Source: Clostridia bacterium (lineage in GTDB: Bacteria; Bacillota; Clostridia; Christensenellales; Aristaeellaceae). Taken from it: a DNA stretch of 59,885 nt. The position numbers and the translations under genes are program-made. Positions 1 to 59,885 of this stretch are shown here, piece after piece (positions within the stretch are counted from its first letter, which is position 1; each line of letters begins with the position of its first letter). The DNA is taken from positions 1 to 59,885 of the forward strand of contig JAUMVG010000013.1 in the NCBI GenBank assembly GCA_030530315.1. Direction: 5' to 3'. The notes under the pieces were generated by a model, which saw nothing but the letters and a program-made list of their open reading frames with translations, was not told the origin of the DNA and did not search any database.

Positions 1-53
1 TGCTCTGGTCTTCTGGTCTTCGGACAGGGGTTCGACTCCCCTCGGCTCCACCA
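1..53 (+). ncRNA. ssrA: 3' end of tmRNA (partial, cut by the window edge)
   Basis: Only the last ~53 bases are present. They form a T-arm (AGGGG, loop TTCGACT, CCCCT), then the 3' acceptor strand ending GGCTCCACCA with an encoded CCA. The bases before the T-arm (CTTCGGACAGG) resemble the tRNA-like end of tmRNA rather than a tRNA variable loop. tmRNA rescues stalled ribosomes and tags their products for degradation. The 5' part, including the tag reading frame, lies outside the window, so an ordinary tRNA cannot be fully excluded. tmRNA genes are common insertion targets, which fits the recombinase cassette next door. Confidence 0.7.
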
Positions 54-56
54 CCA

Positions 57-97
57 AACAACGCTGATTTTGATACGAAATCAGCGTTGTTACTTTT
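57..97 (+). terminator. Rho-independent terminator of the tmRNA gene
   Basis: A 14-bp perfect stem (AACAACGCTGATTT at 57-70 pairs with 78-91) has a 7-base loop and is followed by TACTTTTTG. It starts four bases after the CCA end. Confidence 0.85.
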
Positions 98-103
98 TGC
101 CTG

Positions 104-129
104 AAAGCCCGCATTGCAGCGGGCTTTTT
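104..129 (+). terminator. Second hairpin terminator after tmRNA
   Basis: AAAGCCCGC (104-112) pairs with GCGGGCTTT (119-127), followed by T residues. The A-rich left side means it could also work for minus-strand transcripts leaving the recombinase cassette. Confidence 0.7.
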
Positions 130-195
130 GCTTTCGTGCCGTTTGGCTATCAAGCATCCAGCCACTCATTTTTTGGACTTGGTAACGTTTTCTGA

Positions 196-280
196 GGCGA
201 TAAGTACACGGCAGGCGTTTTGCCGTGTATTTATCGCCCTCGCCGTGTACTTATCACCCATCTACCGTGTACTTATCAAA
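196..280. repeat. Iteron-like repeat cluster (CCGTGTAYTTATC), four copies
   Basis: Copy 1 is inverted (196-212). Copies 2, 3 and 4 (222-238, 242-258, 264-280) are direct and spaced 20 and 22 bp apart. Copies 1 and 2 form a 17-bp hairpin with a 9-base loop and a single G-T wobble. The cluster lies between the tmRNA terminators and the last gene of the serine recombinase cassette. The helical-turn spacing suggests a protein-binding or recombination site. No function can be assigned from sequence alone. Confidence 0.75.
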
Positions 281-329
281 GCTGGGCAAAAGAAAAAGCG
301 GCATGCCGCCGCTTGGATTCCGAGACCAA

Positions 330-686
330 CTACTTGTGCATTGAGACATAATAGCACACTCGGGAGCAAAATTTGGAACCTTTACCGCCCATGAAAGTGG
401 CCCCGCAGACTGCGCAGGTATGCTGTACCTGTTTCGCCGCCCTGGTCGGATTTGCATTCCACCATATTGTCTTGCATTTCGTGGAGCAGAACCGCTGCGA
501 TGCAGCAGCTCCCTTGGGCAGCAATTTCCCACACTGCTCACAGCGCCGGTCATCAACTCGGTTATGGCGGGACACGAACATCTTCACGCTGCCTACCGAC
601 ATACCCATCTGCGCTGCGATGGCTTTGTAGGTGATTCCTTCCGCCCTCATTTCAAGAATGGTTGTCTTTTGCGCTCTGGTCATCAT
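330..686 (-). CDS. Small HTH plus zinc-finger protein of the recombinase cassette
   Basis: This 118-residue protein has two parts. Residues ~1-45 look like the helix-turn-helix of sigma region 4 or a transposase (AEGITYKAIAAQMGMSVGSV), a DNA-binding fold. The rest carries two Cys clusters, CEQCGKLL...FCSTKC and CAVCGATF...FCSRVC, which look like paired treble-clef zinc fingers. The start is the ATG at 686, eight bases after AGGAGG; a longer frame upstream lacks a ribosome binding site. It is the last gene of the cassette, 74 bp after the recombinase stop. It probably helps the recombinases bind DNA or controls their expression (inference). Similar proteins are often named RNA polymerase sigma-70-like, but this one lacks region 2 and is not a sigma factor. 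Confidence 0.75.
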   Translation of the reverse strand: MMTRAQKTTILEMRAEGITYKAIAAQMGMSVGSVKMFVSRHNRVDDRRCEQCGKLLPKGAAASQRFCSTKCKTIWWNANPTRAAKQVQHTCAVCGATFMGGKGSKFCSRVCYYVSMHK

Positions 687-760
687 AGAAAACGCCTCCT
701 CTCGCTTGGTAGCCGCGAGAGGAGGCAAAAAGGGATGTTTTGATGAAAACAGCCAGGACC

Positions 761-2347
761 TTATTTCGCCCTGACTGTGATGCTGTTCTCTCCCCTGAAG
801 ATGAATTCCACGCTGCCTTCGGCATATACCTTCGCCTGCGTGACCAGCAGGCACCATGCCTGTTCATTCCAAACGTCGATGGGGCCTGCTTGGCCACGCA
901 GGGCTTCGATGAATTGCCGCACGATTGTGCTGCGCCGGGCTCGATCTTCCTTCTCCGTCTTCATACGATTCAGTCGGGCTTCGGCCTTCCGGAAGCGCTC
1001 ATCGTAGGCTGCGGCCTTTTGGTCGAATTTCTCCTGCGGCATCCCGACGACAGCGTGTTCGCGGATGAGCGCCTTGTTCAACTTCACCACGATGTTGATC
1101 TCCTCCTGGGTGGCGGCGATTTTCGTGTCGAGTGTCATCGTGTCCTCCAGCATGTTCGCGAGGGTTTCACAGTCCTCAATAATCGAATCCCTGTCCCCCA
1201 GGAGCAGGTTATAGGCTTCCACGAACAGCGCCTTGATCGCATCCTCGGACAAGGTCGACGTTGAGCAGCGCTCGCCCTTTCCGTACTTCCGATTGCAACG
1301 CCAGATGACCTTCCGGTACGGGTCATTGGAGTGCCAGACCTTCTGGCCATAATAACTGCCGCAGTCCCCACAAACAAGGCGGGACGCGAACACGCTGTTC
1401 CCGCTGAATGCCCGACCAACACGCTTCCGCCGGGCCAGCTCCGCCTGTACCTGCTCAAATTCTTCGGGCGGAATGATGGCTTCGTGATTTCCGCTGACAT
1501 AAAACTGCTGCACTTCGCCCTCATTCCGCTTGTGCTTCTTCGTCAGGAAGTCCACGGTGAAGGTTTTCTGGAGCAGCGCATCGCCCTTGTACTTCTCATT
1601 CGATAGGATGCTCAGGATCGTGCTCTCCCGCCAGTGCGTTTTCCCGCTGGGCGTCAGTATGCCCATTTCATCCAGCATCCGGCAAATCCCGATGGGTGCC
1701 ATACCCTCCATGAACTTCCTGTATATGAGGCGCACGATACGGGCTTCCTTCTCATTGACCACCAGGTTGCCGTCCTCGCCCTTGTCATAGCCCAGGAAGG
1801 TGCTGTAGGCCAGTGTGACCTTCCCGTCCGCCATGCGCTTCCTGTGGCCCCAGGTGACGTTTTCAGAGATGCTCCGGCTCTCCTCCTGGGCCAGGCTGGA
1901 CATGATGGTGATGAGCAGCTCGCCCTTCCCATCGAAGGTGTAGATGTTCTCCTTCTCAAAGAAGCACTCGCAGCCGTGCTCCTTCAGCTTTCGGATGGTC
2001 GTCAGACTGTCCACGGTGTTGCGGGCGAATCGGCTGACGGACTTTGTGATGATCAGGTCGATCTTCCCGGCCAGCGCGTCGGCGACCATCTCATTGAAGC
2101 CGTCCCTGTGGCGCGTCGTCACGGCGCTGATGCCTTCGTCGGTGTAGACCTTTACGAAGTCCCAGTCGGCATGCGACCGGATGAACCGGGTGTAGTAGTC
2201 CACCTGGGCCTCATAGCTGGTGAACTGCTCATCGCTATCCGTGGAGACACGGGCATAACCGGCCACCTTGCGCCGCGCCGTTGTCGCAATCGGCGCTGTG
2301 GTGAACAGGTTCCGAGTCTGCGGGATTTTAGTCACTGTTTTTGCCAT
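761..2347 (-). CDS. Large serine recombinase (second of the pair)
   Basis: This 528-residue site-specific recombinase cuts and rejoins DNA through a phosphoserine link. The N-terminal resolvase domain has the nucleophile in YARVST (Ser35) and the SRFARN motif of the active site. A recombinase domain follows (about 180-300), then a zinc ribbon with CGDCG and a later CNRKYGKGERC, and a coiled-coil region (about 400-480) typical of large serine integrases. Length is normal. ATG start at 2347 after AGGAGG. It overlaps the upstream recombinase gene by 20 bp, so the two are co-translated and may act as a heteromeric pair (inference). All visible catalytic motifs are intact, so it may be active. Confidence 0.9.
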   Translation of the reverse strand: MAKTVTKIPQTRNLFTTAPIATTARRKVAGYARVSTDSDEQFTSYEAQVDYYTRFIRSHADWDFVKVYTDEGISAVTTRHRDGFNEMVADALAGKIDLIITKSVSRFARNTVDSLTTIRKLKEHGCECFFEKENIYTFDGKGELLITIMSSLAQEESRSISENVTWGHRKRMADGKVTLAYSTFLGYDKGEDGNLVVNEKEARIVRLIYRKFMEGMAPIGICRMLDEMGILTPSGKTHWRESTILSILSNEKYKGDALLQKTFTVDFLTKKHKRNEGEVQQFYVSGNHEAIIPPEEFEQVQAELARRKRVGRAFSGNSVFASRLVCGDCGSYYGQKVWHSNDPYRKVIWRCNRKYGKGERCSTSTLSEDAIKALFVEAYNLLLGDRDSIIEDCETLANMLEDTMTLDTKIAATQEEINIVVKLNKALIREHAVVGMPQEKFDQKAAAYDERFRKAEARLNRMKTEKEDRARRSTIVRQFIEALRGQAGPIDVWNEQAWCLLVTQAKVYAEGSVEFIFRGENSITVRAK

Positions 2348-3638
2348 CGTTTTTCCTCCTCGCCGCTTCTCTCGCTTTTTCCTTCATTTCTGGGGTCCAG
2401 CTCTCTGCCCGTGAACGGTTCTGCCATTCCAACTTCTCTTCCCGGCCATCGCGCAGGTGGAAGATCAGGGTGTGCGGGTAGACCGCTGTCACATGATCCA
2501 CGGCCTGCCGGAAGGCTTCTTCATCAAAGTTGTTCCAGCCCAGCAGGTCACAGGCCATGCGCATGATGATTTCCTCCGGGACTTGCTTGCTCTCGCAGAA
2601 CGCCTTTCCCTCCATGATGTAAGTCGGGCAAGCCCAGCGGGACTTGCCGTGGTTCTTCACATGGCGGTAGGGCTTCCCACACGCCGAGCAAATGATCATG
2701 CTGGTGAAGATGTGATGCTCCCAGGGCTTTGAAGCGGGCTTCTGTGCTTCAATGCGCTCAAGAGCTTGCTGTGCCGCCTCGAAGGTCGCTTCATCGATGA
2801 TCGCCGGATGGGTCTCTGTCGCGTAATACTGCGGAAGCTCCCCCTGATTGGGGACCAGCGTCTTATCGATGTGATTGATCCTGTATTTCTTTTGCAGCAG
2901 CGAATGGCCCATGTACTTCTCGTTGGACAGGGCGGCCCTCAACTGGCCTGCCGTCCACTTCCCTCCGAAAGCCCCAAGATGCCCGTTGCGGTTCAGCCAC
3001 CGAATGATGGATGTCAGGCTGTCGCCCCGGATAATCCGAGCGTACATCTCCCTGACCACCGCAGCCTGCTCCGGGTCGATCTCGATGCCATTCTTTCTGG
3101 TGATGCGGTAGCCGAACATCGTCCGCATGTTCATCAGCTCGCCATTCTCAAAGGCTTTGCGGATGCGCCACTTCTGATTGTCGCTGGCCGACCGGCTCTC
3201 CTCCTGGGCAAATGCTGACAGGATAGTCAGCATCAGCTCCCCGTCACCGCTCATGCTGTGAATCTTCTGCTCCTCGAAATAAACGTCCACCCCGATGGCC
3301 TTCAGCTCGCGCACGGTCTCCAGCGACGTGACGGTGTTCCTGGCAAAGCGGGACACCGACTTGGTAATGACCATATCGATTTTCCCGGCCCGGCAGTCAG
3401 CCAGAAGACGCTGGAATTCCTCTCGGTTATCCTTGGTGCCCGTCATGGCCTCGTCGGCGTAGACGCCAGCATAGCGCCAGCCCGGATGCTTCTGGATGAG
3501 ATCGCTGTAGTAGCTGACTTGCGCGGCCAGCGAGTGCAGCATGGCGTCCTTCCCGGATGAAACCCGCGCATAGGCGACAACGTTGGTCAGCCGCTGCAGC
3601 GAAGGCTTGACAGGCAGCTTCATAACCTGCTTTTCCAC
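2328..3638 (-). CDS. Large serine recombinase (first of the pair)
   Basis: The protein has 436 residues. The resolvase domain has the nucleophile in YARVSSGKD (Ser27) and the SRFARN motif; recombinase and zinc-ribbon domains follow (CSACGKPY, then CPTYIMEGKAFC). It is shorter than its partner because it lacks most of the C-terminal coiled coil. The start is a GTG at 3638, seven bases after AAAGGAGG; an ATG at 3665 lies upstream of that site and is less likely. The two recombinases are clearly different proteins rather than a recent duplication. In phage integrases the coiled coil controls direction of recombination, so a pair in which only one member has it is notable. Confidence 0.88.
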   Translation of the reverse strand: MEKQVMKLPVKPSLQRLTNVVAYARVSSGKDAMLHSLAAQVSYYSDLIQKHPGWRYAGVYADEAMTGTKDNREEFQRLLADCRAGKIDMVITKSVSRFARNTVTSLETVRELKAIGVDVYFEEQKIHSMSGDGELMLTILSAFAQEESRSASDNQKWRIRKAFENGELMNMRTMFGYRITRKNGIEIDPEQAAVVREMYARIIRGDSLTSIIRWLNRNGHLGAFGGKWTAGQLRAALSNEKYMGHSLLQKKYRINHIDKTLVPNQGELPQYYATETHPAIIDEATFEAAQQALERIEAQKPASKPWEHHIFTSMIICSACGKPYRHVKNHGKSRWACPTYIMEGKAFCESKQVPEEIIMRMACDLLGWNNFDEEAFRQAVDHVTAVYPHTLIFHLRDGREEKLEWQNRSRAESWTPEMKEKAREAARRKNDGKNSD

Positions 3639-3666
3639 GATTCCACCTCCTTTGGTAGCTGGCATA

Positions 3667-3849
3667 TTACCTCTTGTCGAGCGGGTAAAGCAAGTGAAAA
3701 TCACGATAAAGGCTACATTTCGGAAGCTCATATTTTAGGCGCATCTTCTCTTCAAAAACGAGAAACTCCTTTTGTGTAATCGTGCCGCTGCTGAGCATCC
3801 TGCCAGCTATGGCCATTGCCGCCATGTAACAAATGATATTGTCGTCCAT
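3667..3849 (-). CDS. SHOCT-like small protein
   Basis: This 60-residue protein opens the recombinase operon. Residues ~15-40 (AGRMLSSGTITQKEFLVFEE) match the short SHOCT pattern (a helix, then G-x-I-T-x-x-E-F), a small motif found beside many mobile-element enzymes with no settled function. The start is the ATG at 3849, six bases after GGAGGTG. The frame extends upstream but without a ribosome binding site. The gap to the recombinase start is 28 bp, so they share a transcript. Confidence 0.7.
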   Translation of the reverse strand: MDDNIICYMAAMAIAGRMLSSGTITQKEFLVFEEKMRLKYELPKCSLYRDFHLLYPLDKR

Positions 3850-3932
3850 TCTGTACACCTCCGTTCGGTAGCCATGAGAGGTGCCAGAAAAGGACGCAAA
3901 AAAAGGATAACTATATTTCTGATATACTGTCT

Positions 3933-3961
3933 TTTCCATTTTCTCATTCGTCTTGTATAAT
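3933..3961 (+). promoter_or_regulatory. Candidate housekeeping promoter for sigma gene 1
   Basis: TTTCCA (3933-3938), a 17-bp spacer and TATAAT (3956-3961), about 28 bp before the ATG. The -10 is perfect; the -35 matches four of six positions. Confidence 0.5.
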
Positions 3962-3988
3962 AGAACGCAAAGAGAGGGGCGTTTGTCT

Positions 3989-4543
3989 ATGCTGACAGCT
4001 GTAATTGCAGCGATTGAAAACGAGGATGACCGGTCATTGATTGAATCGCTGTATACGGACTACTATGTCCTGATGCTGCATAAGGCGCAATCCATGGTGT
4101 GCGACCGGCAAGCGGCAGAGGATGTGGTGGAATCGGTCATGCTGCGGCTGATCGACAGGATTGAGCTGTTGCATGGCTGTAATCGCGCCTCAGTGCGTTC
4201 TTATCTCGTCACTTGCGTACGGAATGAGGCCATTGATCGCATGCGGCGGGAGAAAAAAACTCAAAGCCTTGATGACGCCGAAGAACAGCTTTGTAAGCTG
4301 CCGGATGAAAAACCGCAGTTGGATACCGGTCTGATTCGAGAGGAACAGATTCAAGCGGTGATCAAGGCATTGGAGGCGCTGGATGATCGCGAGCGTCTGG
4401 TGCTGCGGATGAAGTATTACGACAGGATGACCGAGGCAGAGATCGCCCGGCTGTTCGGCATGAGCAGATCGGGCATCCGCAACGTGATTGACCGCGCCCG
4501 GCGGCATGTCGGGGCGCAGCTTCAGGAGGGCGAGTGGATATGA
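3989..4543 (+). CDS. ECF-type RNA polymerase sigma factor 1
   Basis: This 184-residue sigma-70 family protein has only regions 2 and 4. Region 2 (about 20-85) contains QAAEDVVESVMLRLIDRIEL, which binds the -10 and core enzyme, and SVRSYLVTCVRNEAIDRMRR. Region 4 (about 125-175) has LDDRERLVLRMKYYDRMTEA and the HTH AEIARLFGMSRSGIRNVIDR. The start is the ATG at 3989 after GAGAGGGG. It overlaps the next gene by four bases (ATGA), the usual layout of an ECF sigma factor with its anti-sigma factor. Its region 4 differs from the other six sigma factors here, so it is not a recent copy. Confidence 0.88.
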   Translation: MLTAVIAAIENEDDRSLIESLYTDYYVLMLHKAQSMVCDRQAAEDVVESVMLRLIDRIELLHGCNRASVRSYLVTCVRNEAIDRMRREKKTQSLDDAEEQLCKLPDEKPQLDTGLIREEQIQAVIKALEALDDRERLVLRMKYYDRMTEAEIARLFGMSRSGIRNVIDRARRHVGAQLQEGEWI

Positions 4544-6927
4544 GCCGACATGACGCTTTCATTCCGGAACATGACCGGGCATCGGTTTCCGAAGCTCTGG
4601 AAGCTGCGTTGTATTGCGCGGCCTTTCAGAGAATGGAGGAAATGGAAATGAAAAGGATGGTTACAGATATCAGGAAAAATGCTGAACAACCGATGGCTTC
4701 CCCCGGGGTTCGCAGAAAAGTGAACCGCAGACGGTGCTGGTCGGCCTTCCGACACACGGTTCCCAAAGCGGCTCAGATTGCCGCCGCGTTTATTGCGGTA
4801 CTGTCCATCAGCGCCAGCATTGCATTGGCGGCGTCTCCTGCTGCGCGCCGGTGGGCGGCGGGCGCGTTGTACAGCCGCGTAGAGGATCAGCAAGGTTTTT
4901 CTTTCGGCGAGTGGCGCGCCTATCTGACCGACGGCGCGGTGATGGATGGAAAGCTGATCGCGGTGGAGGACAACGAGAGTATCAGCGTGTACGAGGGCAC
5001 AAACGTCGAGCCCACGGTTTACAAGTGGCGGGATGCAGGGGAACGCTCCATCAATGCGGTGGTAGCAGGCTCAGACGGGATCTATGTCATCTATGCAGAC
5101 GGTCATGGCAATTCCAGTTCATCCTTTAACCTTGATTATGTGCCCTTGGCCTACGGCCTCGGGTGCGTGACGCTGGATGACGACGGTACGTTCGACGTGA
5201 CGGCGCTGGCCGAGGCCCCGGCGACGGCGATCCTCGATTCCGAGGGCCGTAAGCTGAACAGCTATGGCATCCAGGACACGGTGCTGACTGGCGGCAAGCT
5301 CTATTTCACCGCGGAATACGCCGTGGAGTCGGAGCTGGAGGGCTTCGGCTACGCGCCGCAGCACGTGCGATTATTCAGCTGGGATCTGACGGAGGCCGCG
5401 CCGTCGGAGTTCGATCTTGAAGGAATCCCTGTCGATTGGTCGCCGGAGCTGTTCGGCGGCGGGGACGGCGCATACCTGGCGGCGTATGATGACCGTGCGG
5501 CGGCAGCCCGCGTTTACCGTGCGGAGGATTCCGCGCTGAAACCGCTGTGCGAGATTTCCTATAGCGGCGCCATGCGTCCGAACAGTTTTGCCCTGAGAGA
5601 AGTGGACGATGCGCTGTTGTATGTGCTGGACGGCAGCGTCTGGATGGCGCAGGGCATGAACGCGGACGCGGCCAGGCGCATTGCGGTATGCGGCGAGCTT
5701 TCTGGGCAGGGGCTGATGCTGGACGACGCGACCTACGCCGTGCTTCAAGGGGATTCGGTGAAGGTGTTCGACCTGACGACCCCGCCCGGGGAGGTGAATG
5801 AGCTGGTCGTGGACGGCGATGGCTGGAATGACTATGCCAACCAGACCTTCATTGCCGAGCATCCCGACGTTGCCATCGTCAGCGATCCCGGCAAAAACGT
5901 GGAGGACATCGGGCGTTACTCGGATCGGATGCTGTCGGGCAGTGCCGCGGGAGACGTGGTGGCGCTGGAGCAGGATGGCTTTGAACGTGTGCGCGACGCT
6001 GGGCTCATCGCGCCGCTGACCGACCCGGAGCTGCGCGCCGAATGGGAAAAGCTGCCCGAGGGCCTGCGAGGATATCTCTCGGTCGACGAGCAACCTGCCG
6101 CCATTCCCTTGGATGTATTCGCCTATCTCGACGTAGCATTTCTGACGGAGAATTGGGATGATATTCGGGGCAGCTTCGAGGATTACCCCGATACCTGGCT
6201 GGAGTATATCCGGTGGCTGGGAGAGTATTCCCACAGCACAGCCGCCCGCGATTATATGATCGAGTTCGATGCGCTGGATGGGAATGGTCTGAGCGCGGCG
6301 GAGGCGTTTGAGGCGTACACGCTCCTGAGCATGGCTGACGCCTACGCCCGATGCTGGAAGGCGCTCGGGGAGGCGGTGGACTTCTCGAAGCCGGACTTTA
6401 CTGCGTGCCTCGAAGCCCTTGAAGGCGTGGACTGGGGCGCTCTGCACTACTGTGACGGGACGCCTGCAAACGATGGGAAAGAACACCGGGCCGTGCTGTT
6501 CTACGCGGGCTACGACCCGTATGAAGACGTGACGGTTGTTCCCTGTACGCTGCGCATCCGAGAGGACGCGCCGAAGCTCAGCCGGGCCAGCGGGACCTTT
6601 GTGTTCGTTCCTGCCGCCAGCACCAGCCGGGCCACCGCCCAGGAATATTTAAAGACCCTGGCACAGGTCAATCAGACAAATTATGAAGGCAGCCTCGAAG
6701 CGGTTTACTACGACTTTGCCACCGATCCGGAAGATTTCGCCTCCAAGTGGGGTGGCGCGGAGAGCGCCGAAGCGATCCGCCAGTACAGGGAACAGGTGGG
6801 CGATTTCTCCTTCTGCGTGAACCTGACGCGCGAATCCGTCGGGGCAGTCCAGGAAGCTACCAACCGATATGTGGCGGGGCAAATCAGCCGGGATGAATGG
6901 CTGGAATGCCTGAGCGAAGCATATTGA
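4540..6927 (+). CDS. Anti-sigma-like membrane protein with solute-binding-like sensor
   Basis: This protein of about 795 residues follows sigma gene 1 with an ATGA overlap. It starts with a short basic cytoplasmic part (1-75) and one membrane segment (about 78-98, ending SASIALAASPAARRW). A long outer region of repeated strands (about 110-415) resembles a beta-propeller. The end (about 425-795) looks like an extracellular solute-binding protein: FIAEHPDVAIVSDPG, then SDRMLSGSAAGDVVALEQ and IPLDVFAYLDVAFLTENWDD, the pattern of sugar-binding ABC proteins. No zinc-finger (H-C-C) motif is seen, so the sigma contact is inferred from position. GTG at 4534 is another possible start. A single-chain sigma regulator ending in a ligand-binding domain would be unusual. 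Confidence 0.7.
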   Translation: MSRHDAFIPEHDRASVSEALEAALYCAAFQRMEEMEMKRMVTDIRKNAEQPMASPGVRRKVNRRRCWSAFRHTVPKAAQIAAAFIAVLSISASIALAASPAARRWAAGALYSRVEDQQGFSFGEWRAYLTDGAVMDGKLIAVEDNESISVYEGTNVEPTVYKWRDAGERSINAVVAGSDGIYVIYADGHGNSSSSFNLDYVPLAYGLGCVTLDDDGTFDVTALAEAPATAILDSEGRKLNSYGIQDTVLTGGKLYFTAEYAVESELEGFGYAPQHVRLFSWDLTEAAPSEFDLEGIPVDWSPELFGGGDGAYLAAYDDRAAAARVYRAEDSALKPLCEISYSGAMRPNSFALREVDDALLYVLDGSVWMAQGMNADAARRIAVCGELSGQGLMLDDATYAVLQGDSVKVFDLTTPPGEVNELVVDGDGWNDYANQTFIAEHPDVAIVSDPGKNVEDIGRYSDRMLSGSAAGDVVALEQDGFERVRDAGLIAPLTDPELRAEWEKLPEGLRGYLSVDEQPAAIPLDVFAYLDVAFLTENWDDIRGSFEDYPDTWLEYIRWLGEYSHSTAARDYMIEFDALDGNGLSAAEAFEAYTLLSMADAYARCWKALGEAVDFSKPDFTACLEALEGVDWGALHYCDGTPANDGKEHRAVLFYAGYDPYEDVTVVPCTLRIREDAPKLSRASGTFVFVPAASTSRATAQEYLKTLAQVNQTNYEGSLEAVYYDFATDPEDFASKWGGAESAEAIRQYREQVGDFSFCVNLTRESVGAVQEATNRYVAGQISRDEWLECLSEAY

Positions 6928-7094
6928 TCCGTGGGATTGAGGCGCGGCACCGCATGGGGATCAGCGATAAATGAAATGTGCCCTTCTGCAGGATAGGCGA
7001 GAGCATCTTCATCTACGTCATCGCAGATACTTGAACGGTGCCCCCGGTGTTCAAGGATACAATTCAAATTGGTCCAGATAATGAAACCGAACAT

Positions 7095-7133
7095 CAGCCC
7101 GAACAGGTTCTGTTCGGGCTGAATTATGGTTTT
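7095..7133 (+). terminator. Hairpin between convergent genes
   Basis: CAGCCCGAACA (7095-7105) pairs with TGTTCGGGCTG (7111-7121) over a 5-base loop. A short T run follows at 7130-7133. The rest of the 255-bp gap (6928-7182) shows no gene. A related hairpin occurs at 22612. Confidence 0.5.
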
Positions 7134-7182
7134 CCCTCGATATAATGTGAGGTAGCAGTACCGGGAAAAGAGTTTTACATGA

Positions 7183-8433
7183 TCAACCGACTCCCAGCAC
7201 ACTGCCCTGATTGCTGACGTCCGCAACAGTGCCATCTGATGCGCGAAGGTAGACCTGATAGTCATCGGTACTGTCTGTAAATCGGACAAACCAGCTTCTC
7301 GTCGGCTCGTCAAAGAGGCAGTAGTCGATTTGACAATAGATCTCCGTTTCCATCATAGAGAGTTTTTCAGGCTTAACGCCGAATTGCTCCAACAGAGCGG
7401 TCTGCGCAATGCTGATGGCGTCCGATTCGCTCACATCATTCGCCTCTGGCAGCACGCTGTTCCACTGTTCAGGATCGCCGCCCTGCTTCCGCATCATTTC
7501 ATGAAGCGCAGCACGCGTCTCGATGGACATGCCTTCGTCATCGACGGTTTCTTCACTCAAATCGCCTGCATCCTGATCAGAACCGTCGAAACGCTGACAA
7601 GAGAGGATCTCCCCGTTTGGAGAGCAGAGCCGCACGTCATACCAAACCTTATCGTCCATGCGGAACAGAAGCTCGTATTCTCGTGCTTCTTCTATCAGCA
7701 TAAACGTGACTCTGCATTCGCATTCAGCCAACGCATCCCTGTCCTCGGCGTATCGGCACACAATCTCATCCCGTGCCAGCGCTTCGGCTTCACTGGGTTG
7801 GATATCACCATCCTCCGGCGCGATGTGAAGAATATCAATGACCCGCGGCAGTTCGAGCAACGGAGCGTCGATAGCAGCCTTTTCCTCAATGGACAGCGAG
7901 GAATAGGTGCCGAGCTCATCATAGTGCTCTAATGCCTCGTTACGGGTCTTGTACAGCTGGCGCATGTGTTCCATTTGAGGAGCGCCCCAAACCGCGTCAT
8001 GCAAGTCTCCGCCCGCGTCGAATGTCTCCCCGTCGTGTGACCAGGTGGCCGAAACCTTACCATGGCTGCAAACGACGCGATAGGTTCCCGCGTATTCGGC
8101 ATAGACCGGCAAGTCGTAGTTGATTTCCCAATCTGAACCGTTTCCCGTCATGGTTTCGTTGAAAAGCGTCAGTATTTCTTCCGTCAGTCCGTATTTTTCC
8201 ATTAGCGCGGTATGCGCCTGATTTTGCGCATCCTGCCTCGGCGAATAATGGATTATGCTAATGGCCAGAGCTGTAGCGCTTACCAGCACCAACGCAGCCA
8301 CCAGAATGAACCCAATGCCAACTTTCTTTTTCACTTGACGATTCTCCTTCCGCATGGCTTCGAACGCGCGATCCATGCTGCGTTCAAAGCTTTCGTCCAC
8401 GGGAGGAAACGCATCCTTCCATTCTCTCTTCAT
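7183..8433 (-). CDS. Anti-sigma-like membrane protein 2
   Basis: This 416-residue protein follows sigma gene 2 by three bases. The first ~35 residues (WKDAFPPVDESFERSMDRAF) match the cytoplasmic N-terminus of the anti-sigma proteins at 20975 and 23374. One membrane segment follows (about 39-60, VGIGFILVAALVLVSATALA). The outer part (65-416) is acidic and has two PepSY-like stretches, EAEALARDEIVCRYAED (about 213) and ESDAISIAQTALLEQFGVKP (about 330), suggesting tandem beta-alpha domains. No enzyme motif is seen. The start ATG at 8433 follows GGGAGGAATAAGCC. Role as sigma regulator is inferred from synteny. Confidence 0.65.
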   Translation of the reverse strand: MKREWKDAFPPVDESFERSMDRAFEAMRKENRQVKKKVGIGFILVAALVLVSATALAISIIHYSPRQDAQNQAHTALMEKYGLTEEILTLFNETMTGNGSDWEINYDLPVYAEYAGTYRVVCSHGKVSATWSHDGETFDAGGDLHDAVWGAPQMEHMRQLYKTRNEALEHYDELGTYSSLSIEEKAAIDAPLLELPRVIDILHIAPEDGDIQPSEAEALARDEIVCRYAEDRDALAECECRVTFMLIEEAREYELLFRMDDKVWYDVRLCSPNGEILSCQRFDGSDQDAGDLSEETVDDEGMSIETRAALHEMMRKQGGDPEQWNSVLPEANDVSESDAISIAQTALLEQFGVKPEKLSMMETEIYCQIDYCLFDEPTRSWFVRFTDSTDDYQVYLRASDGTVADVSNQGSVLGVG

Positions 8434-8436
8434 GGC

Positions 8437-8904
8437 TTATTCCTCCCTCAACTGTTCCTTCAGAATGGATATCGCCCGTTTCAGCCGGTGCTTTGTCGTC
8501 CCCAGCGGGAGCCCCAGGAGGTGAGAAGTCTCCTGGACGGTGTACCCTTCGATGTAGTGCAAGACAATCGGTAAGCGCAGTCCGACATCCAATTTCTGAA
8601 GCGCGTCGTGCAAGGACAGATCGGGAATGGAGTTGTTAGCGGGTATTCTATCATTTAGCTCTGCCGTTGGCATGCGCTTTTTGTGTCGGAGCACATTTCT
8701 GCACTCGTTAATCGCAATGCGCATAAGCCACCCTTCAAAGACCGCGTCATCCTTGAGCGTACCGCGCTTTCGCCACGCCTTGATCAGCGCTTCCTGTATC
8801 GCGTCGTCACGATCCGCCCTTTCCGGAAGAATGGAATAGCAGACCCGGAACAGCTTCTCCGTGCAGGCGCGGGCGCGACGCTCAAACTCCATTTCGTCAA
8901 TCAA
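8437..8904 (-). CDS. ECF-type RNA polymerase sigma factor 2
   Basis: A sigma factor of about 155 residues with region 2 (RVCYSILPERADRDDAIQEA, WLMRIAINECRNVLRHKKR) and region 4 (LRLPIVLHYIEGYTVQETSH, LLGLPLGTTKHRLKRA). It is closest in pattern to sigma factors 6 and 7 of this window. The start is taken as TTG at 8904, eight bases after AAGGAG; the ATG at 8892 is possible but lies 20 bases from that site. It is the only one of the seven pairs on the minus strand and is divergent from pair 3, so the 217-bp gap between them must hold both promoters. Confidence 0.83.
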   Translation of the reverse strand: MIDEMEFERRARACTEKLFRVCYSILPERADRDDAIQEALIKAWRKRGTLKDDAVFEGWLMRIAINECRNVLRHKKRMPTAELNDRIPANNSIPDLSLHDALQKLDVGLRLPIVLHYIEGYTVQETSHLLGLPLGTTKHRLKRAISILKEQLREE

Positions 8905-8927
8905 AGCATTCGCTCCTTTACCGTTTA

Positions 8928-8939
8928 TTGATCGATCAA
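8928..8939. promoter_or_regulatory. 12-bp palindrome upstream of sigma gene 2
   Basis: TTGATCGATCAA is a perfect palindrome 24 bp before the TTG start, within the leader or promoter of the sigma gene. It could be an operator; chance occurrence is not excluded. Confidence 0.3.
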
Positions 8940-9029
8940 CACTTATATGACGCGCTGGAAAGAGGAATTGGATCACTTGTCATGGAGAGTTAACTTGCTG
9001 AGTTGGAGAAAGGATTACGCATCATATTC

Positions 9030-9057
9030 TTGGTGTTACTCGCGGCACCGAGATAAT
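9030..9057 (+). promoter_or_regulatory. Possible promoter for sigma gene 3
   Basis: TTGGTG (9030-9035), a 16-bp spacer and GATAAT (9052-9057), 65 bp before the ATG. Reasonable match to the housekeeping consensus but weakly supported. Confidence 0.33.
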
Positions 9058-9121
9058 ATTGGAAGTCTGTAGCTTTTGGGGTTGCTGTGTCTTATTATAT
9101 GTGAAGGGAGGAAAGAACAAG

Positions 9122-9616
9122 ATGCCTATCATTCCCAAAGATAATCCTCACGGAATTATACAAGCGTTTGCGCCGATGGTATTTCGATTGGCTTTCGCAC
9201 GAACACGCATCCGTGCCGATGCAGAAGACATTTGCCAGGACGTCATGCTCAGGCTTTTTCGCAAGAGCTATACTTTAGAATCTGAAGAACATCTGCGTCA
9301 CTGGTTAATCCGCGCAACCGTCCAGCGGGCGAGCGATTTGTTTCGCAGTTCTTGGCGACGGCGTGTTCTCGTAACCGAGTCGGTACCGGAGATTGCTACG
9401 CATGATATCGAAGATACGCCGCTGAGCAGGGCGCTTGACCAGCTGCCGGAGAAGTATCGCGTGGTCGTACACTTGCATTATTACGAGGATTATACCACCA
9501 ATGAGATCGCCGGGATACTTGGCAGGAAACCCACTACCGTTCGCACCCAACTCGTCCGTGCGCGAGAACTACTGAAAACAGAACTCGGTTCCGAGAGGAG
9601 GCAGGAATATGTTTAA
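9122..9616 (+). CDS. ECF-type RNA polymerase sigma factor 3
   Basis: This 164-residue protein has region 2 (VFRLAFARTRIRADAEDICQ, VMLRLFRKSY, WLIRATVQRASDLFRSSWRR) and region 4 (LPEKYRVVVHLHYYEDYTTN, EIAGILGRKPTTVRTQLVRA). It closely resembles sigma factor 4 (12278-12790) along its whole length, suggesting a local duplication. ATG start at 9122 after GGGAGG. It overlaps the next gene by eight bases. That partner is broken, so this sigma factor may be uncontrolled or no longer useful. Confidence 0.88.
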   Translation: MPIIPKDNPHGIIQAFAPMVFRLAFARTRIRADAEDICQDVMLRLFRKSYTLESEEHLRHWLIRATVQRASDLFRSSWRRRVLVTESVPEIATHDIEDTPLSRALDQLPEKYRVVVHLHYYEDYTTNEIAGILGRKPTTVRTQLVRARELLKTELGSERRQEYV

Positions 9617-10883
9617 GGATGTATACCGTCGTGAATTTTCCAACATCCAGCCCGATGAATTGTTTCTAGAACGGCTGAACGATGCGGCTGTTCGTATGAG
9701 CAGCAATGGACATCGCTCTATATCGCGCCGCTTGGGTATCCTGGTGGCGGCCATTCTCGTCCTTCTGCTCTCCGCTACTGCTGTAGCCGTGGTGCAGGGA
9801 AAACTGCTGCACTCCAAAATTGCTGGGTCAGGCGCGGAGGAATTTGCGGAGCAGGTGCAGGACATCCATGTGGCCGACGCTTCTGATGGCTTTTCCTTGA
9901 TGATTGATGAGGTTGTTTGAGAAGATGGGAGCCTCTATCTCTCCTATTCGGCGACGGCGCCCGACGACGGCAAAACCTATTTGTTAGCGCTGAATACACC
10001 GAGACTAAACGGCTCGCGTATGGTAGCCTCCCGTCCGGTGTTTATTGACGATTACATGGGCCAGATGATCGCCCTTGGTGGGGATTATCCGTGCAGCACT
10101 TCCGGGGTGTTGGGTTTTGATTGGGTGTCTTCCGCCCTTAAGGACAATCCGACAAACCAGCTCATTCTGTCAGGAGACTTTCTTCAGGCGCAATGGCCGA
10201 TTGAGGCGATCAAAAGCGGCGATATATGGGAAGAGTTTGACAACTCAGGTCGCGTGCTTCGCGGCTTTGCAAAGGATGGGCAGCTTTATCTTCAGCCGTG
10301 GCAATATCCTGAGGTACAGTCGATTATGCAAGAAGATAATGTCGATGAACTCAATGCCCAGATCGTCGCCAAAGCGGGCGTGGGTACCATCGTCGCGGAG
10401 CGAAGGCTTGAAATTGGATTGGACGCGTCGGACATGGATGAGACCGTCGTTCGGCACCTGGCACAGGAGCACTTTGAAATGGACGGCTATACCGTTGAAA
10501 TCCGGCAGTTTTCTCTTTCGCATACAGGAGCGGCATGCGTTTTTCGGATTCATCGCGAGGGTGGCGTGAATTACGACGCGTCGAAAGCACCCGCGCTTGG
10601 CAATCCAATCATCACGGATCCGCTTGAAGGCGAACCGCTTGCCCGGTTCTATGCGCTGCTGCGCACAGATGGTTCGCCCCTTGCTGACGGCAGCACTTCC
10701 TCGACCTATGACGCCGTGCGTTTGGACGATGGCAGTTATGCGCTAGAGATCACCTGTACGGCGGAAGGCATCATCCCGCTGGAAAAGCTCGATCAACTGT
10801 TGCTAGTGCCGGAGGGAGATGGTGTCGATTACATTATGGATGAAGCCATTACCCTTAGATTAAATATGGACTCATTGGAATAA
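9609..10883 (+). pseudogene. Anti-sigma (DUF4179-like) gene with in-frame TGA at a Trp codon
   Basis: One reading frame of 424 codons is interrupted only by TGA at 9918-9920. Before it come the cytoplasmic tail, a membrane segment (about 42-62) and FAEQVQDIHVADASDGFSLM. After it the frame continues EDGSLYLSYSATAPDDGKTY to the end at 10883. The paralogue at 20975 reads DEAVWEGEKLYLSC at this point, and the one at 23374 reads DEIIWEDDKLYFSY, so the stop replaces Trp (TGG to TGA, a single base). No other defect is visible, so the loss is recent, is a sequencing error, or the stop is read through. As read, it yields a 103-residue membrane stub that keeps the cytoplasmic part, which might still bind the sigma factor. 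Confidence 0.8.
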
Positions 10884-10900
10884 CCCATTGCCAACATTTG

Positions 10901-10926
10901 CTCCCGGCGGTTTGCCGGGAGTTTTT
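10901..10926 (+). terminator. Rho-independent terminator of sigma pair 3
   Basis: CTCCCGGC (10901-10908) pairs with GCCGGGAG (10914-10921) over a 5-base loop, followed by five T. It lies 18 bp after the stop of the broken anti-sigma gene. Confidence 0.85.
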
Positions 10927-10930
10927 CTCT

Positions 10931-11254
10931 TTATTCAGCTTTTCTCCACTGCTTCTTCGGTTCATACTTTCCGCAGTCATCACAGGTGTCCGGCCAGTTG
11001 AGCTTCCACTCGAAGTATTCATCCTTTGTGATCAGCCCTGCCCGCTTCTCGTCCATTCGGATCAACCATTCCCGCATGAAGCCGTTGATCATGCCGCCGT
11101 TGAACCACATCGCCACAGGCGCATGGGCGGGCCATACGTCCGTGTCGTGATAGTACACGCCAGGATCATCGCTCTCATTGCACTTCTCGCCGGGATATTT
11201 CTGGAGCTGGAACAGCTTAAAGATGCCGGGATTGACTTTCTCGATCCAGAACAT
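10931..11254 (-). CDS. Hypothetical 107-residue protein (possible fragment)
   Basis: The protein is rich in Trp and acidic residues, with Cys near residue 24 and a C-x2-C pair near the end (CDDCGKYEP). Stretches such as GGMINGFMREWLIRMDEKRA and TKDEYFEWKLNWP look well formed, suggesting real coding sequence. It has no signal peptide or membrane segment. An in-frame TAG lies directly before the ATG, and no good ribosome binding site is seen, so it may be the surviving C-terminal part of a longer protein. No function is recognised. It reads against its neighbours. Confidence 0.5.
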   Translation of the reverse strand: MFWIEKVNPGIFKLFQLQKYPGEKCNESDDPGVYYHDTDVWPAHAPVAMWFNGGMINGFMREWLIRMDEKRAGLITKDEYFEWKLNWPDTCDDCGKYEPKKQWRKAE

Positions 11255-11295
11255 CTATGCCGTTTTCTTTCCCGCTAACGATCCAGTATTCTGTA

Positions 11296-12072
11296 TCATT
11301 GTGCGCTGTGAAAATAATCCGCAGCAACGATACCAAACAGTCCAAACAACTCTTGATTTGTATCATGAGAGTCATCTTCTATATGGGCATCATAGTTAAA
11401 AAACGACCCGTTCACAAAAAAGCGCGGGCAACTATCCGTGGCTGGATACAAGGTATATTCATTGCCATTTGTCGTGGTGACAATCAGCTTTGCGTATCCA
11501 AACGGACAACCGGAGGACTCTGTCAGGACAGCGCCGCAGATGATAGCCTCAAGCGTCGCAAGCTTGGCAGTGTCTTCGATGATGATAGGCGCGTGTTTCT
11601 CGCCGGTATAATACTCGCCGTCGAACAGTTCCGCGCGAGTGATTTCCAGATTGCGCAAATCATCCGGGTCGAGCGGCTGATAACCCCTTTGGTCAAGAAG
11701 GTTTAACACATAATCCATAACGCGGGAATCCTGCGCTAACCAGATGCCAATGCTTGCGTCATTAACGCGTATCCAGCCGTCACCGCGCAAAAAAGCCGTA
11801 TATCCATTATACTCAAGCGTTATCTCGCAGATTGGCGCAGCCCGATCCGGCCATGCGCCATCATAGTCGGTCATGTTGCGAAACTCGATCGCGTCAATCA
11901 GCGCAAGTAATTCGTTTTGAGCCGTTTCACTTGGGACAAAACTATCGCTTCTGCCGCACAGTTCTGCAGGGAAATAACTAATCCTCAGAGAATGCATGTT
12001 GCCTTCTGCGTTAGCAGTAAGATTACAAACCAGTATAAACACTACTATAAGCTTCAGTAACATTTTTCTCAT
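11296..12072 (-). CDS. Secreted hypothetical protein
   Basis: This 258-residue protein has a clear signal peptide (about 1-23, ending CNLTANAEG). The mature part alternates strands and helices with four Cys, but no known catalytic motif is recognised. Residues around 45-60 (ETAQNELLALIDAIEFRNMT) and 85-120 suggest an accessory envelope domain. The ATG at 12072 follows GGAGGAG. It stands alone between sigma pairs 3 and 4 on the opposite strand. It could belong to the response of one of the neighbouring sigma factors, but nothing in the sequence proves it. Confidence 0.65.
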   Translation of the reverse strand: MRKMLLKLIVVFILVCNLTANAEGNMHSLRISYFPAELCGRSDSFVPSETAQNELLALIDAIEFRNMTDYDGAWPDRAAPICEITLEYNGYTAFLRGDGWIRVNDASIGIWLAQDSRVMDYVLNLLDQRGYQPLDPDDLRNLEITRAELFDGEYYTGEKHAPIIIEDTAKLATLEAIICGAVLTESSGCPFGYAKLIVTTTNGNEYTLYPATDSCPRFFVNGSFFNYDAHIEDDSHDTNQELFGLFGIVAADYFHSAQ

Positions 12073-12277
12073 ATCAAATCTCCTCCACCGTCAATTTGCT
12101 TATTAGACGTTTTAACGCTCATTTTGTTCCAGAAAGTGGAATTTTAGAAAATAGCGCATAAAACACGTATGTAAAAAGGCATGACTAGTTATGACTATCA
12201 CTTATTATGGATAAATATATCATCTTTGCAACTATTTTCGAGTCTGTATTGTATAATAGGTGAAAGGGGGGATGAAC

Positions 12278-12790
12278 ATGGAGCTGTCTCCGGCGCGCAG
12301 AGACGGTGTCATAGAAGCTATGAAGCGGTACTCATCCATGGTCTATCGCCTTGCATACGCGCGGACGCGCAACCATGAGGACGCGGAGGATATCTATCAG
12401 GAGGTGTTCCTGAAGCTGGCGAAGGCGGACATTTCCTTTGAGAATCAGGAGCATGTGAAGGCATGGTTGCTGCAGGTGACGGTCAATTGTTCGGTGAATC
12501 TCTTTCGAAGCGCATGGCGGCGACATGTTCAGCCGGTCGAGGCGCTTCCGGAGAGGGCATCTCCAAGGGATGACGATGATCGCTATGAAGCGCTGAACCA
12601 GGCGTTGGATATCCTGCCCGCCCGCTATCGCGCCGTCATACACCTATATTACTATGAAGAAATGTCCGTGGATGAAATATCGGCTGTATTAAACACCAAA
12701 CCCGCTACGATCCGTTCCCGCCTCGCGCGGGGCCGGGAGCGGCTGAAGCGGGAATTGACACAGAACAAGGAGGCGAATCCGAATGCTTAA
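12278..12790 (+). CDS. ECF-type RNA polymerase sigma factor 4
   Basis: This 170-residue protein has region 2 (MVYRLAYARTRNHEDAEDIY, QEVFLKLAKAD, WLLQVTVNCSVNLFRSAWRR) and region 4 (LPARYRAVIHLYYYEEMSVD, EISAVLNTKPATIRSRLARG). It is the clear paralogue of sigma factor 3. The start is the ATG at 12278, eight bases after AAAGGGGG; an ATG at 12272 sits too close to that site. A perfect TATAAT lies at 12252-12257, but no convincing -35 is seen at normal spacing. It overlaps the next gene by eight bases, as pair 3 does. Confidence 0.88.
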   Translation: MELSPARRDGVIEAMKRYSSMVYRLAYARTRNHEDAEDIYQEVFLKLAKADISFENQEHVKAWLLQVTVNCSVNLFRSAWRRHVQPVEALPERASPRDDDDRYEALNQALDILPARYRAVIHLYYYEEMSVDEISAVLNTKPATIRSRLARGRERLKRELTQNKEANPNA

Positions 12791-14099
12791 GGACGATTAC
12801 AAGGCCATCTACGATCGGATTCGGCCCAGCCGATCATTAGAAGCTGAAACGGAGGCTCAGATTATGGCACATTTTGATGGAAAGAAACTGATAAAGCCCA
12901 TCAGCAGAACCGCGGTCATCGCCATCGCACTGGCTGTGCTGTTGGTGGGGACGGCCATCGCGGCAACGTTGCAATCCAATATCCTGTCGAACCTGTTCCG
13001 CGGCAGGACGCCCAGCCCGGAGGCGGAGGCCGCGCTGGTTCGGGATGCAGGGCAGACGTCGGATGCAGGCATAACGCTCACGCTGGACGAATACCTGGCG
13101 GATCAGAACACGTTGAACCTGTCCTGGACGGTCAGCTCTGAGCGCGACGAGCCCGTCTACTACGTCACCTGGGCGGAGGTCGACGACCACGGGCTGACGG
13201 AGGCGGACGAGGCGCAGGGCTATGTGCCCGGCTTCCCCTACGGCAGCAGCGACGAGAGCATCGGCGACAACGCGCTGGTGCGGCTGGCTCCGGGTGCGAA
13301 CGCCTATACCAGCGATATGTCCCAGGGCTGGGCCCACGGCATCGACCGTCCGCTGACGGCGCGGGTATTTGTTCGGGCCTACACCACGGATCTTGTCATG
13401 AGGCAGACGGACTTCCGCGCCCCGGAGCTGTACTGTATGGAGCCCGGCGACGCGGCGAGCGCCGTGGTCAGGGACATCGAAGCCGCCGGCGGCATCCCCA
13501 TGGCCTGCAACCTGCCGCTGTGCTATGTGGGCGGCTACGACGCTTTCCGGCAGGCGTTGGGGAACGGCACCGAGCCGGAGGAGATCTGCGACGCGCTGAC
13601 GGCATCCGGCCTGTTCCAGCCGCTGAAGGATTTGACGCTCGAAGTGGAAATCGCCGAACCAGACGATACCGCCGGCTTTGAACTGGCAGAGCCGCAGACC
13701 TTCGAGCTGCCCGGCAGGACGGTCGAGCTGAAAGCCATGAAGTTTGACATCGCCTCCACGTTGATCCGGTATGACGTCATTCTGGACAGCGACACGGACG
13801 CGAATGCCGCGACGTGTTGGTATTTGGTTGCAGGCCCGGATGGAAAGGTGAAAAATGTGGAGTGGTCGCTGAGCCTGAGTGGAAGCGAAGTGGAAACCAT
13901 CGAGCACGACGGCAAATCCTGCACCGTAATCCATTATGACCTTGGCAGCGATTCGCCGGTGACCGACCTGCCGGACAGCCTGACCTTCATTCCGGTGAGC
14001 GATCTTCCCCGGCAGGAGGGCGAACCCTCGACGGCCTACTGGCAGCGCGTCGCCGACCAGGCGAAGGCGGAGGGCTGCTTTACGGTCAAATTGAAATAA
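12783..14099 (+). CDS. DUF4179-like anti-sigma membrane protein 4
   Basis: The protein has 438 residues: a cytoplasmic N-terminus (1-40), one membrane segment (about 43-63, AVIAIALAVLLVGTAIAATL) and a large outer part. The start of the outer part (about 85-125) has TSDAGITLTLDEYLADQNTL, the core of the DUF4179 domain that follows the membrane segment in many Clostridial sigma regulators. The cytoplasmic end has no zinc finger. Translation is coupled to sigma gene 4. Because the outer domain differs strongly from pairs 6 and 7 beyond the DUF4179 core, it may sense a different signal (inference). Confidence 0.78.
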   Translation: MLKDDYKAIYDRIRPSRSLEAETEAQIMAHFDGKKLIKPISRTAVIAIALAVLLVGTAIAATLQSNILSNLFRGRTPSPEAEAALVRDAGQTSDAGITLTLDEYLADQNTLNLSWTVSSERDEPVYYVTWAEVDDHGLTEADEAQGYVPGFPYGSSDESIGDNALVRLAPGANAYTSDMSQGWAHGIDRPLTARVFVRAYTTDLVMRQTDFRAPELYCMEPGDAASAVVRDIEAAGGIPMACNLPLCYVGGYDAFRQALGNGTEPEEICDALTASGLFQPLKDLTLEVEIAEPDDTAGFELAEPQTFELPGRTVELKAMKFDIASTLIRYDVILDSDTDANAATCWYLVAGPDGKVKNVEWSLSLSGSEVETIEHDGKSCTVIHYDLGSDSPVTDLPDSLTFIPVSDLPRQEGEPSTAYWQRVADQAKAEGCFTVKLK

Positions 14100-14180
14100 G
14101 ACGTTCCCAAATGACCACCCATGCCCTGGTGCGAATGCATCGGGGCATGCTGGCAGGTAAAACAAAATAGCTGGATTTGC

Positions 14181-14206
14181 TGTAAGATTTTTGCGCGACC
14201 CGCGTC
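14181..14206 (+). promoter_or_regulatory. Candidate ECF-type promoter for sigma pair 5
   Basis: TGTAAG (14181-14186), a 16-bp spacer and CGTC (14203-14206), 26 bp before the sigma ATG. This resembles the TGWAAC-N16-CGWM promoters of the SigW/SigX group, which would fit autoregulation by sigma factor 5. Confidence 0.45.
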
Positions 14207-14231
14207 AAATACAGTGAAAGGAGGACGCTCA

Positions 14232-14717
14232 ATGGAACCAGAATCGTTTGACGAGATCTATCAAAGCCATTTTGATCCGGTCTATCGATATGTGCTCTCC
14301 CTTTCCAGAGACCCACATGTCGCGGAAGAAATCACTCAGGAAACATTCTTCAAGGCTTTACGATCCTTAGATCAGTTTCGGGGAGACAGCAGCATAAAAA
14401 GCTGGCTCTGCGCCATAGCGAAGAACATCTGGATTTCCGAACAGAGGAAAAAGAAGGCGCAACCCATAGACGAAGCATCGGTGCTTCCCGATCCTGGCGT
14501 AAGTCCTGAAGAGTCCATCATACGTCAGGATGAAAGCATGTGCATCCATCGGCTGCTTCACCGTCTGGATGAACCCTACCGCGAGGTCTTCACCCTGCGG
14601 ACGTTGGGACAGCTCAGCTACCGGGACATTGGAGATCTCTTCGGCAAATCCGAAAACTGGGCCTGCGTCGTCTATCATCGCGCTCGTACCAAACTCAAAA
14701 AAGAAATGGAGGCATGA
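14232..14717 (+). CDS. ECF-type RNA polymerase sigma factor 5 (SigW/SigX-like)
   Basis: This 161-residue protein has a textbook region 2 (FDPVYRYVLSLSRDPHVAEE, ITQETFFKALRSLDQFRGDS, WLCAIAKNIWISEQRKKK) and region 4 (LDEPYREVFTLRTLGQLSYR, DIGDLFGKSENWACVVYHRA). It differs from the other six and looks like the SigW/SigX/SigM group that guards the envelope. ATG start at 14232 after AAAGGAGG. It partners with the zinc-finger anti-sigma gene that starts two bases after its stop. A matching ECF-type promoter lies just upstream. Confidence 0.9.
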   Translation: MEPESFDEIYQSHFDPVYRYVLSLSRDPHVAEEITQETFFKALRSLDQFRGDSSIKSWLCAIAKNIWISEQRKKKAQPIDEASVLPDPGVSPEESIIRQDESMCIHRLLHRLDEPYREVFTLRTLGQLSYRDIGDLFGKSENWACVVYHRARTKLKKEMEA

Positions 14718-14719
14718 CA

Positions 14720-15643
14720 ATGAAACTGCCGTGCGCTGTTGTCAAGGATCTTCTTCCCTTGTATGCGGAGAAAATGACAGAACCGGAGACGCGAAAGCTG
14801 GTTGATGAGCATCTGGAGGACTGCGCTGAATGTCGTCAGAAACTGGCTGAAATGGGTTCAGATAACGTTACTCCTGTCGAATCCACGCAGCCTCTGGTGG
14901 CATTGAAGAATGAAATTCGAAAGCGACGCCGGTATTCTGTTATCGTTGCCGCGCTGTTAGTTTTTGTTGCTGTATACACCTTCTTCTGCCATGACGGCCA
15001 ACTGGAACCGGTACCCTGGCAGAGCGGGCTGATTGAAGTTGAAGGCATTGAGGCGCGACCTTATGAGGAAGTATACGGAGATGCCGAATCATCAGATGGA
15101 TTTGAGCCCATGGTTGATGTTCTTGTTCTCAAAGTAGAAGGACGAATCAATGGCATGAATGAATCCGTGTTCAAAGATGAAGACGGAACGAGGACAGTCA
15201 TTCTGCAGGGATGGAGCTCGAGACGCGATAGCGGAAACCTGCTGAAGGATTACAACGAGATGGTTTTGCGCCCTGTGCCGGATCGACTTCTTTACGGCGC
15301 GGGTGATCAGCAGCAGCTTCTGTGGGGCGAGCCGATGAACGGCGGCGTGGAAGTATTGCCCCGTCTGGCTTTGGCCTTCTACGTCATCGTTGCGGCAGGA
15401 TTTGCTCTGATCCTGAGCATCGTCTGGATTGTTCTTCGCAACAGGGCATACAGCTGGATTCCCCGTCAGCTGTTCTTTGCACCGCTTTCCTATGTGATCG
15501 CTCATTTCCTGATCAAAGGCGCACGGACGGAAACCTTCTTTATGGAAACAGACTTCTTCAGCATCGTGTTAACCGCCGTCGCCCTGTATGTTCTGTTTTC
15601 GTTTGCCTGGCAGATTTGGTTGCAGCATAAGAGAACAGTATAG
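14720..15643 (+). CDS. Zinc-finger anti-sigma factor 5 with membrane segments
   Basis: This 307-residue protein begins with a classical ZAS/zf-HC2 zinc finger: Cys5, then His31-x3-Cys35-x2-Cys38 (DEHLEDCAECRQ). This fold clamps ECF sigma factors on the cytoplasmic side. One membrane segment follows (about 75-92, VIVAALLVFVAVYTFFCHDG). An outer loop (95-205) leads to three more membrane segments near the C-terminus (about 212-235, 247-265 and 275-300). The ATG at 14720 lies seven bases after GGAGG; the ATG at 14714 is too close to that site. It is the only one of the seven partners whose sigma-binding domain can be recognised directly. Confidence 0.9.
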   Translation: MKLPCAVVKDLLPLYAEKMTEPETRKLVDEHLEDCAECRQKLAEMGSDNVTPVESTQPLVALKNEIRKRRRYSVIVAALLVFVAVYTFFCHDGQLEPVPWQSGLIEVEGIEARPYEEVYGDAESSDGFEPMVDVLVLKVEGRINGMNESVFKDEDGTRTVILQGWSSRRDSGNLLKDYNEMVLRPVPDRLLYGAGDQQQLLWGEPMNGGVEVLPRLALAFYVIVAAGFALILSIVWIVLRNRAYSWIPRQLFFAPLSYVIAHFLIKGARTETFFMETDFFSIVLTAVALYVLFSFAWQIWLQHKRTV

Positions 15644-15846
15644 CGGCATGAAGGATCTGAAAGACCTCATTTGTCGTAACCATTCACTCCTGCAAACATA
15701 AAGCTGATTGGGCGTGAAGATTGGAACGCTTTGCAGTGCGGCCACACGCTGTATCAGCGCTTTAATCAAAACAAATCCGTAACATATAGGTAAAGGGGCA
15801 TGGCCATCGCTGTGCCCTATTTATTTACACTTATTCTATTTGCTTC
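15644..15846. other. Intergenic stretch with weak hairpin terminator
   Basis: No convincing gene. A short open frame near 15700-15790 (GREDWNALQCGHTLYQRFNQ) may be a gene remnant. At 15796-15817 GGGCATGG pairs loosely with CTGTGCCC and is followed by TATTTATTT, a possible weak terminator. Confidence 0.4.
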
Positions 15847-15875
15847 TTGACATATGTAGATATTCGATATATAAT
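15847..15875 (+). promoter_or_regulatory. Strong housekeeping promoter of padR-like gene
   Basis: TTGACA (15847-15852), exactly 17 bp, then TATAAT (15870-15875). Both boxes match the consensus perfectly, 38 bp before the ATG. Confidence 0.88.
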
Positions 15876-15880
15876 GATTA

Positions 15881-15895
15881 TATAGATAATCTATA
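15881..15895. promoter_or_regulatory. Candidate operator over the transcription start
   Basis: TATAGATAATCTATA is a perfect 7-bp inverted repeat around a central A, five bases after the -10 box. It covers the expected transcription start, as would suit autorepression by the PadR-type protein encoded next. Confidence 0.65.
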
Positions 15896-15912
15896 CAAAG
15901 GAGAGCGATACC

Positions 15913-16257
15913 ATGCCTGTTGACCGCAAACTGATGATGGGAAACACCGATATGCTGCTCTTGAAGCTGCTGGCCCAGGAGGACATGTACGGCTACCAGA
16001 TCATTGAAGAACTGCGCAAACGCTCGAATCATGTGTTTGACATGAAGGCGGGAACGCTGTATCCGTTGCTGCACCAGCTGGCCGAGAAGGGCTTTCTCAC
16101 CACTTATGAGAAGAACGTCGGCGAGGCAAGGGTCCGCAAGTATTATCACCTGACTCAGAAGGGAACGGATTATCTGGCAGAACGGGAACGGGACTGGCAT
16201 ATCTTTTCAACTGCCGTACAGGGTGTGCTTGGGGGTGATGGTTGTGTTCTGGCCTGA
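15913..16257 (+). CDS. PadR family transcriptional regulator
   Basis: This 114-residue protein is a winged-helix repressor of the short PadR-s2 type. Residues ~12-85 hold the DNA-binding domain (LLLKLLAQEDMYGYQIIEEL, then MKAGTLYPLLHQLAEKGFLT and RKYYHLTQKGTDYL). The C-terminal helix used for dimer formation is short, as in this subfamily. ATG at 15913 after AGGAGAG. The gene overlaps the next one by 14 bp. A strong promoter and an operator-like palindrome directly upstream suggest that it represses its own operon. PadR proteins paired with a permease-prefix membrane protein are a common Clostridial arrangement. Confidence 0.9.
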   Translation: MPVDRKLMMGNTDMLLLKLLAQEDMYGYQIIEELRKRSNHVFDMKAGTLYPLLHQLAEKGFLTTYEKNVGEARVRKYYHLTQKGTDYLAERERDWHIFSTAVQGVLGGDGCVLA

Positions 16258-17560
16258 CGATTATCTGGATCAGGTAGCCCGGCAAGTGCGTGTAGTGCGC
16301 ATTCGTGAACCGCTGACGGCGGAATTGAGGGATCATATGCTGTCACAGAAAGAGGAATACTTGGCGGCGGGGCTGTCTGAGGAGGAAGCCGAGCGCAGAA
16401 CCACGGAGGATATGGGGAACGCGCTGCTGGTCGGCGGAGAACTGGACGCGGCGCACCGTCCCGCAACCCAGTGGAGGGGCATCGCGATTGCGATGTTGCT
16501 TCTGTCCCTTGGATTGGGGATACAGGTGGTCAATGGCATGCTGGCCGGTTGCTCTGTCATGGACACGCTAGTCGGCGTACGCGCGCTCTTTACCGCGTTT
16601 GCCCTCGCGCCGCTGTGCCTGCTTGCCCTGACGGATTATACGCATTGGATTCGATGGAGCCTGCCAATCATGGTCGCTTGGCTGATTTGTATGGCGCATC
16701 GGCTGATTCCGCTTCAACGCCTTATCGCATACGACCCAGTGATATTCCGTGTTCTGGTTCCACAGGTCCTGGCGGTTTCGCTTCCCATGGTCACAGCGCT
16801 GCTGGTCTGTTGCCTGCGCGGACATGGTCGGGGCGCGTTTGCGGTGGGCCTGTTCCCAGCCGCTGCCATGATGCTGCTATGCTGGGAATACCGGTATACG
16901 GGGTATGATATCGCGCCCTGCATGCTGATGGCGGCGCTTGGGCTGTTCGTTCTGATTCTGGCCGTTCGGGATGGATTCTTCAAGATTTCCCGGCGTTGGG
17001 CTTATGTGCTGCTGATCAGCCTGATTAGCCTCGCGGTCATCTTCTCTGCCACGCGGTTTAATCCTCAACCCAGCGACGGGGATATGCGCCGACTGATTGG
17101 CGCGATTCTCCGTGGTGCCAGACCTTTTGGACACTCGGCGAATGTCGCCGCCGTCTCCGATGCTTGGAGGCGCTTTGTCGACATGGGTTATGGCATGGCG
17201 GATTACATGCTGCCGGGCATCGTTGCCTATGTCGGCTGGGTGCCATGCGCGCTGCTGACGCTGGGCTTGGCCGCTCTGCTTATACGGTGTGTCCGCCGCT
17301 TCTCGCGCCTCGAAAACCGCATGGGCGCACTATTAGGGGTGGCGGCTGCGCTGACGATGTGCCTTCAGGCGGTTATCTATGTGCCCGCTTCCTTTGGCCT
17401 AATCGGCGAACACCTCAGCCTCCCGCTTCTGTCCTACGGCCATGCCATATTAATGGTTGACGCTGCTCTGACAGGCATGATGTTGGGAGTGTTGAGAGGG
17501 GAAACGCTGCCGGAGCCAACTGGAACGCTGCGGCACCCGCGCTCTGTGACGATGGAATGA
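16244..17560 (+). CDS. Membrane protein: permease-prefix domain plus SEDS-like C-terminus
   Basis: A protein of about 438 residues. Residues 1-70 form the cytoplasmic permease-prefix (HAAS-type) domain, LTAELRDHMLSQKEEYLAAG then LSEEEAERRTTEDMGN, seen next to PadR regulators. About ten membrane segments follow. The end (about 330-425) resembles FtsW/RodA: GIVAYVGWVPCALLTLGLAA, a basic loop with RFSRLENRMGALLGVAAAL, and LPLLSYGHAILMVDAALTG, where SEDS proteins have PFISYGGSS. SEDS proteins polymerise peptidoglycan glycan strands; the catalytic Asp could not be placed, so activity is uncertain. GTG at 16244 has the best spacing from GGGGG; ATG at 16238 is an alternative. It is translated with the PadR gene. 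Confidence 0.72.
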   Translation: MFWPDDYLDQVARQVRVVRIREPLTAELRDHMLSQKEEYLAAGLSEEEAERRTTEDMGNALLVGGELDAAHRPATQWRGIAIAMLLLSLGLGIQVVNGMLAGCSVMDTLVGVRALFTAFALAPLCLLALTDYTHWIRWSLPIMVAWLICMAHRLIPLQRLIAYDPVIFRVLVPQVLAVSLPMVTALLVCCLRGHGRGAFAVGLFPAAAMMLLCWEYRYTGYDIAPCMLMAALGLFVLILAVRDGFFKISRRWAYVLLISLISLAVIFSATRFNPQPSDGDMRRLIGAILRGARPFGHSANVAAVSDAWRRFVDMGYGMADYMLPGIVAYVGWVPCALLTLGLAALLIRCVRRFSRLENRMGALLGVAAALTMCLQAVIYVPASFGLIGEHLSLPLLSYGHAILMVDAALTGMMLGVLRGETLPEPTGTLRHPRSVTME

Positions 17561-17637
17561 TCAAACATGCAACCTGTTCGCTTCCATCATCGTCAAATTG
17601 TATAATACTGCAATTCTGTTTTTGAGAGGTACCCGTC

Positions 17638-20349
17638 ATGAGACGACTGCTTTTTCTGTTTCCGGTGCTGCTCATCCTGCTGGGCGCGGCGCAGGCGGAG
17701 GGCGTTTATTACCACAATGCCTTCAGCCAGCAGGAGACTTGCTACCACGCCACGCCGCTGTGCATCCATGCGGATACCTCGACCACGGACGCCATCTCCC
17801 TGGAGGAGGCCCGGGCATTGGGCCTGCTGCCTTGTCCTGTGTGCGTGCAGGAGGCTTCGGACCAGCAGGGCGTGCGCGCCGTGGCCCGAGGCGGCACCTA
17901 TGTGCTCAAGATGACGGACGAATGGATGAACACTCGCCCGGACATCGGCGGAGTGTTTGCTGGCTATTCCCCTGGGATCTATACCGGCAAGGACATGGCG
18001 AAGCCGCTCTCCGAGCGCCTGCACGGCGACGCTTATGTGACCTTCCTTGAGGCCATCCAGAGCGGCGGCATTGCCAGCGCCCCGGCCTACTACCCCGGCA
18101 TCTACCCGCAGAACGACGAGCTTCAAATGTGCCAGCGGCACATCGGCGGCGCGTGGTACACGGTGCTTCGACCCGATGAAGCGGCGCGGAAGGCAATGGC
18201 AAAGAATGGCAAGCTGAAAATGTACCTGCGCTTCTTCGGCGGCGAATCGTCCTACGAGGACGGCGAGCTGACTCTGGGTGAGGGCGACGAGTGGGGCGAC
18301 GACGAATACGTACTCAAATTTGAAAAGATGGGCTCGGACGCCGTTTTTACCCAGGATTACGACGGCATCACCCTGTCGCTGTTCGACGAACTGGGCGCGA
18401 GCGTATTCGTGCTGCGGGAGCACAATGCCGACGCCGACCTGCTGGTGGACGTGGGCCTGACGCTGGGCGGCAGGGATACGGGCCTCAGCCTCACCGGCTA
18501 CATGGACGGCACGAACGCCGTGTACGTGGGCGTGTTCACCGCGCCGGAGGCCAAACAGGTGAAGGACGGCGCGGTCGTGGCGCTGGAGCGGGAGCCCTGG
18601 CTCACCGAGGAGGCCTACCATGGCACGGACTACGCCATCGTCCAAAAGGGAACCGCGGGCGTCGGTGTGGTGGACCGCGCGGGGAGCATCGTCATCCCGC
18701 CCTGCGGCGACGAGGGCGGACAGTTCATCTACCGCAACGGCGACACGTTCTTCGTGCACAGCGTCCGCCAGCCGCAGTCGCTGCGGGCCGTGCGCATTGA
18801 AGGCGGCGAGACGGTGGAACTGACGAAGGTGGACGCCCCGGTGGATGGCTTTGTGACCTATGGCGGCAGCAACAGCGCGGTGTTCGCGGCGCAGTTGAGC
18901 CGCCGGGACGGCGGCAGATGGCAGATCCGCGACATGGACACCGGTGCGCTGCTGGCAGAGTTGTCCATTGATGAAGCCAACCCCGACGCGCCCACCTACA
19001 GTGCGTTCATGGGCCTGAACGCAAGTTATGCGCTGGAAACCGCGAAGCCCGAGCGGCTGGTGTTCGGCGCACCGAATGGCGAGGGCGAGGACGAACACAC
19101 GGAATTCTGGCTGGCGGACAACCGGGGCAAGCGCATCAGCGAAAACTGGCAGTACATCGAGCCCCTGTCCTGGGGCGACGCGGGCGGGCTGTTCCTGGTG
19201 AGCACCTGGGAGGAGGACGAGCACACATCCTGGCCCAACGATCAGGAGGACCTGTTCGCCGGCTACGACGGCCGCGCCTGGTTCGGCCCCCACTGGCGCT
19301 GCGGCATCATCGACCACAATGGCAATCTGCTCGCCCCATGCGCCTACACCAAGGCGACCCTCCTCTCCCCAAGCACCGTGCGGTTGGAGACGTCGGATGG
19401 GCAGGAGATACTGGTGGAACTGAAGGAAAACGACTATACCTTCAACGTGATCGAAGGGGACGCGCTGCTGCAAAACGCTGCGACACCGATAGACGAAGCC
19501 ATTGTGAGCAAATTCTCCGACGGATCAAAGCTTGAAACGTCGGTGGTTATGCCTGCTTTAGAAGAGAGCTGTTTCTCACGGGAAAACGCGCCATACTGGC
19601 ACAAAAATGCGGACTGCCACTTTGCCGAAACAGACTGGATGGCAAGCGGCATTCTCGGCGAGGAAGCGCGCAAGATCAATGTTTCCCAGGCGGAATCTGG
19701 AGGACAGAAGCCGTGCCCCGGATGCGCTGCGGTGTTCGCCCCGACCTTTACCGGCGAATTCCCGGACTGGCCGCATTCACTTGCCCCATGGGGCTATGAG
19801 TGCGGCGACATGATCGAGGACGAAGGCTGGCCGCGCGGAGTCGTGGAGTTGCCCGCCGACGTGCTTAAAACCTGGGGCGCGCCGGATGAAAAACTGTACG
19901 AATTGTTCCCGGATGCCGGAGACTTTGAAGAGGGCGGGAAAACCGCCTGTCCCGACGACTACGCGGGCCTCTTTATCAATGCCTGCGGCGGCTGCACCAT
20001 CCTGCTGGTCGATCCCTCGATGGAGCGTGTCGCCGAGTGGCGGGAGTTGCTGGAGGGCGAATTCTGGGTTATCTCCGCGCAATACGGTTGGAATGACCTG
20101 CGGAGGCTTGCCAAAGCCGCAGAGAGAATTCTTTTTGCGGATGCCGAGCTCAGAAAGGATGACGGGCCGTCTTATTTTCACATCGTCTCGGTGAGCGTGA
20201 GTCAGATTGCCAACGCCGTGGAGATCGGCGTGCTGCCGGACGGCTTCGACGAGGGGGTCCAACGCATCCGCGAAGCGCTGGCCGACGCCGGGTATTCCGA
20301 TCCGTGTATGCTCCGCTTTGTTCCCGCGAACTACCCGAGCTGGCTGTGA
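17638..20349 (+). CDS. Large secreted protein with two Cys-rich YH-C-PCPxC domains
   Basis: This 903-residue protein has a signal peptide (1-20, LLFLFPVLLILLGAAQAEG). Directly after it comes a Cys domain (about 23-72: CYHATPLCIHAD, then LGLLPCPVCVQ). A second copy lies at about 645-700 (YWHKNADCHFAE, then KPCPGCAAVF). The pattern, aromatic-His-x4-Cys and a later P-C-P-x-C, resembles the small metal-binding domain found at the end of some nucleases and ComEC proteins. The middle (250-640) has many short strands and a WG-repeat-like part (VGVVDRAGSIVIPPCGDEGG). The end (720-903) is another unassigned domain. It lies between the SEDS-like gene and sigma pair 6, whose anti-sigma protein carries the same Cys domain. 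Confidence 0.65.
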   Translation: MRRLLFLFPVLLILLGAAQAEGVYYHNAFSQQETCYHATPLCIHADTSTTDAISLEEARALGLLPCPVCVQEASDQQGVRAVARGGTYVLKMTDEWMNTRPDIGGVFAGYSPGIYTGKDMAKPLSERLHGDAYVTFLEAIQSGGIASAPAYYPGIYPQNDELQMCQRHIGGAWYTVLRPDEAARKAMAKNGKLKMYLRFFGGESSYEDGELTLGEGDEWGDDEYVLKFEKMGSDAVFTQDYDGITLSLFDELGASVFVLREHNADADLLVDVGLTLGGRDTGLSLTGYMDGTNAVYVGVFTAPEAKQVKDGAVVALEREPWLTEEAYHGTDYAIVQKGTAGVGVVDRAGSIVIPPCGDEGGQFIYRNGDTFFVHSVRQPQSLRAVRIEGGETVELTKVDAPVDGFVTYGGSNSAVFAAQLSRRDGGRWQIRDMDTGALLAELSIDEANPDAPTYSAFMGLNASYALETAKPERLVFGAPNGEGEDEHTEFWLADNRGKRISENWQYIEPLSWGDAGGLFLVSTWEEDEHTSWPNDQEDLFAGYDGRAWFGPHWRCGIIDHNGNLLAPCAYTKATLLSPSTVRLETSDGQEILVELKENDYTFNVIEGDALLQNAATPIDEAIVSKFSDGSKLETSVVMPALEESCFSRENAPYWHKNADCHFAETDWMASGILGEEARKINVSQAESGGQKPCPGCAAVFAPTFTGEFPDWPHSLAPWGYECGDMIEDEGWPRGVVELPADVLKTWGAPDEKLYELFPDAGDFEEGGKTACPDDYAGLFINACGGCTILLVDPSMERVAEWRELLEGEFWVISAQYGWNDLRRLAKAAERILFADAELRKDDGPSYFHIVSVSVSQIANAVEIGVLPDGFDEGVQRIREALADAGYSDPCMLRFVPANYPSWL

Positions 20350-20409
20350 GCGCCTGTGATTTCGGCTCACTGTGCTTTGGCATGGAGTAAAAAACATATA
20401 GTTTTGCGT

Positions 20410-20441
20410 AGACGCTATGATTTCTCCCCGTCATAGCGTCT
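20410..20441. terminator. Hairpin after the large secreted protein gene
   Basis: AGACGCTATGA (20410-20420) pairs perfectly with TCATAGCGTCT (20431-20441) over a 10-base loop. The T run is poor (TATTGG) on the plus strand, so it may be a weak terminator or a leader structure for sigma gene 6. Confidence 0.5.
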
Positions 20442-20500
20442 TATTGGTGCATATGCAAATGAGACAGGGTTTCATGAAATCCGAAATGGGAGTGAACCGT

Positions 20501-20959
20501 ATGACCGAGAGTGTGTTTTCCGAACGGGTCCGGGCGTTGCAGGGACCGCTGTGGCGCATCGCCTGGGCGATCCTGCGCAACGGCGCGGATTGCGACGATG
20601 CCATCCAGGAGACGTTGCTTCGGGCCTGGAATCGCATCGGCAGCCTTCGGGATGAAACGGCGTTTGACGCCTGGCTGATGCGCATACTGGTCAACGAGAG
20701 CAAAGACCTTCTGCGCCGTCGGGCACGACACCCGCAGACGCCGATGGAAGCCGCTCCTGAGCTGACCGCGCCTGAAGAGAACACCGCCTTGCGCGACGCG
20801 ATATTCGCGTTACCGCTGTCGTTGCGCCTGCCGCTGCTGCTGCATTACATGGAGGGCTACAGCGTGAAGGAGACAGCACGGATGCTGCGCCTGCCGGAAA
20901 CGACGGTTCATTGGAGACTGCACGCCGCACGCAAGAGAATACGGGACGAGTGGAATTGA
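20501..20959 (+). CDS. ECF-type RNA polymerase sigma factor 6
   Basis: This 152-residue protein has region 2 (LWRIAWAILRNGADCDDAIQ, ETLLRAWNRIGSLRDETAFD, WLMRILVNESKDLLRRRARH) and region 4 (LSLRLPLLLHYMEGYSVKET, ARMLRLPETTVHWRLHAARK). It groups with sigma factors 2 and 7. The start is the ATG at 20501, eight bases after GGGAG; the frame extends upstream through the hairpin at 20410 but without support. It is followed after 15 bp by its anti-sigma gene with a GGGAGG site. Confidence 0.88.
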   Translation: MTESVFSERVRALQGPLWRIAWAILRNGADCDDAIQETLLRAWNRIGSLRDETAFDAWLMRILVNESKDLLRRRARHPQTPMEAAPELTAPEENTALRDAIFALPLSLRLPLLLHYMEGYSVKETARMLRLPETTVHWRLHAARKRIRDEWN

Positions 20960-20974
20960 CGGGAGGTTGAAAGC

Positions 20975-22567
20975 ATGACGCGCAAGGAATTACAGAATCT
21001 GTTTCCTCCGGTCCCCGGTCACTTCCTCGACCGCATAGACCAAACCATGGAGGAAATCGAAGCCATGAATACGAATAGCATCAAGAGAATACGCCGAGTG
21101 AGCCGCCCGGTACTGATCGCGGCCATCGTTTTTGCACTGACTGCCGCCACGGCTTTGGCGGCGGTTCTGGGCCACCACGCCCTGAAGGACGCGCTGAACG
21201 CATCCGGGCTGGAAGATGTCGCCGAACAGGTAACGGATATCCAGGCGACAGACGCCTCGGACGGCTTCTGCCTGACGCTGGACGAGGCCGTGTGGGAGGG
21301 CGAAAAATTGTATTTATCCTGCACCGTTGCTGTGCCGGAGGATGGGAATACCTACCTCTATAGCCTGATGCTGCCGACGCTGAACGGCGGGCACGCCCCA
21401 AGTAATCTGGCCATATACTTCGATCAGCCCTTCGGGCCCTTCGTCTACCCCATCGGAGGCGCTTTCCCCACTCAGGCCACGCTGATCCTGCCCCTGGAAT
21501 CGGATTCAAGCATGCTGTCAGGTGGGCCGGTGGAGCTTGGGCTCCGGGCAGACTTTTATACTACGAATCGCAAATTGGCTCCCATACCGGATGAAGAAGA
21601 TATGGATGAATATCTGGATGCGACGCGGGACGCCCTCGTCTACAAATCCTCCGACGTCCTCTATTACGCTGAAGGCAGCAACCCCGGCATTCAACTGACT
21701 GCTTATCGGGAGGTAGCCGATATGGACTGGCAGGGCAACGTGGATGGCTGGCTGTCCAGCGGCGCGGAACCGGAGAAAATCGCAGCAACCGGGCTGATCG
21801 ATCTTCTGTCCACCAGGGAATTGCAGGTGCCTTTGAGCAAGGATATGCTTTCGGGCACCGTGATGAACAACTTGGATGTCCGTGATTTTACCTGGAAAGA
21901 CGTAGCTTTCACCGTTGAGCGCTTCCGCATGACCCATTTCAGCATGGAGCTGGTGCTGCATGCGGAGCAGAACGGCATTGCCATGGACAACGCCTCTTGG
22001 GATGATAGGGATGATGCCGAGCTCCAATTCCCGGAACGCCTGCACAACGCCAGGTTTGAACTGGTGAACGACGACGGCAGTCCTCTCATGGGCATCTACG
22101 GTGAGACCTGCACGGACTGCCGCATTTCGGACGCGCCGACGGGCGGCTACACCGTGAAAATCACTGCCGAGGCATTGTTTCCTGATGAGCCGCGACCGTT
22201 CATACTGTTGCCGCAGTATTGGGTGTCCGTGGAGAACGAAGACTATGAGAAGGAACTGGTGTCCGATACAGACGATCCCATTGTCACGCTGACACCTGTG
22301 TACAGCGAGGAAGTCCATGAGACTGAGCTCGAAGAGCAGGAACGGTTTGAAGCCATTCGCGACTGGAAGCAGGGAGATGCAGCACAAACCGTCTACGCCA
22401 CCGAGCAGGGCAGCTATTATCACTACAAGCCTGATTGCAGTGGCATGATGGGTTCGAAGGCCGTTTCCATTGAGGATGCGCTTGCCGCCGGGAAACCCGC
22501 TTGTCCCGTCTGCATCGGCGGGCCCAACAGCCGTGTTGTAGATGCCGAAGTTGAGTTCTCGGATTGA
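20975..22567 (+). CDS. DUF4179 anti-sigma protein 6 with C-terminal Cys domain
   Basis: The protein has 530 residues. Its cytoplasmic N-terminus (LQNLFPPVPGHFLDRIDQTM) is shared with anti-sigma proteins 2 and 7. A membrane segment follows (about 46-66), then the DUF4179 core (about 75-160: FCLTLDEAVWEGEKLYLSC), long strand-rich outer parts, and an end domain of about 60 residues (from ~465). The end domain reads VYATEQGSYYHYKPDCSGMM, then GKPACPVCIGGPN, the Cys-rich module also present in the protein at 17638 and in anti-sigma 7. The module probably binds zinc or another metal outside the cell (inference from Cys/His spacing). ATG at 20975 after GGGAGG. Confidence 0.8.
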   Translation: MTRKELQNLFPPVPGHFLDRIDQTMEEIEAMNTNSIKRIRRVSRPVLIAAIVFALTAATALAAVLGHHALKDALNASGLEDVAEQVTDIQATDASDGFCLTLDEAVWEGEKLYLSCTVAVPEDGNTYLYSLMLPTLNGGHAPSNLAIYFDQPFGPFVYPIGGAFPTQATLILPLESDSSMLSGGPVELGLRADFYTTNRKLAPIPDEEDMDEYLDATRDALVYKSSDVLYYAEGSNPGIQLTAYREVADMDWQGNVDGWLSSGAEPEKIAATGLIDLLSTRELQVPLSKDMLSGTVMNNLDVRDFTWKDVAFTVERFRMTHFSMELVLHAEQNGIAMDNASWDDRDDAELQFPERLHNARFELVNDDGSPLMGIYGETCTDCRISDAPTGGYTVKITAEALFPDEPRPFILLPQYWVSVENEDYEKELVSDTDDPIVTLTPVYSEEVHETELEEQERFEAIRDWKQGDAAQTVYATEQGSYYHYKPDCSGMMGSKAVSIEDALAAGKPACPVCIGGPNSRVVDAEVEFSD

Positions 22568-22846
22568 TGGCCTTATAATAAGCAATATGCTTTTGATGTA
22601 AGCGAATAAAAAACAGCCCGAACAGGTTGTCTTCAACGACATAACCGTTCGGGTTGTTATGACTGTCTATACCGTCGGAAATCTGGACACCGTACTGAAG
22701 ACGATTCCGTTCTCCTATGTCAATAGCAACGAAAGGCAAACTGACCGTGTACAACGGTATGCGCACAACCGGCTGGGTATTACTGACGCTTTCTGAATAT
22801 GAAAATGGAGACAAGATATCTCATAAATCTTTTTATTATCCAAGCC

Positions 22847-22870
22847 AACCTCTCGCACCTCCAGAGCGTC
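22847..22870 (+). promoter_or_regulatory. Possible ECF-type promoter for sigma pair 7
   Basis: AAC (22847-22849), 17 bp, CGTC (22867-22870), 36 bp before the ATG. This resembles the minimal AAC-N16/17-CGTC pattern of ECF promoters; short boxes make chance matches likely. Confidence 0.3.
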
Positions 22871-22877
22871 TAACAAG

Positions 22878-22889
22878 TGTACCGGTACA
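22878..22889. promoter_or_regulatory. 12-bp palindrome in the leader of sigma gene 7
   Basis: TGTACCGGTACA is a perfect palindrome ending two bases before the TGGAGG ribosome binding site. It could be an operator, or an RNA hairpin that hides the ribosome site. Confidence 0.35.
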
Positions 22890-22906
22890 ATGGAGGAATG
22901 AAACCA

Positions 22907-23377
22907 ATGCTGCAAGCCGACTTTATTCAGCGCGTGCGAGCCTGTGAGCGCAGGCTCTACCGCGTCGCCCGCACGATGCTCCCCCAGGAGTGCGACTGCG
23001 AGGACGCGGTCCAGGAGGCGCTGCTCCGGGCGTGGGACAGGCGGGAAACGCTTCGTCAGGAGGCGTACTTTGACACATGGCTGATCCGCATACTGATCAA
23101 CCAGTGTAAGACCTTTTATCGCCGCCGCCCGCCCGAGCCCGCCGAGCTCACCGAGGACATCGTCCAGGTTTCTTCGGAGGAGACGCCTCTATTGGAAGCG
23201 CTGATGGCCTTGCCGCGAAAGCAACGCGTCACGCTGGAGCTGCATTACATCGAGGGCTACAGCGTCGCCGAGACCGCCCGAATCCTGCGCCTGCCGGAGG
23301 GCACGGTGAAGTGGCGGCTGAAGCGGGGACGCGAACTGCTCAAAGAATCATTGAATCGAGAGGAGGCCCGCACATGA
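22907..23377 (+). CDS. ECF-type RNA polymerase sigma factor 7
   Basis: This 156-residue protein has region 2 (LYRVARTMLPQECDCEDAVQ, EALLRAWDRRETLRQEAYFD, WLIRILINQCKTFYRRRPPE) and region 4 (LPRKQRVTLELHYIEGYSVA, ETARILRLPEGTVKWRLKRG). It is close to sigma factors 2 and 6. ATG at 22907 lies ten bases after GGAGG; ATG at 22898 is closer than ideal. It overlaps the anti-sigma gene by four bases (ATGA). Confidence 0.88.
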   Translation: MLQADFIQRVRACERRLYRVARTMLPQECDCEDAVQEALLRAWDRRETLRQEAYFDTWLIRILINQCKTFYRRRPPEPAELTEDIVQVSSEETPLLEALMALPRKQRVTLELHYIEGYSVAETARILRLPEGTVKWRLKRGRELLKESLNREEART

Positions 23378-25050
23378 AGCGCTGGAAGGACCCGTTTCCC
23401 CAGACTCCGAAGGGATTCCATGACCGCGTGGAGCAGACGCTCGGCGGGCTGGAGGATACGGATATGAGACGCAATCACAATTACCGCAAACTGAACGTCG
23501 CGCTGATCGCCGCGCTGATCGCTATCCTGGCGACGGCCACGGTAGCCGTGGCGGTGGTGCTCGGAAACGCCAGGTTCAAGCAGGCGCTGACCGACGGCGG
23601 CGCAGACGAGGTAGCGGAGCTTGTGCAGGAGGTGCACATACCTGCGACGGGAGACGAAGCGGACGGCTTCGCGCTGTCCATCGACGAGATCATTTGGGAG
23701 GATGACAAGCTCTACTTCTCCTACACCGCCAGCGTGCCCGAAGACGGCAACCGCTACCTGCTGGCGCTGTACACGCCGCTGCTGGACGGCGAGCCGATGG
23801 TGTTTCAAGCCACCGGTTGGGAGAGCAGCGCATTCTTTGACGACCGATTCCAAACGGTCATTCCTCTGGGCGGAGCACAGCCGGCGACCTGCGGCCAAGT
23901 GCTCACCTTCAAGGTCAACCCGGCGCTGCGTCAAAGGGCCGCGAATGCGCTGTTCCTGCGGAGTGACTTCTTTAAAACAGACATCGGATTTACCGGCAGT
24001 GAAAGCGGCATTGAAACCCGTTTCAAGGGAGCCGTACCCACCGTCGACCTGACAATTGGCAGGGATGAGGATTCTTTGTTGGAGTACAGCGAGCAGATGT
24101 CGCTCCCGGTTGCAGAGTCTGACGCGCTTCGCTCGATCGCCAATGCTGCGGGAGAGGACGGCGTACTGACTCCGGAGGAGCTTTCAGGCGTGGATGGAAT
24201 CGAGCAGGCTGCCCGCCGCGAGGTTCGCATGGCGCTGGACGCCTCGAAGCTGGAGCAGGTAGTCTACGATGGCGTCGAGGAAACGAAGTTTGAAATGAAC
24301 GGCTGCGAGGTCAATATCCTGGACTTCCATATGACCCACCTGGGCGCGAGCATTCGCCTGCGTGTGACCGCCCCGGCGGGAATGACTGAGGAGGAGGGCA
24401 TGCGCATGGCTTACAGCGTCGTTTCCCCGATGGAGGATGATCATGGGAACGGCTACAGCTGGTGCCTCTTCCGCCCCGACGGCAGCATGCTGGCGCTGGA
24501 GGAGGGATGGTCTGGCGGTGCAGGCTACGGGCTCTCACCTGACGGCAGAGCGAGCTATGGGTTCCACCTCGATATTGACAGCATCATCCCGCTGGAAGGG
24601 CTGGAAAAGTTGGTACTGATGCCTTACAGAATGCACTACGACGACCATGACCAACCCGTCTACGATTACCTGAAGGACTGGGCTGTCGAACTGACGCCCA
24701 TCCTCAGCAAGGCGCAAGGTACCGCCGAGCCGGTTCAGACCCTCTCCCCCGAGGAACAAACCGCCTTTGACCGCTTCATGAACGGCGAGGTCACGACCCG
24801 ACTGGAGCGTCAGACCGCCGCCGCGAATTGGCAGGCAGGCGACCCCACCATCACCGTCTATGCGACGGAGAAGGGCAAATACTTCCATGTGGACATCGAC
24901 TGCTCCGGCATGCGAAACGCCTTCCCCTGGGCCATCGAGGACGCGGTGAAGGACGGAAAGCTGCCCTGCCCGGACTGTGTCGGCGGACCCAATGCGCCTG
25001 AAAAGGTGGATATCATGAATAACGAATTCTACTTTCCCGACGATGATTGA
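23374..25050 (+). CDS. DUF4179 anti-sigma protein 7 with C-terminal Cys domain
   Basis: The protein has 558 residues and the layout of anti-sigma 6. The cytoplasmic end is KDPFPQTPKGFHDRVEQTLG; the membrane segment (about 42-64) is rich in Ala and Val. The DUF4179 core is at about 75-150 (FALSIDEIIWEDDKLYFSYT), followed by a long outer region. The final Cys-rich module (about 490-545) reads VYATEKGKYFHVDIDCSGMR then GKLPCPDCVGGPN. The high match with protein 6 at both ends and weaker match in the middle suggests duplication followed by change of the sensing part. ATG at 23374 follows GAGGAGG and overlaps the sigma stop. Confidence 0.8.
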   Translation: MKRWKDPFPQTPKGFHDRVEQTLGGLEDTDMRRNHNYRKLNVALIAALIAILATATVAVAVVLGNARFKQALTDGGADEVAELVQEVHIPATGDEADGFALSIDEIIWEDDKLYFSYTASVPEDGNRYLLALYTPLLDGEPMVFQATGWESSAFFDDRFQTVIPLGGAQPATCGQVLTFKVNPALRQRAANALFLRSDFFKTDIGFTGSESGIETRFKGAVPTVDLTIGRDEDSLLEYSEQMSLPVAESDALRSIANAAGEDGVLTPEELSGVDGIEQAARREVRMALDASKLEQVVYDGVEETKFEMNGCEVNILDFHMTHLGASIRLRVTAPAGMTEEEGMRMAYSVVSPMEDDHGNGYSWCLFRPDGSMLALEEGWSGGAGYGLSPDGRASYGFHLDIDSIIPLEGLEKLVLMPYRMHYDDHDQPVYDYLKDWAVELTPILSKAQGTAEPVQTLSPEEQTAFDRFMNGEVTTRLERQTAAANWQAGDPTITVYATEKGKYFHVDIDCSGMRNAFPWAIEDAVKDGKLPCPDCVGGPNAPEKVDIMNNEFYFPDDD

Positions 25051-25075
25051 CCGGCAATTCCCATAGCATGATCAC

Positions 25076-25135
25076 GGACGGTCCTCATTGTCTCCTGAAC
25101 GCATCACAGAAGGCAACGGGGACCGCCCTTTTATT
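25076..25135 (+). terminator. Terminator-like hairpin ahead of the cytidylyltransferase gene
   Basis: GGACGGTCC (25076-25084) pairs with GGACCGCCC (25120-25128), with an inner CATTG/CAACG pairing, followed by TTTTATT. It ends anti-sigma gene 7, yet lies only 31 bp before the next ATG. No promoter fits in between, so it may act as an attenuator for the next operon. Confidence 0.6.
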
Positions 25136-25165
25136 GCAGCTTCTTTCAGAAGTGAGGAGAACAAA

Positions 25166-25909
25166 ATGAACGTTGCAACCATACTTGCCGCCGGGCAGGG
25201 GAAGCGATTCGGTATGGATGTGCCCAAGCAATTCGTCGAGGTACTTGAAAAGCCCATACTCGCCTATACGCTGGAAACGTTCCAGAATTCATCGGAAATA
25301 GACGCGATTCAGATCGTCTGCCAGCCGGAGCATAAGGATCGTATTATTGAGATTGTCCGCAACTACAGGATCGATAAGATTCGATGGATCACAGAGGGTG
25401 GGAGCACGCGCTCCGAATCCTTCCGGAACGCTGTCCTTGCATTGAGACAAAGCCTGAATGATGACGATATCATCGTTGTGCATGTGGGTGTCAGCCCCCT
25501 GGTATCCCCTGAAGACATCGCCTCCTCCATTGCGATGTGCGCGGAAAAGGGCTGCTGCTTCACCATGCATCCCATTCGCATCTGCATGGCGCAGAGCGGC
25601 AACGATGGCTGGACCGACCGGGACGCGCCGAAGGAAAAGTATATTGAACTGAATGCGCCGTGGTCGTTTCGATACGCAGACGTTTTCAAGCTGTATCAGC
25701 GTTTGACTGCGGAAGGCCGTGTCCTTACCGATGCCGACAGCACGCTCAGCCTCTGGCTGGCAGACGGACGCAAGGCGTGGTATGTTCGCGGCTCTGAGGC
25801 GGGACGCATGAAGATCACGACGCCCCACGACCGGGATTTATTCGAAGGCTATCTGTTATTGCGAGTGCGAAGAGGTGATACGCATGAAGGAGTATCTCGC
25901 GGCGATTGA
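25166..25909 (+). CDS. IspD/TarI-family cytidylyltransferase
   Basis: This 247-residue enzyme should join CTP to a polyol or sugar-alcohol phosphate and release pyrophosphate. The N-terminal CTP site is present (TILAAGQGKRFGMDVPKQFV). Further motifs follow: ITEGGSTRSESFRNAV (about 72-87) and a DADSTLSLW stretch. The usual HDxARP motif of IspD/TarI is altered to VHVGVSPLVSPED, so the substrate may differ from methylerythritol phosphate. The sugar kinase and CDP-glycerol-type transferase downstream argue for a teichoic-acid-like role (TarI-like) rather than isoprenoid synthesis. ATG at 25166 after GAGGAG. Overlaps the kinase gene by 26 bp. Confidence 0.82.
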   Translation: MNVATILAAGQGKRFGMDVPKQFVEVLEKPILAYTLETFQNSSEIDAIQIVCQPEHKDRIIEIVRNYRIDKIRWITEGGSTRSESFRNAVLALRQSLNDDDIIVVHVGVSPLVSPEDIASSIAMCAEKGCCFTMHPIRICMAQSGNDGWTDRDAPKEKYIELNAPWSFRYADVFKLYQRLTAEGRVLTDADSTLSLWLADGRKAWYVRGSEAGRMKITTPHDRDLFEGYLLLRVRRGDTHEGVSRGD

Positions 25910-27425
25910 CGCAGGAACGGGCGGCGTGCGCTGCGTCATATTCGATGTGAAGGGAAACATGGTCAGCCAGGATTACCGGGAGATGCCGACCGTGTATACG
26001 CCGGACGGCCACGCGGAGCAGGACCCCGTTCAGCTCGTTGGAGCCGCGCTGAACGCGGTGCGTGGTGCGATCGTCAAGGGTAATATCGATGCGGCGCGAA
26101 TTGCGGGAATAACTACCACCGGTACGCAGACCACCTTTGCAGCGGTAGATCGGCAGGGCAATTTCCTGACGAACATCATCCTCTGGCAGGATATGCGCGG
26201 CATAGAGATGTTCCCCTGGATCCGCCAGCGCCTGGCTGAGCACGGCATGACAGAGGCGGAGCTTTACAGGCGCACCTTCCGCCCACTGAACGCGCTATCG
26301 GCGGGCGCAAAGCTTCTGTGGCTGCGCAAACATGAACCAGCCTTGTACGGGGATATCCACAAGCTGGTCAACCCGCAAGCCATATTGCTAAGAGCGCTCG
26401 GTGCGGAAGAAGTGACGATCGACCCAACGGATGGCGGTTGGTGGCTTTCCCATGACAGTGCGACTCTGGAGATCGATCCTGAATTGGTCGAAGTTTTTGA
26501 CCTGAATACCGACTTCTTTCCCCGATTCTGCGCTCCCAGAGAACAGGTTGGCAAGGTGACGCTGGATGTAGCGGAAAGGACAGGATTGAAGGCAGGCACA
26601 CCGATCTATCAAGGGGCGGTGGATCAATGCTGCGCGGCTCTCGGCGCGGGAAACTATGGCTCTCCAGAAACAGGGACGATGTGCATGGGGACAGCAGGCG
26701 TCATCATGACGTATTCTGATGTACCGGTTCTCGATCCCCTGGGCCGCTATCCTGTCATACGCTTTCCAGGCGGGGGCTACGTCAGCGAGATTGGCGTTCG
26801 GGTCGCGGCTTCCGCCTTCAGATGGGTACGGGATATGCTGTATCCCTCAGAGGACTTGAACCGCAATGACATCTACCAACGGATGGACATGGAAGCCGCC
26901 GGTGTTCCCATCGGCTCAAACGGCGTTTGCTTTCTGCCGCTGATGGCAGGCAGCGCCTATCCGAAGGCGGATGAATCGATCCGTGGCGGGTGGATCGGCA
27001 CATCCCTGGGCACGAAGCGCCCGGCGTTGGTACGCGCCGCGTTGGAAGGCATATGCTACGAGATGCGCCAGGTTCTGGAAGAGAGCGGGCAAAAGTTTGC
27101 TTCCATACGTTTACTGGGAGGCGCAGCGCGCTCTGAGCTGTGGAACCAGATGCAGGCGGACGTGTACGGTTGTCCAGTGGAGACCATCGCCTCACAGGAG
27201 GCCAGTGCCCTCGGCGCGGCCATGATCGCCGCCTGTGGCGCGGGATTATACCCCGGCTTGAAGGACGCGGTATGCGGTATGACCCACATAAAGCATCGGT
27301 ATATACCGAATCCGGACAACGTCGTGCGTTACCGTGAAAGCTACGAAGCGTGGCAGAGCTGTGTTGAGGACCTCGGCAACCGAGCGTTTCCGGCACTTGC
27401 GAAGGTACGAAATGGAGGGGTTTGA
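25884..27425 (+). CDS. FGGY-family carbohydrate/polyol kinase
   Basis: This 513-residue kinase should move phosphate from ATP to a sugar or polyol. The N-terminal ATPase fold starts with AAIDAGTGGVRCVIFD, the phosphate-1 loop. ITTTGTQTTFAAVDRQGNFL and ILWQDMR (about 72-105) follow the xylulokinase/glycerol kinase pattern. GAVDQCCAALGAG (about 247) carries the catalytic Asp, MCMGTAGVIMTYSD is phosphate-2, and IRLLGGAARSELWNQMQADV (about 410) is the adenosine motif. The substrate cannot be read from sequence. In this operon it is likely to make the phosphate that the cytidylyltransferase activates. ATG at 25884 after AGAGGTG. Confidence 0.9.
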   Translation: MKEYLAAIDAGTGGVRCVIFDVKGNMVSQDYREMPTVYTPDGHAEQDPVQLVGAALNAVRGAIVKGNIDAARIAGITTTGTQTTFAAVDRQGNFLTNIILWQDMRGIEMFPWIRQRLAEHGMTEAELYRRTFRPLNALSAGAKLLWLRKHEPALYGDIHKLVNPQAILLRALGAEEVTIDPTDGGWWLSHDSATLEIDPELVEVFDLNTDFFPRFCAPREQVGKVTLDVAERTGLKAGTPIYQGAVDQCCAALGAGNYGSPETGTMCMGTAGVIMTYSDVPVLDPLGRYPVIRFPGGGYVSEIGVRVAASAFRWVRDMLYPSEDLNRNDIYQRMDMEAAGVPIGSNGVCFLPLMAGSAYPKADESIRGGWIGTSLGTKRPALVRAALEGICYEMRQVLEESGQKFASIRLLGGAARSELWNQMQADVYGCPVETIASQEASALGAAMIAACGAGLYPGLKDAVCGMTHIKHRYIPNPDNVVRYRESYEAWQSCVEDLGNRAFPALAKVRNGGV

Positions 27426-28774
27426 TGCTAAATAAACAGAAACAGGCGTTTCGCTTGTACTGCAAGCGGCATAAGCACCTCTATCGCATCTTCTCGCAGT
27501 GGTTTGAGCGACGGACGAACCGCGCCCTGCGGGACAATCGGAAGCAATGGGGTATCGACAACGACCTGGTGGTGTTCAGCTCGTACAACATGCGCGCCTA
27601 CAACGACAATCCTAAGTACATCTCTGAAGCGCTGCACAAGATGCGCCCACAGACATTAATAGTCTGGCTGTTCAAGGATGTCGAGGCGGCAAAGGCGAAG
27701 TACGCGATTCCCGACTACGCTCGTTGTGTGGAATGGAAAATGCCAATGTCGAATTTCTTTCTGGGACGCGCGAGAGTCATCGTGGACAACTGGCAAAAGC
27801 CGGACTGGCTCCGGCTGGGGCGCGAACAGGTATATCTCTTCTCGCCGCACCATGATCGCAGCCTGAAGAGCGGTGGATTCTTGAAGAAGGATCGCCTGTA
27901 CAATCGATTAGTGGAAGCTCATGCGTCGGTGGTTACGGTTGGATCGGATTTCAACAAGCGTTTTCTGCGTATGGCTGCGCACTTCAAGGGACCGTATCTG
28001 GATGTCGGACTGCCACGCAATGACATTCTGGTGCGCGACGATCCAGCGGACGAGGCGCGCATCCGAAGGTGCCTCGGCATCGACGCCGAAACGAAGATTC
28101 TCCTCTTCGCGCCGACCTACCGGGACTTAAACCGAAGGGAGAGCTCGCGGGAGATCGTCAAGCTGGACATCGGTCACGTGCTTGATGTTCTGGAGCAGAC
28201 CACGCGAGAACGCTGGGTATGCCTGTACAGAGCGCATTACCTGTCTCTGGGGTTGAATATGGATCAAATCCCCATATCCTCGCAACTCATGGATGTGACA
28301 GATTATCCTGAGATGGCAGAACTGCTCCGGGTTTCCGACGCGCTGATCTCGGATTATTCCTGCACTGCAGGGGACTTCGCGCTGCGCGGGAAGCCCATAT
28401 GGCTCTATGTGGCGGACATTGACGAATACACCAAATACAGCCGGAAATTATATGTCAACCCGCTGGACACGCCGTATTGGTGTGCCAGGACGCCTACAGA
28501 ATTGGAGACTCTGATTCGTCAGACTACACCGGATAAGGCAGCGAAGAATTGCCAGGATGTTCTTGAATACTATGGTGCACATGAAACTGGAAGGGCCTCG
28601 AAAATAGCAGCCAACTATATATGCGACATACTTGACAAGTATCCCGTGATACGAGCAAAGCGCCTTTGGGTTGAAGAAACCGAAGAAGGCGAATTCCGGG
28701 ATATGCCAATGGAATATCATAACGATTTGATTGATGCCTTGTCTGCCAGAGCCAGCATGTCCGACGTGGTCTGA
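27425..28774 (+). CDS. CDP-glycerol/CDP-polyol phosphotransferase family protein (TagB/TagF-like)
   Basis: This 449-residue enzyme should move a polyol phosphate from a CDP-linked donor onto an envelope polymer or lipid primer. Signature parts are LLFAPTYRDL (about 220), VTDYPEMAELLRVSDALISD then YSCTAGDFALRGKPIWLYVA (about 290-325), matching the conserved DYS and F-D-x-A region of the family. No signal peptide or membrane span is seen, as expected for enzymes that dock on the inner membrane face through a basic N-terminus (FRLYCKRHKHLYRIF). The ATG at 27425 overlaps the kinase stop by one base. It is the last gene before the prophage. Confidence 0.88.
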   Translation: MLNKQKQAFRLYCKRHKHLYRIFSQWFERRTNRALRDNRKQWGIDNDLVVFSSYNMRAYNDNPKYISEALHKMRPQTLIVWLFKDVEAAKAKYAIPDYARCVEWKMPMSNFFLGRARVIVDNWQKPDWLRLGREQVYLFSPHHDRSLKSGGFLKKDRLYNRLVEAHASVVTVGSDFNKRFLRMAAHFKGPYLDVGLPRNDILVRDDPADEARIRRCLGIDAETKILLFAPTYRDLNRRESSREIVKLDIGHVLDVLEQTTRERWVCLYRAHYLSLGLNMDQIPISSQLMDVTDYPEMAELLRVSDALISDYSCTAGDFALRGKPIWLYVADIDEYTKYSRKLYVNPLDTPYWCARTPTELETLIRQTTPDKAAKNCQDVLEYYGAHETGRASKIAANYICDILDKYPVIRAKRLWVEETEEGEFRDMPMEYHNDLIDALSARASMSDVV

Positions 28775-28817
28775 ATGTGAGCTATTTGTACTCCGATGGA
28801 TTATATTTGGGCACATC

Positions 28818-28851
28818 AAAAAAAGCCGCGACCCAGAGGACTGGATCGCGG
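28818..28851 (-). terminator. Terminator at the end of the prophage late operon
   Basis: On the minus strand, CCGCGATCCAG (28851-28841) pairs with CTGGGTCGCGG (28836-28826), followed by a T run (28824-28818). It lies ten bases after the endolysin stop. Confidence 0.85.
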
Positions 28852-28860
28852 TAATAATGA

Positions 28861-29853
28861 TTAGTCAATCTTCCCATACTTTCCGGACACCCATGTGTCC
28901 TGGTCCTTGTATTGAACAAGCAACCAGCCCGCGTCGGATACCTTCCCACCAAAGGGGAGCTCGTCGCCCATGTGGGCCACACCCAAAACCTTGCCATCGG
29001 TATTCGGCGCGGTGCGGATATAGCAATTGCCTCCGGTGATACGGACGTTCTGTCCCGTAGGTTTTACGTCTTCCAGCGCAGCAACAGCCTTCTCCAGCGC
29101 CACCAGCGTGGCAGGACCACACTTGCCATCCACATCCACTTTGGCGTCCTTCTGGAAGGCCCGCAGTGCCAAATCGGTGCAGTCCCCGAAGTCGCCGTCG
29201 CAGCCCCAGGAACCCAGGTCGTAGCCCAGCTTCAGCAGCATCTCCTGCATCAGCTTCACGTCCTGCCCCTCGCAGCCATACTTGATGATGCGGTCGCCAA
29301 GCGCATACTCCACGGGGCGGATGGTGCCTTCGTATTTGCTGCCGTTGGTGAGCACAACGACGGTGTGCCCGTTCGTCTTGGTGACCAGGATGTCGCCCCG
29401 GCCCAGATACGTGGACTGGGACTGATACTTGCTCCCGGTCAGCTCGGTGAACGCGCCGGTCTTGGCTAGGTTGCTGGGCATGTTGCCCGTGCGGAAGCCC
29501 TCGGGCAGGCCAGTGATGCCCGCGTAAGCGACACACACGCGCACCAGCGCGGAGCAGTCCGTCTCGCAGGGAGTGGTTACTTTGGACACATCGAAGCCAA
29601 CCTTCGACGCTTCCTTGTAGAGCGTGTTCCTCTGGTACTGATCGTAACCGATCTTGCTGTTCTTGCAGGCGCGTTCCATGCACTGGGCGATCTTCTCTGC
29701 CACAGAGGGATTCTTCGCCCTGAATACGCGCCAGCCCTTGGAATGGAGATACCAGTTCTGGGTGGAGACTTCCTTGCCGGTCTGGTCGCCTGCCTGACCA
29801 CCATGGGCCTTGCCGTTCTCGTCGATCCTCGCGCTTCCTACCTTGACTGCCAT
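28861..29853 (-). CDS. Phage endolysin: NlpC/P60-type peptidase, PG-binding and SH3 domains
   Basis: This 330-residue lysin degrades host peptidoglycan at the end of infection. Residues ~30-175 form a Cys-His peptidase fold with Cys100 (CETDCSALVRV) and His163 (TNGHTVVVL). Residues 188-255 are a PG_binding_1 domain (KYGCEGQDVKLMQEMLLKLG, then DGDFGDCTDLALRAFQKD). Residues 267-328 are an SH3-type wall-binding domain (NCYIRTAPNTDGKVLGVAHM). No signal peptide is present, so it depends on the holin encoded just upstream. ATG at 29853 after AAGGAGG. Confidence 0.9.
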   Translation of the reverse strand: MAVKVGSARIDENGKAHGGQAGDQTGKEVSTQNWYLHSKGWRVFRAKNPSVAEKIAQCMERACKNSKIGYDQYQRNTLYKEASKVGFDVSKVTTPCETDCSALVRVCVAYAGITGLPEGFRTGNMPSNLAKTGAFTELTGSKYQSQSTYLGRGDILVTKTNGHTVVVLTNGSKYEGTIRPVEYALGDRIIKYGCEGQDVKLMQEMLLKLGYDLGSWGCDGDFGDCTDLALRAFQKDAKVDVDGKCGPATLVALEKAVAALEDVKPTGQNVRITGGNCYIRTAPNTDGKVLGVAHMGDELPFGGKVSDAGWLLVQYKDQDTWVSGKYGKID

Positions 29854-29913
29854 AATGAATTCCTCCTTATAAATTGAGGACGATGGTTGAAAGCCACCGC
29901 CCATTTGTGGTAT

Positions 29914-29941
29914 AAAAGAAGCGGCGGTCATTCACCGTCGC
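29914..29941 (-). terminator. Terminator-like hairpin between holin and endolysin
   Basis: On the minus strand GCGACGGT (29941-29934) pairs with ACCGCCGC (29928-29921) with one mismatch, followed by TTCTTTT. It overlaps the holin stop codon. It could lower lysin expression relative to holin. Confidence 0.55.
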
Positions 29942-30383
29942 CCTGGTCGGTCGTGTCGTCTTTGTCCTTGTCATCCCTACCATGCAGCTGCGCCAGCGCC
30001 TCCCGGAGCTTGTCCGGGATGGGCAGGCCGATGTGGGCGGCGTTCTCGAACAGGGACAGCGCCTCATTGCTCATGTAGAAACAGATCACGGCTCCCCTGA
30101 GCGCGCTGCCGGTGCCCACCACATGGATGTCGACGATGTTGGCCACGCCCACCAGCATCAGGATCAGCACCTTCTTGCAGATGCCCCTGAAGCCGATGGC
30201 TGAAGACAGACGCTTGTCTATAATGGCGCACATGACGCCGCTGATGTAGTCCAGGCTCATCAGCACGATGAGCGCAATCAGCATGCCGTCCATCCCTCCC
30301 ACGAAGTAACCCACCCATCCGCCAATGGCGGTGATGGCGATCTGAACCTTCGTCCAGATCAGGTCGATAGAGAAATCCCTCAT
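29928..30383 (-). CDS. Phage holin (TcdE/Cph1-type family)
   Basis: This 151-residue membrane protein forms the lesion that lets the endolysin reach the wall. Membrane segments are at about 16-33, 34-50 (GMLIALIVLMSLDYISGVMC) and 70-88 (KVLILMLVGVANIVDIHVVG), with a further hydrophobic stretch at 94-110. LDYISGVMCAIIDKRLSS is the signature of the toxin-secretion/phage-lysis holin family. A charged tail (RDDKDKDDTTDQGDGE) ends the protein. ATG at 30383 after AGGAGG. Confidence 0.9.
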   Translation of the reverse strand: MRDFSIDLIWTKVQIAITAIGGWVGYFVGGMDGMLIALIVLMSLDYISGVMCAIIDKRLSSAIGFRGICKKVLILMLVGVANIVDIHVVGTGSALRGAVICFYMSNEALSLFENAAHIGLPIPDKLREALAQLHGRDDKDKDDTTDQGDGE

Positions 30384-30404
30384 GATAAAACCTCCTATTC
30401 GTTG

Positions 30405-31697
30405 TCAGGGGAGAATCCAAACGGCCGAAAAGGGCAGCCAGTTTCCTGAAGCGGGCTGGACATAGCTGCCACCCTTTGAATAACGTTCCAGGATGCAGGC
30501 GCCCGCCGTTGAAAGACGAAGCAGCCATGTACACAGGCTACTGCCCTGGCACAGGATGGCCATCTCCCGGGGCGGACGATAGCCTTCAGGAATAGTACAC
30601 ATGGTGTACTGGTTGCTTGTGCTGCTCATGGTGAGCGTTTTGGACGGCGAAAGGCAGCCTTCCAGGAATACCACATTTCCCATCCGGATCACGCGGGGAT
30701 ATTCGCCGGAATGGTACAGTTTGAAATTGGAATTGATGCTGGTGATATTCGCAATCGATACGGCTCCCTTATTGATACCCCCGTTGAAGATCGCTGGAAA
30801 CTCACACTCGAATAACGGATTTCCCTGGGTCGAACTGCTGAACTTCCCGAAAGCCACGCCGCCTGTCGACAGACCGGCGAGATGAATGTTCGCAAACGCC
30901 CGGGGAATACTGCCATAAGCGTTCGTCGTTTCATATCCATTGGACACCGTCAGGAGAAAGTACCAGTCTGTTGCAGCAGAGAATGTCGCGGTGACCGCGC
31001 TGGTGCTGTTGGTTATGCCGGTGATCAGCTGGGAAAGCGTCGCATTGAAGGTAACCGCCGTGTCTGTGGGCAGTGCCGGATTGTGGGTATTCGTTGCGGT
31101 GAGCTTGATGGTGTAGCCATGGGCCGTCAGTACGGAAGAAGCGACATCCGACGTCAGCTTTGCAGTGGTCTTGATAGCTGTCGCCTCATCGTTCGGCGTC
31201 CGCTCGATTTCCAGCGTCAGCTTGGGATTGTCGCGAGCGGACAGGATACGCAGGTAGGAGCCATCCGCCCTGATGTAGAGGTTGTCATAGTTCCCGCCAC
31301 TCGAGAAGGTAGCATTCGTTACAACACTGATCGCAATGTAGGTCTTGGTGGGATCGAGCACGTAATTCGATGTGTCCAGTTGATAGTAACCTTCCTTGAA
31401 TGAGACCGTTGCTGTAAACGTATGGGAGGCATTGTTTGCCCAGGAAATGGTTTTCATATCCCAGCCGGAGCTGCCTCCGCCGCCGTACAGGAACTGTGTC
31501 GGGAAAGCTCCTCCGTACTGATAGTTCGTCGACGGATACCTGCCATCCTGATACACATAACACTTGGTGATGCTCTTACCTGACACGTTCTTGATCGTGA
31601 TCGACATGGTCGCAGTTTCGCCGACTGCCACAACGGAAGGTGAAAAGGACAACGCGGTAACCTGAAAGAACCCTTCATCAAAAGTTGGTAATGCCAT
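30405..31697 (-). CDS. Phage tail fibre / receptor-binding protein
   Basis: The protein has 430 residues. The N-terminal ~100 residues look like a CARDB-type beta-sandwich (LSFSPSVVAVGETATMSITI, KNVSGKSI). Another beta region follows (TTAKLTSDVASSVLTAHGYT) and then a typical minor-tail end: GLSTGGVAFGKFSSST (about 275) and a trimeric-fibre-like tip. These features fit a host-recognition protein at the tail tip. The start ATG at 31697 is seven bases after AGGAGG. Last tail gene before the holin. Confidence 0.72.
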   Translation of the reverse strand: MALPTFDEGFFQVTALSFSPSVVAVGETATMSITIKNVSGKSITKCYVYQDGRYPSTNYQYGGAFPTQFLYGGGGSSGWDMKTISWANNASHTFTATVSFKEGYYQLDTSNYVLDPTKTYIAISVVTNATFSSGGNYDNLYIRADGSYLRILSARDNPKLTLEIERTPNDEATAIKTTAKLTSDVASSVLTAHGYTIKLTATNTHNPALPTDTAVTFNATLSQLITGITNSTSAVTATFSAATDWYFLLTVSNGYETTNAYGSIPRAFANIHLAGLSTGGVAFGKFSSSTQGNPLFECEFPAIFNGGINKGAVSIANITSINSNFKLYHSGEYPRVIRMGNVVFLEGCLSPSKTLTMSSTSNQYTMCTIPEGYRPPREMAILCQGSSLCTWLLRLSTAGACILERYSKGGSYVQPASGNWLPFSAVWILP

Positions 31698-31708
31698 AAT
31701 CAAACCTC

Positions 31709-33064
31709 CTACGCAAGTTTGAATACCAGCCCACCGTCAGAGGAACGACGAAGCTGGTAGTTGCCAAACTGGACATAACTACCCGCGAACTTCGAGTACT
31801 TCTTACCACCGAGGACCACGTTGACCGATTCGCTGTCGATCAGCACTTCGCCGTTGGACAGGTTGTCGCCAACGTGAAGGCCGTCATCATCGATGCGCAC
31901 AACGCGCTTGAAGTCAGTCTGAACCGCCTCCGCTGTCGCCTGGGCGCTATCCGCAGCAACCTGAGCCTCATAGGCAATCTGGCTGATGGCGGTCAGGACG
32001 CCGTTGACCAGCCGGTACATGGGATGCTCTGGGTAGAAGTACATCTGATAGGTGGAGTACATGTAGCCCAGGGAGATGTACGTCAGGCTCTCGTTCGCCG
32101 GGGCCGTCGTCAGCCAGTTCTCACTGGCGACCGTGAACACGTTTCCTGCCAGTGTGCCCGCCAGGTACAGTGTGGCGTACTGTGTCGCCGTCCAGCTGCT
32201 GCCCGCATTGTTGCGCAGTGTGCAGCTGGGAAAGCTCAAAAAGTTGTTGGTGCCCGTGGCCGCCGCCGAGATCGCGGAGCCCGCCCACAGGATGGGCTTG
32301 TCCACATCAAAGATTGATCCCGCCGCCAGATGGAAAAAGCCGCCGGAGTCTCCGACGATCACTCTTGATGCGCTGATGGCGGTCTTGGCCTTGATGGCGT
32401 TGTTGAAGCGGATGCGGTCGTAGGTGTTGTCATTGAGCGCCCGACTGATCCACCAGCCGGTATATGTGCCTGTGCCTATAGTGACGCCGACACGATACAC
32501 CATCTGTACCATATTGCCTGCCGCAATGTGAGTGGTGCAGCGCGTGGTGGCGTTGATGTAAACTTCCTTTGCTCCGGTTGTGCCGCCGCCGGATAATGTC
32601 AGGTTGAGCGTCGCCGCCGTGCTGGTGCCCGCATAGGGCAGCCAGTACATGATGACCTGACCGTCCTGCAGACTGGCGAAGGAGGCCCGGCCTGTCCAGG
32701 CATTGGTGGACGCGGTCTGGGTGCCCACGATACACTCTGCGTTGGACAGGGCTTGTTCCGCTGTGGACTGTGCGGTCTGCGCCTTGTTGTATGCGGCCTT
32801 CGCCGCTTCATAAGATGAAGAAAGGGACACATCGCTGTAGGCGTAGTCCCCATCGGAGAAAACATTCAGGTCGCAGAAGTACAGACTGTTGGTGCTGCCT
32901 GCCGTGTAGCTGGGCTCCGCCGTCACCCAGTTCCCGCCGGGTGGTTTTGCCGTGGGCTTGGCAGGCTTGGCGGAAGTGGACGATTGCAGCAGATAGTACC
33001 GGGTGCAGGACTGCAGATCTCGGATGGAAGATAGTGTGATCGCCGCTGATGCCTTGATCGCCAT
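31709..33064 (-). CDS. Phage tail / baseplate fibre protein
   Basis: This 451-residue protein starts MAIKASAAITLSSIRDL, an N-terminus common to fibre-type proteins behind Tal in Clostridial siphophages. Residues ~85-110 form a helical Ala-rich stalk (AAKAAYNKAQTAQSTAEQAL). The middle is a beta-rich domain (residues ~115-210, NAWTGRASFASLQDGQVIMY). A second helical stretch (EAQVAADSAQATAEAVQTDF, about 370-392) leads to a short beta tip (GLHVGDNLSNGEVLIDSESV). The layout suggests a trimeric fibre. Gaps to both neighbours are about 12-15 bp. Confidence 0.68.
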   Translation of the reverse strand: MAIKASAAITLSSIRDLQSCTRYYLLQSSTSAKPAKPTAKPPGGNWVTAEPSYTAGSTNSLYFCDLNVFSDGDYAYSDVSLSSSYEAAKAAYNKAQTAQSTAEQALSNAECIVGTQTASTNAWTGRASFASLQDGQVIMYWLPYAGTSTAATLNLTLSGGGTTGAKEVYINATTRCTTHIAAGNMVQMVYRVGVTIGTGTYTGWWISRALNDNTYDRIRFNNAIKAKTAISASRVIVGDSGGFFHLAAGSIFDVDKPILWAGSAISAAATGTNNFLSFPSCTLRNNAGSSWTATQYATLYLAGTLAGNVFTVASENWLTTAPANESLTYISLGYMYSTYQMYFYPEHPMYRLVNGVLTAISQIAYEAQVAADSAQATAEAVQTDFKRVVRIDDDGLHVGDNLSNGEVLIDSESVNVVLGGKKYSKFAGSYVQFGNYQLRRSSDGGLVFKLA

Positions 33065-33079
33065 GATTCATCCCTCCCA

Positions 33080-34150
33080 TCAGCCTTCCAGCTGTGCAAT
33101 GTAAGAAGCTTTATTCGTCACGTCGGACGGTGTGATGTTCAGCGTCGGGCCGGTGGTGGACATGGCCGTGGAGGAACCGTCCTTATACCACTTGATGGTG
33201 CCCAGGGCTGCAATCTGCGTAGCATTGAGCTCGACGCCCGCTTTGTACACATGGGCCGTGAGCGTGGTCGAGACGCCGGTATTCTTGAAGATCGTGCCGT
33301 TGGAGGACGTGATGCTCATCGTGATAGCGTCCGCCCCGGCAGGCCCAGTTCCCCCGGTCGCGCCCTTGATATTGGAAACGTAGACCCACTTCGCCACATC
33401 AGCCGCGCCAGCGACGGTGCAGCGGTAGGTATTCTGGGTACTGGTGTTCAGGTACATGTCGCCGACCTTCGCGTTGGCGACGCCAGAACCGCTGAAGATC
33501 GTGGCTGTGGTAGATGTGCCCGTGATTCCGGTGCCCGTATACCACTGTGCTGAAGAGCCTGCTCCGCCGGTCGCGCCTTTGATGTTGGAGACGTACACCC
33601 ACTTCGCCACATCAGCCGCGCCTGCCACGGTACAGCGGTAGGTGTTTTGGGTGGATGTGTTCAGGTACATATCACCGACTTTCGCTGCCGTGATGCCGCT
33701 GTCACTGAAGATGGTTGCCGTGGTGCTGGTGCCGGTGATCTTCGTGCCAGTATACCACTGCGCGGAGCTGCCTGCCGCGCCAGTTTGCCCCTTGAACGCG
33801 ATCTGGAAGGTGAACAGCTTGTGGATCGTGATGTTCCCGTTGTCAAGTTGAATGGGAATGTCCACGACGCCGCCTGCGGTGACGGCGGTCGTAACCGCGA
33901 TGGTCAGGGTGGGCTGAGTGGCGTCGGTATCCTTGGTCACGTTCACCCCGGTGGGCTTCACCACATCGTCCAGGTTGACGGACGCCGCCACCTGCGAAGC
34001 GCCGCACATGGCGATGACGGTCGTCTGGGTACTGGCCGCGATGGCCTTAGTGGTATCCCCCAGGAAGGTGTGGCTGTCATTGGTGAGCATGACGGAATAA
34101 CCGTCCGTCAGGTCGACGATGCTGATCTGGTCAGATGATCTGATGGCCAT
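33080..34150 (-). CDS. Phage tail protein with two tandem 71-residue repeats
   Basis: The protein has 356 residues. Residues 1-120 begin with a conserved tail N-terminus (SSDQISIVDLTDGYSVMLTN) and a beta region. Residues 121-191 and 192-262 are two near-identical units (GSSAQWYTGT, GDMYLNTSTQNTYRCTVAGA, KWVYVSNIKGATG). Each ends in a short collagen-like Gly-x-y stretch, which favours trimers. The C-terminus (275-356) is an Ig-like tip. Copy number probably varies between related phages (inference). Sits between Tal and the two fibre genes. Confidence 0.75.
   Translation of the reverse strand: MAIRSSDQISIVDLTDGYSVMLTNDSHTFLGDTTKAIAASTQTTVIAMCGASQVAASVNLDDVVKPTGVNVTKDTDATQPTLTIAVTTAVTAGGVVDIPIQLDNGNITIHKLFTFQIAFKGQTGAAGSSAQWYTGTKITGTSTTATIFSDSGITAAKVGDMYLNTSTQNTYRCTVAGAADVAKWVYVSNIKGATGGAGSSAQWYTGTGITGTSTTATIFSGSGVANAKVGDMYLNTSTQNTYRCTVAGAADVAKWVYVSNIKGATGGTGPAGADAITMSITSSNGTIFKNTGVSTTLTAHVYKAGVELNATQIAALGTIKWYKDGSSTAMSTTGPTLNITPSDVTNKASYIAQLEG
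33365..33790 (-). repeat. Tandem 213-bp coding duplication in the tail protein gene
   Basis: Units at 33578-33790 and 33365-33577 code for 71 residues each. They differ at only a few codons, so the duplication is recent or kept uniform by conversion. Confidence 0.8.
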
Positions 34151-34164
34151 GAAAAGTCCTCCTT

Positions 34165-36663
34165 TTAATCCGTTATGAGTGCGCAGCGGAACGTGACCTT
34201 CACGTCCACATCCGCCGGGCCGAGCGTGAGCCTGAACCCGCCGTCCGAAAGCCGGCTGTCATCGGCAGAGATGACGCCGTATCTGTCCTCATCCATCCGC
34301 AGCCATTCCCACTGCAGATGAGCGCTGACCCCGAAGGTCGCCCTGAGCGCGGTCAGGTTTTCAATGATCTTCTTGCCGTAGTGGACGGAGACTGATAGTA
34401 CTGTGGAGACGTTGTTATCCTTGAACACCGTGCCACGGCTTGAGTCGATGCGCAGCACGGCAGGCGTGGCGTCTTGCATGGCATCTTCCACGGTATCATC
34501 TACGGTGCCGACCACCAGCTGAATGAAGTCCTGGGACTGAATGACTGACGTGTTCAGCTGGTCGATGAAGGCCTGCCGGGCAAACAGCTGATCCACGTCG
34601 ATGCGGGCTGCATCGATCTGGTTGATCAGCGCAAAGGTGCCCAACAGACTGCTGGTATTGATGTTGGAGGCAGTGATGGATGTTTCCAATATGACCCGCC
34701 CGCTGTCCGTCTGCCCGGCGTCAATCTCCTGCTCGGTGACGGTGGTGAGCGTGCCGGTAACGTTGCCGCTGCTGTCCACGTCGATGCTGTAGTACTGGCC
34801 ATTGCTGGCCTTGATACACAGGTTACCGATGGACGCGCCGATCATCTGGGCATACTCCACCGCCAGGTTTCGGATAAATACCTGCCCGGCTGCGCCGTAG
34901 TCCAGGTTCATGGACTGCGCCAACAGATGCCGGATCGTCGCCGCGTCGAAGGTTGCCGTACCGCAGGTGATGACGGTGAATGCCGCCAGCGCTGCTGCCA
35001 GCGAATCCGTCTGGATGTCGGCGGCGGTCAGGGAGGCAACCTTGATTGCGCCCGCCTCAATCGCCCCGGCGTTCAGGCTGTTGATGGTCGCTGCTGCAAT
35101 GTGGGCAAACTCAATCGCCGCCGTCTGGATATTCGCCGCACTGATAGCCGCGTTCTGGATATGAGCGTTTCCGATAGCCGCTTCCTGTATCTGAAGCTCA
35201 CCGACCGCACCCTCCTGAAGCTGGCCGATGCCTACGGAGCCGAGCGCCAGCTTGCTGCCGGAGATGATGCCGGAGGGAAGCTGCCGGGAGGAGATCAGGC
35301 TGGCTCCCACGGTATCCTCCACGGTGCCGAGCGTCATCTTCTCATACTGCCGCGTCAGACAGTTGTAGGTGTAGGCCGTCATCCGCATGGAAACTTCCAC
35401 GCCGACGCGCTTTGCGATGACACGAACTGTGTCCCCCAGGAAGATGCTCTGCAGGAAGCTGTACTGCCGGTATTCCTCGGTCTGTGTGACATCGATGAAC
35501 TCCACGGTCACGGTTACGGCAGGCAGGTCGCAGCCCTTGTCATACTCCGCCTGCGCAGCTTCCCGCATCTGTGTGTAACAGGCAGCTTTCGTCTTTTTCT
35601 TCTTTCCCTTGGTGACCTCTTTGCAGTCGGACACGGCAAGATGAATCCATTTCGGCGCGGGATAACTGGCGACGTTCGGACTGTCGATGTAGACCTCCGG
35701 CAGGTACAGCACCTTGCCGTCCTTGTCCTCGCCGGTGGGCATGATGCGCGTGACGACGTCGGACAGATCCACATCGTACTTGATGCCCGTCAGGTTCTTC
35801 CCCTGCCGGATCTGGATGCCGGTATCGCTCCCCACGCGCTCGACGACGAAGACGTCAAACCAATCCCGCTGAAGCTCACCTCCATAGAGCTCCGCAATGC
35901 CCTCGTCGCCCAGCAGGCACTCCACGGGATTCTGATTCTCATACAGGACTTCCTTCGCCGTAGAGGAAAGATCTGAATAGAACGTGAAATCGTGCTCGGA
36001 GAGGCATGCCGCAGAGAGCTGGTCCACAACGGTCTTGCCGGTGGTCGTCTCCAGCGCCTCCAGTTTCTTGACCATGTTCTCTGCAAGGTCATAAAAAATG
36101 TGCCGGGCGTAGGCGGTAATCTTGTCCAGTTCCGGCACGACGCGATAGATGCGGAAGGGCTGGTCTCGCAGCTGGCGGGCCTCGATGACCTCCCCGGCGG
36201 CATCCGCGTAATCGGAGGTGTTTCGCACGAAGGCCAAAGACGCGGAGGGCATGTAGCCGCGCCTGCCGTCCGGGCACACCACTTCCCACAGGCTGCTGGT
36301 GGTCTGCTCCAGGACGATGACCTGCTTGCCCTTCTTGTACTTGCCCAGCGTCTTGTACTTTTTCGCCGTGGACGAGCGCAGCGCCAGCGGATTGCGCTTG
36401 GTGTTGATCTTGTAGACGGCCTTGCCCTCGCTGTACACCTTGTAGGACAGGGCCACCTTTGGCGTCACCCCGGAAGGCACCGGGGCGCGGATAATGTAAC
36501 CCTCCACCAACCGACGCCACTTGCCGACCTCGTCCAGAGGGTGAACGATCTCCAGCTCAAATTCGCCGTTCAGCGTCTCCTTCACCAGCGCGGAAGACGG
36601 GGACAGCGTGCCGAGACCGTTGCCGGAGAAATCAGTGCAGTCAGGGGCATAGACGCAGAGCAT
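34165..36663 (-). CDS. Tal-type tail protein / prophage endopeptidase tail with inserted SH3 domain
   Basis: This 832-residue protein forms the tail tip hub behind Dit. The N-terminal part (1-85 and ~150-460) matches the siphophage Tal/endopeptidase tail pattern (LNGEFELEIVHPLDEVGKWR, then VVTRIMPTGEDKDG and LGDTVRVIAKRVGVEVSMRM). An SH3-like domain is inserted at about 92-148 (LRSSTAKKYKTLGKYKKGKQ, then WEVVCPDGRRGYMPSASLAF). Residues ~490-590 form short repeats (QEGAVGELQIQEAAIGNAHI) like a beta-helix shaft. The C-terminus is an Ig-like tip. ATG at 36663 after GAGGAGG. Confidence 0.85.
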   Translation of the reverse strand: MLCVYAPDCTDFSGNGLGTLSPSSALVKETLNGEFELEIVHPLDEVGKWRRLVEGYIIRAPVPSGVTPKVALSYKVYSEGKAVYKINTKRNPLALRSSTAKKYKTLGKYKKGKQVIVLEQTTSSLWEVVCPDGRRGYMPSASLAFVRNTSDYADAAGEVIEARQLRDQPFRIYRVVPELDKITAYARHIFYDLAENMVKKLEALETTTGKTVVDQLSAACLSEHDFTFYSDLSSTAKEVLYENQNPVECLLGDEGIAELYGGELQRDWFDVFVVERVGSDTGIQIRQGKNLTGIKYDVDLSDVVTRIMPTGEDKDGKVLYLPEVYIDSPNVASYPAPKWIHLAVSDCKEVTKGKKKKTKAACYTQMREAAQAEYDKGCDLPAVTVTVEFIDVTQTEEYRQYSFLQSIFLGDTVRVIAKRVGVEVSMRMTAYTYNCLTRQYEKMTLGTVEDTVGASLISSRQLPSGIISGSKLALGSVGIGQLQEGAVGELQIQEAAIGNAHIQNAAISAANIQTAAIEFAHIAAATINSLNAGAIEAGAIKVASLTAADIQTDSLAAALAAFTVITCGTATFDAATIRHLLAQSMNLDYGAAGQVFIRNLAVEYAQMIGASIGNLCIKASNGQYYSIDVDSSGNVTGTLTTVTEQEIDAGQTDSGRVILETSITASNINTSSLLGTFALINQIDAARIDVDQLFARQAFIDQLNTSVIQSQDFIQLVVGTVDDTVEDAMQDATPAVLRIDSSRGTVFKDNNVSTVLSVSVHYGKKIIENLTALRATFGVSAHLQWEWLRMDEDRYGVISADDSRLSDGGFRLTLGPADVDVKVTFRCALITD

Positions 36664-36690
36664 GAAGGTTCACCTCCTCTGATGGGTATA

Positions 36691-36750
36691 AGAAAAGCGC
36701 CGCCGAAGCGACGCGTAGTTGCGTAAAACATCTCGTAAAACGGGAATTTA
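36691..36750 (-). repeat. Boundary element A (~60 bp) upstream of tal
   Basis: This stretch shares the hairpin arms GCGCCGC/GCGACGC and the block ACATCTCGTAAAACGGGAAT with 46930-46990. It lies between the flavin cargo and the tal ribosome binding site. Confidence 0.7.
36693..36714 (-). terminator. Terminator downstream of the flavin cargo
   Basis: On the minus strand GCGTCGC, loop TTCG, GCGGCGC, then TTTTCTT. A UUCG-capped GC-rich stem of this kind is very stable. It ends the ApbE transcript and would also cut off read-through into tal. Confidence 0.8.
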
Positions 36751-36851
36751 CCTATTGACCAAGGAGGCTCCCAGTTCAAATACCTTCCTGCATTCCTGCG
36801 GAAATACCATCTCATGGCGCTTATATTTCCTCACTCGTTCACTTCAATGGA

Positions 36852-38021
36852 TTAGCGGCGTGATAACACATAGTCCGGGTCCGTCAACGTCAAACCGGGT
36901 AGTGAACTGATGACTTCGTAGGTTTCTACGCCGTCCCGGAAGCTGACCAATGATGCCTTCTTCTCTCCCCTGTCCTCCAGCCAGTCCGCCGCCTCGCCGG
37001 GCCCCATCACGAGCAGCGCAGTCGTAAGCGCGTCGCATAGGGCCGCGCTTTCGCCCAGCAGCGTCGCGCCGGCAAGTCCACTCTGCACACCCGTTTCATC
37101 GGGCATGTTGATGGGCCAGCCCATGCGCGGGTCGATTATGTGGCAATAGGTCACGCCATCGACGGTGAAGCCCTGGCTGACGTCTACACTGGTGGAAACG
37201 CCAATATCTCGAACGGGCAGGGTCGCGTAGTGCGCATCCCGGTTTTCGGTGGCACGCGGCTTCGTGAGCGTCAACTCGTAGAGGCCATCCTCCGTCGGGC
37301 GTGCCATCAGCTTCAGCGAGCTTCCCCCGCAGACAAAATGCCCCAGCGCAAAACCATTTTCCCTAAGGAGCGCAATCACCCGGTCACAGGCGTACCCCTT
37401 TGCGATGCCGCCCAGGTCGAGCTGCGCCTGAATGGTCGCGCCGTCGATCTCCACCGAATCGGTTCTCTTACACAGCCAGGTCTCGCCGTCCCGCTCGAAC
37501 ATCTCTATACCCTCCATGCCCACCAGCGGCAGGAGCTGTTCGATGTGTCGTGGATTGGGCAGGGGCAGTTTTCCGTTGACATATTCGCGATCATAGGGCT
37601 GCGTCGGGCGATAGAAATAGCTGTTGAAGCGCGGTGTAAAACCCCAGATATCCACCAGGGGATAGATCGTGGGGTCATATAGCCCTTCCGTCAGCACATA
37701 GGCCTCGCGGGCGATGGTCATGAGCTCCGCCGTTATTGATGACACGGGCAATTCACCGCCGCAGGGAAGGGCGTTGAATCGCGCAATATCGCTATCGGGC
37801 TCGGACACTGAAACCGCAGATTCGATTTCTCCCAGCAACGTCTTGACCTGCCTCCAGACCTGTTCAAAGGCCTCCTTTTCATCTTCCTCGACGTAAAGGC
37901 AGAGAACGCTGACCGTGGAAAAATAATCCATCGTCTGGTGGGACATGCGGACAGTCTCCGCGCACGCGCAGTTGGCTAGCAGTACCGTACACAGCAGACA
38001 AAGACACAGCTTTTTGATCAT
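36852..38021 (-). CDS. apbE: FAD:protein FMN transferase, exported
   Basis: This 389-residue ApbE enzyme takes FAD and attaches FMN covalently to a Thr of exported flavoproteins. It has a signal peptide with a Cys (LCLLCTVLLANCACAE), so it could be a lipoprotein. Key motifs are QLDLGGIAKGYACDRVI (about 222-238, FAD and magnesium site), ISTSVD-like GVSTSVDVSQGF and YCHIIDPRMGWPI (about 302-314). The gene follows the nitroreductase-FMN_bind gene, a likely substrate. A hairpin terminator lies between them. ATG at 38021, seven bases after GGGGG. Non-phage gene inside the tail operon. Confidence 0.92.
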   Translation of the reverse strand: MIKKLCLCLLCTVLLANCACAETVRMSHQTMDYFSTVSVLCLYVEEDEKEAFEQVWRQVKTLLGEIESAVSVSEPDSDIARFNALPCGGELPVSSITAELMTIAREAYVLTEGLYDPTIYPLVDIWGFTPRFNSYFYRPTQPYDREYVNGKLPLPNPRHIEQLLPLVGMEGIEMFERDGETWLCKRTDSVEIDGATIQAQLDLGGIAKGYACDRVIALLRENGFALGHFVCGGSSLKLMARPTEDGLYELTLTKPRATENRDAHYATLPVRDIGVSTSVDVSQGFTVDGVTYCHIIDPRMGWPINMPDETGVQSGLAGATLLGESAALCDALTTALLVMGPGEAADWLEDRGEKKASLVSFRDGVETYEVISSLPGLTLTDPDYVLSRR

Positions 38022-38045
38022 TTTTCAACCCCCATTGACAGCGGG

Positions 38046-38075
38046 AAAAGCGCCGCCCACGAGGAGCGACGCTTT
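38046..38075 (-). terminator. Terminator between the flavoprotein and apbE genes
   Basis: On the minus strand AAAGCGTCGC (38075-38066) pairs with GCGGCGCTTT (38056-38047), and T residues follow. The arms match those of the hairpins at 36693 and 46929. Confidence 0.75.
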
Positions 38076-38093
38076 AAGGAATACAGAAACGGA

Positions 38094-39245
38094 TTACTTT
38101 CCAGCCTGCTCAAGGGCGCTGCGCACGGCGGCCTTGATGGCGTCGGAGGCCATAGTAGCGCCGGCGATGCCGTCCACATCCACGGACTGCGCCTCTACGA
38201 TGGCGGCGGGCAGGGTGTTGATGGCCTCGTCAGCCACGCCCTCGGTCTCGCTGTGCTCGACGATGTTCACATCGGTGATCGCGCCGTCAACGACGGTGAC
38301 CTTCACCTTGATGGGACCATTGTTGCCCTGGGCAACGCCCAGATACTCGTTTTCACCCAGCTCGATGTCGGTTTCCTCAGCCTCGGCCTCGGCGGCGTGC
38401 TCGGCGGCATAGGCCTCGCGGGCAGCGATGGAAGGCGTGGGATTCTCGTTCGGCACGCCATCCCAGATGGCCCAGTTGTCCGGACGGCCGTGCAGGCTGC
38501 CCCAGGTTTCCACGGATTCGTCCTTCACGGGCTTGCCCACGACGATGGCACACACGAAGATGCAGTTGCCGGAGACGGGATAGACCCACTCGTCGTCAGG
38601 CTCAGTGCCGTAGTGGTTGTACCAGCTCAGGGCGCGCTTGTAGTCTTCCTTGACATAGCGGTTCATAGACTGCCAGCCGAACTTCGGCGGGGTGTCATTG
38701 GGCAGGTCAACCTGGGCATACTCGCCGTTGATCGCGCCACAGTAGTGGGTGTAATAACCCAGAGACGCGGCGGCCATCTCCAGCAGACCGCATGCCATGC
38801 CGGCATCATAGCGAGCCTGGTAGCTCCAGCCGTAATAGCCATTGCCATAGGGGGAGACGTGGCCCTCTTCCTCGGTGAGCAGATGGTCGGCCATCACCAG
38901 GATGGTGACGGTGCCCTCGGTGGCCATGTCCTCCGGCGGGGCGACCTGATCGCCAAGGATCTTGCGTTGTTCTTCGACATCCTCCACGGCGATGAAGAAC
39001 CACTCGGTGCGGGAACCGGCGCTCTGCTGTTTCATGGCCATGCTGAACATCTTCTCGAGGTCCTCATGGGTGGGCTTGTCGGCGGGATCGCTGGACCAGT
39101 GGCCGTTTTCGACGGACACCCACAGGTCGCTCTCGTTGTACCAATCGATCAGACCAGACGGATCGAAGGCGGACTCGGCCAAGCTCACGATGGGCGTCAG
39201 GCTAAGCGCGAGTACCAGAAGCGCGGCAATGATGATGCGTTTCAT
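38094..39245 (-). CDS. Secreted nitroreductase-like flavoprotein with FMN_bind domain
   Basis: The protein has 383 residues, with a signal peptide (1-24, ALLVLALSLTPIVSLAES). Residues ~30-250 follow the nitroreductase fold (MKQQSAGSRTEWFFIAVEDV, ARYDAGMACGLLEMAAASLG). Residues ~300-380 are an FMN_bind domain (YLGVAQGNNGPIKVKVTVVD) ending in DGIAGATMAS, the site where ApbE links FMN to Thr (here Thr364). An Ala/Glu linker joins the parts. It thus probably carries one bound and one covalent flavin outside the cell and may pass electrons to an external acceptor (inference). ATG at 39245 after AAAGGAG. Confidence 0.85.
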   Translation of the reverse strand: MKRIIIAALLVLALSLTPIVSLAESAFDPSGLIDWYNESDLWVSVENGHWSSDPADKPTHEDLEKMFSMAMKQQSAGSRTEWFFIAVEDVEEQRKILGDQVAPPEDMATEGTVTILVMADHLLTEEEGHVSPYGNGYYGWSYQARYDAGMACGLLEMAAASLGYYTHYCGAINGEYAQVDLPNDTPPKFGWQSMNRYVKEDYKRALSWYNHYGTEPDDEWVYPVSGNCIFVCAIVVGKPVKDESVETWGSLHGRPDNWAIWDGVPNENPTPSIAAREAYAAEHAAEAEAEETDIELGENEYLGVAQGNNGPIKVKVTVVDGAITDVNIVEHSETEGVADEAINTLPAAIVEAQSVDVDGIAGATMASDAIKAAVRSALEQAGK

Positions 39246-39289
39246 GGTCATTCTCCTTTCATCTTGTGGTTCCAAACCACCATGTCTGG

Positions 39290-39318
39290 AGTATACCAAT
39301 TCCCATGCTCTATGGCAA
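39290..39318 (-). promoter_or_regulatory. Promoter of the secreted flavoprotein gene
   Basis: On the minus strand TTGCCA (39318-39313), 17 bp, TATACT (39295-39290), with TGG just before the -10 (extended -10). About 45 bp before the ATG. Confidence 0.75.
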
Positions 39319-39343
39319 TTATCAAAAATGCACACTTATGAAT

Positions 39344-39363
39344 ATTTACACATATATGTAAAT
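39344..39363. promoter_or_regulatory. Candidate TetR operator
   Basis: ATTTACA (39344-39350) and TGTAAAT (39357-39363) are 7-bp inverted arms six bases apart. They sit between the TetR gene and the flavoprotein promoter, 25 bp from the -35. Confidence 0.5.
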
Positions 39364-39371
39364 TTATATAA

Positions 39372-39923
39372 TTAATCCAGCAGATAAGGTCGCAGGATCA
39401 GCGGCATGTTGGCCTCGCAATTCTCCAGGAATTCTTCTTCGGTCATGCCGCACCGGCCAAAGACATAATCGAAATGTACCTTCACCAGGCCGAACACGTA
39501 GATGCGCAGGGAGAAATCGACCTCCTTCGATACCTCCGATAGGCCGCTTCGACGCAGGAGGAACGCCAGCGTTGTCTTGTAGGCGGTTTCCGCGTGAATA
39601 CGCTCGAAGGATTCAGTGCCGTAGACGTTTTCAAAGGCATTGCGCAGGAATACCTTCAGCGATTCATAGAGCTTCAGACCGTCGCGGAGATAATCCATAT
39701 AGTTGTAATTGTCAGACAGCCGCTTTTGTTGGATTTGATTCGCCTGTTCCTCTTCGATATAGGCCATCAGGGCGTAGATATTGGGAAAGTGGTTGTAAAA
39801 CGTCTTTGCAGACATACCGCTTTCCTTGGCCAGCAAGGTCACCGTGATCTTACTGACTGGCATTCGGTTTGCCAGTTCCAACAATGTCTCGGCGAATATT
39901 TCCTTCGTGGTTCTCTTCTTCAT
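39372..39923 (-). CDS. TetR/AcrR family transcriptional regulator
   Basis: This 183-residue protein has the TetR DNA-binding domain at 8-55 (IFAETLLELANRMPVSKITV, LLAKESGMSAKTFYNHFPNI). The C-terminal helical domain (70-180) would bind a ligand and form dimers. It lies between the flavodoxin-ferredoxin gene and the secreted flavoprotein gene on the same strand, 18 bp after the former's stop. The palindrome at 39344 is a likely target. The signal is unknown; in redox islands such proteins often answer to a quinone or toxic electron acceptor (inference). Confidence 0.88.
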   Translation of the reverse strand: MKKRTTKEIFAETLLELANRMPVSKITVTLLAKESGMSAKTFYNHFPNIYALMAYIEEEQANQIQQKRLSDNYNYMDYLRDGLKLYESLKVFLRNAFENVYGTESFERIHAETAYKTTLAFLLRRSGLSEVSKEVDFSLRIYVFGLVKVHFDYVFGRCGMTEEEFLENCEANMPLILRPYLLD

Positions 39924-39941
39924 GGTTGATTACTCCGGGCT

Positions 39942-40703
39942 TCATGCATTGGCAGCGATGATGTCCTTCAGGCTGACGTGTTCGTTGCGGAAGCGTTTTG
40001 TCGCCTTCTCCACGGGCAAGTGAATTGCGTTCTGCGGGCAGTTATGCAGGCAGGCATAGCAGACCTCGCAGTGGTCGGAGAAGGTCACCTTATCCTTCGT
40101 CACGATGATGTTGTTCGCCGGGCAGACCTTCGCGCAAATGCCGCAATGGATACAGGCATCATTCACGATGTAATCCAGCGCCATCCTCTTGTCGATGACT
40201 TTGGGAGCATGGTTCTTATGATACCATTCCATCTGTCCAAGCAGCTTATCAGTCAGCTCAACGCGTTGCTCTTTTCTCGCTGCAATATCGGCGCAGATTC
40301 GATCGAGCTGACCCTCTACGTCTTTCTCTGGCAGCTTGTCAATCTCTTCCTGCATGTCAAAGAATGGGATGTAATTATCCACCATAAGAACACCGCTGCC
40401 ATATTTCAGATCCCAGCCCTGCTCACGGGCAAGGACTTCGGCATGACCCAAGGAAGGCATATAGCCATACCCACAGGTCATAATAACAAAAAAGTAGTCT
40501 GTCGTGATCTCCGCCTTCTTCATGAAATCTAAGATCATGAAGGGCAGCTCTACTGCGTAGACCGGGCATACGATGCCGACAGCATCATCCTCGATTTCAA
40601 TCTTATCTTGCCGCATGAGCTGAGGGATAGATAGCAGCTTCCCGCCTATACGCCTCGCCACATACAAGCAGTTGCCAGAAGCAGTAAAATAGCATATCGT
40701 CAT
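39942..40703 (-). CDS. EFR1-type flavodoxin-ferredoxin protein
   Basis: This 253-residue cytoplasmic electron carrier has an N-terminal flavodoxin-like domain (1-150; YFTASGNCLYVARRIG is the FMN phosphate loop). Two [4Fe-4S] clusters lie near the end (CIHCGICAKVCPANNII at ~190 and CEVCYACLHNCPQNAIHL at ~217). It belongs to the EFR1 family of anaerobes. It opens the cargo operon (EFR1-TetR) and could feed electrons towards the exported flavoprotein, although no membrane link is encoded here. ATG at 40703 after GGAGG. Confidence 0.88.
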   Translation of the reverse strand: MTICYFTASGNCLYVARRIGGKLLSIPQLMRQDKIEIEDDAVGIVCPVYAVELPFMILDFMKKAEITTDYFFVIMTCGYGYMPSLGHAEVLAREQGWDLKYGSGVLMVDNYIPFFDMQEEIDKLPEKDVEGQLDRICADIAARKEQRVELTDKLLGQMEWYHKNHAPKVIDKRMALDYIVNDACIHCGICAKVCPANNIIVTKDKVTFSDHCEVCYACLHNCPQNAIHLPVEKATKRFRNEHVSLKDIIAANA

Positions 40704-40750
40704 GTGCTTTCCTCCACACAATTACGATTTGCACACATGTTCTGACATCC

Positions 40751-40759
40751 AGTATACCA
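40751..40759 (-). promoter_or_regulatory. Extended -10 promoter of the flavodoxin-ferredoxin gene
   Basis: TGGTATACT on the minus strand, about 48 bp before the ATG. No good -35 is seen, as is usual for extended -10 promoters. The same nine bases precede two other cargo units. Confidence 0.6.
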
Positions 40760-40789
40760 TATTAGCGAATCCAAAGAAAGGCCATTCCG

Positions 40790-41491
40790 CTACAAATACC
40801 GCCAGTTTGGCTCAATGACCACCTCGCTCACACCGCCTGTCCAGCTGATCAGATTATTTCCTGGCTTCAACACAGGGAAATCTCCATCCATCTTCTCGTT
40901 GAGCAGGATCTTGCCCTTATAGGCTTCCTGGATGACGCTGTTCAGCACAACGCTGTCCACAATGCCCTCAAGCTCCACAAAGGCGTCATTGATGATGAGC
41001 GTGATGTCGCCGCTGCCATAGACGTGGATGATAGGTTCCGAATACACGCTGCCGGGGTTCACCACCACGGCGCTGCCCGTCGTGATCGTCACTTCGGCGG
41101 GATTGCTCACATACCAGAATGGCGGCGAGCAGCGGAAGTTCACGGCGAAGGAGCGATGTGGATTGCCCCGGAGAATCTTCTCAAACGGGATCCGGTTGCT
41201 GACGCGGGCATGGTAGAACCCGCCGGGACGGTTGGCAAACGTCACCGTTCCGCCGCCCTTCAGCCATGCCGCGATGGACGGTATGAGCGCGGGTTCGCGG
41301 ATGAAGCAGGTGGCGGTCAGCGTCAGGTCGTCGTACACGTCGTCACCCTCCAGCGTGGTCAGACTTCCCGGCCTGCCGGGGATGGTCGTCTGCTTGGAGC
41401 GCTCCTGTGGTATCGTGATGGGCGGCTGCTCGGAGACAAAGATGCCGTACTCCGTGCAGCGCACCCCATTCCATTCAAACCAGTCGTTCAT
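40790..41491 (-). CDS. Distal tail protein (Dit, SPP1 gp19.1-type)
   Basis: This 233-residue protein forms the hexameric ring that joins the tail tube to the tip. The N-terminal half has the Dit signature (WFEWNGVRCTEYGIFVSEQP, TTIPGRPGSLTTLEGDDVYD, LTATCFIREP). The C-terminal galectin-like half includes SNPAEVTITTGSAVVVNPGS and KPGNNLISWTGGVSEVVIEP. It lies directly after the tape measure, the normal place. Its usual next neighbour, tal, is 4.1 kb away because the flavin cargo intervenes. ATG at 41491 after AGGAGG. Confidence 0.9.
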   Translation of the reverse strand: MNDWFEWNGVRCTEYGIFVSEQPPITIPQERSKQTTIPGRPGSLTTLEGDDVYDDLTLTATCFIREPALIPSIAAWLKGGGTVTFANRPGGFYHARVSNRIPFEKILRGNPHRSFAVNFRCSPPFWYVSNPAEVTITTGSAVVVNPGSVYSEPIIHVYGSGDITLIINDAFVELEGIVDSVVLNSVIQEAYKGKILLNEKMDGDFPVLKPGNNLISWTGGVSEVVIEPNWRYL

Positions 41492-41502
41492 GTGCATACC
41501 TC

Positions 41503-44500
41503 CTATGCCATCCGCAGCCCGCGTCCGCGCTGCTGCGTCCGGGTGAGCGTTGCAATCTCCACGGCCAGATCGTGGATGTCACGGTCGCTGCGGATATAGA
41601 AGCTGTTCCCGGTCAGGTTGACGCTGCTATCCTGCCGGATGGTCTGCCTGTTGTCGTTATGGGTGTTCCCAAGGACGATGCCACCCTGCGCCTCCTCGGT
41701 GAGATACCGGGCGGCGTTGCGGATGATCTTCGCCTGTTCCTTCTGGCCTTCGAGGAAGCCTTCGCCCATGCCCTTCATGGCCATGAGGCCCACCTCGTCC
41801 CGGAAGACAGCGGATGGCGAGTGGATGGCCAGCGCACTCTTCGCTGCCGATATCGCGGCCTGCGCCACACGCACAGCGGCAGAGATCACCCCGGACTGGC
41901 CGGCACTGATACCGGAAGCGATGCCGGAGGAGATGGCCGTGCCGATTGCGCGGGCACTGCTGGCGGCGGTTGCTGCCTGCGCAGCGAGGGCAGCGGACAG
42001 CGCCCCCATAAGATTGGACGCTGCCGTTGCACTGTCGCCCGCAAAGCTGTATTGCGTCATGCCCTGACCAACACCGGCGGAGACGTCATTGCCAAGAGGC
42101 ACCATGCGCTGCGCCGGGGACTGGCTCTGCAGGGAACCGCGATACGCGCCTTCCAGATTCCCTGCCGCTGTGGCGGTGTCTCCGGAGAAGTCATACGCCG
42201 CTGCGCCCTGGCCGACACCGGCGCTGGCATCATTACCGACCTGCGGCATGACACCGGCAATCGCTGTCTGCAGGGATGTTGCCAGTGTTGAGGCGTCGCC
42301 TTCCCAGCCATACTCCTGCATACCCTGGGCAATGGCGGAGCTCACGTCGTTTCCCACACCAAGGTACTGATCGGCGGCGCTCACCAGATCGAGGATTTCC
42401 TGAAGCTGCGTGGCGTATTCCTGTGCCGTCGTCGCGTCCAGCTCTCCACTGTTCAGCGCCTGCCACAGGTTCAGCGCGTAATTGGCCACCGCCTGCATGT
42501 CGTCCTCGCGATAGGACAGGTCGTCTATCATCTGCACCAGGTCGCCCTGCTGGTTCCTGAGCGCCTGATCCATGCCATTCATATTGGTATCGGTGCCCGC
42601 TTCCTTGAACTCCTCGACCTTTTGGCGGTATTCCTCCAGCGCGGCAGCGGCGTTGTTGATCTCCGTCACGCTGTCATGGACGCTGGTGGTCAGCCAGCTG
42701 AAGGATGTGTCCTTCAGGGGCTTGTCCTCATAGACGACCTTCGTCTCCTCGACAGCCTCCTGGGTTCCGACCTCGGGTGTGATGATGACGTGCAGCGTGC
42801 CGTCTGTATCATAGGCGATGATCGTTTCGGCGGTCAGCTTTTCGGCGGGAACGACGTTGACAGGAATCTCCTCGCCGTTATAATAGAAATGGGCGTTCTC
42901 GTCGCCGAGAACATCTGTGGGGTTGTCGTACTTCTCTCCGAGCCGCAGGATTCCGTCCACCTTGATGGGATTCCTGGCCAGCACCTGATTCAGCGCCGTC
43001 AGATCATACCCGGAGATGGACAGCTTGCTGGTGGGCGTTGGCACGGTTGCGCCGCTGTCATCATAAGATGAAATGTAGCCCGTCAGGGACTGTGCCAGGG
43101 CGGACTTGTCGCAACCGGTCGCCTCAGAGAACTTGTTCACCAAGGCCTCCACCTGATCTGGCGTCAACGCGGACACATCCACACTTTCGGCCTCCAGGTA
43201 CTTCACGACCATGGCGGTCACATCGTCCGGCGTCAGCGCCGTGGTGAGCGCACCACCTTCAATCTCCTGGTAGGCCAAAACAAATGCGGTCACGGCTTCC
43301 GGTGTGAGCCCGCTTGTATCCACACCCTCTTTTTCGAGGTACTGGTTGACATAGGCCACGATCTCATCCGGCTTGAGGGTGCTCATGTCAGCACCCTCCG
43401 CCATCTCCTGATAGGCGGAGACCATGGCAGTGACGTTTTCGGGCGTCAGGCCGGACACATCCGCGCCGGTGGTGGCTTCCGCGTAGGTCTCCACATACGC
43501 GATGATGCCCTCCGGTGTCAGTGATGTCTTGTCCGCGCCTTCCGGCTTTTCGGTGAACCGTTCAATGACGGCATCCACCTTGATCTGCTGCCGGGCGGCG
43601 TTTTCCTGCTCCTGTATGCCCGCGATGATGGCATCCGTGGTGATCGCGCCGGGGTTGGCGGCGAACTCGTCCCAGTTGGCCTGAGCGCCGGTCATATCCA
43701 GCTCCGTGGCGATCTTCAGGACTTCCTCGGAGAGCCCTTCGCCGAACATGGAAGCCAGACCTTCGAGCGAAGATGAATATTGGCTGGTGAACTGCTGGAT
43801 GGATGCCAGCTGCTCCAGCGCCGTGGATACATCGATCTCCGGGAACAACGCCTGCACCTCTTCCATGCTCATCCCGCTGGTGAGCAATTCGGAGATCTGC
43901 GTGAGCACACCAGCGTATTCGGTGAGGCTTCCTTCATCCAGTCCGGTCGCCGCGTTCTTCACAGCGTCCAGCGCCTGGGCGGCCTGATAGGAATCCTCGC
44001 CGTAGGTCTTGACGGCGGCGTCATAGGCGGTGAGCTTCCCGGCAAGATCAGCCAGCGTATCGCCGGTCTGCTGCATGCCTTCATCGTTCCACACAGGATT
44101 GACCAGCTGCGCCAGCGTCTGGGCGTATTCCCGAGTAGCGGCAAGACGGCGTTCATTATAGCTGGTGTTCAGATCGTTCAGTGCGGCCTGCTTCTCCGCG
44201 CCATCCTCCATGAGCTGGATCAGGGCGTACTCGCTGTCATACTGTGCATCGATTTCGCTGTTGATCGCAGACAGACCCTGGGCGGCGGCGACCATGGCGT
44301 TCTGGTACACGGACACATCCGCATCCTGTTGACCACGGGCCTGCGCACGAGCGACCTCCGCCTCCACCTTGTCGAGAATGGTCTGGAAGCCCTCGGTCTC
44401 GCTGTCCGGCTGCAGCTTATACTTGATGATGATGGCTTCACGGTCGTCAATAAGCTCCTGAAGCCGAATCTTTTCATCATCGGTCAGGTAGCCGTTCTGG

Positions 44501-46902
44501 CGCTTCTTCAGCAGGGACTCGATCTCCCTGTCCATACTGTCGAGGCTGTCAATGTCCGCCTGGATCTGATCGGACACACCGGTGTACCCGGCATCCTTCG
44601 CAGCGCCCTGAAGCGCCTGAAGCTCTGTGCGGGTGGACTCGGTGAGCGCTTTCCAGGAGTCCGTCCAATCCTTGACGATTTCATTGGTTTCGCCCTTGCC
44701 GTCCGTCCAGACTTTGATCAGGCCGGTCATCCATGCCCGGGCGCTCTTTGCGGTGTCGTCGTTCTTGAAGTCGTCCTCGGACATGCCGAAGAAGGAAAGC
44801 CCCGCGCCACTCCTCCCATAGAAGGTGTCAGCAGCTGTGTTCTTCCATTCATTTGCCGTGTCGATGAGCGCCTGCGTGGCCTCCCGGGCCATCTTCGCCC
44901 CGGAAACCCAGTCCCAGAGTTTTGCAACGCCATAAACGACAGCAGCGCCGACGGCAAGCCACACGGCAGGCGACTTCGCCAGAACGGTGAGAAGACCAGA
45001 CATCCCGCCACCGGCCTTGCCGACGGCTGTACAGAAGGTGCCCAGCCAGCCGGTAAGCTTACCCAAGCCAGTCGCCAGCCGTCCGAAGATCAGGATCACC
45101 GGTCCGGCGGCAGCGGCGAGGGCCGCAAAACGCGCAATCTGGAGCCGCTGCCCCTGATCCATGTTTTGCAGCCGGTCGATGAACTTGCCGACGCTCTCCA
45201 TGACCCGCTCGATAGTGGGACGGAGGTCGTCGCCCAGGGTCTGGGCAAACAGCACAGCGCGGTTCTTCAGGTTGGTGAGTCTGCTCTGGAGCGTGGCATA
45301 GCGCTTGGACGCCATGGTTTCCAGCGCGGTGTTGTCTTTCCATGCCTGGGTGGCCATCTTCTGGGCGTTGGAAAACAGCTCACTGGCATTGGTGGCGCGA
45401 AGCAGTGTATCGCGCAGACGTATCTCGGAGATGCCGATGTCGTTCAGGGTCTTGACGGCGGACGCGCCTTCGTCGTCCATCTTGCCCAGGCCTTCGATGA
45501 ATTTCTGGAACACCTGAACCGGGTCGTTTTCCCACTGTTCGACGAATTCCTTCTCCGTCAGGCCGCTGACCATGGCAAAGTCCTTCAGGGCGTCGCCGCC
45601 GGTTTTTGCTGCAACTTCCATGTTGATGAGGGCCTTGGACATCGACGAACCGCCAGCCTGGGCCTTGATGCCAACCGAGGACAGCGCGGCGGCAAGGCCG
45701 AGCACCTGTGCTTCCGTCAGGCCGATCTGCTTACCGGCACCAGCGATGCGCATGGCCATCGTGACGATGGGTTCCTCCGTGGTAGCGAAGTTGTTACCCA
45801 GCTCGGCAACCGTGGAACCGATATTCTTGAACAGCGACTGGTCTGTGTTCATGATGTTGGCGAACTTGGCAAGGTTCGTCGCGGCAGTGTCAGTGTCCAG
45901 GTCTGTACTGCTGTTCGCCAGATCGATCATGACGCGGGAGAATTCCTCGATGTGTTCAGTGGCGATGCCCAGCTGACCGCCGGTCGCCATGACGTGGTTG
46001 ATGTCGCTGGTGGAGGTGGCGATCTGGGTGGACATCCGCTTCGAGGCTTCCGCAAGCTGGCCGTACTGTTCCTCCGTGGCCTGTACGGTCTTGCGCACAT
46101 AGGCAAAGGAGGACTCGAAGTCCAGACTGGCCTGCACGACCTTCTTGCCCAGCGCCACTATGGGCGTGGTGAGCATGACGGTCATCTTGCGCCCCAGAGC
46201 CGTTGCGCTCTTGCCGATGGCCGTCATCTTCGTGGAAAAAGCCGTCAGCGCCGCGCCAGCCTGTGTCCACGCGGACTGCTGGATCTTCAGCTGCTGTGTC
46301 AGACGGCGGATCTCCGCCTCCGTCTCCCTGACGGTAGCTCTCGCGTTGTTGAGCTCCGTCTGGGCACGGGACACAGCGTCGGCGTTGCGCTGCATGGTCT
46401 TCTGCAGGGCATTGACCTGGCCCTCCAGCTTTTTGACCTCTTCACCGCTGGCGGCGTATTCTGCCCGCAGGGGTTCCAGGGCCTCGGATGCTTCCTTGTA
46501 CGCATTGCAGTCCGTACCGCATGCGTCGGCGATCTCCTGCAGATAGCCCTCCTGAACCTTGAGCTCATCACCCAGGGCCTGGTGTCTCTGCCGGGCTTCT
46601 TCCAGCCTGCCGGAATAATCAGCATACCTGGCATGACTCTCCTGAAGGCGGGCGTTAGCGGTGGCCAGAGCGCGTTCCCACTGACCCACAGCATCCCGCT
46701 GATGCCCCAGATTGGTCTGAAGCATGGACAGGCGACTGGACATGCCCGCCGTCGTGTTGCCGAAATTGTCAATACCCGCTCCAGCCAGCCGGAAGGCGCT
46801 CGCCGCCTCGCGGATCTGACGGTTGATGGAATTGATGTTTCGGGAGAAATTGTCCGTCCTCAGCGACAGCGAGACGACAAGATCGCGCAGCACTTCTGCC
46901 AT
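41503..46902 (-). CDS. Phage tail tape measure protein
   Basis: This 1799-residue protein sets tail length and guides DNA into the cell. Residues 1-230 are coiled coil. Residues ~235-560 form the TP901-type tape measure core (VVQASLDFESSFAYVRKTVQ, LGLAAALSSVGIKAQAGGSS). Hydrophobic segments near 605-690 (SPAVWLAVGAAVVYGVAKLW) may enter the host membrane. Residues ~1124-1274 hold six ~24-residue repeats. The C-terminus has three copies of an NDVSAGVGQG motif and ends in IRSDRDIHDLAVEIATLTRT. A tail of roughly 270 nm would be expected at 0.15 nm per residue (inference). ATG at 46902. Confidence 0.93.
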   Translation of the reverse strand: MAEVLRDLVVSLSLRTDNFSRNINSINRQIREAASAFRLAGAGIDNFGNTTAGMSSRLSMLQTNLGHQRDAVGQWERALATANARLQESHARYADYSGRLEEARQRHQALGDELKVQEGYLQEIADACGTDCNAYKEASEALEPLRAEYAASGEEVKKLEGQVNALQKTMQRNADAVSRAQTELNNARATVRETEAEIRRLTQQLKIQQSAWTQAGAALTAFSTKMTAIGKSATALGRKMTVMLTTPIVALGKKVVQASLDFESSFAYVRKTVQATEEQYGQLAEASKRMSTQIATSTSDINHVMATGGQLGIATEHIEEFSRVMIDLANSSTDLDTDTAATNLAKFANIMNTDQSLFKNIGSTVAELGNNFATTEEPIVTMAMRIAGAGKQIGLTEAQVLGLAAALSSVGIKAQAGGSSMSKALINMEVAAKTGGDALKDFAMVSGLTEKEFVEQWENDPVQVFQKFIEGLGKMDDEGASAVKTLNDIGISEIRLRDTLLRATNASELFSNAQKMATQAWKDNTALETMASKRYATLQSRLTNLKNRAVLFAQTLGDDLRPTIERVMESVGKFIDRLQNMDQGQRLQIARFAALAAAAGPVILIFGRLATGLGKLTGWLGTFCTAVGKAGGGMSGLLTVLAKSPAVWLAVGAAVVYGVAKLWDWVSGAKMAREATQALIDTANEWKNTAADTFYGRSGAGLSFFGMSEDDFKNDDTAKSARAWMTGLIKVWTDGKGETNEIVKDWTDSWKALTESTRTELQALQGAAKDAGYTGVSDQIQADIDSLDSMDREIESLLKKRQNGYLTDDEKIRLQELIDDREAIIIKYKLQPDSETEGFQTILDKVEAEVARAQARGQQDADVSVYQNAMVAAAQGLSAINSEIDAQYDSEYALIQLMEDGAEKQAALNDLNTSYNERRLAATREYAQTLAQLVNPVWNDEGMQQTGDTLADLAGKLTAYDAAVKTYGEDSYQAAQALDAVKNAATGLDEGSLTEYAGVLTQISELLTSGMSMEEVQALFPEIDVSTALEQLASIQQFTSQYSSSLEGLASMFGEGLSEEVLKIATELDMTGAQANWDEFAANPGAITTDAIIAGIQEQENAARQQIKVDAVIERFTEKPEGADKTSLTPEGIIAYVETYAEATTGADVSGLTPENVTAMVSAYQEMAEGADMSTLKPDEIVAYVNQYLEKEGVDTSGLTPEAVTAFVLAYQEIEGGALTTALTPDDVTAMVVKYLEAESVDVSALTPDQVEALVNKFSEATGCDKSALAQSLTGYISSYDDSGATVPTPTSKLSISGYDLTALNQVLARNPIKVDGILRLGEKYDNPTDVLGDENAHFYYNGEEIPVNVVPAEKLTAETIIAYDTDGTLHVIITPEVGTQEAVEETKVVYEDKPLKDTSFSWLTTSVHDSVTEINNAAAALEEYRQKVEEFKEAGTDTNMNGMDQALRNQQGDLVQMIDDLSYREDDMQAVANYALNLWQALNSGELDATTAQEYATQLQEILDLVSAADQYLGVGNDVSSAIAQGMQEYGWEGDASTLATSLQTAIAGVMPQVGNDASAGVGQGAAAYDFSGDTATAAGNLEGAYRGSLQSQSPAQRMVPLGNDVSAGVGQGMTQYSFAGDSATAASNLMGALSAALAAQAATAASSARAIGTAISSGIASGISAGQSGVISAAVRVAQAAISAAKSALAIHSPSAVFRDEVGLMAMKGMGEGFLEGQKEQAKIIRNAARYLTEEAQGGIVLGNTHNDNRQTIRQDSSVNLTGNSFYIRSDRDIHDLAVEIATLTRTQQRGRGLRMA
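43080..43533 (-). repeat. Six ~72-bp coding repeats in the tape measure gene
   Basis: The repeat reads roughly x-L-T-P-x-x-V-x-A-x-V-x-x-Y-x-E-x-x-x-x-x-x-D-x-S, for example SGLTPENVTAMVSAYQEM and SGLTPEAVTAFVLAYQEI. Six diverged copies follow one another without gaps. Confidence 0.8.
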
Positions 46903-46928
46903 GAGGATTCACCACCTATTTTGAGCAT

Positions 46929-46953
46929 TAAAAATGCGCCGCTAACGCGACGC
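46929..46953 (-). terminator. Terminator downstream of the DUF218 cargo gene
   Basis: On the minus strand GCGTCGC, loop GTTA, GCGGCGC, then ATTTTTA. The arms equal those at 36693. Confidence 0.75.
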
Positions 46954-46990
46954 AGGTCGATTTATACATCTCGGAAAACTGGAATTTGCA
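46930..46990 (-). repeat. Boundary element B (~60 bp) upstream of the tape measure gene
   Basis: This stretch matches element A (36691-36750) in the hairpin arms and in ACATCTCGGAAAACTGGAAT. It lies between the DUF218 cargo gene and the tape measure ribosome binding site. Confidence 0.7.
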
Positions 46991-46998
46991 CGATTTCC

Positions 46999-47808
46999 TT
47001 ACTGTTTGAGCGTTAACTCATTCAATTCCAGAACGACTTCGGACATGACATTGGCACCATAGCTAAGGAACGATGACGGTGCGGGCAGTCGCAGGATATC
47101 TGAAAATCCCGTGCGCTTTGCCGTCTGAACAGCCCTGTCCATGTGATAATTGCTGCTGATCAATACGACAGGTCGATCGGGGTCGATAATCTGCGCTGTG
47201 TTCCGGAAATTGTCTTTGGTGCTTGCCGCCTGATCCTCCAGAATCATCCGATCTTCCGTCACCCCACGGTCAATCAGAATATCGCACATGACGGCTGCTT
47301 CCGTGCGACCTGAAACGTCATCCGCGTTGCCCCCGGTCAGAATCAACTGTGCTTCCGGGTATTTTTCCAGATACGTTTGGGCGGTGTTCAGTCTTGCCAA
47401 CAGATCGTCTGTCGGTTTTCCGTTTTCCAGCGCCAGTCCAAGTACGATTGCATGATCTGCCTGGCCCGCATTGTTTATCATGCTGCCGCAGATCACCTTT
47501 CCGCAGAAGAATAGGATCACCACGGTGAGAACAACAACGATAACGCGCAAAGCCCAGCCGGCAATCCGAACGGCAGTGGGTTTCCACCGGGTAAAGAGAC
47601 TGAAACGGATATCAAGCGCGAACAGCAGCAGGATCGTGCAAAGGATGACCTGGTATTGAAAAACATCCTGATAATCCGCTTTCAGGACAACGGCATTGAT
47701 TTTATGGAGCATGACGATAACCACGTCAGCAAAGAGAAGAATGGCCAGCACAAGCAGAATGTCACCAATGATCCTTCTGGCGCGGGAAGGCGTATTTACA
47801 GCTTTCAT
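46999..47808 (-). CDS. YdcF/DUF218-family membrane protein (cargo in tail operon)
   Basis: This 269-residue protein has three membrane segments (about 15-35, 50-68 and 80-105) and a DUF218 domain outside or at the membrane face (115-265). The domain has HAIVLGLALENGKPTDDLLA, LILTGGNADDVSGRTEAAVM, LEDQAASTKDNFRN and VVLISSNYHMDRAVQTAKRT, the usual conserved Gly, Glu, Asn and His positions. DUF218 proteins (SanA, YdcF, ElyC) act in envelope maintenance, with ElyC tied to peptidoglycan precursor lipids; the chemistry is unsettled. It is not a phage structural gene, yet it separates the tail chaperones from the tape measure. ATG at 47808 after AGAAGGG. Confidence 0.87.
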   Translation of the reverse strand: MKAVNTPSRARRIIGDILLVLAILLFADVVIVMLHKINAVVLKADYQDVFQYQVILCTILLLFALDIRFSLFTRWKPTAVRIAGWALRVIVVVLTVVILFFCGKVICGSMINNAGQADHAIVLGLALENGKPTDDLLARLNTAQTYLEKYPEAQLILTGGNADDVSGRTEAAVMCDILIDRGVTEDRMILEDQAASTKDNFRNTAQIIDPDRPVVLISSNYHMDRAVQTAKRTGFSDILRLPAPSSFLSYGANVMSEVVLELNELTLKQ

Positions 47809-47854
47809 TTTTTCCCTTCTTCAAATTCCGAGTTGAGCACCTGTTTCTGCATCC

Positions 47855-47863
47855 AGTATACCA
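47855..47863 (-). promoter_or_regulatory. Extended -10 promoter of the DUF218 cargo gene
   Basis: TGGTATACT on the minus strand, about 47 bp before the ATG, followed by GGATG as at 40751. Confidence 0.6.
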
Positions 47864-47875
47864 CATGAAAAGCCA

Positions 47876-47913
47876 TGAGAAAAGACATTTTCCATAAGAA
47901 ATGCCCTTTCTCA
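47876..47913 (-). terminator. Imperfect hairpin at the end of the tail chaperone gene
   Basis: TGAGAAA (47876-47882 on the plus strand) pairs with TTTCTCA (47907-47913), with further partial pairing inside. It overlaps the frameshift-product stop and could end the upstream phage transcript ahead of the cargo promoter. Confidence 0.35.
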
Positions 47914-48482
47914 CGGTTTCAGCCCTGGCCACACCTCGTCGATGAATCGCTGTTTCGATTCTGCCTTGTCCTTCGCTCGGTTGGAGTTCCATGCCCGCAC
48001 CTTTAAAAAGCCGAGCATATCCATCTGGTCGATCTCCTGCATGCGCCAACCGGCGTCCAGCAGGGAGTTGTAGGTCGAATAAATGAAATCCTGCAGCGTG
48101 AGTCTGTCGCCATCCGGGGGCGTCAGTCCTCCGCTGCTGTCGTAGGGAAACTGGAGAGTACGTCCGTGGTCTGGGCCTGTACCGCGAACAGTGCGATGAC
48201 GATGTCGTGCATCAGCCTGTCCACGGGATAGTTGTCCAGCACATCATCCGGCGTGAACTGGTTGTTGAACAGCAGGCAGAACCAGCGGATCATGACGTCC
48301 AGCGCGTCGGGAATGGTCAGGCCGTCAGGATTCTCTACGGTCTCGCCCTTCACAGCAGCCTCGGAGATTTCGCTGATTCGGGTGTACATCTTCGCCGCCG
48401 GTTCAATCTCCCGGAGGGCGCGTCCGGTGACATAGTCCACGGTGTAGGTCTTATCACCCAGCTTACAGGTAATCATAAGCAC
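47911..48482 (-). CDS. Tail assembly chaperone, long -1 frameshift product
   Basis: Reading starts at 48482 and, after codon 113, slips back one base on the heptamer at 48144-48150. It continues from 48144 to a TGA at 47911-47913, giving about 190 residues. The added 77 residues begin YDSSGGLTPPDGDRLTLQDF and include MDMLGFLKVRAWNSNRAKDK, typical of the second half of gpGT-type tail chaperones in Gram-positive siphophages. The second half has no start codon or ribosome site of its own. The long and short forms load the tape measure during tail assembly. The layout is well known; the slip itself is inferred. Confidence 0.8.
48123..48482 (-). CDS. Tail assembly chaperone, short form (gpG-like)
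   Basis: This 119-residue product is made without frameshifting. It begins MLMITCKLGDKTYTVDYVTG, has a helical core (DALDVMIRWFCLLFNNQFTP, then DDVLDNYPVDRLMHDIVIAL) and ends SSFPTTAAED. It sits directly after the major tail protein gene, the usual position. ATG at 48482 after GGAGGATG. Confidence 0.85.
   Translation of the reverse strand: MLMITCKLGDKTYTVDYVTGRALREIEPAAKMYTRISEISEAAVKGETVENPDGLTIPDALDVMIRWFCLLFNNQFTPDDVLDNYPVDRLMHDIVIALFAVQAQTTDVLSSFPTTAAED
48144..48150 (-). promoter_or_regulatory. Slippery heptamer for -1 ribosomal frameshifting
   Basis: On the minus strand the bases are T TTC CCT in the zero frame, a canonical X-XXY-YYZ site. Slipping gives TTT and CCC, which still pair with Phe and Pro tRNAs. 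It lies 19 bases before the zero-frame stop. Confidence 0.8.
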
Positions 48483-48547
48483 TCATCCTCCTAAAATGTG
48501 CTGCCGCAAGCCGAAGCCTGCGACAGCATGGTCAGTGATCATGGGGC

Positions 48548-49159
48548 TCAAGGCGCGGGTGTGAAGGTCGGCGCGTACACAGACTGGAGGAACGTCGCTG
48601 CTTTCGCAGCGGTGAAACCGTTCTCATCCTCGTCAGCGACGGCCTGATACTGGCCGTCATGCGTCCGCTTGATGGCCGTCCATTGGATCTCGCCGGTCTG
48701 GCGGGTTACCTTGGTGCCCTCCTTCGTGGCGTAGTTCTCCGTCAGCGGCGTGGCGCGTACCTTGTACAGCCACACGTAACGGAACTTGTGGTTGGACTTC
48801 TCGGACATGAAGCCCACCGCGAAGTAGGGCGGCGTGTCGGTGGAGGAGCGGATCAGGACGCCGTTGTCGTCCAGCTTGTTGCCGAACACCTTCTCCTGGA
48901 TGGTCAGAGGGATGTCCGCCATCTTCGTCTTGAAGGTGAGCTCGGGGTCGGGATACAGGACGTCGAATTCCACGTCATCCGCGTACTGGACGTCCGGGTC
49001 AGCGTTCTGCGGCTCGATGGACGCTTCAATCGCGCCCGCCACCAGCTGCAGGTCACCATAGGTCAGGGTCTCTTCGGTATCGGTCACCACCTCGGCGATG
49101 ACCATGTTCTTCAGGCCGACCGTAGAAGATACGGTCGGGGAAGCAGCGGGATTAGGCAT
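48548..49159 (-). CDS. Phage major tail protein (phi13-type)
   Basis: This 203-residue tube protein polymerises into the tail. It begins with a long loop (SSTVGLKNMVIAEVVTDTEE, TLTYGDLQLVAGAIEASIEP) and has YADDVEFDVLYPDPELTFKT, MADIPLTIQEKVFG and FAVGFMSEKSNHKFRYVWLY, the pattern of the phi13 major tail family. ATG at 49159 after GGAGG. Confidence 0.9.
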   Translation of the reverse strand: MPNPAASPTVSSTVGLKNMVIAEVVTDTEETLTYGDLQLVAGAIEASIEPQNADPDVQYADDVEFDVLYPDPELTFKTKMADIPLTIQEKVFGNKLDDNGVLIRSSTDTPPYFAVGFMSEKSNHKFRYVWLYKVRATPLTENYATKEGTKVTRQTGEIQWTAIKRTHDGQYQAVADEDENGFTAAKAATFLQSVYAPTFTPAP

Positions 49160-49177
49160 AGTCGTTTACCTCCATTC

Positions 49178-49588
49178 TTATGATCGGTTCATGATTTCAT
49201 CGGCGAGAACACGCTTGATCTCGCCGTAGGCTTCCTCCGCCCGGGCATCGAATGCCGGGCGCACAAAGGGGTGTGGCGGCGCAGGCCCCGGGCCTCCGTG
49301 GCCGTATTCCACAGGATTTGCATAGTAGGCTCCTGCCTCGCTGTGCTTGACACCGATGGAGATCTGCTTGCCACCTCGGCGCTGTTTGACCCTGTCCGTG
49401 CGGATGGAGCCGTGGAGCGCGCCGGTGATGATCTTAGGGTCGCTGGACGCATTGGCCAGCATCTGCTGCTCGATAGGCGCGGCCCCGGCCTGCAGCGCCC
49501 GGTCGACTCCGGAGCCGTTTTCAAGAGACATGGCCATGGATGCCAGGTCGTTCTGCAGTTCCGCGAACCCCTGCAGGTCAAGTGCCAT
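49178..49588 (-). CDS. HK97 gp10-type head-tail component
   Basis: The protein has 136 residues. MALDLQGFAELQNDLASMAM, then GAAPIEQQMLANASSDPKII, GALHGSIRT and EYGHGGPGPAPPHPFVRPAF are typical of the HK97 gp10 family, which acts in neck or tail completion. It overlaps the gene before it by 11 bp and lies 18 bp ahead of the major tail gene. Confidence 0.88.
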   Translation of the reverse strand: MALDLQGFAELQNDLASMAMSLENGSGVDRALQAGAAPIEQQMLANASSDPKIITGALHGSIRTDRVKQRRGGKQISIGVKHSEAGAYYANPVEYGHGGPGPAPPHPFVRPAFDARAEEAYGEIKRVLADEIMNRS

Positions 49589-49943
49589 AGTTCACCTCTT
49601 CAAACCACACCCACGTCCACTGCACCGTGTAGGTCTTGGTGGGCGGATCGTAGGCGGGGTGATTGTAGCCCTTGTCCGACTCCTCCAGCATCCCGAAGCC
49701 GTAGCCGAACATCGCCTGCCGGATGGTCTCTGCCATCTCCGTAGGGTCGAAGTCGCTCCACAGGTTCAGGTAGACGTAGGTGCGCAGAGCGCGAACATGA
49801 TCGTCGTAGTGCTCCGACTCCGTGGTGGTGGAAGAATACACGACGTATTGAGGCGGCGGGTTCTGGTTCTCGGATGTCGCCCGCCAGATACCGGCCATGA
49901 CCGGGATGCCGATGTTGGCGAGGGCTTCCTGTACCTGTCTCAT
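49578..49943 (-). CDS. Phage tail terminator / completion-like protein
   Basis: This 121-residue protein begins MRQVQEALANIGIPVMAGIW and continues with strands such as YVVYSSTTTESEHYDDHVRA and TYVYLNLWSDFDPTEMAETI, resembling gp17/DUF3168-type tail terminators. ATG at 49943 overlaps the previous stop (ATGA). The order here (terminator before gp10) is the reverse of many relatives, so the two roles could be swapped. Confidence 0.68.
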   Translation of the reverse strand: MRQVQEALANIGIPVMAGIWRATSENQNPPPQYVVYSSTTTESEHYDDHVRALRTYVYLNLWSDFDPTEMAETIRQAMFGYGFGMLEESDKGYNHPAYDPPTKTYTVQWTWVWFEEVNYGT

Positions 49944-50299
49944 CCGCTCACACCCTTTGCGATGCTGGCCTTCAGGCCAAGGTAATTGTGGGAAAATCCG
50001 TACACGCCCAGCGTGGAGATGTCCCACTTTTCATCTTCGAACCGTACCCACATGCCGGGCTTCACATCAGAGCGCCACCGGATCGTGAAGTTCACCACCG
50101 CTTCGGTGTTCATGACATCGGCGGAGCGGTAATGCTGGTTACCGGCGTCTGTGGCAGAAGCCCACACCCGACAGAGAACTACGTCCCTGGGCTCCGGGTA
50201 GCCGTTGGCGTTTACCTCATTTACGGTGTAGCCGATCTCGATCATGTGCTTCAGATCCCCCGGATGTGGATTGCCTTCAAAGTTCTTGTATCCCCGCAA
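49940..50299 (-). CDS. Phage head closure (head-tail adaptor) protein
   Basis: This 119-residue protein (GNPHPGDLKHMIEIGYTVNE, then YPEPRDVVLCRVWASATDAG, VNFTIRWRSDVKPGMWVRFE) fits the SPP1 gp16-like head-tail adaptor family that plugs the portal after packaging. The start is TTG at 50299, nine bases after GGAGG. It ends in an ATGA overlap with the next gene. Confidence 0.85.
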   Translation of the reverse strand: MRGYKNFEGNPHPGDLKHMIEIGYTVNEVNANGYPEPRDVVLCRVWASATDAGNQHYRSADVMNTEAVVNFTIRWRSDVKPGMWVRFEDEKWDISTLGVYGFSHNYLGLKASIAKGVSG

Positions 50300-50314
50300 G
50301 GCGCATCACCTCCG

Positions 50315-50626
50315 TCAGAACATCTTTTCAGGGTCGCGGTATGGGTATAGCAGGCTGTCAAAGGCCATGCGCGTGGCCTTGTAGGTAGTCATATCGGGAA
50401 TGTCACGGTTCTCGTAGTAGAAACTGGTCATGAGGATGACAGCGAGGCGCACGGGCTCGGGCACGTCGGGTACATGACCCTCTTCGTCGGGTTCAGGCTC
50501 AAACTGTACCCGGCAGTAGTCCTCCGCAGCCGTCTGCGCCTGGGCGATCAACCCGGCGATATACTCGTCCTCCTCATCGTGCTGGATGCGCAGATGGGTT
50601 TTTACCTCATCGACGGTGACGATCAT
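50315..50626 (-). CDS. Phage head-tail connector protein (gp6/gp15-like)
   Basis: This 103-residue protein begins MIVTVDEVKTHLRIQHDEED and EYIAGLIAQAQTAAEDYCRV, the clear signature of the HK97 gp6-type connector that binds the portal. The rest is VRLAVILMTSFYYENRDI and a short tail. Its ATG at 50626 overlaps the stop of the head fibre gene by one base. Confidence 0.9.
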   Translation of the reverse strand: MIVTVDEVKTHLRIQHDEEDEYIAGLIAQAQTAAEDYCRVQFEPEPDEEGHVPDVPEPVRLAVILMTSFYYENRDIPDMTTYKATRMAFDSLLYPYRDPEKMF

Positions 50627-50913
50627 TATCCATCACCGCCCCCATCCGCAGACGCGGAAGCCATGAGGCCGGCGATACGCAGCGCCGCCAGCAGATTGTT
50701 GTAATCCTGCCGCAACGCGGTCACGGTGGACGCCTCGCTGTCAGGCAGCGCGGGAAGCTGCGCCACACCGCCGCCTGCGGGTGGGTCGGGCAGGTCGAAC
50801 AAGCCGTCCGCACCCTCCACGCTTGCGCCGGGCAGGAAGGTCAGCCGCCCGCCGATGACAAGCTCGCTGCCGCCGTGGGCAAAGTAGTTTCTGGTATTGT
50901 GAACATCAGGCAT
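50626..50913 (-). CDS. Head fibre-like protein
   Basis: This 95-residue protein begins MPDVHNTRNYFAHGGSELVI then GGRLTFLPGASVEGADGLFD. It has a low-complexity PPAGGG middle and a helical end (SEASTVTALRQDYNNLLAAL). This layout matches short head fibre proteins encoded after the capsid gene in Clostridial phages, which decorate the head. ATG at 50913 after GGAGG. Confidence 0.72.
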   Translation of the reverse strand: MPDVHNTRNYFAHGGSELVIGGRLTFLPGASVEGADGLFDLPDPPAGGGVAQLPALPDSEASTVTALRQDYNNLLAALRIAGLMASASADGGGDG

Positions 50914-50975
50914 AAATAGCACCTCCGTTGGAAGCGGGAGCTGCCATTAAGCAGGCAGCTCCCATAGGTGATCAA

Positions 50976-52172
50976 TCAAGCGCCCTTGACGGCCAGGCAC
51001 TTCATGGCCTCGGGCAGCACCAGGCGGCCATCCACGCGCTGGGTGGCGCGGAAGCCGACCTGGCCGGTGACGGCGAACAGCTCGTTCAGACGCTGGAAGG
51101 AGCGGCCCTGACGGTCGGCGATCCAGTAGGACTTGAAGTCGCCGAACAGGATGACCTTCTTGCCCGCAGCCATTTCCGGCATGTAGGGAGAGGTCACGAT
51201 GCGGTAGTTCAGCAGCATGTCGGGCTGGCCTTCCTTCAGTCCGGGCTGCCACAGGTACTGGCCTTCGATGCTCTTGAGCTTCCGGATGGCCTTGATGGTG
51301 CTGTCGTTCATCAGGAAGGTAGCCTTCTTGCGGTACACGCTCTTGATGGAATGCACCAGGTCGATGATCTCATCGGCGGCGATGGTGGCCCCGGCGGTGG
51401 TCACGCCGGTGCCCGCGCCGTTGGTGGCGTGGAGCAGTCCGGTGGGCTTGCCGGTGCCGTCGCCGTTGATGAAGGCGTCCTCCTCGGCAGCGCCGATGCG
51501 GCGAGCGAACTCGGCGGCGATGTAGCTCTCGATGTTGAACACGGAGTCCTGGAGCAGCTCGTCGGACACCTTGATCATCGTAGCCACCTTGTGAGCGCCG
51601 ATGGTGATCTGGCCGAAGACCTCGTCGCTCTCGGGGATCGCGCCTTCCTCATCCACCCAGGAGGCAGTGCCGTGGGACGCCACGACGGGGATCTTCCGGT
51701 CGCCGGAACTGGTCTGGATGATGGTGCACAGGGAGCGGAGCACGTTCTCCTCCTCCAGCGCCTGCACCAGGGTGCGCTCGTACTCGTCAGGCACCAGGAA
51801 GCCGCCCTCGGTGTCGGTGCCGATCTGCAGCGCGTTCATCACGCCGGGCGCGGCGGTGCGGTTGCGGATCATACCCCAGAAGGCGTTGCGGTACTCGTCA
51901 GAGGCGCGGCCCTGCTTCCGGTCGGTCGGGGCGGTGGGACGGGAGACCAGCGGAGCGGCAGTGGGCTGGTCCAGTTCACGGTCAATCGCCGCCTGGCGCT
52001 CCAGACGCTCGATCTCCTTGCCCAGGGCGACCACATCCGCCTCCATCTTCTCGTAGGTGGCGTTGTCCTCGGCGGAGATCATGCCGTCCTCGCCGCGATG
52101 GCTGTCCAGGAAAGCCTTGGTTTCATTCCACAGGTTGGCGCGCTTTTCACGCAGAGCAAGAATCTTATTCAT
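50976..52172 (-). CDS. HK97-type major capsid protein
   Basis: This 398-residue protein has an N-terminal scaffold-like helix (LALREKRANLWNETKAFLDS to about 95), then the mature fold from about residue 105. Motifs include GTDTEGGFLVPDEYERTLVQ, VPVVASHGTASWVDEEGAIP-type strand, DSVFNIESYIAAEFARRIGA and INGDGTGKPTGLLHATN. The delta domain is probably cut off by the ClpP-type protease encoded upstream. ATG at 52172, eight bases after GGAGG. Confidence 0.94.
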   Translation of the reverse strand: MNKILALREKRANLWNETKAFLDSHRGEDGMISAEDNATYEKMEADVVALGKEIERLERQAAIDRELDQPTAAPLVSRPTAPTDRKQGRASDEYRNAFWGMIRNRTAAPGVMNALQIGTDTEGGFLVPDEYERTLVQALEEENVLRSLCTIIQTSSGDRKIPVVASHGTASWVDEEGAIPESDEVFGQITIGAHKVATMIKVSDELLQDSVFNIESYIAAEFARRIGAAEEDAFINGDGTGKPTGLLHATNGAGTGVTTAGATIAADEIIDLVHSIKSVYRKKATFLMNDSTIKAIRKLKSIEGQYLWQPGLKEGQPDMLLNYRIVTSPYMPEMAAGKKVILFGDFKSYWIADRQGRSFQRLNELFAVTGQVGFRATQRVDGRLVLPEAMKCLAVKGA

Positions 52173-52191
52173 AGCGATATCCTCCATTTCA

Positions 52192-52962
52192 TCATTTCAA
52201 AAGCGCCAGACGCTTTTCCAGGTCTGCCGCTTTCACTCGGTTGTCGGGTTCAGGTTCGGGCGCGGGGACGGCGGGTTCAGGCTCCAGCTCGACCGGCGCT
52301 GGTTCGGGCTCCACCGCGACCGGCGCAGGCCTGGGCATCGACGCGATTACCCGGTTCATCAGGCATGCGTCCGCCGTCCTTCGGGCAAAAGAAAAGCCCG
52401 ACACATCGTCGGGTTTGCCGTTGCCGGTGTAGAGCACCTCGTCGCAGAAGCCCAGCTCCTTCGCCTTCATGGCGTTCATCCAGGTCTCGCTGTCCATGAG
52501 ATGCGACAGCTTCGTCCTGCTGAGACCGGTCTTGATCTCGTAGGCGTTGATGATGCTCTCCTTCACCTCGTCCAACAGCTGGATGGCCTTGCGCATCTCG
52601 TCGCTGTCGCCCATGGCGCAGGTGAAGGGATTGTGGATCATCATCATGCTGGTGGGACTCATGCACACCTTCGTGCCCGCCATAGCGATGACGCTGGCAG
52701 CGGACGCCGCCATGCCGTCGATCTGTACGGTGATGTCGTGGGGATAATCCATGAGCATCGTGTAGATCTGACTGGCCGCGATGCAGTCGCCGCCGGGCGA
52801 GTTGATGTGCAGGAGGATCGGGCCATTGCCCGCGAAGAGCTCCTCCTTGAACATGGCGGGCGTCACTTCATCGGAGAACCAGCTCTCCTCGGCAATGACA
52901 CCCTCCAGGAACAGGGTGCGGGTCTCGTCCGCGTTCTTGACCCAGTTCCAGAAATGGCGCAT
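52192..52962 (-). CDS. ClpP-type prohead maturation protease
   Basis: The protein has 256 residues. The ClpP fold shows HINSPGGDCIAASQIYTMLM, the catalytic Ser in DGMAASAASVIAMAG and the catalytic His in MMMIHNPFTCAMGD, with the Asp further on. The end is a linker rich in Pro and Glu (about 210-245) and a short helix (NRVKAADLEKRLALLK), which may be a scaffold tail. It cuts the capsid precursor during maturation. It is read after the HNH gene, with a 24-bp gap. Confidence 0.92.
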   Translation of the reverse strand: MRHFWNWVKNADETRTLFLEGVIAEESWFSDEVTPAMFKEELFAGNGPILLHINSPGGDCIAASQIYTMLMDYPHDITVQIDGMAASAASVIAMAGTKVCMSPTSMMMIHNPFTCAMGDSDEMRKAIQLLDEVKESIINAYEIKTGLSRTKLSHLMDSETWMNAMKAKELGFCDEVLYTGNGKPDDVSGFSFARRTADACLMNRVIASMPRPAPVAVEPEPAPVELEPEPAVPAPEPEPDNRVKAADLEKRLALLK

Positions 52963-52986
52963 TATATCACCTCATCTCATAATTCA

Positions 52987-53640
52987 TTACGCGAAATTGA
53001 GCCTCGCGTATTCTCCGTGGTACCGCCGAGCAGCAGCATCATAGGCATGTGCTGCAGCTACAGGATCACTGAAATAGCCGAGCGAAATGCAGTGCTTTTC
53101 TACACTGATACGAGCCTGATATCTTCCAGACACATGTCTCGTCACCCCCTTAAATCCTGTCCTGTTGTTTTTCCGCATTGCAGAGTTTTGTGCATTTTGT
53201 GCACACGTCACCAAGCGTAGGTTGCTTCGTCTATTATCAGCTGGATCTCCGTTGATGTGATCAACATATTTTGTCGTTTCAAATCCCATTAACAGACGAT
53301 GGAGTTTGAAATGGCCATATTCCTTACACCAGCTTCTAACGTAACCATGCTCGTCTACACTCCAGCTGTACCTCTTGATTAATGGGTAGTCGTCAGTGTC
53401 GAACAAGAACGATCTGCCATTGGGAAGAATACAGCGCATGCATCCATCTGCTAAAACGAATGATTGACAACGACCGCAGCTTCTTGTATGGTTACTTCGT
53501 AAGTGTGATGTGGTAACTTCCACTATATTTCCACAGTCACATCTACAAATCCATCTGTAGTTTTTCCCATTCTGCATTGCTGCAGGTTCGATAACTGTCA
53601 GAGAACCAAACCGCATGTCCTGTAGATCAATTCTTCTCAT
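52987..53640 (-). CDS. HNH homing endonuclease with AP2 domain
   Basis: The protein has 217 residues. An N-terminal zinc ribbon (WICRCDCGNIVEV, SCGRCQS) precedes the HNH nuclease core (FKLHRLLMGFETTKYVDHIN, then GDPADNRRSNLRLVTCAQNA). An AP2 DNA-binding domain ends it (GFKGVTRHVSGRYQARISVE, LGYFSDPVAAAHAYDAAARR). It is a free-standing homing endonuclease inserted between portal and protease. Its first 14 bp overlap the portal 3' end. It may spread itself among related phages. Confidence 0.88.
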   Translation of the reverse strand: MRRIDLQDMRFGSLTVIEPAAMQNGKNYRWICRCDCGNIVEVTTSHLRSNHTRSCGRCQSFVLADGCMRCILPNGRSFLFDTDDYPLIKRYSWSVDEHGYVRSWCKEYGHFKLHRLLMGFETTKYVDHINGDPADNRRSNLRLVTCAQNAQNSAMRKNNRTGFKGVTRHVSGRYQARISVEKHCISLGYFSDPVAAAHAYDAAARRYHGEYARLNFA

Positions 53641-54889
53641 TCACACCTCCGCCCTGAGTACCTTTAACTGAATAAGCTGCTCCAGCCATCTTCAAAGGCA
53701 TCATATTTCCATTCACGAGATAGGAATCTCCACCTTCTTCTGCAGGAATCGGATTCAGGTTTTCGAGGGTCCTGATGTCGTTCGGAGACATAAACCCGTT
53801 GTTGATGCCAATGGCGTAGCCCTCCATGCGGGACTTGTAGTCGCCGCGCATCAGGCCATCGATATTGAACTGGACATAATAAACGCCCTTCTCACGGTCT
53901 GTGAAAAGAGCTCGGTTCATGCTCTGCTCAATGCGCACCAGCCAGGGGCGGATGGTGTGGACGGCGAAGTCGATGGACATATGCTCAATATTCGAGAAAG
54001 TTGCGTGCTCCAGGTTGCCCACCAGGTGAGGCGGCACACGGAAGATTCGGCAGATTTCATCCACCTGGAATTTACGCGTCTCAAGGAACTGCGCCTCGTT
54101 GTTCGGCATGGCGATGGACTCAAAGCGCATGCCTTCCTCCAGCACGCAGACACGACCGGCATTGGAAGAGCCGCCATAGGCCGCGTTCCAGCTCTCACGG
54201 AGTGCCTTGGGGTTCTTCACCGTGTTCGGATGCGTCAGGATACCCGAGGGCCGGGCACCATTGGAGAAGAACTTCCCGCCGTATTCTTCAGCAGCGATCC
54301 CCAGACCGATGGCGTTGCGCTCGATGGCGATGGGACTGTAGCCCATGATGCCGTCGAAGCCCAGGCCGGGGATGTGCAGCACATCCTCGGGGACCAGCGT
54401 CACCGCCTCACCGGAGGTGGTGGTGTACACATATGTCAGCACGCCGTTCTTGTCCCGGTCCACATTCATCTTGTCCGGAAGCAAGGGGTACAGGCCTGTG
54501 ATCCGGTTCCGCCCCGTCCGGATGATCTGGCAGTAGCTGTTCCCATAGAGCAACAGGTGCGCCAGCATGACCTCCCGCAGCACGAAAGAGGTCATTTCAC
54601 TGTTGGGCTCGTCATGGAGCAACCGATACAGCGGATGATCCATTGCCTTCTTTGTGCCCTCGTCCACCACCTGGTATACGCCCAGCGGCAGACTGGCAAT
54701 GGTCTCGGAGATGACGCGCACGCAGGCGTAAACAGTGGACAGCTGGATAGCCGTCTGGACCGTGACGGATTTTCCTGCACCGCTGCTGCCAAAGAAGAAC
54801 GACGGTGCGCCGCTGACGGCATCCTTGGGCGAAGGTTGCCTGCCGGGCTTGTCGCGAGCGCGGAAGAGGCCGGAGAAGGGATTCTTCAT
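53627..54889 (-). CDS. HK97-family portal protein
   Basis: This 420-residue protein forms the DNA entry ring. Motifs include AIQLSTVYACVRVISETIAS, LPLGVYQV, HPLYRLLHDEPN, YGNSYCQIIR, HIPGLGFDGIMGYSPI and LVGNLEHATFSNIEHMSIDF. Length is normal. The ATG at 54889 has only a weak ribosome site (GAGTG). The last 14 bp are shared with the homing endonuclease gene, so its C-terminus may have been remodelled by that insertion. Confidence 0.93.
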   Translation of the reverse strand: MKNPFSGLFRARDKPGRQPSPKDAVSGAPSFFFGSSGAGKSVTVQTAIQLSTVYACVRVISETIASLPLGVYQVVDEGTKKAMDHPLYRLLHDEPNSEMTSFVLREVMLAHLLLYGNSYCQIIRTGRNRITGLYPLLPDKMNVDRDKNGVLTYVYTTTSGEAVTLVPEDVLHIPGLGFDGIMGYSPIAIERNAIGLGIAAEEYGGKFFSNGARPSGILTHPNTVKNPKALRESWNAAYGGSSNAGRVCVLEEGMRFESIAMPNNEAQFLETRKFQVDEICRIFRVPPHLVGNLEHATFSNIEHMSIDFAVHTIRPWLVRIEQSMNRALFTDREKGVYYVQFNIDGLMRGDYKSRMEGYAIGINNGFMSPNDIRTLENLNPIPAEEGGDSYLVNGNMMPLKMAGAAYSVKGTQGGGVNEKN

Positions 54890-54938
54890 GCAAAAATCAC
54901 TCTTTTCTGGTAGAATTATGGAGCTGGAATGTACTATA

Positions 54939-54957
54939 GTTTTGGCAAAGCCAAAAC
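54939..54957. other. Perfect hairpin in the portal leader
   Basis: GTTTTGGC (54939-54946), AAA, GCCAAAAC (54950-54957). No T run on either side, so it is more likely an mRNA processing or stability element than a terminator. Confidence 0.5.
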
Positions 54958-54988
54958 CAATACGTCAGTTGATACCGGCAGGGTTCTA

Positions 54989-55330
54989 TTACAATCCGCT
55001 GCCGGTTTTCTTGTCATGGCAGTCCTTGCACAGTGCCTGCCAGTTATCCTGATCCCAGAACAGATACTGGTCTCCCCGGTGCGGAATGATGTGGTCCACC
55101 ACCGTCGCAGCGGTCAGCCTGCCTTCCTTCTGGCATTGGACGCACAGTGGATGCCGTCGCAGGTATGCTGCCCGCGCCTCGCGCCATTTGCGGTCATACC
55201 CGCGAAAAGCGGCCCCACCGCGCAGACGGTCCGCACTCCATTTTATGTGCTCCGAACAGTACACCTGGTCTTGTTCGCAGAAACCCACACATCCGGGATA
55301 GCGGCAAGGTCTTCTCGGTTTCATCGGCAT
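54989..55330 (-). CDS. HNH endonuclease of the packaging module
   Basis: The protein has 113 residues. Paired Cys (CRYPGCVGF, CSEH) at the start and CVQCQKEGRL plus CKDCHDKKT later bind zinc. The HNH core is TVVDHIIPHRGDQYLFWDQD NWQALC, with the two conserved His. Small HNH proteins near terminase and portal are required for packaging in HK97-like phages. ATG at 55330 after GAGGTG. Confidence 0.88.
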   Translation of the reverse strand: MPMKPRRPCRYPGCVGFCEQDQVYCSEHIKWSADRLRGGAAFRGYDRKWREARAAYLRRHPLCVQCQKEGRLTAATVVDHIIPHRGDQYLFWDQDNWQALCKDCHDKKTGSGL

Positions 55331-55340
55331 GCAGCTCACC

Positions 55341-55532
55341 TCATTTCATTCGGCATTCAGAATAAGCCGGTGCATCGGCGGGGTAGGGCACGCTATAGTA
55401 GCGCGTTGTTCTGAACACCACCCACCATGCGCTGAATATTATGCTCAGAAAGGCAGCGATGATCAGACCATAGATGAACAGGATGATCCTATCGTCCCTC
55501 CTGCGCCGCTTCTTGGAGTAATGCTTGCTCAC
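55341..55532 (-). CDS. Small membrane protein
   Basis: The protein has 63 residues: a basic N-terminus (KHYSKKRRRRDDR), one membrane segment (about 16-40, IILFIYGLIIAAFLSIIFSA) and a short Tyr/Pro-rich tail. The start is GTG at 55532 after AGGAGG. It lies between terL and the packaging HNH gene. No function is known. Confidence 0.65.
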   Translation of the reverse strand: MSKHYSKKRRRRDDRIILFIYGLIIAAFLSIIFSAWWVVFRTTRYYSVPYPADAPAYSECRMK

Positions 55533-55548
55533 AGGGAATACCTCCTAT

Positions 55549-57102
55549 TCACAGAACAAGCAAGCCTCTCTCGTCATAAACGGAGGTGCCTGGGTTCGCA
55601 TTCTTAAGAGCCCTATCCAGCGCCATCACCAGCGCCACCGCGCCATCCACCTTCTCGGTGCTCTTTTCCTTGTCGATCTTCAGGTTGCCCGCCGGATCGG
55701 TGCGCACAAAGGCATTGTCCATGTTCCAGCGGAGTACCGGGTGCCCGCCGTGGTTGAGCTTGCGCTCCAGTACGATGCGCATCAGCTCCTTCGTGGGCGG
55801 GCTCATGTCGCGGAAGCCCTGACCGAAAGGTACCATTGTGAAACCGTCGTCCTCCAGCTGCTGCACCATCATCGTAGCGTTCCACCGGTCATAGGCGATC
55901 TCCCGGATGTTGAACCGTTCGCCCAGCTTCAGGATGAACTGTTCGATGAAGCCGTAGTGAACGACATTGCCTTCCGTCGTCATGATGAAACCCTGTTTTT
56001 CCCATTTGTCATACATGACGTGATCGCGCCGGACGCGCAGCTGCAGCGTATCCTCCGGAAGCCAGAAAAACGGCAGTACAATGTACTGTTCTTCCTCGTC
56101 CCTGGGCGGGAACACCAGCACCATGGCTGTCAGGTCGCTGGTGCTCGAAAGGTCGAGGCCGGCGTAGCATTCACGGCCTTCAAGCTCATACTCATTGACC
56201 GCTCCGCCACATTCGTCCCACTTGTCCATTGGCATCCAGCGGACGGACTGCTTGACCCACTGGTTCAGGCGCAGCTGACGGAACATGTTCTCGTCGGCGG
56301 GCGTCTCCTGGGCCTTGCGGAAGGCGTCGCGCACCTTGTCGATGGCGATGGTCTTGTCGAGAGAGGGATTGGCGCGATACCAGTTGCGCTCATCCGTCCA
56401 GTCGGCATCATCTGGCAGGCCGAACAGCACCGGGTAAAACCGGGGATCGTCCTTCCTGCCCTCAATGATGTCCAGCGCCTTCTGGTGGACTTCCCAGCAG
56501 ATGCTGTTCCTGTCCGTGCCCGCCGTCGTCAGCAGAAACCACAGAGGCTGCTTCCGGGCATCGCCGGAGCCCTGGGTCATGACGTCATACAATGCGCGGG
56601 TCGGCTGGGTGTGTAGCTCGTCGAAGATGCAGGCGCTGACGTTCAGGCCGTGCTTGGTCGCCACCTCCGAGGACAACACCTGATAGATGCTACCGGTCGG
56701 CTGATACACCATGCGCTTGGTGGACGGTATGATCTTGATGCGCCGCGACAGCGCCGGGGACTGCTTCACCATGTCCACAGCCACGTCAAACACAATCGCC
56801 GCCTGCTGGCGGTCACTGGCGCAGGAGTAGACCTCCGCCCGCCACTCGTCATCGTTGCACAGCATATTCAGCGCGATGGCCGCGCCGAGCTCGCTCTTTC
56901 CATTCTTTTTTGGTATTTCGATGTAGGCCGTGTTGTACTGCCGCATAGTGGGGTCGTCGTCCCGCACCGTGCCGAACACATCCCTCACAACCTTCTCCTG
57001 CCAGGGCAACAGCTTGAAGGGCTGGCCGTGGAACTCGCCCTTAGTGTGTCGCAGGCACTGTATGAACTGCGTCACCCTCCGGGCTTTCGCCTCACTGAAC
57101 AT
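55549..57102 (-). CDS. terL: Terminase large subunit
   Basis: This 517-residue motor cuts and packages phage DNA. Walker A-like IEIPKKNGKSELGAA is at about 62-76, Walker B ACIFDELHTQ at about 158-167, and the coupling motif LLTTAGT at about 190. The nuclease part has GLDLSSTSDLTAMVLVFPP (about 292) and AYDRWNATMMVQQLEDDG (about 405). It starts inside the small subunit gene (11-bp overlap). This is the Terminase_1-type of Gram-positive siphophages. Confidence 0.95.
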   Translation of the reverse strand: MFSEAKARRVTQFIQCLRHTKGEFHGQPFKLLPWQEKVVRDVFGTVRDDDPTMRQYNTAYIEIPKKNGKSELGAAIALNMLCNDDEWRAEVYSCASDRQQAAIVFDVAVDMVKQSPALSRRIKIIPSTKRMVYQPTGSIYQVLSSEVATKHGLNVSACIFDELHTQPTRALYDVMTQGSGDARKQPLWFLLTTAGTDRNSICWEVHQKALDIIEGRKDDPRFYPVLFGLPDDADWTDERNWYRANPSLDKTIAIDKVRDAFRKAQETPADENMFRQLRLNQWVKQSVRWMPMDKWDECGGAVNEYELEGRECYAGLDLSSTSDLTAMVLVFPPRDEEEQYIVLPFFWLPEDTLQLRVRRDHVMYDKWEKQGFIMTTEGNVVHYGFIEQFILKLGERFNIREIAYDRWNATMMVQQLEDDGFTMVPFGQGFRDMSPPTKELMRIVLERKLNHGGHPVLRWNMDNAFVRTDPAGNLKIDKEKSTEKVDGAVALVMALDRALKNANPGTSVYDERGLLVL

Positions 57103-57586
57103 CCTGCCACCCGCCCTTCAGCACCGACTCCATCGGGTCGTCGTCGTTACCCTTTTCGCCGGTATTCGCATACAGCCGTGCCCGGCTGGAGGGCGTCAGG
57201 CCGAACTCCGAGCAAAAGGACTGCATGATCTTCAGGTTCTGCATGGCAATACTGACCTGGGGCACCTGCTGTACATAGCCGCTGGGCGTCTTGAAGATGG
57301 TGCCGTGCTTCGACAGGAATTCCTCCGCTTCACGCCACCGCGCGTATGCCTGGCAGTAACCGGCGAACGCCTCCAAATCGTGCTCAGTCAGCACACCCAT
57401 TGCGATCAGGGAAGGAGCCAGACGCTGCCATTCCTGCTGCGCCTCGGGCATCAGCCAGTCGGGGCACTCCACATTGACCTGCGGCGGTGTCGGTTCATCC
57501 GTGTTCAGCGGCCTGCGGCCCTTGCCCCGGTCGCCTTCCAGCACCTTCAGCGCCGTGGGCAGAGGCTTTCTCCCTCTGGTAGCCAT
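57092..57586 (-). CDS. terS: Terminase small subunit (P27 family)
   Basis: This 164-residue protein binds the packaging start site and feeds DNA to TerL. The P27 signature is present: RGRKPLPTALKVLEGDRGKG, then CPDWLMPEAQQEWQRLAPSL and LTEHDLEAFAGYCQAYARWR. ATG at 57586 after GGAGGTG. Confidence 0.93.
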   Translation of the reverse strand: MATRGRKPLPTALKVLEGDRGKGRRPLNTDEPTPPQVNVECPDWLMPEAQQEWQRLAPSLIAMGVLTEHDLEAFAGYCQAYARWREAEEFLSKHGTIFKTPSGYVQQVPQVSIAMQNLKIMQSFCSEFGLTPSSRARLYANTGEKGNDDDPMESVLKGGWQDVQ

Positions 57587-57618
57587 CGGTCATCACCTCC
57601 AATCTTTTTTGATAGCTC

Positions 57619-57777
57619 TTATTTCCATCTCGTATTGAGAATCACCACAATGGAGATTCCCATTATTATCAGAATAACGAGCATCCATTTCCAGCAGTCC
57701 ACCAGGAACATGTCCACCTGGACGACTGCGCACATGATTTTCTGCTCAGTGCTCATCTTGATCACCATCCCCGTCAT
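57619..57777 (-). CDS. Small membrane protein near terS
   Basis: About 52 residues, nearly all a single hydrophobic stretch (WMLVILIIMGISIVVILNT). ATG at 57777 overlaps the HNH stop (ATGA) with AGGGTG eight bases before; ATG at 57756 is an alternative. Function unknown. Confidence 0.55.
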   Translation of the reverse strand: MTGMVIKMSTEQKIMCAVVQVDMFLVDCWKWMLVILIIMGISIVVILNTRWK

Positions 57778-58373
57778 GCGCTTTGCACCCTGCCAATAGA
57801 AAACGCCTCGCAGATGGATAATTCCGCGAAGCGTGAACATCTTTCCGTGACGTTTCTCCTGAGCCAGTCCGGAGCGTCGGGAACATCATTATACCGTCCG
57901 TACTCTCCAAACATACATTCCATCCCGACGTTCCTCGCCTGGACTGCCTGTTCAAAAGCCTCATAATATCCGAGATGGATTTCATGCTGCCCGATCTTTA
58001 TCCGCGCCCGGTATTTCTTCCTTGGAGGATAATAGCTGACTCCCGAGACACCGGATGTGTTGTTCTTCTGCACCGGCTGATTGCACTGATTCTGCTGGTG
58101 CGTCACAATCCTCAGATTACACATCCTGTTGTCCAGGGTGTCGAGGTTGATATGATCGACCTCAAGTCCCTTCGGGCAATCCACAAGATAATCATGGAGC
58201 TTCTTTCCAAAGCGGTTTGTGATGTAGAGGGGCTTCTCAGGATCGTTGTAGTTGCGATACCAGTTAAACGCGCTGATTGCGTCGAACTTGTCCCTGTCAA
58301 ACATAAAGACAGTGCCATCCGGCAACTGCCCATATCCTGTGGAACCGTCGAAACGATAACTGATATTGCTCAT
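57774..58373 (-). CDS. HNH homing endonuclease with AP2 domain (second copy type)
   Basis: The protein has 199 residues. The HNH core is KKLHDYLVDCPKGLEVDHIN, then LDTLDNRMCNLRIVTHQQNQ. The AP2-like part is SGVSGVSYYPPRKKYRARIK, then IHLGYYEAFEQAVQARNVGM. It is only distantly related to the one at 52987 and lacks its zinc ribbon. It overlaps the methyltransferase stop by four bases, which suggests a settled insertion. Confidence 0.87.
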   Translation of the reverse strand: MSNISYRFDGSTGYGQLPDGTVFMFDRDKFDAISAFNWYRNYNDPEKPLYITNRFGKKLHDYLVDCPKGLEVDHINLDTLDNRMCNLRIVTHQQNQCNQPVQKNNTSGVSGVSYYPPRKKYRARIKIGQHEIHLGYYEAFEQAVQARNVGMECMFGEYGRYNDVPDAPDWLRRNVTERCSRFAELSICEAFSIGRVQSA

Positions 58374-59638
58374 GCGCCTGCTTCCTCCAACGGCTCTTCT
58401 GCAACATCAGCATATTGCATTTTCTTGCCATCGCGGATTACATACACATCATCGCTTCGCCCTTCATGGCTTTCGATGTAGCGCTTGCAGATGACATCGA
58501 CGAACTTTTCATCGATCTCAATACCCATGCAGACGCGGTCCATCTCATCACACGCGATGAGTGTGGAGCCGGAGCCCAGGAACGGGTCGAGCACGATGCC
58601 ATTGGTCATGGTGCTGTTTCGGATGGGGTATGCCATGAGGCCCACCGGCTTCATCGTCGGGTGCTCCTTGCTGGACTTGGGGCGATCATATTCCCATACC
58701 GTCGTCTGCTTCCGGTCGGAATACCATCTGTGCTTCCCATCCTTCTTCCAGCCAAACAGGCACGGCTCGTGCATCCACTGATAGGGACTCCTGCCGAGCA
58801 CAAGGCTGTTCTTTTTCCAGATGCAGCAGCCGGAGAGGTAGAAGCCGGCTTCATCAAACGCCTTGCGGAAAATGAGCCCCTTCGTGTCGGCGTGGAAGAT
58901 GTAGATGCTGCCGTCATCGGCCAGGGCATTATACATGCAGCGCATCGCCTTCAGCGTGAATTCGAGGGCCTCCGCATCGGGCAGGTTGTCATTCTGGATC
59001 GTCCCCGCGGTGCCATGATAGGCCACAAAGTACGGCAGGTCGCTCAGGATCATGTTGACCTTCGTACCGGACAGGAGCTGCTCATAGCTTTCAGGGAGGG
59101 TGGAATCGCCGCACAAAACGACATGCCTGCCGAGATGCCAGATGTCCCCTTTGCGGGAGAAGGCGGGCTGCTTCAGCTCCTCCTCGACGTCAAAGTCATC
59201 CTCTTTGGTCTCCTTGTCATGCACCTTGGAAAACAGGTCATCCACCTCGGCGGCATCAAAGCCGGTCGCGCCCAGGTCATAGCCGGACAGCTGCAGATCC
59301 TGCAGAAGGTCGGCCAGGGCTGTGGGCTCCCAGTCGCCGGTGGCTTTGTTGAGCGCGATGTTCAGCGCCTTTTCATCCTGCAGGTTCTCGATGTGGACGA
59401 CCACGCAGTCCACTTCCGTCGCACCCTCGTTCACCAGCACCTTGTAGCGCTGGTGTCCGCCGACGATGTTGCCGGTGACTTCGTTCCAGACGATAGGGTC
59501 AACGTAGCCAAAGTCGTGCAGGCTGCGCTTGATCTTCTCGTAGGCCGGATCGCCGGGCTGCAGGTCTTTCCTGGGGTTGTACTTCGCGGGCTTCAGCCGG
59601 TCAATCGGCATCCGCTGCATGTTCAGATTCGTATTCAT
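58370..59638 (-). CDS. ParB-like domain fused to DNA methyltransferase
   Basis: The protein has 422 residues. The N-terminus (1-150) is ParB/Srx-like (MPIDRLKPAKYNPRKDLQPG, GNIVGGHQRYKVLVNEGATE). The C-terminus (about 165-405) is a beta-class adenine or N4-cytosine methyltransferase with the catalytic motif SDLPYF (DPPY variant) and the SAM-binding DPFLGSGSTLIACDE. Such fusions lie at the start of packaging modules and probably protect phage DNA from host restriction. The ATG at 59638 follows AGGAGG by only four bases. The frame extends upstream without support. Confidence 0.88.
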   Translation of the reverse strand: MNTNLNMQRMPIDRLKPAKYNPRKDLQPGDPAYEKIKRSLHDFGYVDPIVWNEVTGNIVGGHQRYKVLVNEGATEVDCVVVHIENLQDEKALNIALNKATGDWEPTALADLLQDLQLSGYDLGATGFDAAEVDDLFSKVHDKETKEDDFDVEEELKQPAFSRKGDIWHLGRHVVLCGDSTLPESYEQLLSGTKVNMILSDLPYFVAYHGTAGTIQNDNLPDAEALEFTLKAMRCMYNALADDGSIYIFHADTKGLIFRKAFDEAGFYLSGCCIWKKNSLVLGRSPYQWMHEPCLFGWKKDGKHRWYSDRKQTTVWEYDRPKSSKEHPTMKPVGLMAYPIRNSTMTNGIVLDPFLGSGSTLIACDEMDRVCMGIEIDEKFVDVICKRYIESHEGRSDDVYVIRDGKKMQYADVAEEPLEEAGA

Positions 59639-59650
59639 GGCTCCTCCTTC

Positions 59651-59674
59651 GCCGTCCTTCGGGACGGCTTTTTT
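59651..59674 (+). terminator. Terminator-like hairpin in the leader of the methyltransferase gene
   Basis: GCCGTCC, loop TTCG, GGACGGC, then six T on the plus strand. On the minus strand the hairpin ends just before the ribosome binding site and could affect translation. Confidence 0.65.
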
Positions 59675-59783
59675 GTGTCCAGGGGGCTGCTGATACCCCC
59701 GGCCCGGAATTTGTCGGAATTTCACGCGAGAGGGGGGCGCGGTCTCCGGCGGGCACACCCAGAGATGCGGATCCCCCCTCCCG

Positions 59784-59820
59784 TATCGAAAACGACGCGC
59801 CACCTTATCGCAAACGACGC
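59784..59820. repeat. Two 15-bp direct repeats 22 bp apart
   Basis: TATCGAAAACGACGC (59784-59798) and TATCGCAAACGACGC (59806-59820) differ at one base. They lie upstream of the phage late operon. The two-turn spacing suggests a binding site for a late-gene activator or for packaging. The rest of 59675-59885 is very GC-rich with no gene supported. Confidence 0.55.
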
Positions 59821-59885
59821 ACTTTCGCAGAGCGAAGTGTGCCCCGGGCGGGCAGCCCCGGGCCTCGGCGGGCACACCCCGGGCG

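Follow-up and report, generated by a model that had tools for sequence, protein, structure and literature searches.

Phages of gut and rumen bacteria appear, from comparison of their tail operons, to carry a reusable promoter–terminator frame whose contents, unrelated host-type genes, are exchanged. We analysed a stretch of 59,885 nucleotides (hereafter the window), and its four-gene redox island is probably (roughly three chances in four) one load of cargo carried by a temperate phage in such an exchangeable moron frame, which consists of an upstream element, U (an extended -10 promoter and a dyad after the stop codon of the distal tail protein gene, Dit), and a downstream element, D (a hairpin terminator before Tal, a prophage endopeptidase tail protein gene). 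Comparison across loci shows this predicted frame to be conserved in the clade, at more than one tail-operon junction and around unrelated genes. The acquisition and exchange of host-changing genes by temperate phages have so far mostly been inferred case by case; a conserved frame makes cargo searchable by the frame itself, without guessing from gene names, and makes exchange between co-resident prophages directly testable. The frame is more surprising to us than its redox enzymes.

As originally predicted, the island holds four intact genes between Dit (40790..41497; phrog_33, 4.4e-36) and Tal (34165..36663; PF06605, 1.8e-20), and all of them lie, like the phage tail genes and every feature given below, on the minus strand. 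Next to Dit is a gene for an EFR1-family flavodoxin plus 2[4Fe-4S] ferredoxin (39942..40703; NF038196, 1.3e-56, 192 bits, cut-off 75), the ferredoxin part of which matches PDB polyferredoxins; the product is predicted to be cytoplasmic, a signal peptide not being apparent on inspection by eye. The following gene encodes a TetR-type, DhaS-like regulator (39372..39923; PF00440, 2.3e-5; TIGR02366, 1.7e-8), an assignment that is weak because PF00440 scores 24.5 bits against a cut-off of 24; the DhaS-like model TIGR02366 scores far under its own cut-off. A palindrome found by pattern search (ATTTACA-N6-TGTAAAT, 39344..39363) could be a TetR operator; arms of equal length arose in 71 of 1,000 shuffles, and alone the palindrome was not significant. 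A consensus scan placed a candidate internal promoter (TTGCCA-17-TATACT, 39290..39318) ahead of the third gene, which encodes a secreted nitroreductase-like protein fused to an FMN_bind domain (38094..39251; PF04205, 1.3e-16; PF00881, 8.8e-4). The last gene encodes ApbE, an FAD:protein FMN transferase (36852..38021; PF02424, 9.4e-49). Both the fusion protein and ApbE have signal peptides as judged by eye.

The predicted pairing of ApbE with an FMN_bind substrate is real. Membership of the ApbE transferase family is borne out by PF02424, by PDB ApbE chains (best match 5mgy, 4.1e-27) and by an alignment with nine chromosomal relatives, and the PF04205 domain carries a candidate flavinylation threonine (38154..38156), placed by motif alignment in the sequence DGIAGAT. 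Measured against the motif D-x-x-[S/T]-G-A-[S/T] (PMC12052999), the Asp, Gly, Ala and Thr are present and position 4 is Ala, as it also is in several chromosomal relatives. The nitroreductase domain falls under Pfam's curated cut-off (PF00881, 20.2 versus 23.5 bits); PF00881 matches five of ten aligned members at E <= 0.01, and a profile search matches PDB 5j62 at E 0.0047. A single-sequence AlphaFold model of the fusion protein was rejected as unusable (pLDDT 40.5).

The fusion protein has nine relatives at 42–59% identity. In the host's family the redox pair is found on chromosomes: ApbE adjoins a nitroreductase-like gene in 9 of the 11 loci read, and a full-length copy of the fusion's enzyme domain occurs, among the matches listed, in 1 of 27 other genomes of the genus. 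That the redox genes might encode part of the virion was considered and set aside because these relatives are chromosomal. A single phage was seen to carry the redox cargo; a search of viral contigs that reaches close relatives confirmed no relatives of the fusion protein or ApbE. By tblastn, ApbE matched 19 of 50,697 phage records at no more than 31.5% identity, save one match of 71 amino acids at 38%, and none of these 19 records carries an ApbE annotation; phage ApbE may therefore exist unrecognised. FMN_bind matches were found in nine phage records, one of them annotated (Lactobacillus phage PM411, where the gene lies near the start of the record amid mostly bacterial-type genes). The earlier statement that phage-borne ApbE/FMN_bind systems are not described agrees with the titles and abstract beginnings searched, which contain none, but has to allow for these weak, unannotated phage matches to ApbE. 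Known extracytosolic flavinylation systems, as presented in the accessible parts of PMC8238504 and PMC11334425, likewise comprise ApbE and an FMN_bind substrate, both here apparently exported; the island differs in that the enzyme is fused to FMN_bind and is phage-borne. In the same parts, terms starting with 'nitroreductase' do not occur, nor do terms starting with 'phage', a pattern that leaves aside 'bacteriophage' and 'prophage'. The redox island is supported as phage cargo, by which a phage carries a secreted, apparently flavin-wired redox enzyme of its host's family. Extracellular electron transfer and nitro reduction, the originally proposed benefits, stay candidate functions: the nitroreductase domain scores under its cut-off and the island has no transmembrane electron carrier.

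The original prediction also had promoters and terminators belonging to the island itself. Between 36000 and 42000, a simple consensus scan was unconvincing: it returned 7 promoter-like sites (3.2 +/- 2.1 expected) and 5 terminator-like sites (4.9 +/- 2.1 expected), and because the terminators were at chance level the scan was dropped as evidence. Comparison with other phages did place a conserved promoter before EFR1 and a conserved terminator after ApbE, namely U and D, so that the island has a predicted promoter and terminator of its own. The models for U (R1) and D (R2) were seeded solely from Dit–Tal slots of other phages, the window being excluded. U lies between the Dit stop and EFR1 (40709..40784; R1 45.3 bits, E 2.8e-13) and includes the extended -10 sequence TGGTATACT (40742..40759); across the eight-sequence seed the TG never varies, nor do three of the six -10 positions. 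Comparison with other U copies also identified a candidate operator, a degenerate copy of the dyad (CAAATC-GG-GATTTG, 40717..40731); the dyad is degenerate in both copies of U in the window. The exact form, CAAATCNNGATTTG, has no match anywhere in this genome and was rejected as a host-wide operator, being present in 13 of 28 genomes at 0–4 sites each. D comprises a conserved leader and a hairpin terminator before the Tal start (36680..36752; R2 68.4 bits, E 5.3e-13); the hairpin is GCGTCGC-TTCG-GCGGCGC (36697..36714), with a T run after it. Across copies the hairpin is 95.6% paired, with a covariation of 0.215 (0.099 in shuffled alignments, equalled in 2 of 500 shuffles) that rests on one base pair; pairs changed on both sides (one; as high in 434 of 500 shuffles) and extra pair types (five; as high in 268 of 500) were unremarkable.

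Among close loci, 11 of 13 have the frame around their cargo, many of these close-clade matches being model seeds or near-copies of seeds. The frame was undetected in the other two (L010, with NrdD cargo, and L013), and in most of the distant filled slots D is weak and U weak or undetected; other routes of insertion therefore exist. Searched at E <= 0.001, the genome of the window yielded two frame copies, one at the island and one at a ydcF-like gene, among the candidates scored (150 of 158 for R1 and 150 of 2,038 for R2).

The Dit–Tal slot was surveyed in 55 loci including the window, of which 48 (40 clusters) had both ends readable; seven with Dit or Tal cut off were dropped (L021, L027, L028, L029, L047, L052 and L053). 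Dit and Tal had been called normally adjacent; this holds for 14 of 40 clusters (gap of at most 34 bp) but not for the 26 in which the slot has an insert. The reading as cargo passed this check against related prophages, in which the same slot is either empty or otherwise filled. The filled set includes two loci with partial Dit matches (L038 and L056), the latter with a 276-bp gap that holds no convincing gene. By blastp the inserts are mostly unrelated to one another. Cargo types include EFR1, SnoaL, AAC(3)-family, NrdD, a weak Peptidase_MA, GNAT with a Fer4_5 ferredoxin, RelB/ParE, ArsR with ArsP, KilA-N and an ECF sigma factor; 13 of 30 scanned cargo proteins had no match in a Pfam scan covering the filled slots except L020, L022, L038 and L056. 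Neighbouring junctions are near constant in close relatives (six loci each): 65–71 bp for MTP–TAC, 12–42 for Tal–fib1 and 3–15 for fib1–fib2.

The second framed cargo in the window is a YdcF/ElyC-like DUF218 protein gene in the chaperone–TMP slot (46999..47808; PF02698, 3.1e-24), preceded by a U copy (47815..47890; R1 40.1 bits, E 1.2e-11) and followed, before TMP, by a D copy (46919..46990; R2 53.5 bits, E 1.1e-9). The conserved, interchangeable frame and this second copy had been missed in the letters-only reading. Between the window and L011 the ydcF cassette is 99.5% identical over 1,001 columns, against 81–86% around it and 81.4% for TMP; within TMP, a 200-bp bin likewise reaches 98.5% identity, and the exchanged tract therefore need not end at the frame. 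In another pair, L008 and L040, which gives the clearest case of cargo changing exactly between the two elements, U (70/70) and D (83/85) are nearly or fully identical, Dit is identical at 644 of 705 positions and the cargo is unrelated; homology ends at the dyad and restarts in D. The breakpoints coincide with the frame in L008/L040, and around ydcF they fall close to it. Searching with the frame itself recovered L193, L147 and L148. In L148 a U and D pair occupies the TAC–TMP junction, and in L193 a GNAT gene stands behind U after the tail-chaperone gene (the contig stops within it, short of D and TMP), whereas its homologue in L040 (65% identical over 106 amino acids) follows Dit. In L127, D lies in TMP–Dit together with a U match at E 0.0016. 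In G018 a framed pair lies in a region where no tail genes were detected. The TAC–TMP insert of L040 is a hydrolase without a frame match, and this slot therefore also takes unframed cargo. Single-element matches (D in L149 and L151, U in L150) were not counted as cassettes.

An ordinary moron history, in which one ancestral promoter and terminator insertion descended vertically, its cargo replaced illegitimately and its frame not transferable, would account for the shared Dit–Tal position in 11 of 13 close loci, and added transcription units are already a known kind, morons having originally been complete transcription units added to phage genomes (PMC6316719). Such a history does not predict that the frame also surrounds chaperone–TMP cargo (window, L011 and L148) and flanks TMP–Dit cargo (L127), that one cargo family stands behind U at two junctions or that a framed ydcF block has recently passed from one phage to another, and we regard it as unlikely. 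It is far less probable that the frame is a late-operon element, an internal late promoter and attenuator needed whatever lies between: its coding-strand position within the late operon and its conservation above that of neighbouring coding DNA in L008/L040 would fit, yet none of the 18 loci with an empty Dit–Tal slot has a frame match at E <= 0.1, and the short TAC–TMP gaps of L008, L039 and L041 have none either, despite the frame around ydcF in that position.

Least probable of all, by a small step, is an assembly artefact or a set of chromosomal genes in a decayed prophage. All data are metagenome assemblies, the genome containing the window has an estimated contamination of 6.11%, chromosomal genes of the family are similar to the redox pair and this cargo was seen once; against this, the phage-specific frame is in register at both ends of the island, and relatives carry other cargo between the same two borders. 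A decayed remnant had been named as a threat to the original prediction. In the visible part of the phage, which stops at the contig end (59885), short of the lysogeny region, both terminase subunits, portal, protease, capsid, tail, holin and endolysin are all intact ORFs, and this part therefore does not look decayed.

Under the exchangeable-frame explanation, U would make the cargo a separate unit expressed in the lysogen, and D, whose end coincides with the ribosome-binding site of the following virion gene, would stop the cargo transcript there; late transcription would need antitermination to read through D. Cargo would be swapped when frames recombine homologously, the partners being co-infecting phages or resident prophages. 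For the redox load, ApbE would attach FMN to the FMN_bind tail of the secreted nitroreductase-like enzyme, and the lysogen would gain an extracytoplasmic reductase wired by flavin, with EFR1 as a putative cytoplasmic low-potential electron carrier and TetR probably gating the enzyme genes. None of the four cargo genes encodes a transmembrane electron carrier; with no such complex in the island, membrane complexes of the host are the probable entry point for electrons. More tentatively, and with the odds against it, the frame may be a mobile cassette system whose ends act as exchange ends, such that host-type genes enter, leave, change slots and occur outside phages, with a shared dyad-binding regulator controlling all framed cargo as a single lysogeny regulon; if so, the phage carries a small reloadable gene-cassette array within its tail operon.

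The nearest known kinds are lambdoid morons and the promoter early stem-loop cassettes (PeSLs) of T4-like phages, in which a conserved promoter and stem-loop are said to mediate gene shuffling between related phages (Arbiol 2010 and Comeau 2014, as cited in PMC4503421). Promoter and stem-loop are conserved between frame copies too. PeSLs, as characterized there, belong to T4-like phages and early promoters, whereas the frame sits in the tail operon of a temperate-type phage, encloses host-type genes and has its promoter and hairpin at opposite cargo ends; the window shows neither a T4-like phage nor an early promoter and has an extended -10, host-type promoter. Like morons, framed cargo stands among late genes with, by sequence, its own promoter and terminator, and framed genes are missing from related phages at the same junction. 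We know of no moron promoters and terminators that form a shared pair re-used around unrelated cargo at several junctions.

The phage of the window has an HK97-type portal, a Phage_capsid family protein, Dit/Tal-type tail genes and a TerL_ATPase/TerL_nuclease terminase, and the named phages that come closest to it, PV036454 and PV036419, carry the label Ca. Heliusvirales and Christensenellales as host. For the temperate gut phages of Ca. Heliusviridae/Heliusvirales, we did not find the frame, the slot or ApbE cargo described in the portion of PMC9226167 consulted; that portion does note that a Roseburia prophage may carry metabolic genes, an FMN reductase among them.

As originally predicted, four genes lie between Dit (distal tail protein) and Tal (prophage endopeptidase tail protein) at 36852–40703. 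In transcription order, they encode a flavodoxin/ferredoxin of the EFR1 family, a TetR-like regulator, a secreted fusion of nitroreductase-like and FMN_bind domains, and ApbE. We gathered relatives through Dit (34 viral-contig loci, 18 bacterial-genome loci and 2 phage records; 55 with the window), and the Dit and Tal ends were both readable in 48 loci, which fell into 40 clusters when Dit DNA was grouped at 97% identity. The original prediction also took the two genes to be normally adjacent and proposed searching related prophages for the same slot, empty or with other cargo. Both states were found—the slot was empty (gap ≤34 bp) in 14/40 clusters, for which adjacency holds, and larger (276–4126 bp) in 26/40, for which it does not. 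In the 13 closest loci (Dit ≥81% identical), the slot was filled in all 13. Other junctions of the closest loci were near constant where both genes were present (MTP–TAC, 65–71 bp; Tal–fib1, 12–42 bp; fib1–fib2, 3–15 bp; six loci each), and the gaps between the tail chaperone (TAC) and the tape measure (TMP; 6 loci) and between TMP and Dit (13 loci) were variable too.

Sequence comparisons demonstrate that the cargo sits in a conserved frame, that it is interchangeable, that more than one junction is occupied and that one cassette was transferred recently. In cargo-bearing close relatives, the upstream element U (promoter-like, with a dyad) lies directly 3′ of the Dit stop codon (consensus CTTTC...TGnTATACTnG...CAAATCGGGATTTG), and the downstream element D (leader and hairpin) immediately precedes the Tal ribosome-binding site (consensus AATTCCAGTTTGACGAGATG...GCGTCRC-loop-GYGGCGCTTTT). 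The TG and three −10 positions of U were invariant in the 8-sequence seed. In a 10-sequence alignment, the D hairpin was 95.6% paired, falling to 23–67% when the partner strand was slid, and a single pair was altered on both sides in 5/10 sequences (AU/GC/UA); doubly changed pairs and extra pair types were no higher than in shuffles of this alignment.

Models of U (R1, 8 seeds) and D (R2, 10 seeds), built from Dit–Tal slots only and with the window sequence excluded, each recovered two strong sites in the window: the island and a YdcF/ElyC-like DUF218 gene (46999–47808) in the same frame between the tail chaperone and TMP. R2 gave a weak third site (E 0.037). The host genome yielded no further site at E ≤0.001 among the best 150 of 2038 candidates for R2 and the best 150 of 158 for R1, a search that may have overlooked weaker copies. 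Of 28 genomes in the genus, at least 9 had an R2 match and at least 7 an R1 match; 60 further loci gave 23 R2 and 17 R1 matches at E ≤0.001 (seeds included), and at this threshold the 18 loci whose Dit–Tal slot is empty gave none. Both elements were present in 11/13 close-clade loci, a set in which many are model seeds or nearly identical to one; the R1 and R2 searches found no frame element in L010 and L013, and U was partial in L039.

Cargo interchange is clearest between L008 and L040, which share a common backbone (90.5% over 6.2 kb) around unrelated cargo; homology stops at the dyad and restarts within D (U, 70/70; D, 83/85; Dit, 644/705; first 700 positions of Tal, 667/700; last 2000 of TMP, 1773/2000). 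In L193, found from the U pattern alone, U lies directly 3′ of the tail-chaperone region. Next comes a GNAT gene that shares 65% identity over 106 aa with the gene that opens the cargo of the L040 Dit–Tal slot; the L193 contig ends within its GNAT gene, before D and TMP. The ydcF-like protein of the window is 99.6% identical to that of L011, and cassette plus frame are 99.5% identical over 1001 columns, compared with 81.4% for TMP and 86.3% for upstream genes. One 200-bp bin within TMP is 98.5% identical, suggesting that the exchanged tract may be longer than the cassette, or that more than one tract was exchanged. L148 carries a U–D pair between tail chaperone and TMP, enclosing an ORF with no Pfam match, and in L127 D lies 3′ of a PF00144-family serine hydrolase gene between TMP and Dit, where the U match is weak (E 0.0016). 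In L147 (G018:C30, 9687–10769), strong U (51.9 bits) and D (63.2 bits) elements also surround a secreted-looking 292-aa ORF with no Pfam match, beside an ORF judged aconitase-like by eye; none of 17 window phage and cargo proteins matched within 19 kb, and no tail genes were detected. This locus may be a cassette that has moved or all that is left of a prophage.

We propose that U acts as a promoter and D as a terminator, that the cargo would be expressed during lysogeny, that antitermination would carry transcription through D late in infection, and that cargo would be swapped by recombination at the frame. Promoter/stem-loop elements (PeSLs) have been described as shuffling genes among T4-like phages (PMC4503421). 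The literature searched (titles, abstract starts and passages, with subscription journals mostly absent) described neither ApbE carried by a phage nor, for temperate phages, a moron frame shared across several slots; this is weak evidence that no earlier report exists.

Pfam typing of Dit–Tal cargo (30 proteins scanned, 13 with no match) identified EFR1-like (L005), SnoaL (L008), Antibiotic_NAT of the aminoglycoside 3-N-acetyltransferase family (L009, 3584–4369; 287 bits), anaerobic ribonucleotide reductase NrdD (L010), a sub-cut-off Peptidase_MA (L011 and L039), GNAT with a membrane polyferredoxin of the Fer4_5 type (L040; polyferredoxin at 11820–12707), RelB with ParE (L004), DUF6442 (L016), AAA kinase-like (L035), ArsR with an ArsP permease (L044), KilA-N (L045) and an ECF sigma factor with a matchless neighbour (L051); three ORFs in L013 were judged tail-fibre-like by eye only. 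Redox-type cargo thus recurs in the slot (Fer4_5, EFR1 and NrdD). Between clusters (blastp, E 1e-4, ORFs ≥90 aa), cargo was common only to L011/L039 (56%), L016/L020 (76%) and, distantly, to ferredoxins and two TetR stretches. Because the EFR1 proteins of L005 and the window are only 26% identical, we read them as separate acquisitions; one diverged lineage is possible. Within the genus, relatives of EFR1 are common (12/28 genomes at E ≤1e-12).

The nitroreductase-like domain was found at E ≤1e-10 in 13/250 host-family genomes, including this one (best, 63%); among the matches listed for the 27 other genomes of the genus, it was full-length only in G005 and partial in G010. ApbE adjoins the nitroreductase-like gene in 9 of the 11 chromosomal loci examined, divergently in 8 and co-directionally in 1, where the FMN_bind-like ORF is separate; in L185 the contig ends beside the gene, and L192 has no adjoining ApbE. 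None of the 11 matched the window Dit, Tal, TMP, portal or terminase (E ≤1e-3). ApbE and the fusion gene of the phage therefore look like a module of the host's family that was captured and turned co-directional. The chromosomal secreted nitroreductase-like and FMN_bind domains beside apbE are fused in L183–L191 and separate in L126; the available text of two flavinylation surveys (PMC8238504, PMC11334425) contains no word beginning with nitroreductase.

ApbE matches FMN transferases in the PDB (best, 4.1e-27) and retains the DLGGIAKGYA, CHIIDP and SAALCDALTTAL stretches common to its relatives in alignment. By eye, the fusion protein carries a signal peptide; its nitroreductase-like region is weakly supported (PF00881 below cut-off; PDB 5j62, profile E 0.0047), and its FMN_bind domain is clear (PDB 8p2b, 4.5e-14). 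Its DGIAGAT motif retains Asp, Gly, Ala and Thr, with Ala at position 4 as in several relatives; this position is given as Ser/Thr in PMC12052999. The pair would support flavinylation and reductase activity; extracellular electron transfer, narrowly defined, is a more tentative possibility. The host has an apbE-family gene of its own on contig C114, less than 3 kb from a 946-aa ORF (45776–49055) that shows several FMN_bind matches, so that a host partner for supplying electrons would be available.

The window spans all of contig C64, part of a metagenome-assembled genome of 3.58 Mb. In its right half, the minus strand encodes the late region of a siphovirus-type prophage (small and large terminase, HK97-type portal, Clp-type protease, capsid, tail tube, tail chaperone, TMP, Dit, Tal, holin and endolysin; fibre-like genes were named from position only), and the contig breaks off without reaching an early or lysogeny region. 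Among named phages, two Christensenellales phages that bear the label Ca. Heliusvirales are the nearest (Dit, 58–61%; Tal, 50–59% identical). Head genes are interspersed with three ORFs of HNH endonuclease type (52987–53640, HNH_3; 54989–55339, HNH; 57774–58373, HNH_3), possible homing endonucleases. In the left half (3953–25050), several ORFs resemble, by eye, sigma-factor/anti-sigma-like pairs.
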